33,827 nt of DNA from positions 1 through 33,827 of IMG/VR virus record IMGVR_UViG_3300033388_007251; one strand, 5' to 3'. Positions 1-33,827 of this stretch are shown here, one piece after another. Origin of the DNA: a virus. The translations under genes were made by a program, and so were the position numbers. The notes under the pieces are model-generated. The model worked only from the letters and a program-made list of their open reading frames with translations, made no database searches and was not told where the DNA came from. Numbering within the stretch: position 1 is the stretch's first letter; each line of letters begins with the position of its first letter.

Positions 1-1940
1 TGGGCGAGACGGCTGGAGCCGAGCTGTTCAAGTCACTTACGAATGCGTTCACCGAAGCCTCGACCAGTGACCGTCTTAAAACGATTTTCACGACAGGTCA
101 GGACGAGATGCAGAGGGTCTTCGCAGACCAGGCTCTGGCAAACGCGGATTCGATTTTTAAGGATCTCAAAAAATCCGGGTACGAGGGGAGCGCTACAAGC
201 GGGGAGGATCTTGTCGCGAAACTTGCTGGGGCGACCGAAGAGGGACGGACTGCCATGCTCGCGAATTTCAAAGCCGGGGGCTACCCGCCGGAATTGATCC
301 AACGTCTCGATAACCTTGTCGAAACCGCGAAAGCCGGAAACGGGGATCTCGGTGCCATGGTGAACGCGATGAGCGACCTGGGGCCTGCGGGGACTTTGGC
401 TGTGCAGACGCAAAGCAAAGTGTTCGGTGGCGAGATGCTTCATGAGTTTGCAGGCAAAGGGCCCGCCCAACGAGCTGCGGCAGAGCAGATTACCGGGAAG
501 ACGGGCAAAGCCTTCGAGGCGTTGGTGGACGCCTCTCGCGGCACTGCGGCGGATATGAATGCTCTGACGCGCATCCAAAAAGAGGTGAAGGAGGACGGTC
601 GCAAGCTGTCCAAGGCAGAGCAGATGTCGATGGCGGAGCTCTACGGAGCGACGGTAACGGCGACGGGTGAGATCGTTGGTGCTACCGCGGACTTGGCCAC
701 TGGGGAGGTTGAGACGGGCGCCAAAATTCAGGATGAGGTTGGCCTGATGCTTGCGCAGAACGATCGCTACAAAAAAGCTGAGGAGGAGGCTGTTTCAGAA
801 GACATCAAGCTCGCGCGACAGATTGCCCACTCCACCGAGAAGTTGGCCAACGTGATGGAGGCCAACATGCTCAAATGGCTCGAGAAGATCTACAACACCG
901 TCTACGGCTTTTGGATGGATTTTTTGCGATCGAATCCGTTCTTTAAGGAGGACCCCGGAGTGCAGGCTCGTGTCGGGGCACAGAACCGGATGCTCGTGGA
1001 GGGCCAGGACATCCAGAAGCACCTGGATAAGAACGCGAAGTTCATGGAGGGGATTCGGGCGGCGATGGAGGAGACGGACGATCCTCTCATGAAGGCCAAC
1101 TTTGAGGCCAAGATCAAGCTCCTCTCAGAGACCGACGCAACGCTTAGGGGGATGCAGGAGGTGAATGACATCGCCAAACAGACTCTGGCGAACATGGACA
1201 CGGAAGGGATGACGCAGACCGAGGTCTTGCAAGAACTCCAAAAAACGCTGGGGGACCAGGGGTACGACCTTTCGGTTAACACCCTGGATGAAAACGCTGC
1301 CCGAGAGATGAACCTCAAAATGAAGGAGGAGATGGACAACTTCTGGCCAACTCTTGCTGACAACTATGAAGACGCTGCGGATGCTGGTGCCTTTGGAGAG
1401 ACCGCCCACCAAGTGGGATTCAACGCCGCTCAAGCTGCCGGCATAGGGGGTTATCAGTCTCTGGGGATCGGCAAAGCGGCCGAACGCGCTGCCCTGTCGG
1501 CGAAGGAAGGTGGCCTGAACTGGGAAGAGGCATTCCCAGTCATCGAGCAAGCCATTAACCGTGAGGTCGCTAAGCTGGCCAACGAGAGCGAGCTCGAAAC
1601 CCTGATCGATGGGATGTGGGCGGACCTGAATGAGATCAACCGCAACACCCAAGCTACTGCAAAGGCTGCCGAAGGAACGGAAGAAACTCTGGATGGGGCT
1701 GGGCACGCAGGAGACTTCCTGCTCCGTCCTGGGATGGCGCCGATTATCACGGATCCAAACGACACCATTATGGGGTTCAAGCCTGGGGGCGCCTTCGGGA
1801 TGGGGGGAGCCGGAGGAGCCGGAGGAGCCGGAGGAGCCGGTGGGGCCGGTGGGGCCGTGAACGTGAACATCTACGGCGGCGATCTGAACAAGGTCTACAC
1901 CGAAGTCATGCGCGTGATGAAGGTGCTCGGTCATGCCTGA
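1..1940 (+). CDS. Tape-measure-like tail protein, C-terminal part (5' partial)
   Basis: The reading frame is open from base 3 with no stop upstream, so the gene starts outside the window and the internal ATG at 108 is not its start. About 645 residues are visible. They are mostly helical, Ala/Glu/Lys-rich and rich in Met, with an aromatic helix near 870-930 (LEKIYNTVYGFWMDFL). A Gly-Ala-Gly run follows, and then the end VNVNIYGGDLNKVYTEVMR. An 'NIYGGD' strand followed by a short amphipathic helix is a C-terminal ending I associate with phage tape measure proteins. The position just before the adaptor, hub and spike genes is where contractile-tail phages keep the tape measure. The role, setting tail length and filling the tube, is inferred from family and position. 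Other elongated tail proteins are possible. The stop overlaps the next start by 8 bases. Confidence 0.7.
   Translation, partial: GETAGAELFKSLTNAFTEASTSDRLKTIFTTGQDEMQRVFADQALANADSIFKDLKKSGYEGSATSGEDLVAKLAGATEEGRTAMLANFKAGGYPPELIQRLDNLVETAKAGNGDLGAMVNAMSDLGPAGTLAVQTQSKVFGGEMLHEFAGKGPAQRAAAEQITGKTGKAFEALVDASRGTAADMNALTRIQKEVKEDGRKLSKAEQMSMAELYGATVTATGEIVGATADLATGEVETGAKIQDEVGLMLAQNDRYKKAEEEAVSEDIKLARQIAHSTEKLANVMEANMLKWLEKIYNTVYGFWMDFLRSNPFFKEDPGVQARVGAQNRMLVEGQDIQKHLDKNAKFMEGIRAAMEETDDPLMKANFEAKIKLLSETDATLRGMQEVNDIAKQTLANMDTEGMTQTEVLQELQKTLGDQGYDLSVNTLDENAAREMNLKMKEEMDNFWPTLADNYEDAADAGAFGETAHQVGFNAAQAAGIGGYQSLGIGKAAERAALSAKEGGLNWEEAFPVIEQAINREVAKLANESELETLIDGMWADLNEINRNTQATAKAAEGTEETLDGAGHAGDFLLRPGMAPIITDPNDTIMGFKPGGAFGMGGAGGAGGAGGAGGAGGAVNVNIYGGDLNKVYTEVMRVMKVLGHA
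1803..1856 (+). repeat. Six 9-bp units encoding Gly-Gly-Ala
   Basis: Six consecutive in-frame 9-base units of the form GGN GGN GCC. Four use GGA-type glycine codons and the last two use GGT GGG. They encode a flexible Gly/Gly/Ala linker just before the C-terminal NIYGGD element of the tape-measure-like protein. The near identity at DNA level suggests recent slippage expansion. It is not a collagen repeat, since the Gly-X-Y pattern with proline is absent. Confidence 0.9.
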
Positions 1941-2790
1941 ACAGACTCCGATTTTCCAGCCCCTCATGGAGTTGGGGGACGATCCCGACTACGGCAACCT
2001 TCGTCGAGGGCACCGTCCCGTGATTTTCGATGTGGTGAAAGCGTCGGATCGGCAGACGAGTTTGTTGCCGGAAGGGTTGAAGCTCGTGATGCACGTTAAC
2101 CCGCGCTCGATGCAGTTCTCGTACGCGAAACAGACGGAGCGCACCCAGACTCGAGGTGGCTTCGTTGAGTTCCACTGGGGGGACGCGGCCGAGGACATTT
2201 CGTTCACCGCAGCGACGGGAGGCTTCATGCGCCTTTACTCGGGGTTGTCGAACATCACAGGAGGTTCAGGAACTCAGGGAAGACGCCAGACGATCGCTTA
2301 CGACAAGTACCTCGACCTGTTGTCGCTGTTCCACAACAACGGGGCCATCTACGACTCGCTGGGTAACATCGTAGTGCAGGGCAAGGTCAAAATGACTTTC
2401 GACGGTGGCGTGCACATCGGATGGTTCGATGGGCAGTTCACCGTCACCGAATCCGCCCAAAAGCCCTACATGTTCGAGCTGAGCGGACGCTTCATCATCG
2501 ACGAGGAAATCCTGCGTTGGCGTAGTTCGGACATCGCCACCCGCAACGACCGTTTCGATCGAGCACCAACGACGTTGTTTGATGCACAAGCGATTTCTCA
2601 GACGAGTGCGGAGGATCTGGCCGCTGCGGCCGGTCTTGCTACTGGGGTTTTGAACCCTGCATTGGTCCTTGTTCGCGACCCTATCGTCGATCCGTTTATG
2701 AGTGCCGAGCGCGTGTTCCAGCAACAACAACTTGCTGCCGCTCGTGTCCCAGACGCGTCCAGGCTTTTGGACCCTTTCGCGGGAGTGTGA
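1933..2790 (+). CDS. Tail hub/adaptor-type structural protein, shorter paralogue
   Basis: 285 residues. The start ATG lies inside the end of the tape-measure gene (ATGCCTGA, 8-base overlap), with AAGGTG upstream as a plausible ribosome site, so translation is probably coupled. The core at residues 51-190 reads LVMHVNPRSM...FSYAKQTERTQTRGGFVEFHWGD, then TGGF, then LLSLFHNNGAIYD, then a beta-rich stretch ending in FELSGRFIIDEE. The 'NP-x-S-M' strand, RGG-V-E-HWGD loop and NNG-x-IYD motif also occur in the C-terminal half of the next gene, so the two are paralogues. The neighbourhood (tape measure before, hub after) matches the LysM-type adaptor slot of contractile tails (XkdP/gpX position). No LysM domain is recognisable here. 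I infer a tail-tube-to-hub adaptor; exact function unknown. Confidence 0.7.
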   Translation: MPEQTPIFQPLMELGDDPDYGNLRRGHRPVIFDVVKASDRQTSLLPEGLKLVMHVNPRSMQFSYAKQTERTQTRGGFVEFHWGDAAEDISFTAATGGFMRLYSGLSNITGGSGTQGRRQTIAYDKYLDLLSLFHNNGAIYDSLGNIVVQGKVKMTFDGGVHIGWFDGQFTVTESAQKPYMFELSGRFIIDEEILRWRSSDIATRNDRFDRAPTTLFDAQAISQTSAEDLAAAAGLATGVLNPALVLVRDPIVDPFMSAERVFQQQQLAAARVPDASRLLDPFAGV

Positions 2791-2796
2791 TCTGAC

Positions 2797-4248
2797 ATGG
2801 CGGACCTTACCGAAGAAGACTACCCCGGCATCCAGCCGCTCTCGAACTATCGGGGGCTGCGGTATGGGCCCCATTTCAGACCTCAAAATCGTGGGTCGCA
2901 GTCTGCGGGTGTCGATGGGACGAACCAGAAACTTCGAGACCCCAACCTTGGGTCTCCTTTCACGTTTCGGGTGCGCCCTCCAGCGACGCTTGTGAATGCC
3001 CTGTTGGGACAGGGGGCCGCGGTGACGAAAGGGCCCTTCGACCCGCATCTTCGGAAGGTTTTTGACGACGCCCTGAACCAGCTCGCGGTGGTCGAGCAAC
3101 GGTTCGCAGAGACCCCGCCGTTGGCCACAGCGCAAGAGGTTGAAGATGCTCGAAATGCCCTTCTCGGTGGTCGTCCCGCGCCCAACCAGAACATCAACAT
3201 CATCGAGACCGCGCAGGCGGCGAACAACAATTTCAGCCGACAGTTGAAGGCTCAAGCTTCGTTCGATGCCCGGAGTTTCTCCCCGAGCAGCGACACACAA
3301 GGGTCCGGGGTTTCACGACCGGACGACCTGATTGCGGGCAACGGTGAGAAGTTCAACCCCGACAAGATCGAGGGCAGTTCGGCGAATCAGCCCGCGTTTT
3401 CGGACCTGGCCCAAGCCCGTGATGTGCTCGTTCAGCTCAACAAGATGCTGGCCACTCCCCCGCTCACCCTGTTGATCAATCCCGAGCAGCTCACGATCAC
3501 GTACGGTAAGAAGCAGATTTACACGGATCGCAACCGGTTCAACTACATTTTCCAGAGCTGGGGCGAAGAGCAGGTGCGTCTCAACGTGACCGGGAAATCC
3601 GGTGGTTTCGTGGTCGGTGCTGTCGGAGGGGCCGGGGAAGTTCAGCGAACAAATGATGGTCTCCAGCCGACGGCTACTGACGAGCCTAGCGGCTATCAGT
3701 ACGCGTCGAAGTGGGACTCCATCGCGTGGCAGAACCTGATGAGCCTGTTCGCGTTCTATCGCAACAACGGCTACATCTACGACGGCGGTGGCGCTGGGGG
3801 CGGGCCGTCCGAAGCACACCTGTTCATCGGTAGCATCGAGATCACGTATGACCAGTGGGTCTACGTCGGCAACTTCGAGAACTTCTCGTACCAGTACACC
3901 GAAGACAAGCAGCAAGGCGGTGTCGAGTTCAGTTTCGATTTTGTCGTTTCGTTCATGTTTGACCGTGCGCAGGCGGGTGAGATCCAGAAGTGGAAATCCC
4001 CGACCCCCTCTCCCAGTGAGGAGTTCCAGACTCGGGTCAACGCGGAGTTCGAGTCGATCATTGGACAAGGCGCGAACGCCACTTACACCCAGACGATTCC
4101 GGACGGTGTTGGGGGCGCTTCTGCGACGTGCATCTTGGACCCTCAGTGTAATCCGTTCCAATCGAGACGAAACCCGTCTCAGGGGGAGGAAGTCGCCCCG
4201 AACGTTTTCTTGGCGCCGGGGCGGACCTCAAGAGGAGGAAACCTCTAG
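2797..4248 (+). CDS. Tail hub/adaptor-type structural protein, longer paralogue
   Basis: 483 residues, starting 6 bases after the previous stop, with a weak GGGAG at 2781-2785. Residues 1-220 are a unique, low-order region rich in Asn, Gln, Pro and Ala, with a helical stretch around 85-125. Residues 224-389 repeat the core of the preceding protein: LLINPEQLTITYGKKQ, then WGEEQ and SGGF, then LMSLFAFYRNNGYIYD, then IEITYDQWVYVGNFENF and FSFDFVVSFMFD. The copy has an extra loop around 272-305 and a Gly-rich insertion after IYD. The last 90 residues are Pro/Ser/Gly-rich. Duplication followed by addition of the N-terminal extension is the simplest reading. It is probably a virion protein of the tail tip or hub; no enzymatic motif is seen. 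Confidence 0.68.
   Translation: MADLTEEDYPGIQPLSNYRGLRYGPHFRPQNRGSQSAGVDGTNQKLRDPNLGSPFTFRVRPPATLVNALLGQGAAVTKGPFDPHLRKVFDDALNQLAVVEQRFAETPPLATAQEVEDARNALLGGRPAPNQNINIIETAQAANNNFSRQLKAQASFDARSFSPSSDTQGSGVSRPDDLIAGNGEKFNPDKIEGSSANQPAFSDLAQARDVLVQLNKMLATPPLTLLINPEQLTITYGKKQIYTDRNRFNYIFQSWGEEQVRLNVTGKSGGFVVGAVGGAGEVQRTNDGLQPTATDEPSGYQYASKWDSIAWQNLMSLFAFYRNNGYIYDGGGAGGGPSEAHLFIGSIEITYDQWVYVGNFENFSYQYTEDKQQGGVEFSFDFVVSFMFDRAQAGEIQKWKSPTPSPSEEFQTRVNAEFESIIGQGANATYTQTIPDGVGGASATCILDPQCNPFQSRRNPSQGEEVAPNVFLAPGRTSRGGNL
4231..4246 (+). promoter_or_regulatory. Ribosome site of the hub gene within a small hairpin
   Basis: AGAGGAGGAAACCTCT contains a strong AGGAGG Shine-Dalgarno match (4233-4238) twelve bases before the hub ATG at 4251. 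AGAGG (4231-4235) is the exact reverse complement of CCTCT (4242-4246), so a 5-bp stem can cover part of the ribosome site. It lies at the last codons of the upstream gene, so a terminating ribosome would open it. Translational coupling is an inference. Confidence 0.45.
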
Positions 4249-4250
4249 CC

Positions 4251-7200
4251 ATGTCTAACATCGAGAAGCGTCCTTTCGTTGGGACTTGGAAACTCAACAA
4301 CCGCACGGTGGTCAAGTACACGCCGGATGCGTTGATTTTCGTCAACGGGGACACTTCTTTGCCGGGGTGTTCTCGGTGCCGTGGTCGCGTCGAGGTGCAG
4401 AAGTTCGTGACCGGTCTTTCGGTGGAGGCCGGTACCGATCCCATGTCGCACTCCGCGACGATCACTTTGGCTATCCCTCGAGTTACTGGGCAACAGGTTT
4501 TCATCGACGGCTACAACATCTTGCGCCCTGGTCTCGAGATCCACGTTTTCATGCGTGGGTATTTCCCGATGCGCGGCATGTTCTCGCATCTTGCGAATAC
4601 CCCGAGCGGTCCCAACGCGGAGGCTCCTCCCTCGGACTCTAGCCAGTTCGATATGACCAAGTACGCGACCTACCCGTACTACCCGGTGTTTCACGGTCTC
4701 ATCACCCAGGTGAGCTACGAGTATAGCGACGGGTTCTACTACGGCACCCTCAATTGCACGTCGCTTCTCCACTTCTGGCAGTTCGTGAACATCACGACGG
4801 CTGGTGCTTGGATGGCGATGGACAAGCGTCCCACCGACGATAAGGGACGCCCGACTCTCTACGGCCACAACTTCAACAACACGCACCCTTTCGCGATCAT
4901 CTACACCCTGTACCGAGACGTTACCGGATCGGCAGCGGGTGTGGATTTTGCCTTGTCGGAAGAGACCGACTTGGACGCTCCTGTGGAGGGGCATGGTAAC
5001 GACGGGCGCCAGATTTTCAGCATGGTCTCCCTGTACTGGACGCAGCGTTTCAAGACGCGCATCCAGACGTTGCGTATGTACGGGGTCAACGGCCAACTCT
5101 ACAACGGAGTGCAGCAGGCGTGGCTTGGGACGAACCGTGACGTGGACGGCCTGCTGACAAGCTCGACCGCCAACGATCCCACGACCACGAACTCCACTGT
5201 GGATCCTTTCGCAGCCCGGATTTCGGTTGCCAAGAGTTTGGGCCTTACGGGTGCGGGTGCTGATTTCACGTATTCGCCGTTGATCCAGCAGGACAACGAG
5301 TTTTTCAACCTGTCCGTCTTGGACATGTTCGCGTTCAACCAGTCCATCGCTGAGTTGGGTCCGGGAAACGTGTGGCAATCGACCTACCAAACCAAGATGG
5401 ACATCGCCCAAAAGGTGATGGAGGTGACGGGTTACGAGTTCTACCAAGACGTAGACGGGGACCTCGTTTTCAAGCCGCCGTTTTGGAATTTGGACACGGC
5501 GCCGAACCGGTACTACCGTCTCGAGGACTCGGACATCCTCAACATCACGTTCACGGAGAAGGAGCCGAACGCGACGTACATCATCGTGCGCGGTGTCTGG
5601 GTCGGTGGTTTCACGGATGGGACGCCAACCGACGACGTGCTCGCCAAGCGTGGGCTCTATATCGATTACAAGCTCGTGGCGCAGTTCGGTTGGCGCCCTG
5701 CGCCCACACTCGAGCTTACCTACGTCCTCGATCCCAAGGTCCTTTTCTGGATCGGGGTTGCGCGGCTGGACAGGCTGAATGTGGACACGTTCAGCGCGAC
5801 GTGTACGATCCCTATCCGTGCGGAGCTTCGACCCGGTTTCCCCGTCTACATTCCTTTCGTTGACAGCTACTACTACATCAGCCAGCTCAGCCACTCGTTT
5901 GCGTTCGGAGGCCAGTGCACCACGAGTTTGGTGCTGACCTGTCGCCGCTCTAAGTGGCACGCACCGGGGAAGCTGGGTCCCATTCCTCCGACCAAGTCCG
6001 CCATCGATCAGATTCGGTTGGATCGCCCCGATCTTCCTCCGCGCCCTCTCGAAGAGTTCGTCAATGACCTCTCGAAGCTCGTTGGGTTCCCCAACGTGGT
6101 GATGGCGCTCGACCCCCGGAAGTTCAATCCCAACTTCTCCGTTGTCGGGATCGGCATCGAGTATTTTGATGAAGTGGAGGCACCGGGAGATCTGCTGTTC
6201 AGTTGGTTGATTCGCGATGTCCACCTCATGGAGGCGTTCCAGATCAACACACCGACTCAGGGAGTTGATGGCCTGAATGTCATCGAAGATCCGAGTCAGG
6301 TCACGAGCTTGAAACTCCAGACGGCGCCAGGCAAGTTCATCACATTTACCGTCGATGACCTTCGACGGGCTTTCTCTGATCTGCAATCGACCTCGGCGGC
6401 TCTTAAGGGTGCCCAGCGTGCGGTGGACTTCCAGAAGGACGTGGTGGCCGGAGCCGATCAACAGTTCAATGCTTTCAAGCTCGCGCAGAAAGCAGGCCAA
6501 AAGACCGGTGCCAATCCAAGTGGGAGGCGTGTGACCGAGACACAGCGTTTGGACGTTTTGCAGGGGGAACTGCAAGACGAGCTCATTCGTTTCCGCGAAA
6601 CTACTAAAGCATCTCCCTCCATCAGTTCGCTCGTGCAGATTTTCGATGCGTTGCAGCCCAACAGCAACAAGCCGATTCGTCGCAAGATTGATGGCATCCC
6701 AGGTTCGGACGTTAAACTTTCGTACTTCGAGACCTTGAGTCACCTCAAGGGGCAGTACATGGCCGGGACGGTGCCTGGGAACTACCGCTACTTCTCATGC
6801 TCCCATCCAGATCCGTCCCAGCAAGGGATGCCCATCATCGAATGGAGTGACGGTGAACGGTCCAAATCGACCCCGGGAAAATCGTCGCCGCGCAAGAGGG
6901 GCCGCAAGAAGAGCCGCAAACCGAGGGCGGACGGGCGCGCTCGTCAACCAGAACGTGCTAAGGCGCTCGTTGCGAAGATCCAGGAGGACACAGGGATCCC
7001 CGGTCTGGACCTTTATTTGGAACAGTGGATCGAGTCCGAAAGCCTGTACTACCTCGATGCCGCTGCTCCCTCGGGCAGTGCTGCTGGGTGGTTTCAACAA
7101 ACCAGTGGGAGATCAAAGTCGGTATACCCTGATGGAAAAAGTAAATATGGAGGTCTAAACCACCAGACGATCGCGTTCACACCGGGCACTGCGGCGGTAA

Positions 7201-9944
7201 TTGCACTTCGGGGCTCCAAGGGACGCCTTGCGCGTTCGGATTTTAGAGCGCTCCCCACAAACCAACAAACGTACATGAATCTCCGCATCAAAGCAGGAGG
7301 TCGTTTACCCGGAGAGGGGGATGTGGGACGCCCGTCGGCGGCTTATGTCACGAGTGAGCTCGTCAGGTTTCCAAGCTGTACCGATGTCAACCCGGCGCTG
7401 AGGACGACGCGCACCTACAAAGGAGCCCAGGTTCGTTATTTCCGGTCGATGTGTCGTTTGGGAAAGAGCGTGGACGAGGCGGTGGCCTTCGGCAACACGC
7501 CAATCACCGGGGATTTGAGACGGGCCTTTTTCCGAAACATTCCGAACCAGAAGCCACAAGAACGCGTAGATGCTTTAGCGGAGAAGTACATGCAGTTCGA
7601 CGGTGAATTCGTAAAGGCCAACGCTTTCTTGCTTCCCGACAAACCTGTCGCTTCGGTTGCGGTTCCCGAGCCCACGACCGAGCCCACGACCGAAGGCACG
7701 ACCGCTGCGCTCCCTGATACTGGGGACGCGGCGCCAGTGGCAGCCACGGGAACGTTCACTCCCGGGAAACCACCCCGAATCGACGTGCGGGAGATTACCC
7801 TGGAGGTTGCTCGTACGGTTGTGCAGTTCAAGCCCGTCGTTACGGCGCCGGGCGCTGACCGACGAGCTCCGGAAGTGATCCTGAGCACCGGCAAGTGTAA
7901 GCACGGTCTTCAAATTGCGCTGGGCCCGAACCGTGCTCCGCAGGTGTTGACCACCGATCAGATCCAACGCATCCATTTCATCCGTCACGGGGCCGGAAAA
8001 TTCACCCAAATCGTGGGGACTTCTCAGAACTCGGGTTCGGCTCCGGTGGCCGTGCGAGGGCCGGCCCTGCATCGGCGGATCACCAACTATTTGATGAGAG
8101 TCGCCGGTTCGAAGTTTAGCCCGGAGCAGACGGTGAAGTCGGTGTTCCAGGATGTCTGGGATCAAATTTCTAGGGACCTCCATGTGCCGCCATTTCCGGT
8201 TTACGAAGATGGGAACCTACTAGGACACACCGACATCATCAGTCTTCGGTTCGATGACGCTTTGCAGATCGAGGCGGGGGAATTGGACCAAACGATTGTG
8301 GACCAACTTACCCAGCAGGGGATTCCATCGGATACCGACATTTACTTTTTGGGTGATTTCACGCTCGCGCAGCTCGCTCTGTTGCCGGGGTACACGAAGG
8401 GCGGCGACGTAACGGCGGTTGACCAAACTTGGCAACGTCCGACGAAAGCAGCAGCGAGTGGGTACGCCAATGTCATCGTGAGGACGATCGAGAGCGGCAA
8501 CAACCAGGCCGACCAGAACCTGGAGGACCTGGACCTGGCGGAGCAGGAGGGCGTGGAGGCCGAGGGGTTCCGATGGGTGGGGCAACTGGCTTTGGTAAAG
8601 GCCGCATCGACTTCGCACCCGAAGAAGCAAGACCGTCTGAATGCTCTCTCGAAAGCGCTCAGTGATGCCCTGACGAAAGCCTTTGGAGCGGACGTGGTTG
8701 AAAACACCCAAACCTCGAGCGGTGTACAAGAGACTGCGGTCAAAGAGGCCATCAACGAAATTCCCATCCATTCCCCGGTGTTTCCCGTGTCCGACGAGAA
8801 AGGGTACGAGCACTACGGTGCCTACCGGTACGGACGTGGACTTTCGGTGGAACCTGGAGGCACCTTCGAGTTCATCCATAGCGGGAAGGACCCGTTCCGG
8901 AATGTCACAGCGCAGTCGGCTGAAGAGTTCCTCCGTGTTTTGACGTTAGTGAAAACGGGCCCGATCGACGAAGATACTTCCGTTTTTGCGGGGATCAAGC
9001 AGGCCGCATTGAGCTTTATTGAGGACCTGTTGTCTGAAAAACAAGACGTTCTCAGCACTGAGGGCTTGAGCGACAGCGTGGCGGCGCAGGGTGGTGAGGC
9101 CCCCACCACGGCCGAGGCAACGCTGAGCGGAGACGCGGTGAAGAGAACTGGTCTTAGCGAGTCTGACCGACTTCAGGTGGAGGCATCAGCCTTGGCCCTG
9201 GCGGCGGCGGTCAACGGTTTGGGAGAGACGGCTCGAGGTCGAGACGTGCTTCGTGAACTTCTCGAAGCCAACGGCGATGACCCGAACATTTTGAAGGGCC
9301 AGACTTTTGACCTGTCCCAGACTCAGTTTTTTCGCAACTACCTCAACTTCGCTGCCAACTTCGGCAAAAGCCCCGTGTTCAAGACGACGGCATCGAACGC
9401 AGCGTACCGGCTTGCCGATCTTACGGCCCACTTGCTTAACCGAGCGGGCCAGGTCTGCATCTGTCGAGGGTCTTACGCAGATGTGACGATGGAAGCCTAC
9501 ACGCGGGCGGCTGCGGGTTTCGTTGCTGGTCCAGGGATCGATACCGAGACCGAGAAACCCGAGGCTTTCGCGAGCGAACAGGCTATCCAAGCCCAGACGC
9601 CACACACACTTCAACAGCAGCGCGAGCGGGGTAGTGCCCTTCAACAGCCTGGAGATGCTGGGGCGTTTCAAGATGGGCGTACCGTGGGTGCGGGCCAGTC
9701 GGGAATCACCCCTTCGGCTACAGAACAGGAGACGGTCTCGGGTGAGATCGGTGCAACGACGACTGCGGTCCCTCAAGAGCTTGGCGCTGGCATTCTTCCA
9801 GATCTCGATCCTGACGAAGTTTCGGTTATTCCCGACCAAATCCAGGAAGTCCCTGAAACCGGGCCACTGCCTCTTCCCGAGCTTGGCGACGACATCGACG
9901 AAGAGGAACCGCTTCTACCTGGCATTAACGAGGATGAGGTTTGA
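4251..9944 (+). CDS. Giant baseplate hub protein with embedded lytic-transglycosylase-like domain
   Basis: 1897 residues. The N-terminal ~600 residues look like a tail hub: PGCSRC (C40/C43), TDPMSHSATITLAIP, LRPGLEIHVFMRGYFP, FHGLITQVSYEY, and later FKPPFWN with ILNITFTEKEPNATYIIVRG, which fits gp27/gpD-type hubs. A short coiled-coil-like helix lies near 702-760. A very basic linker (about 870-903, many Lys/Arg) leads to a lysozyme-like segment. There WIESES (E928/E930) is followed by SGSAAGWFQQT (941-951) and LPTNQQTYMNL (near 1001), the layout of phage lytic transglycosylases, which cut peptidoglycan during DNA entry. A Pro/Thr linker lies near 1137-1170. The rest includes YEHYGAYRYGRGLS, a CIC motif near 1736, and an acidic Pro-rich tail. 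The usual hub is 350-450 residues, so this is a large fusion. Hub identity is fairly sure; the catalytic assignment is tentative. Confidence 0.8.
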   Translation: MSNIEKRPFVGTWKLNNRTVVKYTPDALIFVNGDTSLPGCSRCRGRVEVQKFVTGLSVEAGTDPMSHSATITLAIPRVTGQQVFIDGYNILRPGLEIHVFMRGYFPMRGMFSHLANTPSGPNAEAPPSDSSQFDMTKYATYPYYPVFHGLITQVSYEYSDGFYYGTLNCTSLLHFWQFVNITTAGAWMAMDKRPTDDKGRPTLYGHNFNNTHPFAIIYTLYRDVTGSAAGVDFALSEETDLDAPVEGHGNDGRQIFSMVSLYWTQRFKTRIQTLRMYGVNGQLYNGVQQAWLGTNRDVDGLLTSSTANDPTTTNSTVDPFAARISVAKSLGLTGAGADFTYSPLIQQDNEFFNLSVLDMFAFNQSIAELGPGNVWQSTYQTKMDIAQKVMEVTGYEFYQDVDGDLVFKPPFWNLDTAPNRYYRLEDSDILNITFTEKEPNATYIIVRGVWVGGFTDGTPTDDVLAKRGLYIDYKLVAQFGWRPAPTLELTYVLDPKVLFWIGVARLDRLNVDTFSATCTIPIRAELRPGFPVYIPFVDSYYYISQLSHSFAFGGQCTTSLVLTCRRSKWHAPGKLGPIPPTKSAIDQIRLDRPDLPPRPLEEFVNDLSKLVGFPNVVMALDPRKFNPNFSVVGIGIEYFDEVEAPGDLLFSWLIRDVHLMEAFQINTPTQGVDGLNVIEDPSQVTSLKLQTAPGKFITFTVDDLRRAFSDLQSTSAALKGAQRAVDFQKDVVAGADQQFNAFKLAQKAGQKTGANPSGRRVTETQRLDVLQGELQDELIRFRETTKASPSISSLVQIFDALQPNSNKPIRRKIDGIPGSDVKLSYFETLSHLKGQYMAGTVPGNYRYFSCSHPDPSQQGMPIIEWSDGERSKSTPGKSSPRKRGRKKSRKPRADGRARQPERAKALVAKIQEDTGIPGLDLYLEQWIESESLYYLDAAAPSGSAAGWFQQTSGRSKSVYPDGKSKYGGLNHQTIAFTPGTAAVIALRGSKGRLARSDFRALPTNQQTYMNLRIKAGGRLPGEGDVGRPSAAYVTSELVRFPSCTDVNPALRTTRTYKGAQVRYFRSMCRLGKSVDEAVAFGNTPITGDLRRAFFRNIPNQKPQERVDALAEKYMQFDGEFVKANAFLLPDKPVASVAVPEPTTEPTTEGTTAALPDTGDAAPVAATGTFTPGKPPRIDVREITLEVARTVVQFKPVVTAPGADRRAPEVILSTGKCKHGLQIALGPNRAPQVLTTDQIQRIHFIRHGAGKFTQIVGTSQNSGSAPVAVRGPALHRRITNYLMRVAGSKFSPEQTVKSVFQDVWDQISRDLHVPPFPVYEDGNLLGHTDIISLRFDDALQIEAGELDQTIVDQLTQQGIPSDTDIYFLGDFTLAQLALLPGYTKGGDVTAVDQTWQRPTKAAASGYANVIVRTIESGNNQADQNLEDLDLAEQEGVEAEGFRWVGQLALVKAASTSHPKKQDRLNALSKALSDALTKAFGADVVENTQTSSGVQETAVKEAINEIPIHSPVFPVSDEKGYEHYGAYRYGRGLSVEPGGTFEFIHSGKDPFRNVTAQSAEEFLRVLTLVKTGPIDEDTSVFAGIKQAALSFIEDLLSEKQDVLSTEGLSDSVAAQGGEAPTTAEATLSGDAVKRTGLSESDRLQVEASALALAAAVNGLGETARGRDVLRELLEANGDDPNILKGQTFDLSQTQFFRNYLNFAANFGKSPVFKTTASNAAYRLADLTAHLLNRAGQVCICRGSYADVTMEAYTRAAAGFVAGPGIDTETEKPEAFASEQAIQAQTPHTLQQQRERGSALQQPGDAGAFQDGRTVGAGQSGITPSATEQETVSGEIGATTTAVPQELGAGILPDLDPDEVSVIPDQIQEVPETGPLPLPELGDDIDEEEPLLPGINEDEV
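9936..9939 (+). promoter_or_regulatory. Ribosome site that decides the spike gene start
   Basis: GAGG sits 7 bases before ATG 9947. A longer frame could start at TTG 9941, but that leaves only one base after GAGG and would use a rare start codon. ATG 9947 is therefore preferred, two bases after the hub stop at 9942-9944. Confidence 0.6.
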
Positions 9945-9946
9945 TC

Positions 9947-12370
9947 ATGACACTGCGAGCACCATCCACGATTCCTGAAAGGCGCGTCTCCAGCGCCAAG
10001 ATTCTTGGCGACCGTTCGGGGATGTACATCACCCGAACGCAGGACCCGAGCACGGGCCCGGCAGCGTATGCGTTGGGGATCGCTCGAGTGACACGTGTGG
10101 ATTACGCGCAGCACAAGATCCAACTCCAGATCGTCCACGGCGAGAAAGACACGTACCAGTGGACAGCGATGCCTGCGGGTTGCCCCGGTGCCGGGGCCCG
10201 TCATTTCATTGGGTCGCTTCCGGAGCCGGGTGATGTCTGCGTCATCGGATGGACTTCTTCGGAGTCGAAAACTCCCATCATTTTGACGTACATGCCCATC
10301 GGGGCCGGGTCGGGTGACGAATGGACACCGGTGCAGTCGTTCCTGCCCACCGAGGTGGATATGAACCCCCAGACGCAGGCCCATTACGAAGGCATCTATG
10401 GCCGTTACCGGCACAAGATGCGGGCGATGAGGCCCGGCTGCATCTGCCTTTCCTCGAGCCAGGGCTCCGACATCATCATGGACGAGAGCGTCCTGATCAC
10501 CAACCGGCGCGCAACCGAAATCCGACTGCGTGATCAAGATCAGGCGATCGTTTTCCGGTCCCTCCAGCAGTTCCATGCCATGGGTGGTGCTCGGGTCTAC
10601 GCGGGCATGGTGCAGCGCGACGCCCAACTCTTGCCGAGTCGTATGTTTAGCGATGGCACCAACTGGACCGCTGGTGTTCAGGTGGATGACAACGGCGATC
10701 CGCTGACCCCAGCGGATTTGGGTGCTTCGCCGCTTCCCCAAGGTTCTTTGTCGCCGCACAGAGTGTTTTTGCGTTCCGATGCCACGAGACCCTTTGCTGC
10801 CAGCGGAATTTCCATCGACACCAACATAGACCCGTATTCGTTTTTGGGTCGGGGTCTTTTCATTGGAACCGACGGTTACATTTTGGACGCGTCTCGTGGG
10901 ATTCCAGATGCCGAGTATGGCGGCAAACCCATCTACCGTGTGGCCATCGATCCGAGCCCGGAGAACAACACGGTCCCGACCAACGGCGCGCTATCGTCGG
11001 GTGGCTCCGACGCGGACACCCTTACCGAGTACCGCATCGAACTCGATCACTCTTGGGACGGCACTCTTCCTGTCACCGAACAGACAGACGGTTTTGATGC
11101 TGACCGTCTCCCCACAAACTCAAAGCAGGTGACGGCGATGTCCAACGCCGGTCCTTACATTCAATTTGTGCTGGGTTCCGTGGTCGGGAACGATGCGTTC
11201 ACCCGTCGAGGGCGTGAGCTTTACGGTCTCCCTCTGGCCCCTCAGATCTTCGCAGCGGACCGCATTGAACCGCAGATGGGCTCTGGCATCGGCCTCCCCC
11301 TCGGGCAGCACGCGGCCTCTCTGTTCCGTGTCGATGCTCCGATCGATGACCCCTCCTCCGTCCCCCCGATGTTCATTTCGACCACGAAAGACGGCAGCGT
11401 GAAAGGGTTCTTGAGTGGGTCACAGGATGCCAACTCCCTTGAGCTTGCGCTCAACGGTGGCATGCGGATGCAGGCGAACGGCCCTTTGATGTTCAACGCC
11501 TCGAACATGGTGATGAACTTTCAGAACGGGGACATCACGAACAACATCGCGGCTCTCATCGCTTCCGACACGGGCGCTATCGTGATTCGCGCGAACGCCC
11601 CCACGACGCAAGGTAGCTTTTCGGCACGACTCGCGAGTTCGGACCTCCAGGAGAACACTTTCCCGGCCGTTCTCATCGAGAGCCCGACTGGCAACACCCA
11701 CATCAAATCTGGCCGTTTCACGAAAATCACCGGAGCCAACGGTATTCAGTTCGTCGATACGAACGAGATCCTGATGTCTGCGAAGCAGAACATCAACGTG
11801 TTCACCGACAAGAAGTTGCTCCAGTGCAACACGCACGACAAGACGGTGCAGGGTCGAGAGACCAACTTGTACTCGGGGCCGTTGAATTTCCTTCCCACGA
11901 ATGCACCACTTCGTGAAACCAAGTTCATCGGAACCCCGTTGACCGGACACGTCGGCGGAGACACGGACAAATACGTGATGTTGTTCGGCAACCGTGACGA
12001 ACGGTTCCGGATTGGCAGTCACAAAACGACGTGCTTCGTCGGGAACATCACGTACCAGACCCGCATCGGAACCGTGACGCAGCGTGCCGGCATTAACACG
12101 ATCGCGGTCGATACCGTGACGGGGATTCGGATGACCTCCGTGACGAGCACGACGATGACCTCCACGCTGACGACGACCATCGCGGCACTCGCCTCGATCA
12201 CCATGAAGGCGGCCATCCGCGCCAAGCTGTCGAGTTTGGTGACGACCTTGGGTGGTGCTGGAACCCCAGGCCGCATCATCAGCAGTACAGACCGCGATCC
12301 CCTCACCAACCTCCCTTTCGCCTTCTTCGGCATGGGCAGCACTGGGCACCGGCTCGGTCTCCCGATCTAG
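9947..12370 (+). CDS. Baseplate central spike protein with OB-fold (gp5/gpV-like)
   Basis: 807 residues from ATG 9947. Residues 41-118 have the feel of a spike OB-fold: YALGIARVTRVDYAQHKIQLQI, then LPEPGDVCVIGW, then SKTPIILTYMPIG. In gp5/gpV/VgrG proteins this N-terminal domain sits on the hub trimer. The central region (about 120-480) is long and unassigned. The C-terminal third becomes beta-rich, with NINVFTDKKLLQ, YVMLFGNRDERFRIG, and a Thr/Val/Ile-rich stretch near residues 705-770 with an approximately seven-residue rhythm, compatible with a trimeric beta-helical needle. It ends GMGSTGHRLGLPI. It directly follows the hub gene, as expected for hub-spike partners. There is no lysozyme motif here; the hydrolase is on the hub instead. 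Fold assignment is by motif and context, not by search. Confidence 0.75.
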   Translation: MTLRAPSTIPERRVSSAKILGDRSGMYITRTQDPSTGPAAYALGIARVTRVDYAQHKIQLQIVHGEKDTYQWTAMPAGCPGAGARHFIGSLPEPGDVCVIGWTSSESKTPIILTYMPIGAGSGDEWTPVQSFLPTEVDMNPQTQAHYEGIYGRYRHKMRAMRPGCICLSSSQGSDIIMDESVLITNRRATEIRLRDQDQAIVFRSLQQFHAMGGARVYAGMVQRDAQLLPSRMFSDGTNWTAGVQVDDNGDPLTPADLGASPLPQGSLSPHRVFLRSDATRPFAASGISIDTNIDPYSFLGRGLFIGTDGYILDASRGIPDAEYGGKPIYRVAIDPSPENNTVPTNGALSSGGSDADTLTEYRIELDHSWDGTLPVTEQTDGFDADRLPTNSKQVTAMSNAGPYIQFVLGSVVGNDAFTRRGRELYGLPLAPQIFAADRIEPQMGSGIGLPLGQHAASLFRVDAPIDDPSSVPPMFISTTKDGSVKGFLSGSQDANSLELALNGGMRMQANGPLMFNASNMVMNFQNGDITNNIAALIASDTGAIVIRANAPTTQGSFSARLASSDLQENTFPAVLIESPTGNTHIKSGRFTKITGANGIQFVDTNEILMSAKQNINVFTDKKLLQCNTHDKTVQGRETNLYSGPLNFLPTNAPLRETKFIGTPLTGHVGGDTDKYVMLFGNRDERFRIGSHKTTCFVGNITYQTRIGTVTQRAGINTIAVDTVTGIRMTSVTSTTMTSTLTTTIAALASITMKAAIRAKLSSLVTTLGGAGTPGRIISSTDRDPLTNLPFAFFGMGSTGHRLGLPI

Positions 12371-12374
12371 CATT

Positions 12375-12959
12375 ATGGCACTCACCACCCCATCTTTGAG
12401 TGGAGCGATCATCTCCTTTGGGCAGGCCCGGTTTCCGGGCTCGCAAGTGATCCCGAAGATCGCGCCAGCGGTTGCCCGGTCCATCCTGGCGTGGGTGTCG
12501 GCGCCCGTGAATGTGACGATGCTGGGAGTCACTGCTGGCACCGCTGGGACAGGGAGCGTGAATGGCAAGCTCACTCTTTCGGGACCTCCCAACATCGTAT
12601 CCGCTGGCCTTCAACAAGCCGGGGTCACGGGCCCTTCATCTGCTGGCGTCGGAATGTCGGTTGGTGGGGGGGTTCTGTCTACGTTCAATTCGTCGGCTCA
12701 GTACACGGGAGCATCGATCGGAGTTGCAGCCGGTGGGGATACGTCAAAAGTCACCAATGCAAATCCCGCAGCGCTGATTCCTATTCTCCTCGCAAATTTA
12801 AGCGCACAAGCTGTTGCTGGCGTGAACAACACCCTTTTGGCGACCGGTCTCGCAACTGGGATCGCAAACCTTCTTCTTACCGGTGCTGGACTCGGTGGCG
12901 TGGTGGGAAGCCCTTCACCTACCGCGGCCGTCGGGACCAGTGTCTCGGTAGTATTTTGA
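12375..12959 (+). CDS. Small Gly/Ala/Ser-rich virion protein of unknown function
   Basis: 194 residues from ATG 12375, four bases after the spike stop. An in-frame ATG at 12252 would overlap the spike gene by 119 bases and give a low-complexity leader, so it is not chosen. No clear Shine-Dalgarno is visible. The protein is unusually poor in charged residues and rich in Gly, Ala, Ser, Val and Thr. It has repeated G-x-G patches (GVGMSVGGGV, TGAGLGGVVG) and a helical Ala/Leu section around 130-165 (ALIPILLANLSAQAVAGV). It could be a small baseplate or spike-associated structural protein. I do not recognise a family, and a PAAR-type spike tip is not supported because its motifs are absent. Confidence 0.65.
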   Translation: MALTTPSLSGAIISFGQARFPGSQVIPKIAPAVARSILAWVSAPVNVTMLGVTAGTAGTGSVNGKLTLSGPPNIVSAGLQQAGVTGPSSAGVGMSVGGGVLSTFNSSAQYTGASIGVAAGGDTSKVTNANPAALIPILLANLSAQAVAGVNNTLLATGLATGIANLLLTGAGLGGVVGSPSPTAAVGTSVSVVF

Positions 12960-12966
12960 TAAGCAC

Positions 12967-15900
12967 ATGGGCTTCGACTTTTCAGGATTCGTCCTTCGGG
13001 CGCCACGCACTGCTCCATCGAATGCTGTTACGACGGAGGAGGCATCCAATGGTGTCGATCGGGACTTCAAACCGCTCAGCACGGACTACACGATCACGTC
13101 GCCAGACCTTGTCGAGGTCTCCGCAGATCAGTATCGCGCTGCCGTCCTTCTCCGTCCCAATGACAGCCAGACCGAGTACCTGGTCTGGGCTGCCAACACC
13201 GCGAACCTGGCCGACATTGGTGGGTTCGAGGTCAGCGGGGAGGGAGATGCGACGTTCCCAACGGGGACGACGCCTGTAGCCAACACTAATCCTCCGACCG
13301 CTTTTTTCCTGACGACTGGATCTAACCGGGTCATCATCATCGATGACGCCAACCGAAGCATCGGAGACATCACGAGCCTCGTCGTCCGGCGTGGCGACAC
13401 CGGGGACGAGTTCCAACTTGTTGGGAACGGCGACTGGAACTCGGTCACCGGTATTTTCACGATCACCAATGACGCCCTCCTTGAGGCTCTTGGCGGAGGT
13501 GTTTCGAGCGTCCGTGGGGACCGCGCGACGGAGCTCAAGTATGTCCTGTCAGCCCCCACTTTCTGGTGGTCCAAAAACGACATCTACGGCAACCGGTTCA
13601 TCTGGGACGGAAAAGTGGATCGCTGGCGCCCCATTCGAGGGACTCCGCCACGCGATCTGGGCCAGCTCCTCGTTGACACCGAGTACACGCTCACTCCTGT
13701 CCCGCTAGTCACCGTAGGAGACTTCCTGCCGGGCGACAGCGATGTTCCAGACTCGTACTGCATGGTGCGCCTTGGAACGCGTCCTGACGCCTCCTCCATC
13801 CCTGTGGCGCCTCCCGTGGCGATCTCCGGGTTCAGTGGCATCAAGGTCGTCACGGACGAGGAGATCGAGGACTTCGATTTCGGGGTCGAGCCCGAACTCT
13901 CCGGCATCGTCAGCAGCGGCACAGGCACTTTGAAGTGGAACCCCACATTCGTGGAGGAGTTCGCCGGCCAGACCATTTTCTACTCCTACGACCAGTTCGT
14001 GGATCAGGAAGAGGTAGAGCCTCTCGGTGATCTCGAGGACGGCAATCTGAACCTGATGTTCGTTTCGCCGATCCCCGGGCCGACGGATTACCCGTTCATC
14101 CGCATCGGATCCCGCTCGGAGCTGATCGTGAAGTTTGCCGACACGGAAGCGGACCTGGCCCTCATCACGCCCGAAGAGGGTGAGGTCGGGGTCTCCCTGT
14201 CCACAGGTCGCCTCAAGTTTTCCGATGCCGATCTGGCCAAAGCGGATCCGGACGATCCGGGGTTCAACAACACGTACCTGGGCGCGCAGGTGTTTTACGA
14301 TGGCGTTTCTCTGACTCGTCGTCCGGTTCCTCTTCGTGATCCCATCCAACTGGTGAACAGCAGCGGCGACCCCACCGTTGTCGATGGGAAGAACCACCAG
14401 ATCTTCATCCCCGACGCGATCCCGACGCCGGGCCCCGGAACCTCTGGGGTGCTCCACATCCCCGACACCACGGGCACCATCCCGAACACGTCGGTTCCTG
14501 CGGGCATCCGTTTCGGAGAAGGCTCTGGGTTGATCCGCGCGTTCGAGGGTCCTTGGGACTTGGTGCTGTTCACAGAGGACGGTCAGATCAGGACCATCCG
14601 TGTTTTTGACGATGATGACGAGATACCGCGCTTCCGGTTTCGGATTCCTCGTGGTGTTGCCTACGTCGATAAGCGACTGGGTTCCGCTGGCAGCGAAGTC
14701 ATTCTGGGACGCCAGGATTTCAAGCGCTTCGACGGGAAGCCGATGTACTTCCTCCAGTCGGGCACGCAACCTTCGGTCTACTCCGAGGACGCGACCATGG
14801 TCGCTCGAGTGCGCAACGAGTGGACGCTCGTCGGCACCGAGGTGATGGTCTTTGCGGTTCACGGTACGGAGGTGACATGGAACGCGGCACTGGACCCTGG
14901 CGGGGTAGCCACCTCGGCTGGTGGGACTTTCACGGCCGACGAGATCGCCACGAGCCTGGGTGCCGTCGCACCTCTTGACAGCGAAGTAGTGGTTCAAAAC
15001 GGGCGTGTCATTTTGCGCTCGACCCGTTTGTCGGGGGACCTTCGATACGGTGAGATCGAAATCGGTTTCGGACCTGGAAACACGAAAGACCTGTCGGGAC
15101 CTGCGGCCCTTGGGTTCTTGCCGGGTTGGGTGATCCGGATCGCGGAGCCCAGTCTGGTAGACGCCCCTCCCGATCTCCGGTGGTTGCCGGACAACGGTTC
15201 CCACGTCGGGGTGTTCCGAAGCCCTTTCAATCGCAACGGCACCAAGGACAACATCGCGGACTCGAACCACATCGCTCGGTTCGAGAATGTAGTGTTCACG
15301 TCGAGTATTTCGGCGTCTCCGATTGTGGTCCTGGACCGTCCTCCTCTTGAGGACGTGGCCGGCTACGACGAAAACATCTTCTTCCAGATCCAGGACGGCC
15401 TGATTCAGTTCAACCTGGACAACTTCGAGGAGGTCTTCTACGAGTTCGGCCTCGGCAAGTTCTCATGGGCCGATGAGTTCCGTCAGGCCCAGACGGTCGA
15501 GCAGCCTACCAACACGCTCTACATGGGGCAGGCTCCGGTCATCCCCAACTCGTTCCGGCTTCCTGGCAACGGGCTACGCCTGTCGGTTCTGGGAGCGCCG
15601 TTCGAGGACCAGGTCCTCGACGAGGACTTCATCCTGGACGCGGACGGAGACTCCGGTCTCGTCATTCTCATCGAGACCGTAGGAGCCCTCAAACAACTTG
15701 GGGCTCGAGGAACCTTCACCTCTGGGACCACCACGTTCACGGACACGTCTCCTGACGTTGACTTCGTGGCTCTGGAGGTCCTCGCAGGGTGGCAGCTCAA
15801 GATCACCCAGGGGGACGCACAGGGCACCTACGTGGTGGCCGAAGACGCGACCGACACCAACTCCCTGATCGTGGAGCAGCAGTTCCCGGTGAGTGGCACG

Positions 15901-18900
15901 ACCATTCCTTGGGATCTCTATGAGGGCAAGACTCGTGAAGAGTTCGACCTGGGCGTTGTAGCCGATACCCAGTACGTCCAGTTCCAGCATTTGCCCGACG
16001 ACCCGTGGAAGGTTCGCGTCTTGTCGCCTTTGGGTGAGGTGCCTACGAGCGCCTCCGAACAAGAGGATAACCGCCTTGTCGCTGTTCTAGGCGACGCGCT
16101 GTCTTCGGGACGCCTCATCGTCATCCGATACGGACTTACCAGCGGGTCGCAAGAGGCCAACATGGTGGGTCTTACCCAAACGAACTTGGGGGTCATCCTC
16201 AACTCCGCACGAAACGTGCCGGACCCGACGGGTGATCGTTTCCTGGATGACGCATTTTCGATTCGCGTTGGCACCAAGACTTACACGTTTGATGACGGCA
16301 ATCTGATCAAGGTGGCTGGGGTTTTGTCGTTCCCTCTGGTCGGGGACGTGATCGAGGTCCAGACGGTCAGTGGGTTGCTCAACTTCGGCACCGAAGTGTT
16401 CGAGCAGTTCGATGGCCAGGATGCCATCTACGTCGAGGACTTCCTGTCCCCCATTTTGGTCGAGTCGTCCAATGTGGAGTACGACCCCGAGAACGGGCTG
16501 CTCAATTTCCCTTCCTCTGCCTTCACGGAGTTCGGAGGCACGGAGGTCTACCTCGTCGAGTCCATGAACACGCTCAACGGGGGCGTCGATGTGACGCTCA
16601 ACCCGATTCAGGGCTCGTTCCTTTTCACGAAGCCCCTTCGTGAATTCCAGGTTGTCGAGGTCAAGTACTTCCAAGCTGAAATCGGCACCGGCAACCTGTT
16701 GCTTGAGCCCATCGATCCCGAAGACCCCGAGAGCGGGCTCGCTCCCGTTGAGGTCATCGAGCAGCTTCCGTTGTTTGTACGTCTTGATACGGCCACATCG
16801 CTGGACCCCACTCCGTCAAAACGGTGGGAGTTCAACCCCACCCAGCGCACGGTGGATACCGACGAGGCGAACGAGCCGGCCTTCTACATCGGTTCGACGC
16901 TCTACAACATCGGCAGTTCGCCGATCGCTACTTTCGATATCGACAACGACAACGACGTGTACGTGGTGCACCTCGAAGAAGGCGTCGATGCTTTGAGCGA
17001 ATCCCTGATCACCTACGGGGTGTTCGAGGCATTCGGAGGCGAGCAGACCTACACGGTGAGTCAGCCTCCCGTGTACCGGCCACCGTTCCGGATCGAGGCA
17101 GACCAGACCAGCTTCGCGTTGGAGACGGATCGCACCGCCGAGGTGTCACCGGGCAAGCTCCTGCGTGTTGGGGAGTTCCCTTTCTACATCACGGCTTCGT
17201 CGTACAACGCGACGACGGATGTCACGACGGTCGAGTTCATTCCCGAGACGCAACTTGAGGCTGGATCCCGTGACCCGGGCTCGGATTCCTTGTCGCTGTT
17301 GTCCGACATCCCGCTGGCTACGGACATCGTGCCCGAAGCCCCGGATGGTTTCTGGCTCGAGATCACGAACCAGTACGAGCCGATCAACCGTGGGTTCCAG
17401 AACATCATTTTCGGAGGAGATGTTACGGCCGTCGCTGTTGCCGGCCACCTCCTTGAGCTCGGAGGGACTCCTTTCGTCATCAGCGGGTCTACGCAGATCG
17501 ATGACGGGACTCGGACTCAAGTGGATGTCACGAGTTTCTTCCCACGCGGGTACGCGTTTGGTCAGGACGCGGCCAAGATCAGTGTGCGTCCCGTCTACCA
17601 GCCGTTGCCTGAGCAGTTCATTGGCCGTGGCGGGGTGGTGGACACCGAGCCCAGTGAGTTGATCCTGTTCGGAGAGACGGATACGGATGGCAACCTGCTT
17701 CCTGGACGCACGCTCCGTCCGTCCATCGACTACATCCTCAACAACGACGATGGGTCCGTGGAGTTCCTCAATCCGCCGGAAGGTCCGTTGGAGCCGACGC
17801 AGAGTCTTTATCTTCGTCACACCCAGCAACGCATCATTGCGCCGCTTCTCGCAAACGGATTCATCCTGAACCCGAGGTTCGACGCACGGTTCGTCTACAT
17901 CCAGCCACCATCGGCGGAAGAAGACCCCATCACGGGTGCGGCTGGGAACGGTCGTCTCGGGAAGATTCTCCGGGGCACGTATACGTTCTCGAACCCGGAC
18001 ACGTTCTTCTACCGAACGGTCCCCCTTCTGAACTACCTGGGAGAGATGGCCGAGCAAGTGGCCCAGGAGATTGCGGCTCAGCTTCCTTCGCAGGGTCCGG
18101 CTCCCGCCATCATTCCTCCGACCGAGAACGCCACACAAGGACGCCTTGGCCTCAAGTCCCAGAGCCGGGACTTGGAGGACACGGATCGTGGGGCTCGAGC
18201 CTTCCTCGAGTTCTACAACGTCAACGTCATCAACTTCGAGCAGATCCTCGAAACGATCACCGGCAACATCATTGGTGACCGAGATGGCAAGTTCAAATTC
18301 TTCATCGGGAAGGGCAAGGATGTTGCGCCTCCCGGATACGAAGACGCCATCACCGGTGAGTTGAACCGGCGCAATCTCTTCTCCGAGGTGTTCTTCGGTT
18401 ACAACCCGAAGGCCACGTTCATGACGCGTGACCCGGTGGTGGACCCCACCGATTTCATCGTCGCGGGTGATCAACTCGAAGGTTCTTTCCTCGACCCCGA
18501 TTTCCTGGGGGATCTGCAGGGACTCCAGCGCCAGTTCGCCATGAACGAAGTGGACGACATCGTGTTGTTCGCTCGCACTCGCAAACGTCTGCGTCTGTTC
18601 CCGCTTCGTTTAGAGGCTTTCGGACGGTACCGGGTCTTGGGACAGCCCAGTCGGTTCTCTCGCGTCTTCCCGGAGCTCACTGAGTTTTTCACGTTGACCG
18701 ATCCCGGCATTGGGGCGGATTTGGAAGCGGAGCCCGTCAAGCGTGGGGTTTACTCTTTCAGCAAAAAGATCAAGCGTCTGTCCATCACGGGCGGCGGGGG
18801 TAACCTCAAGATTGAGCTGCCCAAGCGGGCCAGTACCTTTTTCAAGGGCATCGCTGATGTGGGCAATCCTGTACTTGGGACGGTCGAGAACATCGGGTCC

Positions 18901-21900
18901 CTTTCGGTTCAAAACCGTCTTCCCCGAGCCCGTATTTTCGCTTACAGCGAGGTCGGGTTCCCTGAGTTCGACGACCTCCTGGCCACCACGGACGGCTTCG
19001 GAGCGAACCCACGACCTGCGGTCATCGCTACTCCGCTTCCTCTGCACGAGCTACCGCTCGATGAGGAGGGGCTTCCCGATGTTACGCAGCTTGCGGCTCA
19101 GGGGGGTGAGACCATCGACCTGACGACTGGCGACCCTGTCCTGTTCACTCCCGCTTTCTCGGTGTGGACTGACCCCACGGGGAGCAATCTTCCGAAGGCC
19201 ACCTTCGGCCACCCCAATGGCACCGTCATCGACGTGGCTACGCCCGACTCTTTTTCGTACGAATTCGGTGGCGTTTCGTTCACGAGTCTCAAGTCCGTTT
19301 TTGTTGGCGAGATCCTCCTTGGTTGCATCCTCACGTTTGTTGATGAAGACGGTGTTCAACTCAACCCTGGCGAGATCCTCGAAGTTGGGGAGGAGGAAGG
19401 GACTACGGATGGGCCTGTCGAGCTCGATCGGGGAGACACCGTTTTCATCTCTCCCCCAAATACGTTTTTAACGGCCCCTGCCGATGTGGATGACCCTCTA
19501 ACCAACAGTGAGGCCAGTGCCTTGGCTAAGGGCAACCCCAACTACCGGGTGGGTTTCGATATCGGCGTGGACCGTTCTGATGGTGAACTCCGGGACATCA
19601 CGTTTCCTTCGTTGGCGGACCCGAATATCCCTCTCAAGGAAGCCTGGGGGCAGGGGCCTCCCAAGCCGCTCAGCAACGTCGAAGGATTCGTCACGTTCCG
19701 AAATGCGCTGACCGAGCCCGCACCCCTCCCGGCGTTGTTGGGTGGTTTTACGAACGACTCGGGCGACTACACGTTGCCGTACATCTACGCCGAGAACACT
19801 GAGATCGATCAGCTCGGCATCGTGGCCGGCGCTTTCAACGATCTTTTCGCGGACTCCGGAATTCCCAACGCGGTGTTCCCAGATGAGATCCAGGGAGTTG
19901 ACGGCGTCATCGTCGGCGTGCTGACTGGAACCGATCTACCGGCTGCGATCAACACAGGTCTCGATACGGAGCCGGTGACCACGGCTGGTGGCTACACACC
20001 GCACAGCGGCATCAAGGACGTGGAGCCGTTCGATGTGTTGCTCGTGGAGACCAACCAGACAGCTCTCGGGCTTCCCCCGGGATCCCAGGGCATCTTGTCC
20101 GTTGGCGGCACCAACGGGTCCGCCGCCGGGAGCACCCTTGAGCCGCCGCGGTTCGTGACCCCGACGGCGTTGGGCGACAACGTGGAGTACCTGTTCACGT
20201 CGGCGATGTCTTTCGTGAACCAGACGACGCTCCCGGAACCGCCGGGAATGATCGTGCGTCGAGTGGGCACCGTGACCCAGTTCGACATCACGCAGATCTC
20301 GACAGCGCTCCTGGTGTTCAACGATGGGACGCCAAGCGTTATCGCTGGTGGCCTCAACAACGTGTTCAACCTGGCCAGCACGAACATCATCACGATCAAC
20401 CTGTGGACTTCGTCCTCGGATGCCGTCCCGATTCCGGTGTTCCTCCAGGCGGTGACCATCGACTTCGGTACCGGTCTTGTGACGGGTGATGCGGCGGCTT
20501 CGGCCATCACTACGGTCACGTCGGACGACAACTTCATTTTCGTGGATACCCCGGCTGCGTTTGTGACGATTGGCCCCGGTGCTCCTCCTGTCCTTCCGGA
20601 AGACCCGTTGAATCCGGGAGATACGTTGCCGCTTTGGTTCACGATCGACATCAATGTCGGAGGTGCTACCGGTATCAGCACCACGGCTCAGATCGAGACC
20701 GACCGGCTCACGTTTGGTGAAGGCTACGACCTTCGTACGGTGCTTCCACGAGACGAGCCCCCGGTTGCGGCGGTGGCGGTGGCATCGGAGCTCAGCGTCA
20801 ATTTCGTCACCGGTAAGACCGTTTCGATTTGCACGGTCAATGACAACGTTTCGACCAATGGCGGCGTTCCGTACACCTTCCTGACACGTAACGAGTTTGC
20901 TCCGTTCATCGGCACCTTTGATCCGGCTCCTGGATCGGGTCGTGGGTCCATCAAAGTCATGGCCTTTGAAGGGCACGGGAACCTTCCCATCGTGACGACC
21001 GGTGACATCACCTTCTCGGCCCTTCCGTCTTCTCGGTATGGCACGGATCAAGTGATCGTCATCGCGGAAGGCGTGGGGTTGGCCGGCGTTGCAACGGAAC
21101 GCAACTTCCGAATCTCGACGGATGGCACCCCGTTGTTCACGGTGGTCGGTCAAGGGTTCGAGGCTGTTGAGGCCGGAGACATTTTGACGATCACTGGTAC
21201 GGACGATGTCCCCGCCAGGGCCGCGACCACGGCAGGCACCTATCTGGTGCGTCATGCCATCTCGCCCACCGAAGCGACAGACCAAGAGCGTCTGGCGACC
21301 ATGAATACGGCGACTCTCCCGGTGAATACAGAGTCCGGGTGGGCAAGTCCGATTTTCCCGACGTTGGTCAGCGTGGACGTGGATGGTTTTGGTTCTCTTA
21401 CCGTTTCGAGCACTCTTCTCAATGACGGGGTGACCGCGGCTTGGGATGGCACTGGGTTCTTGTACATCATGAATGTCCTGGACTCCGCGGCTTCCGACTA
21501 CGGTACGGCCAACTTCAAGATCCCGTACACGGCGGTCGATACCGTGACGAACACCTTCACGGTCTCGGCTGTAGGTGCGACAGACTTCTTGGGCACTTCG
21601 ATTACTGTGGCGGACATCGATGCGATCGAACCGGGCACCGTCATCTCGGGGTTCTTCCGGTTTGACGTGACTCTGGACCGCGCTCCTTTCGGAGCCCCGC
21701 CCCCCGATGTCGGCGTTCCTGAGAAACTGTTCCCGCGGAACACCGTGGGTTCTTTGGTGCCGATTGGGGCTGATGTTCCGATTGGAGGGTTTGCAGGCAT
21801 CGTGGTTTCGGGTTCCGGTGGCCAAATCGGTTATGACATTGCGCTGGCAAACCTCGTACCGGGCGCTCCGATCATCAATGAGCTCGCTGTCGCGGTGGCC

Positions 21901-23928
21901 ACCCCCATCGCCAACACTGCGTTTGACCCGAATCCGGATGCGTACGTCTACGACAACGTTCCGCATTACCTCCAAATTGACCAGACGGACGCGCCGGGCT
22001 CCGACTGGAACACCATCCACACGCTCCCAGATTTGTTCGCGTTGATGCCCGGGGATAGCTTGCGCACGCTCACGACTGCGTTTACGGAGGGTTTCCGGGC
22101 TCAAGCCGGCATTTTCCTTGAGCCTTCATGGGTACGTCCTACACTCGATCTGGGAGGGGCGACCGAACGTGTGGTCGATGCTGGGCACTCGGTCGCGGTT
22201 GGTGAAATTGGGTACCGAGACCCTGGTGCTTTTGGCGAAGCCGATCCCGAAGCCGTGTCCTGGTCCGTCCGTAGGATTCGTCGTTTCCATGACGTGCTCC
22301 AGGGCATTGGAGAACTCCTCGGGCCTCTTCGATACGTCTACCAAATCCGCCGTGGGACGGTGACGACCTTCGGGTCCGCGCCGGTGAGTACGGAGTCCTT
22401 CGTCTACCCGTTCGTGATCACGGCCGACGACGCCACCAACCTGGGTCCGTTCAACGACGAGTTCGTGAATATCTTCCCCGGTGACCTGTTCCGCCTGTTC
22501 GATACCGACGGGGTCACATTGCTCGATGAGGTCGAGATTGGTGGCATCGAGTCGGCGACGCAGATCTGGCTCAAAGAGCCTGGCATCACGAAGGTCCCTG
22601 CGGCCGATGTGGCTGGCAAGCCATTCGAGATCTACTTGCAGCAAGTTCCGGTGCCTCACGAGCAGAGCAACGCACAGCTTTTCGGGCAGATCACCGATCA
22701 GGTTGTGCTCGAACGGACCGCTGACTACACGACCCAGGAGGGTGGGTTCGTTCCCACCGAGCCGGAGGTGACAGATCCCCGGCGGCTCAGGGATAGCGAC
22801 GGAACCCTCAACTTTGCGGCCATTGGGGTCGCAGTCGGGGACATCGTCGTCATCGATGCGGCGGGAGATGTGGAGGGCCCCACAGGTGTCCCTGTGACGG
22901 GCCAGGAGAGCGGCCTTCGACCCTTTGGGGACCGAAGTGTCCCCAACCGTTTGACGGCTGAGGCGGGCCAGGAGGTGCCTTTCATTGCAGGTGCCCCATC
23001 CGAACTGGACGACAACCGGGGCTGGTACCGGGTCACGGAAGTGACTGGGGATGCCGTCACGGTGTCCAGCGAGACCGAGTACAGCAACGACCCCGGAGGA
23101 GGCTTTGTGACGTTCGGTGTGGAGGCCGAGTACGCCGTGCTTCCTACCATCTCGGGATCGACGGCAGCCTTTGCGGACCCTCCTGGTGGCCCTGGAGAGG
23201 AGGGGCAGTTGGACCTGCGCCCGACAGCCCTGGCAGGTGAGCTCGGGTCTGGCGCGGACTCCTTCCGCGGCAATCTGTTCAGCATCGCTCCCTTCTCCTA
23301 CAAGATCATTCGGCCGAGCGGTCTGTTCTCGTCCGAGGCCATCGACCTGGTGCTCCTGATGCGAGAGCGCACCCTGAGTTTCCTTGAAGAGTTCGACGTG
23401 TTCTTCCGTGAGGACAAATTCGGAAGCTACTTCGTCTTCCAGCGCGATGAGCATGTGGCAGATCTCGGTAACCCGTTGATTCCCGACGAAGGTAAGGGAG
23501 TCATGAGCAACGAACTCATCGACGGGGCTCGAGGTCTCGTAAGCATCAGCCCGTACGCGAACAACTCGGATTCGCTTGGGGTCTTGGATCGTCGGTTCTG
23601 GGTCAACGACTCGCGCCTGGACAACGAGTTCCCGGTGGATTCTCTGGCAGGTGTCCCCAGCTACGCGACACTCGAAAGCAACGTCAACAACCCGACGGCC
23701 GACGTGGGGGATGGGCGCCCAGTTTTGACGGACCGCATCGACGAGGTGTTGGACGACAACGACCAGTTCCGTGAACTTCGGTTCGCGTGGCTCGATTTCC
23801 GGGTCAACCAGGAAGACGGGACGTTGGTCGAAATCCGTCGTTTCATCAGCCAGCTTCCCAAGAAGCGGGCCAAGGAGCTTCGTGCTCTTCGGCAATCCCA
23901 GTCCTTCACCGATGCGGGTATCTCATGA
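12967..23928 (+). CDS. Giant 3653-residue virion protein, mosaic of beta-rich repeats
   Basis: Starts at ATG 12967 (MGFDFSGF), 7 bases after the previous stop, without an evident Shine-Dalgarno. It is almost entirely beta-type sequence, acidic, Gly/Pro/Thr-rich, with only three cysteines that I could find. Residues ~300-1620 carry a degenerate repeat G-x-L-x-F...F-x-G-x-x-[IV]-Y (for example near 312, 402, 567, 1131, 1170). Residues 655-720 form a module also found in the gp25-fusion protein. A second repeat type, GD-x-L-x-I ... G-x-Y-x-V, occurs near 915, 2721, 3153 and 3278. Residues ~1768-1790 contain IIGDRDGKFKFFIGKGK. The C-terminal 250 residues are more helical, with LLMRERTLSFLEEF and a basic end. 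No catalytic motif or signal peptide is seen. It is probably a large fibre, arm or collar of the baseplate; function is inferred from context only. Confidence 0.85.
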   Translation: MGFDFSGFVLRAPRTAPSNAVTTEEASNGVDRDFKPLSTDYTITSPDLVEVSADQYRAAVLLRPNDSQTEYLVWAANTANLADIGGFEVSGEGDATFPTGTTPVANTNPPTAFFLTTGSNRVIIIDDANRSIGDITSLVVRRGDTGDEFQLVGNGDWNSVTGIFTITNDALLEALGGGVSSVRGDRATELKYVLSAPTFWWSKNDIYGNRFIWDGKVDRWRPIRGTPPRDLGQLLVDTEYTLTPVPLVTVGDFLPGDSDVPDSYCMVRLGTRPDASSIPVAPPVAISGFSGIKVVTDEEIEDFDFGVEPELSGIVSSGTGTLKWNPTFVEEFAGQTIFYSYDQFVDQEEVEPLGDLEDGNLNLMFVSPIPGPTDYPFIRIGSRSELIVKFADTEADLALITPEEGEVGVSLSTGRLKFSDADLAKADPDDPGFNNTYLGAQVFYDGVSLTRRPVPLRDPIQLVNSSGDPTVVDGKNHQIFIPDAIPTPGPGTSGVLHIPDTTGTIPNTSVPAGIRFGEGSGLIRAFEGPWDLVLFTEDGQIRTIRVFDDDDEIPRFRFRIPRGVAYVDKRLGSAGSEVILGRQDFKRFDGKPMYFLQSGTQPSVYSEDATMVARVRNEWTLVGTEVMVFAVHGTEVTWNAALDPGGVATSAGGTFTADEIATSLGAVAPLDSEVVVQNGRVILRSTRLSGDLRYGEIEIGFGPGNTKDLSGPAALGFLPGWVIRIAEPSLVDAPPDLRWLPDNGSHVGVFRSPFNRNGTKDNIADSNHIARFENVVFTSSISASPIVVLDRPPLEDVAGYDENIFFQIQDGLIQFNLDNFEEVFYEFGLGKFSWADEFRQAQTVEQPTNTLYMGQAPVIPNSFRLPGNGLRLSVLGAPFEDQVLDEDFILDADGDSGLVILIETVGALKQLGARGTFTSGTTTFTDTSPDVDFVALEVLAGWQLKITQGDAQGTYVVAEDATDTNSLIVEQQFPVSGTTIPWDLYEGKTREEFDLGVVADTQYVQFQHLPDDPWKVRVLSPLGEVPTSASEQEDNRLVAVLGDALSSGRLIVIRYGLTSGSQEANMVGLTQTNLGVILNSARNVPDPTGDRFLDDAFSIRVGTKTYTFDDGNLIKVAGVLSFPLVGDVIEVQTVSGLLNFGTEVFEQFDGQDAIYVEDFLSPILVESSNVEYDPENGLLNFPSSAFTEFGGTEVYLVESMNTLNGGVDVTLNPIQGSFLFTKPLREFQVVEVKYFQAEIGTGNLLLEPIDPEDPESGLAPVEVIEQLPLFVRLDTATSLDPTPSKRWEFNPTQRTVDTDEANEPAFYIGSTLYNIGSSPIATFDIDNDNDVYVVHLEEGVDALSESLITYGVFEAFGGEQTYTVSQPPVYRPPFRIEADQTSFALETDRTAEVSPGKLLRVGEFPFYITASSYNATTDVTTVEFIPETQLEAGSRDPGSDSLSLLSDIPLATDIVPEAPDGFWLEITNQYEPINRGFQNIIFGGDVTAVAVAGHLLELGGTPFVISGSTQIDDGTRTQVDVTSFFPRGYAFGQDAAKISVRPVYQPLPEQFIGRGGVVDTEPSELILFGETDTDGNLLPGRTLRPSIDYILNNDDGSVEFLNPPEGPLEPTQSLYLRHTQQRIIAPLLANGFILNPRFDARFVYIQPPSAEEDPITGAAGNGRLGKILRGTYTFSNPDTFFYRTVPLLNYLGEMAEQVAQEIAAQLPSQGPAPAIIPPTENATQGRLGLKSQSRDLEDTDRGARAFLEFYNVNVINFEQILETITGNIIGDRDGKFKFFIGKGKDVAPPGYEDAITGELNRRNLFSEVFFGYNPKATFMTRDPVVDPTDFIVAGDQLEGSFLDPDFLGDLQGLQRQFAMNEVDDIVLFARTRKRLRLFPLRLEAFGRYRVLGQPSRFSRVFPELTEFFTLTDPGIGADLEAEPVKRGVYSFSKKIKRLSITGGGGNLKIELPKRASTFFKGIADVGNPVLGTVENIGSLSVQNRLPRARIFAYSEVGFPEFDDLLATTDGFGANPRPAVIATPLPLHELPLDEEGLPDVTQLAAQGGETIDLTTGDPVLFTPAFSVWTDPTGSNLPKATFGHPNGTVIDVATPDSFSYEFGGVSFTSLKSVFVGEILLGCILTFVDEDGVQLNPGEILEVGEEEGTTDGPVELDRGDTVFISPPNTFLTAPADVDDPLTNSEASALAKGNPNYRVGFDIGVDRSDGELRDITFPSLADPNIPLKEAWGQGPPKPLSNVEGFVTFRNALTEPAPLPALLGGFTNDSGDYTLPYIYAENTEIDQLGIVAGAFNDLFADSGIPNAVFPDEIQGVDGVIVGVLTGTDLPAAINTGLDTEPVTTAGGYTPHSGIKDVEPFDVLLVETNQTALGLPPGSQGILSVGGTNGSAAGSTLEPPRFVTPTALGDNVEYLFTSAMSFVNQTTLPEPPGMIVRRVGTVTQFDITQISTALLVFNDGTPSVIAGGLNNVFNLASTNIITINLWTSSSDAVPIPVFLQAVTIDFGTGLVTGDAAASAITTVTSDDNFIFVDTPAAFVTIGPGAPPVLPEDPLNPGDTLPLWFTIDINVGGATGISTTAQIETDRLTFGEGYDLRTVLPRDEPPVAAVAVASELSVNFVTGKTVSICTVNDNVSTNGGVPYTFLTRNEFAPFIGTFDPAPGSGRGSIKVMAFEGHGNLPIVTTGDITFSALPSSRYGTDQVIVIAEGVGLAGVATERNFRISTDGTPLFTVVGQGFEAVEAGDILTITGTDDVPARAATTAGTYLVRHAISPTEATDQERLATMNTATLPVNTESGWASPIFPTLVSVDVDGFGSLTVSSTLLNDGVTAAWDGTGFLYIMNVLDSAASDYGTANFKIPYTAVDTVTNTFTVSAVGATDFLGTSITVADIDAIEPGTVISGFFRFDVTLDRAPFGAPPPDVGVPEKLFPRNTVGSLVPIGADVPIGGFAGIVVSGSGGQIGYDIALANLVPGAPIINELAVAVATPIANTAFDPNPDAYVYDNVPHYLQIDQTDAPGSDWNTIHTLPDLFALMPGDSLRTLTTAFTEGFRAQAGIFLEPSWVRPTLDLGGATERVVDAGHSVAVGEIGYRDPGAFGEADPEAVSWSVRRIRRFHDVLQGIGELLGPLRYVYQIRRGTVTTFGSAPVSTESFVYPFVITADDATNLGPFNDEFVNIFPGDLFRLFDTDGVTLLDEVEIGGIESATQIWLKEPGITKVPAADVAGKPFEIYLQQVPVPHEQSNAQLFGQITDQVVLERTADYTTQEGGFVPTEPEVTDPRRLRDSDGTLNFAAIGVAVGDIVVIDAAGDVEGPTGVPVTGQESGLRPFGDRSVPNRLTAEAGQEVPFIAGAPSELDDNRGWYRVTEVTGDAVTVSSETEYSNDPGGGFVTFGVEAEYAVLPTISGSTAAFADPPGGPGEEGQLDLRPTALAGELGSGADSFRGNLFSIAPFSYKIIRPSGLFSSEAIDLVLLMRERTLSFLEEFDVFFREDKFGSYFVFQRDEHVADLGNPLIPDEGKGVMSNELIDGARGLVSISPYANNSDSLGVLDRRFWVNDSRLDNEFPVDSLAGVPSYATLESNVNNPTADVGDGRPVLTDRIDEVLDDNDQFRELRFAWLDFRVNQEDGTLVEIRRFISQLPKKRAKELRALRQSQSFTDAGIS

Positions 23929-24281
23929 CCCAACGCAAATCAAAGCCGCACTACGGTTTCCGTACGGGACCTGCACCGGGCCCTGACGGTTACGATGAGA
24001 AGAAGCGGTACCGGTCACCGTTCGACTTTGATCTGTCCAAGATGACGGTCGAGGAGGCCGAAGCGAAACTCCGTGAGATGGGTATCGAGCCCAACTCCTG
24101 GACGGACAACGAAGGCCAAGTGAAGGAGGGGGATACAGCGCAGATCCCTACGTTCAAGTTTTACGCGGAGATGCTCGGGGAGATCCGGGACATCTGCAAA
24201 GGCCAGGTCAGTCGTGACCTTCGTGAGATCGACGAACTTGGCGTCAAGATGCGTCGCCTCAAGAAGGGAGGGGGCGGGTAA
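23925..24281 (+). CDS. Small basic protein between two giant-module genes
   Basis: 118 residues from ATG 23925, which overlaps the previous stop as ATGA. A longer in-frame start at 23787 lies inside the giant gene and is unlikely. The N-terminus is basic and Pro/Gly-rich (MTQRKSKPHYGFRTGP), with SPFDFDLSKMTVEEAEAKLREMG giving a strand and an amphipathic helix in the middle. A second long helix near 70-112 (FYAEMLGEIRDICKG...LREIDELGVKMRRLKKG) ends in a Lys/Gly tail. It could be a small chaperone or linker for the giant protein before it or the helix-capped protein after it. No family recognised. Confidence 0.7.
   Translation: MTQRKSKPHYGFRTGPAPGPDGYDEKKRYRSPFDFDLSKMTVEEAEAKLREMGIEPNSWTDNEGQVKEGDTAQIPTFKFYAEMLGEIRDICKGQVSRDLREIDELGVKMRRLKKGGGG
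24264..24271 (+). promoter_or_regulatory. Strong ribosome binding site
   Basis: AAGGGAGG lies nine bases before ATG 24281. It sits in the Lys/Gly tail codons of the preceding gene, whose stop overlaps the start as TAATG, so reinitiation is likely. Confidence 0.6.
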
Positions 24282-26983
24282 TGCCTAATCCAGAACAAGG
24301 ACCAGAGAGCCAGGGGATAGTCGGGCAATGGCAGACGATCTCTTTGGAGATCCCGGACTTCCTCGAGCCGGTTCGCGAGGCGATCGATGCCTTCTTCTCG
24401 TTCCTGATCCAGATCCTCAACATCCTGTTGGCGGTGTTGGAGATCCTCAAGGTTTTCGCTACCGGGTTGCTCGACCCGCTCATCGCACTCATCACGCTGA
24501 TCCAGAGCATTATCGAGGCGCTGCTAGCTGACCTGAGACAGCTCGGTATTTACATCCACGGGGACATCTATAATCTGGAAGGGCCCGATTTCTCGGCCCT
24601 CAAGGGTGGCTACCTGACCTACCAAGGTCGGATGGTGGGGCGTCTCCAAGACTCCCAGGATCCGAACCGTCCGGACATCAGCGAGTTCTCGACATGTTTG
24701 GCTGTGTTCCTGTTCGTACAGACGGACATTCGTGGCATCAACCGCATCGTCCAGCTCGTCCAGTCCATCCTCGGGCTGTTCAACCGCCAGTATCCGTTGC
24801 CCCGGATGCAGAACAAGGCGGTGAGCATCGAAGCCACATACGGCTACGACGGCGCTACTATTTTCTCGTTCAACAAGAGCTTTTTCCGAGACGAGCTTTT
24901 CGACAAAGAGAGCCCCGACGACAGCCTCAACAACCCGTACAACGCGGTGAACCTGACGTGGCAGATGGCGACCATTCCCGGGTCTCCTTTCCCTGACACG
25001 CCGGTCATCCCACCGGCCGGGTTCCTGGTCGAGTTCTCGACGCGTGAGCAGCCCATCAAGCTCGTGGCCGAGCGTGTGATCCAAGGGTCCGCGCAGGATA
25101 TGGAGCTCCTGAATCAGCCGGCCAAGACCGAGGTGATTGAACTTCTCGATCAGGACCGGCAGCCGATCCTCCTTCGTGGTGGCAGTCAGCAGCTCGACAT
25201 CCAGGGAAGGATCAACTGGAACGACGCGGTCGATTCCCGTGGGGATTTCAAGTCCGATGCGGTGCGTGTGTACGGTGTCCGGAACATCAACGATCCGGCG
25301 CCCATTGACCTCAGCCTGCTTGAAGGCGACGGCAAGCATTTCATCCAGAAGACCTTCTTCGTTCCCTTTACCCAGAATTTGTTTTTCCCTGGTAAGGGGT
25401 ACGGTGCCTCCTTCAAGTTCGAGGACATGCCGTTCGCTGCGGACTTCGAGTTCTCAACGTTCCCGAGGGGCCGTATCCGACGCCTCAACGACAGCAAACA
25501 GCCTGAGCGTTACTTCGTTCGGGTTCGTGCGGTCAACCAGCCTGTAGCGGAGATCTCTGATGGAGAGACCATCGGCTACAAGTACGTCCTCGATCAGACG
25601 GCGTTGCGTCCGTCGCCCAACGGTCCAATCGTCACCATCGATCCTGGGCCTTTCTCTGATGTCCCGGTCAGTTTCAACGACGCAGGGCCTCCTTCGGACT
25701 TGGTGCCCATCCTATTCCCGGATGCCAGTACGCAGCTCTATCTGCGTGCGGTGGGAGAAGCCTTGGCCATCATGGCGTTGTCGCGGGCGGACATCCCGTT
25801 GTTGCTCGGCAAGAATGGCATTGTGGATTTCCCCCCGAATGGTCCCAATGACGTTCTCAAGGACGGGGAGCAGAACCCTTGGTGGGAGACGTACCAGGAC
25901 CGCTCCAGGAAGAGTACTCAGCTCGAAGACATCGCCAAGTTCATGCTGATCCGCATCGTCGGGCGTCGGCAGACCAAGAAGTTCTTTGAGAAAACCGGAG
26001 CCGACCCCGCCAAGTTCCGCAAGAGTCTCTTCGTCAACTGCATCAACTACACGAACCGTCTGTTGTCGCAGAACTTGCCCCCATTGGCAGCGCGTCAGCT
26101 TGCGGTCGAGCGTGCCGAGGACCTTCTCAACTTCCAGATCATTTTTGGAGACGAGAGCTACTTCACTTCGGTCGATCCCAACATCACGCAGCTTTTCGAG
26201 ACACTTCCTGGAGGCTCTGTCTTGGAGCTTCTCCAAGATACGAGCACTCAAATGGGAATCGCCCCCAACCCGTTGTCCCTGGGGATCGCGGACGGTCGAG
26301 CTGCCGAACGCATTCGGGCAGAAATCAACCAGGAGAGCAAGTTGGCACGAGAGCCGCACTTCTTCTTTGCGTCTCCGTCGGATCCTCTCATCACGGCAGG
26401 GCGTGGTTCCTACGACATGGCCCCCGTCGTCTACAACCGCACCAACAACCGGCTCAGGAAGATCGACTTTTTCCGTAACCTCATCCCCGACAGCGTCTAC
26501 GAGGGCGCGGCGTTTGTTCTCCAGGTGGCGGCCGGTCCGGCCGTACGCTCTCAAGAGCGTGGGTGGATTGCTTTCCGGGTATTCCCTCAAGGCATTCCGG
26601 CCATCGACCGTTTCTTCGATCAGATCCTCGCGCTTCTGCGTTCGATCCAGGCGGCGATCGAGAGCATTGCCGAGACCATCCGCCGCTACATCGAGTTCCT
26701 CCAGAGTCGTATTCGGGAGCTTCAAGCGTTCCTCAACCGTATCAACGCCCTCATCCAACGACTGCTTCGGTTCTTTTTCTCGATCACCCCGGCAGCCGGT
26801 TTGATCGTCGTCGCTCCCGGCACCGATGGTGTCACGGCCGCGTTGTTGGGCTCGCAGAACAAGCCGATCGGTCCTGAGAATCCTCAGTCGGATTCCTACG
26901 GCGGTGGCATCGTGCTGTTTGCTGGTGGCATCCCCAACCTGGCGATCGACGTGTTCCGATCGCTTTTCCAAGGAGACACCTGA
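24281..26983 (+). CDS. 900-residue structural protein with hydrophobic helices near both ends
   Basis: Residues ~36-92 are an almost continuous run of hydrophobic and amphipathic helix (FFSFLIQILNILLAVLEIL, then LLDPLIALITLIQSIIEALL) ending in DLRQLGIYIHGD. Near the C-terminus, residues ~773-837 again form long amphipathic helices rich in Ile, Leu and Arg (RFFDQILALLRSIQAAIESI, RELQAFLNRINALIQRLLRF). They are followed by a short Gly/Ala-rich end. Between them is a beta-rich body, including an FN3-like strand pattern near 409 (RYFVRVRAVNQP), and a helical part near 520-640. The helical ends may pack together or form a bundle in an oligomer; membrane contact is possible but unproven. Overlaps the previous gene by one base and the next by one base (TGATG). 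Probably a virion protein; no family is named. Confidence 0.75.
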   Translation: MPNPEQGPESQGIVGQWQTISLEIPDFLEPVREAIDAFFSFLIQILNILLAVLEILKVFATGLLDPLIALITLIQSIIEALLADLRQLGIYIHGDIYNLEGPDFSALKGGYLTYQGRMVGRLQDSQDPNRPDISEFSTCLAVFLFVQTDIRGINRIVQLVQSILGLFNRQYPLPRMQNKAVSIEATYGYDGATIFSFNKSFFRDELFDKESPDDSLNNPYNAVNLTWQMATIPGSPFPDTPVIPPAGFLVEFSTREQPIKLVAERVIQGSAQDMELLNQPAKTEVIELLDQDRQPILLRGGSQQLDIQGRINWNDAVDSRGDFKSDAVRVYGVRNINDPAPIDLSLLEGDGKHFIQKTFFVPFTQNLFFPGKGYGASFKFEDMPFAADFEFSTFPRGRIRRLNDSKQPERYFVRVRAVNQPVAEISDGETIGYKYVLDQTALRPSPNGPIVTIDPGPFSDVPVSFNDAGPPSDLVPILFPDASTQLYLRAVGEALAIMALSRADIPLLLGKNGIVDFPPNGPNDVLKDGEQNPWWETYQDRSRKSTQLEDIAKFMLIRIVGRRQTKKFFEKTGADPAKFRKSLFVNCINYTNRLLSQNLPPLAARQLAVERAEDLLNFQIIFGDESYFTSVDPNITQLFETLPGGSVLELLQDTSTQMGIAPNPLSLGIADGRAAERIRAEINQESKLAREPHFFFASPSDPLITAGRGSYDMAPVVYNRTNNRLRKIDFFRNLIPDSVYEGAAFVLQVAAGPAVRSQERGWIAFRVFPQGIPAIDRFFDQILALLRSIQAAIESIAETIRRYIEFLQSRIRELQAFLNRINALIQRLLRFFFSITPAAGLIVVAPGTDGVTAALLGSQNKPIGPENPQSDSYGGGIVLFAGGIPNLAIDVFRSLFQGDT
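26970..26976 (+). promoter_or_regulatory. Strong ribosome binding site
   Basis: AAGGAGA lies six bases before ATG 26983, at the end of the previous gene. Together with the TGATG overlap it supports this start and coupled translation. Confidence 0.65.
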
Positions 26984-27978
26984 TGTTTAACTTTCTGGGG
27001 ACCATGAGGCAGTGTCAGTGGAAATCATTCCGTGACTGGACGTTGAACGAGCGTCGAGCGGTGCCTCGTCGTGTGGGGGTGATCAACGCGGAGCTCGACC
27101 GGATCGGTTGCATCACGGTTTTCTACAAGACACGCGGACAGACGGTCCAAACTCTGGGTGGAGCGGAGCAGGAAGTTGAAACCGTGACGGAGGAGCGCAC
27201 TCGGTTTGTGGTTTCGCCCGAGTCTTCGCTCGAGAAGCTCGTGCAGGCGTACATCGCCCAAGGTGGCAACCCGATGGCGATCTCATTGTGGCTGCAACCG
27301 GACAATGTGCAGTTCACGACCGACGAGGACCCCCAAGAGGATGCTGCCGACGATCCCAACGAGCGTGCGACCTCGGCGGGACTCGCGTCCACACCTTTTG
27401 ACCAGCCTTACGGCGCCGTGATTTCGTCGGAGAGCACGACCTCGTATGGCGTGGGCGGCCAGTACATGGGTGGCGTTTCGGTGAAACTCACGGATCTCAC
27501 TCGTATGGCCGGCCGCTATGTGGAGGAGGGCGATGCCGGGGCCAAGATCGCGATCAAGATGGACTGGGCACGTCGGTGGGTCCGACAGGAAATCGCTGAG
27601 GTGACGCAGCTCGGAGAGAAGATCCTGAAACTCATGGATTTGCGCGAGCAGCTCATGCAGGAGCGCGACATCCTGATCCAGCAAAGCGTCGGAGGATCGA
27701 CCTTCCTGGGGCTGTTTCCGCCGAATCCTTCTCGGTTTGCACGAAACCTCCATCTCACGGAGATCGTCACCGAGATGGATTCAGTTTTTTACGAAACCGA
27801 TGAGAACGGAGAACCCGATTTCACACGTATCAACCTGGGCAAGCGAGCCGACGGAACGTCCCTTTCGGACCCTACGGACGACATCGAAGGTGAAAATGCT
27901 CAGGTGATCCCGAGCGGCATCGCTTTTTACGACACGCTCAATGCAGATCCCCCGGGAACCGACCCGTTTGCTGCCTGA
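26983..27978 (+). CDS. 331-residue virion protein of unknown function
   Basis: The start is supported by AAGGAGA six bases upstream. The N-terminus is basic and aromatic (FRDWTLNERRAVPRRVGV). It is followed by a beta-rich part (GCITVFYKTRGQTVQTLGG), a segment around 75-105 (FVVSPESSLEKLVQAYIAQG), and an acidic linker (TDEDPQEDAADDPNE). A helical stretch near 185-235 contains a likely coiled coil (GEKILKLMDLREQLMQERD). The C-terminal 60 residues are acidic and Gly/Pro-rich, probably flexible. No enzymatic or transmembrane motif. It is the last gene of the block inserted between the spike and gp25 homologues, so I infer a baseplate-associated structural role. No family recognised. Confidence 0.7.
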   Translation: MFNFLGTMRQCQWKSFRDWTLNERRAVPRRVGVINAELDRIGCITVFYKTRGQTVQTLGGAEQEVETVTEERTRFVVSPESSLEKLVQAYIAQGGNPMAISLWLQPDNVQFTTDEDPQEDAADDPNERATSAGLASTPFDQPYGAVISSESTTSYGVGGQYMGGVSVKLTDLTRMAGRYVEEGDAGAKIAIKMDWARRWVRQEIAEVTQLGEKILKLMDLREQLMQERDILIQQSVGGSTFLGLFPPNPSRFARNLHLTEIVTEMDSVFYETDENGEPDFTRINLGKRADGTSLSDPTDDIEGENAQVIPSGIAFYDTLNADPPGTDPFAA

Positions 27979-28008
27979 TTCTGCCTATAGCCCCGTTTCT
28001 AGTAGACC
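27979..28008 (+). other. Largest intergenic gap, 30 bases
   Basis: This is the only gap longer than about ten bases in the window. It holds no hairpin with a U-run, so no terminator, and no clear Shine-Dalgarno for the gene at 28009. A promoter cannot be shown from the sequence, although the gap separates the inserted block from the conserved wedge genes. Confidence 0.5.
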
Positions 28009-29184
28009 ATGAGTTTCGACTTCCAACTCGGCCACGCCTGCCCCCACCTGACGGTGGAGGAAGAAGTGATCCTCGGCGCCGACCGGCGAGAATTGGTGAC
28101 ACGCCAGCCAGTGGCGTCCTCGAACCATATCCGCATCACGGTGAACGACCAGTTGACCGTGCCGCAGGGGGGTCTTCTGAGTCGAGCGCAGCTTTCGGGC
28201 TCGGTCAGCGGTCCGTTTCGAATCGTTCAGAACGAGAACACCATCACCATTGAAAACCGGACTCAGGGAGTTCAAGAGGTGGAGCTTCCGGTGGGGAACC
28301 GGGTGACTACGGATCGCGTTGTGGAGATTCTCACCGCGGCGCTGCGGACTGGCCAGGTTTCTATCGTTCCGCAAAACGTCAACGGTTACCTGCGTCTCAC
28401 GGATCTCTCGGACACCGGGAGGAAATCCCAAGTGCGTGTGTCAGGTGATGCGGTGGGCCAGGTCGGATTCGTGGACCAGATTCGGGAGCGGGGTCGCATC
28501 GTGTACCCCTCCTGGATTTTTGCGGAACGCCCCACCATCACGGTGACTCCTGGGCTTGCCAGTGTCCGACAAGTCCCCGCTCGGTACCCCAAGTTCACAC
28601 AACCGGTGAAGAGCAACCCGGTTTTCAAGATCTCGTACACGACGTACCAGCAGTACTGCCGTCGTTGCCAGGGCTTCGGGATCGAGAACGACTACCTGAT
28701 CGCGGCGGATGGCTCCCCGTTCCAGATTGTGAACGAAGACCTCCTCAACCAGGACGTGCTTAAGGTGCTGAGCACCATCAAGGGGTCCAATGCTTTCCAC
28801 CCCGAGTACGGGACGTTGCTTCTCACACGCATCGGAACGAAGGCTGTGGGTTCCGGGGTCGCGGCGATCAACGAGGACGTGATCACATCGCTGACCGTGT
28901 TCCAACGTCTACAAGAAGCTGCTGGCCGATACCAGGAGGTCACTGCGCGACAGCGTCTGGCCAATATCATCGCCATCAACACTTTCCCGTCCGAGTTCGA
29001 CCCCACGGTGTTCGAGGTGCAGGTGATCGCAGCGAATGCTTCCAACGTCCCCGTCGTGGTGTCCACGGTGTTTGCCGCTCCTGGTACAGCAGCACTTGCT
29101 GGGACGAATGGCCTGTCGCTCGGCTTGAGCGGTTTTGGGCTCGATCCCCGCACCGGAACGATTCCGGGGGTTGCGCCCGCGTAA
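28009..29184 (+). CDS. Baseplate wedge protein with C-terminal gp25-like domain
   Basis: 391 residues. Residues 242-330 look like the gp25/gpW wedge fold: NEDLLNQDVLKVLSTIKGSN, then AFHPEYGTLLLTRIG, then a helix with LTVFQRLQEAAGRYQEV and a final strand pair. In T4 and P2 such proteins join the wedge to the first sheath ring. Classical gp25 is only ~130 residues. Here about 240 residues precede it. They start MSFDFQLGHACPHL (Cys11 between two His) and include a module at residues 99-157 (VTTDRVVEILTAAL, then a G-D-A-x-x-x-V-G-F end) like one in the giant protein. A C217-x2-C220 pair comes before the gp25 domain and could bind metal. The last 50 residues are Gly/Ala-rich. The next gene is J-like, as expected. 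The wedge call is fairly strong; the N-terminal role is unknown. Confidence 0.75.
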   Translation: MSFDFQLGHACPHLTVEEEVILGADRRELVTRQPVASSNHIRITVNDQLTVPQGGLLSRAQLSGSVSGPFRIVQNENTITIENRTQGVQEVELPVGNRVTTDRVVEILTAALRTGQVSIVPQNVNGYLRLTDLSDTGRKSQVRVSGDAVGQVGFVDQIRERGRIVYPSWIFAERPTITVTPGLASVRQVPARYPKFTQPVKSNPVFKISYTTYQQYCRRCQGFGIENDYLIAADGSPFQIVNEDLLNQDVLKVLSTIKGSNAFHPEYGTLLLTRIGTKAVGSGVAAINEDVITSLTVFQRLQEAAGRYQEVTARQRLANIIAINTFPSEFDPTVFEVQVIAANASNVPVVVSTVFAAPGTAALAGTNGLSLGLSGFGLDPRTGTIPGVAPA

Positions 29185-29189
29185 GAGGT
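29183..29189 (+). promoter_or_regulatory. Ribosome binding site of the J-like gene
   Basis: AAGAGGT overlaps the stop of the gp25-like gene and lies five bases before ATG 29195, supporting that start. Confidence 0.55.
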
Positions 29190-29194
29190 AACTG

Positions 29195-32100
29195 ATGGTA
29201 TCTACGCCCAAAATCATCGGTCCCGACGGAGTTGCTCGTGAGAACACCTTGTTCTCCACAACCATGACTTCTCGTTTTTTCGAGGGGACCATGGAAGAGA
29301 GCACGGTGGACATGCAGATCTCCATCCGTGGTGGTGCTTTCACGTCGGACCCGGACTTGATCATCTTTGAAGGGACGACCTTTTCGTTCCCCAACTCCAC
29401 ATCTTTTCCCGATGGCCTTGAGTTCGGCGCCGGGTTGAACGTGATCGAGGTTCGTTCGATCTCGTTCTCCGGAGCAGTCTCTACGTCAGCTCGCCTTGAG
29501 GTGACTCTCGTCCAGGAGTCCGACATTGGGCTACTGGGAACGGTCCCTACGAACGTCAGCGTTGAGCAACTCGACGATGAGGTGGAGATCAGGGTGGAAG
29601 GGGTCAACGATCCCACCTTCCGAGGGATCAACTTCTACGCATCCCGATTCTCTGGGGGTGGTGCCACCGGGTACCAGCGCGTCAACCTCAACACCGTCTC
29701 GGATTTTGTGACGGTGCAGGAGACTACGAACATTGGGGCTCTCCAGGTGGAGTCGGCAGTGGCGACGAACACGGACGGCACGGTGGCCGCCGATCCCTTG
29801 TACGTCAAAATCCGTGAGACGCAGACCAGCAGCAACGATATCCTCGAGAACCTCGAAGACATCACGCTGACTCCTGAGCTCGCCGCAGCCATCACGGAGC
29901 AAGAGCAAGCGAATCTTCTGCAAACCGATTTCGTGCAGGTGTTCGAGGTCCCGGAAACGACGACGGTGATCCGGAGCACGTACTCCGTGGATTCGTTGGT
30001 GGCGCGTCCCTTCTACACTTTTAAGCACAACCGCCAGTTCGGATCGGCCAACAACCCTGCCACCATTCCGGTTGGGGTGTTCGCCAGCACGCCGTTGACG
30101 GAGCCTTTGTTCTACGTCACGAGCGCAGTCTTTTTTGACGATGCAACGCTCCTGGAAGTGGAGTCGGCGTTCTCGACGGAGGTCTCGGCACAGCCCACCG
30201 TGATCCGTCAGAACGTGGGTACGTTCCCATCACCGTCACGTCTCGATATCGTCGAAGACACGATCAGCGCGATTGGGCGCACCACCCCACAGATCGCGAT
30301 TCAACCGGGAGCCGTTATCCGAGACACGGTGGTGGATCCGATTGCCAGCGAGGCCGTGCGTCTTCGGTTCCTGGTGGACTTCCTGTACCGCATCCAGTCC
30401 TTCGACACGCTGTTGCAGATCGACGGCATCGAAGCAAACGGTAGCTCCACGGCTGTGGCACAGAGCCCTTACAAACAGGCCCTTCAACGGGTATTCGAGC
30501 TGCAAAACCCTGGTGACGTACAGGCCATCATCGACCTTTCGTTCGATCAGCTTGCGTCTCGCAACGGGATTTTCCGTCAGTCGGGAGACCGCGCTCGAGG
30601 GTTCGTCATTTTCTTCACGCGTACGCGTCCTACCTCGACGGTTTTCATCCCGTTGGGAACCCGGGTGGCCAGTGGCTCTGTCCAGTTCGTTACGACGACG
30701 GATGGTGCGATCCCGATCAACAACATCGCGTCGTTCTTCGACCCCACCACGAACACCTACCGGATTGAACTTCCCATCGAGGCTGCTTCTCCGGGGTCGG
30801 CGGCGAACCTGGGGGCCGGGCAGATCCGCACCATCGTGGGTTCGTTGCCGGGGCTCTCGGTCACCAACTCGAATGCCACGTTCGGAGGCACCAACCAAGA
30901 GACCAACCTCGAGCTTTCGATCCGGGCCCGCAACGCGCTGGCTGCGGTGGACAGTGGAACCGAACGAGGGACACTTCAAACTGCGGCCGATGTGGCCGGT
31001 GTCCAGGAAGTTTCGATCGTTGCTGCTGGCGACTCTTTGATGCAGCGCGACTTCGACGACGACTTCGACAAACACGTCGGAGGCAAGGTCGATGTATGGC
31101 TACGGGGCGAGTCCCTCGGCACCGTCACTGACACTTTCGCGTTCACGTTCGAGACGGCTCAGGACGTTCAGTTCGCCATCATCGGGAATCCTGCGATCCT
31201 CCAGTTCCGGGCCTTGGACGAGACACTCACGGTGGAGAACCCCATCGCTGCGATGATCGACGATGTTACGGAAGGGCTCGGGCTCCGAAATGCCACGACC
31301 GGAGCTTTCTTCGATCTGACGGATGTCGAGATTATCGACTATCGGACTATCCAGCTTTCCATCGAGGTGTTCCAACCTCCTGTGACGTTCGGAGACATCG
31401 TGTTGGGTGACTACCGGTACATCACTACGACTCGATTCGTCTTCACGCGACAGCCTGTGACTTCGGTGACGAGCGTGACAGGTACCATTTCCGGGCTCCT
31501 CTCCACCGACAACTGGGAGTTCGTACGTCCTGATGACCCTCTGATCTTGGGGCGCTCCACCAAGGCCCAAGCGTATTTGAACGTGCTTCAAATCAACGGG
31601 GTGCCGAGCGGCGACTCCATCACGGTGACCAACGAACAGCACATTTTGCTGGGCGAGTTCAACGAGTTCGTCAGCAACTTGGGAGCCAATCCCCTGACGG
31701 TATCCGTCACCAGTTCGGATGGCACGATCCTGTACCGAGGCCCAAGCGATCCCAGTGGCGTTTCGGACTACACGATCGTTCCCGGTGGCCAGACCACGGC
31801 GCTCGCCATTCGACGTACGGCCAACAGCGCGATCGTGAGTGGCCAAACGGTCCTGGTCAGCTACGAGCACGTCGAGAACTTCACGGTCCTGTACCAGAAC
31901 AACTTCGTCATCCCCAGCACGCAAGCGGTGTTGGATGCTCAGAAGCACCTGACTGCCGACGTTCTGGGCAAAGCTGCCATCCAAGTCCCCATCGACATTA
32001 CGGCGACCGTCGTCACCGTGTCAGGTTTCCGTACGTCTACGGCCGACACCAACGTCCGTACGAACTTGACTACCTTCCTTCGGGCTCTTCCCGCAGGCTC

Positions 32101-32740
32101 CGCAGTGCGTCAATCCGATATCATTGCGGTGATCGACAACACCTCTGGGGTGTCGTACATCGAGAGCCCCCTTCGTAAGCTGTCCCGTGGGGCTGGCAGC
32201 CTGGTGGTGCGGGAATCGGTTTCTTCGGAAGACGGCGAAGTCATGCTGCTTGTAGGGACGCCAGCGGTTCCTTACTCGACGGACACCGTCAAAACCTGGT
32301 TGCTGGAGAACCCGTTGGACAACCCCACGACCACGGGTGGCGGAGACGGCACCCAGTTCGCTGGTGTGTTCCAAGACGACCGCGCCTTGACCTTGCAGCT
32401 CAGCAGCCCTGAATTTCTTCATGAGGGGCCCGACCGGGCGTTCATCATTGGAAACGACGGCCTGATCATCCCAGGGTTTACGGACGACCAGACCATCGAG
32501 AACAACTTTCCATCGGCCAACACCGCGCAGGAAATCCAAGCGATCCGGCAAGACCTCACTGCGAACCGGATGATCGTTTCGCTGGGTGCGAACGACCGTC
32601 CGCAAGTGCACGCTTACACCGTCACCTACACGGTGGCCTTCCTCGAGACGCGAGTTCAGGACATCGAAGGCAGCTCCCTCGAAGTGTTTGAAGTGGGCAG
32701 CTTGATCTTCACGTTCGCAGAGGACGTGCGTAGTGTCTGA
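29195..32740 (+). CDS. Baseplate J-like wedge protein with N-terminal Ig/FN3-like extension
   Basis: 1181 residues; J/gp6 proteins are usually 300-660. Residues ~30-110 are beta-rich, with an Ig-like end (GAGLNVIEVRSISFSG). Residues ~115-180 look like an FN3 domain: PTNVSVEQLDDEVEIRVEGV, then GINFYASRFSGGG. The J part begins near 364 (IQPGAVIRDTVVDPIASEA). Its signature lies near 560-640: FGGTNQETNLELSIRARNAL, SGTERGTL, ADVAGVQEVSIV, then HVGGKVDVWLRG. The C-terminal J-type helix-strand unit is near 906-1000 (VLGKAAIQVPIDITATVV, AVIDNTSGVSYIES). Between them sits a long unassigned beta region. In the baseplate the J/gp6 homologue forms the ring connecting wedges, whose change in shape triggers sheath contraction. 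It sits between the gp25 and tail-protein-I homologues, the conserved order. Family call strong. Confidence 0.85.
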   Translation: MVSTPKIIGPDGVARENTLFSTTMTSRFFEGTMEESTVDMQISIRGGAFTSDPDLIIFEGTTFSFPNSTSFPDGLEFGAGLNVIEVRSISFSGAVSTSARLEVTLVQESDIGLLGTVPTNVSVEQLDDEVEIRVEGVNDPTFRGINFYASRFSGGGATGYQRVNLNTVSDFVTVQETTNIGALQVESAVATNTDGTVAADPLYVKIRETQTSSNDILENLEDITLTPELAAAITEQEQANLLQTDFVQVFEVPETTTVIRSTYSVDSLVARPFYTFKHNRQFGSANNPATIPVGVFASTPLTEPLFYVTSAVFFDDATLLEVESAFSTEVSAQPTVIRQNVGTFPSPSRLDIVEDTISAIGRTTPQIAIQPGAVIRDTVVDPIASEAVRLRFLVDFLYRIQSFDTLLQIDGIEANGSSTAVAQSPYKQALQRVFELQNPGDVQAIIDLSFDQLASRNGIFRQSGDRARGFVIFFTRTRPTSTVFIPLGTRVASGSVQFVTTTDGAIPINNIASFFDPTTNTYRIELPIEAASPGSAANLGAGQIRTIVGSLPGLSVTNSNATFGGTNQETNLELSIRARNALAAVDSGTERGTLQTAADVAGVQEVSIVAAGDSLMQRDFDDDFDKHVGGKVDVWLRGESLGTVTDTFAFTFETAQDVQFAIIGNPAILQFRALDETLTVENPIAAMIDDVTEGLGLRNATTGAFFDLTDVEIIDYRTIQLSIEVFQPPVTFGDIVLGDYRYITTTRFVFTRQPVTSVTSVTGTISGLLSTDNWEFVRPDDPLILGRSTKAQAYLNVLQINGVPSGDSITVTNEQHILLGEFNEFVSNLGANPLTVSVTSSDGTILYRGPSDPSGVSDYTIVPGGQTTALAIRRTANSAIVSGQTVLVSYEHVENFTVLYQNNFVIPSTQAVLDAQKHLTADVLGKAAIQVPIDITATVVTVSGFRTSTADTNVRTNLTTFLRALPAGSAVRQSDIIAVIDNTSGVSYIESPLRKLSRGAGSLVVRESVSSEDGEVMLLVGTPAVPYSTDTVKTWLLENPLDNPTTTGGGDGTQFAGVFQDDRALTLQLSSPEFLHEGPDRAFIIGNDGLIIPGFTDDQTIENNFPSANTAQEIQAIRQDLTANRMIVSLGANDRPQVHAYTVTYTVAFLETRVQDIEGSSLEVFEVGSLIFTFAEDVRSV
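32719..32724 (+). promoter_or_regulatory. Ribosome site supporting a GTG start
   Basis: AGAGGA lies eight bases before GTG 32733. It decides the start of the last gene, which has no ATG near its N-terminus. Confidence 0.55.
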
Positions 32741-33827
32741 CGAAAAGAAGCCACTCGTTCTTCCTGAGACGCCGTACCTGCCGTTCACGCGTGAGCAAAA
32801 CCCGGCGCCCATCACGACGGCAGGGCAGCAAGGGAGTCGCACTCTTCGCGACATCACCAACTCGATCCTGCGGACGTTTCAGCAGATCCTCCCTTCGAAC
32901 TATGTTGCCGAAGTTCCGGGCCCCTACTACGTCCTCCAATACCAAGCCCTGGCGGAGCAGCTTGCCCAGATCCAACTCGAACTTGAGGACGTAGGTCTGG
33001 AGTCCGATGTGGACTTCGCACGTCCAGAGTTCCTCTGGCAGATGATCGGGACGCTCGTGTTCCCCGACACGACCAAGTCCCCTCCCGGCATTCCAGAGGT
33101 CGATGGTGACTTGACCTACCGTGAGTTCCTTCGTCGGATGATTTTGCTGCTCCTCCAAGGGGCAACGAAAGACGTGGTCGAGGAGGGTCTCGAGCTTTTG
33201 ACGGAAGCGGTGATCCAGGTGTTGGCCAAAGTGGACTTCGCCACCGACCCGAACACCGCATGGGGCTTCGGTGAACAGAACGAGTTCGAGATCAACGTCT
33301 TGTGTGTGACCGTTTTCACGGACCCTACTACGGGCGACCTGATTACTGGGGCGCTCGGCACCGGGTTTCCCGAGGAGCCTTTCAAGGTTCTTCGCAACAA
33401 CATCCGCATCCTGCGTGCGCTCAAGCCGGCGAAGGCTCTGTACGAGTACCGGCACCTTTTCCTTGATGCGTTTGGCGAGTTGTTCTCCGCCGAGCCGATG
33501 ATCGATCTGGACCCCTGGTACTACGAGGATTTCCGGAAGTTCTGCTGCGGCATGAAGGAGATCAATGGGGACCAGGGCATCACGCTGCCCGGCCGCATGC
33601 TTTTTCAAGATGTGACGCTCGATTTCCGTTCGGTGTGTCCCGGCGCTACTTTGGAGGTGCTCGAAGGGGTCAACAGCGCGCCCGGTAACGGGGGAGTCGA
33701 TGGCGCCACTTTTGGGCGATTTCGTGTGGCGGGTCTTCAACGTCTCATTTTTGGCGAAGACAGCACGACGACCGACGGCATCACGACGCTTAACCCGCGG
33801 TCCTACAGCACGAGCCCAACTGGCCTG
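32733..33827 (+). CDS. Tail protein I-like baseplate protein (3' partial)
   Basis: Open for 365 codons to the window end, starting at GTG 32733, which overlaps the J stop by 8 bases (GTGTCTGA). This is the same overlap geometry as at 1933. After a Pro-rich N-terminus there are helices (LRDITNSILRTFQQILPSNY, then LQYQALAEQLAQIQLELEDV). These are followed by ARPEFLWQMIGTLVFPD and YREFLRRMILLLLQGATKDVV, a layout reminiscent of tail-protein-I/XkdU proteins that link the wedge to the fibres. Later parts contain LRNNIRILRALKPAKALYEY, a helix that positions a C-terminal domain, then a CCG motif and a Gly/Thr-rich region at the edge. Position directly after J supports the call. It may instead be a gp7-type wedge protein; the C-terminus is not visible. 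Confidence 0.6.
   Translation, partial: MSDEKKPLVLPETPYLPFTREQNPAPITTAGQQGSRTLRDITNSILRTFQQILPSNYVAEVPGPYYVLQYQALAEQLAQIQLELEDVGLESDVDFARPEFLWQMIGTLVFPDTTKSPPGIPEVDGDLTYREFLRRMILLLLQGATKDVVEEGLELLTEAVIQVLAKVDFATDPNTAWGFGEQNEFEINVLCVTVFTDPTTGDLITGALGTGFPEEPFKVLRNNIRILRALKPAKALYEYRHLFLDAFGELFSAEPMIDLDPWYYEDFRKFCCGMKEINGDQGITLPGRMLFQDVTLDFRSVCPGATLEVLEGVNSAPGNGGVDGATFGRFRVAGLQRLIFGEDSTTTDGITTLNPRSYSTSPTGL

Follow-up and report, generated by a model that had tools for sequence, protein, structure and literature searches.

The protein G gene and its neighbours in the window

The stretch of DNA analysed here (the window, 33,827 bp and itself a complete IMG/VR record) encodes on its plus strand a giant protein, called protein G throughout, at 12967..23928; the letters B to M denote genes of the window, and L followed by a number denotes a related locus. 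The frame opens with ATG at 12967, runs through 3653 codons without interruption and closes with TGA at 23926-23928, specifying a protein of 3653 aa, 393 kDa and pI 4.2. Coordinates, strand and length in an earlier note on this DNA were exact, and its remark on very few cysteines is borne out by the composition count (3 of 3653 residues). At the base composition of the window, the chance of a single frame staying open over this length is about 10^-50. Moreover, a second IMG/VR record (70,155 bp) is 99.986% identical to window positions 4320-33827, with 4 mismatches and 0 gaps. An unnoticed frameshift splitting the frame, a concern of the earlier note, was not found in the window copy. Since the open length is beyond chance and the protein is conserved at full length in other contigs, the reading frame is real. 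A search of the DNA of the gene for internal repeats found none, and a profile self-comparison built on 27 of 54 sequences gave a sole clear internal resemblance, between residues 315-424 and 1131-1187 (57 columns, probability 91%), all remaining pairs staying below 50% probability.

The neighbouring genes likewise lie on the plus strand. Upstream, gene D (4251..9944, 1897 aa) has matches in 55 of 86 sources, its best BLAST piece being limited to the N-terminal half in some relatives. It is followed by E (9941..12370, 809 aa, 60/86 sources), labelled here as spike-like, of which residues 49-116 weakly match the Phage_base_V OB domain (Pfam 16.2 bits, under the cut-off of 23.8), and by F (12375..12959, 194 aa, pI 10.45, 53/86 sources), which appears Gly/Ala/Ser-rich by eye and has no Pfam match. 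Downstream, the start of H (23925..24281, 118 aa) overlaps the stop of the protein G gene by 4 bases, and matches to H were found in 34 of the 86 sources when ORFs of at least 60 aa were scanned. Next come I (24281..26983, 900 aa, 73/86 sources), with hydrophobic helix-like stretches seen by eye close to both termini, and J (26983..27978, 331 aa, 61/86 sources). K (28009..29184, 391 aa), labelled here as gp25-like, weakly matches baseplate and wedge families of PHROGs (E 4e-4 to 9e-3) and resembles gp187 of Bacillus phage G. L (29195..32740, 1181 aa) is a Baseplate_J (wedge) protein with 63.8 bits to Pfam PF04865 against a cut-off of 21.1. M begins at 32733, and complete-looking frames of about 430 to more than 2000 aa carry this label among relatives. 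In this neighbour-gene scan unlabelled long ORFs came out as G, such as the 2893-aa tape measure of Bacillus phage G, and two giants cut by contig ends (loci L051 and L055) carry the label M.

Relatives repeatedly show the arrangement D E F G (H) I J K L M. Of the 81 related loci, 67 extend at least 3 kb upstream of the protein G gene, and in 56 of these E ends no more than 1.5 kb before it. Sixty loci extend at least 9 kb downstream; among them, I starts no more than 1.5 kb after the protein G gene in 57, and L lies within 9 kb downstream in 48. The neighbour is missing at these distances in 11/67 loci for E, 3/60 for I and 12/60 for L, part of which is due to L not having been called as an ORF in some loci. 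The protein G gene is thus encoded among baseplate genes, as the E, K and L neighbourhood also indicates in the window, and the baseplate association suggested in the earlier note is supported at the level of gene neighbourhood, with exceptions such as LR745208. Locus L060 encodes a 3554-aa relative with no other labelled baseplate gene within its flanks of 10 kb upstream and 6 kb downstream.

A scan that started from the Baseplate_J (wedge) gene, with 80 stretches kept of 127 confirmed, gave 35 loci with protein G in the flank, 36 with too little upstream sequence and 9 counted as without it. One of these nine, locus L102, has just 0.6 kb upstream; three lie in contigs that had already yielded protein G (those of loci L019, L024 and L016) and two have it elsewhere, whereas no protein G was found on searching the contigs of the remaining four, which measure 39-96 kb. 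All ten contigs longer than 200 kb among the 80 kept stretches carry protein G; in nine it lies in the flank, in the tenth at another place on the contig. Two of the ten are of equal length (402,383 bp) and are possible duplicates.

In Bacillus phage G, the genes B, K, L and M have counterparts in conserved order, gp184, gp187, gp188 and gp189, and its gp185 marginally matches D; the stretch examined gave no match to E, F, H or I. No relative of the middle part of protein G (residues 860-2055) was found in Bacillus phage G, over its whole genome, or in Tunturi_5. The uncultured phage LR745208.1 (485 kb, no annotation) encodes a full-length relative of 3642 aa with 34% identity; there the genes of protein G and I are still neighbours, but a distance of about 23 kb separates them from L, which is encoded on the other strand. 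This record was the only one among 50,697 phage records to match protein G, three different pieces or members having been used as queries.

Members of the protein G family and searches of named families

Scans of viral and genome contigs yielded 81 related loci, in which protein G is present at full length in a single frame in 61, ended by the contig edge in 19 and split in one. Because one of the viral-contig scans confirmed 153 stretches and kept the best 80 of them, the full family exceeds the loci counted here, which are biased towards complete and closer copies. Together with the window there are 62 full-length sequences, with ORFs of 3450-4164 aa (median 3652.5) when counted from the first start codon, which includes upstream extensions in some. 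They reduce to 54 at 95% identity, and their pairwise identity averages 39% with a minimum of 28%. The only split copy, at locus L022, is 99.971% identical to the intact copy of locus L021 apart from one gap between them, and its split is likely an assembly error. A further full-length relative, at locus L028 (CALEMP010000172.1, 74,473 bp), lies in a contig deposited as part of a bacterial MAG, which is perhaps a binned phage contig.

Searches of named families with the window protein gave nothing in PHROGs at E 0.01, in Pfam at E 0.1 or in NCBIfam at E 0.05, and no curated cut-off of Pfam or NCBIfam was reached; thus, no known enzyme family, which the earlier note had considered as an alternative outcome, was found in these three collections. 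Pfam was additionally scanned member by member with N- and C-terminal pieces, and any one family matched at most 2 of 39 N-terminal and 1 of 35 C-terminal pieces, none over its cut-off. With the first 1190 residues as query, a sub-threshold match to Mtd_N was seen at residues 392-419 (E 0.0059, 17 bits against a cut-off of 26.3), and it recurs in 2 of the 39 N-terminal pieces. A PDB sequence search with the protein G profiles returned nothing at E 1 with alignment A1 or at E 5 with alignment A4, and the best PDB profile matches of the middle (E 0.17), C-terminal (E 0.5) and N-terminal pieces (E 0.56) were taken as chance. Judged by these comparisons of sequences and models, protein G belongs to a family, met under no name in these collections, of very large, predicted mostly beta-stranded proteins that very large bacterial viruses encode among their tail-baseplate genes.

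Tape measure proteins are mainly alpha-helical and are encoded ahead of hub genes. A tape measure identity is improbable for protein G, the modelled parts of which are beta-rich and the gene of which sits after E; the contig of locus L003 has a separate 1093-aa ORF at the tape-measure position, assigned from position only.

Predicted structure and sequence conservation

AlphaFold2 single-chain models were built from alignments of 54 sequences for residues 860-2055 (15544..19131, plus strand; mean pLDDT 81.6, pTM 0.57) and 2460-3653 (mean pLDDT 86.0, pTM 0.78), that is, for 2390 of 3653 residues (65%). Strands account for 35% and helices for 12% of the former model, and for 27% and 15%, respectively, of the latter. 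Residues 860 to about 1655 are predicted as small beta domains, helices follow at 1687-1705 and 1729-1765, and a largely helical C-terminal module occupies residues 3456-3649 (23332..23913, plus strand). The earlier note had described the protein as beta-rich throughout and without tape-measure-like helices. Beta-rich is true of most of the modelled residues, but 'throughout' and a lack of long helices are only partly right, given the two helical stretches and much of the C-terminal module. The strings of small beta domains that in the note's view would support an arm or collar were obtained in the modelled parts, with one domain clearly and two weakly like tail or baseplate domains.

A beta-barrel at residues 1460-1540 (17344..17586, plus strand) gave in VIA a Z of 10.6 to K1 capsule lyase (7w1d, 74 aa, 1.9 A), 9.0 to the Mystique tail tube (9n71), 8.6 to the JBD30 baseplate (8rk3) and 7.3 to T5 Dit (4jmq), and it also resembles the unrelated V-ATPase, plasmin and MPXV polymerase at Z 5-6. 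Residues 1268-1354 reach Z 5-6 against parts of the baseplates of P1, phi812 and Klebsiella phage, and residues 3120-3233 (22324..22665, plus strand) form a barrel like EF-Tu domain 2 and like a lambda tail tip barrel at Z 6-7, values that a merely common arrangement could also give. The VIA listings are dominated by these few barrels and say little about the remaining parts. Since the matched domains measure about 70-85 residues and unrelated proteins such as EF-Tu, ATP synthases and proteases match the same small folds, the barrel matches show no function. Likewise, T5 Dit pb9, the JBD30 baseplate, and the Chi and lambda tail tips each align to single protein G barrels (Z about 6-9, 68-83 residues), yet they share with protein G neither overall architecture nor a sequence family, protein G being several times longer.

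In Foldseek comparisons, the C-terminal model matched tail proteins of BFVD locally over 114-116 columns at a probability of 1.0, and its BFVD neighbours include virion structural proteins, tail proteins and tail fibres; the ten BFVD matches have TM of at most 0.11. The middle model matched one PDB chain at E 2.9e-5, yet with TM 0.06 and 34 A, and the C-terminal model matched no PDB chain at E 0.001. A global fold match was thus not found in PDB for either model or in BFVD for the C-terminal model, the query-normalised TM being at most 0.09 among the matches listed. As an observation apart, a profile of protein G around residues 914-986 gives weak additional matches, with E from 8e-5 to 2e-3, to different frames (1800-2125 aa) in the contigs of loci L146, L141, L145 and L137 (labelled G015, G016, G017 and G012, respectively); one barrel may be common to several large proteins of those contigs.

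Conservation of protein G spans its whole length, with a mean top-residue frequency of 0.49 in the family alignment, 0.50 over the first 200 residues and 0.55 over the last 200. The top 50-residue block is 1751-1800 (0.70), and residues 3451-3550 reach 0.62. A less conserved, indel-rich zone lies at residues about 2451-3050 (20317..22116, plus strand; mean 0.39 over 2401-3050), and in a tenth-by-tenth comparison the highest dN was found at residues 2556-2920. Compared with locus L003, dN is 0.20 and dS 1.76 (dN/dS about 0.11), and compared with locus L030, 0.25 and 1.37 (about 0.18), with dS close to or beyond saturation and infinite in one tenth; pN is far under pS in all ten full tenths in both comparisons. 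Protein G is under purifying selection.

In common relatives, protein G has a mean identity to the window of 43% as compared to 47% for L (r 0.97, n=36) and 40% for E (r 0.90, n=43). Identity also correlates with that of I (r 0.98, n=52), J (0.97, n=41), C (0.94, n=34), K (0.93, n=36), F (0.92, n=39) and D (0.90, n=38), so the correlation is not specific to L, and values of 0.90-0.98 are expected from joint vertical descent alone. The value for B (r -0.12) was disregarded because the B and C profiles took identical matches.

Possible roles of protein G in the tail baseplate

With somewhat better than even confidence, we read protein G as a core structural part of the tail baseplate in a huge-phage lineage, a scaffold, arm or collar, and not as a receptor-binding tip. 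The baseplate reading is based on the neighbours, namely L with Baseplate_J over the cut-off, K with its weak baseplate matches and the recurrence of E, I and L near the gene, as well as on the barrel that resembles tail and baseplate barrels at Z 8.6-10.6 and on the virion structural and tail proteins among the BFVD neighbours. That it would be a core part is suggested by a conservation about equal to that of the wedge protein L, and not a faster evolution as in a host-range tip. Following this, we propose for protein G an acidic polypeptide of great length in which small beta domains are strung together, one helical module lying mid-chain and a second at the C-terminus. Its conserved parts would attach to other baseplate proteins, the candidates being E, F, H, I and L, whereas the variable zone of residues about 2451-3050 would point outward. 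As a scaffold, arm or collar it might widen or brace a large baseplate, and an arm or collar form, as proposed in the earlier note, is compatible with the data. More tentatively, and with considerable doubt, a single chain of about 3650 residues may take the place of several peripheral baseplate proteins that smaller phages make separately; if so, a larger particle would be served by chain growth instead of additional gene products.

Tail fibre and receptor-binding proteins have a conserved N-terminal anchor and a variable C-terminal tip. Protein G might bind the host surface as a tail fibre of great length or as an arm resembling a fibre, perhaps via the zone around 2451-3050, a reading to which the chain of beta domains, the tail fibres among the BFVD matches of the C-terminal model, the internal indel-rich and faster-evolving zone and the sub-threshold Mtd_N match would lend themselves. 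However, its conservation does not follow the fibre pattern, as the variable zone is internal and both ends are conserved, the last 200 residues even more than the first 200. Furthermore, its identity tracks that of the baseplate genes, and six large ORFs after the wedge gene in a 618-kb contig, none identified as a fibre, are candidates that could supply fibres, so that we regard a fibre role as rather unlikely. The possibility that protein G contains an enzyme, for instance a surface depolymerase, in a segment that lies outside the models or escaped recognition appears slight. A capsule lyase, tailspikes and GH110 enzymes are among the local structural matches, and 1263 residues (1-859 and 2056-2459) lie outside the models, but the matched parts are the small barrels described above, the whole protein matched no Pfam or NCBIfam family, and no single family was matched by more than 2 of the 39 N-terminal pieces or 1 of the 35 C-terminal ones.

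The N4 virion RNA polymerase invites comparison with protein G in length. That protein G is likewise packaged and ejected into the cell would accord with its great length in one frame and its very few cysteines, but the location of the gene among baseplate genes, the beta domains and the lack of any polymerase family match in PHROGs or Pfam make this the most improbable role considered here. Hardly more probable is an assembly factor missing from the finished particle, since for such a role the size and barrel content of protein G would be unusual, even though the presence of protein G in particles is itself presumptive. For the core baseplate part favoured here, we infer the presence of protein G in the particle, its partners, copy number and shape, and likewise contractile tails.

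Being large, conserved, present in all ten wedge-list contigs longer than 200 kb and without a match to any named family tested, the protein G family probably represents a component of huge-phage particles that has escaped study. If protein G frames the baseplate, it would help to explain the enlargement of these particles; moreover, its gene is a long marker gene for the lineage. Predicted proteins of up to 7,694 aa, some of them tentatively structural, have been reported in huge phages (Al-Shayeb et al. 2020, PMC7162821), and such giants are therefore already in print in general terms, whereas the passages concerned define neither the protein G family nor its neighbourhood or fold. A description of the family was not found in the mainly open literature searched, including parts of PMC7162821, PMC12619734, PMC13282480 and PMC7674155, and the family thus appears to be undescribed in these sources.

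With respect to other large proteins of these contigs, the six ORFs after the wedge gene in the 618-kb contig (loci L092 and L094) measure 748-1900 aa and have no Pfam match at E 0.05, one of them matching a PHROG of unknown function. The Phage_sheath_1 model matched none of eight related contigs and Phage_sheath_1C matched one of the eight, the 485-kb contig, with 18 bits against a cut-off of 26.9; the test is insensitive, since Bacillus phage G itself also falls under both cut-offs. By eye, proteins of 2488 aa at locus L090 (11792-19258, minus strand) and 1665 aa at locus L093 (4785-9782, plus strand) look sheath-like, usual sheath proteins being far shorter. The two are alike at both ends, and the 2488-aa protein has an additional repetitive-looking stretch of about 830 residues.
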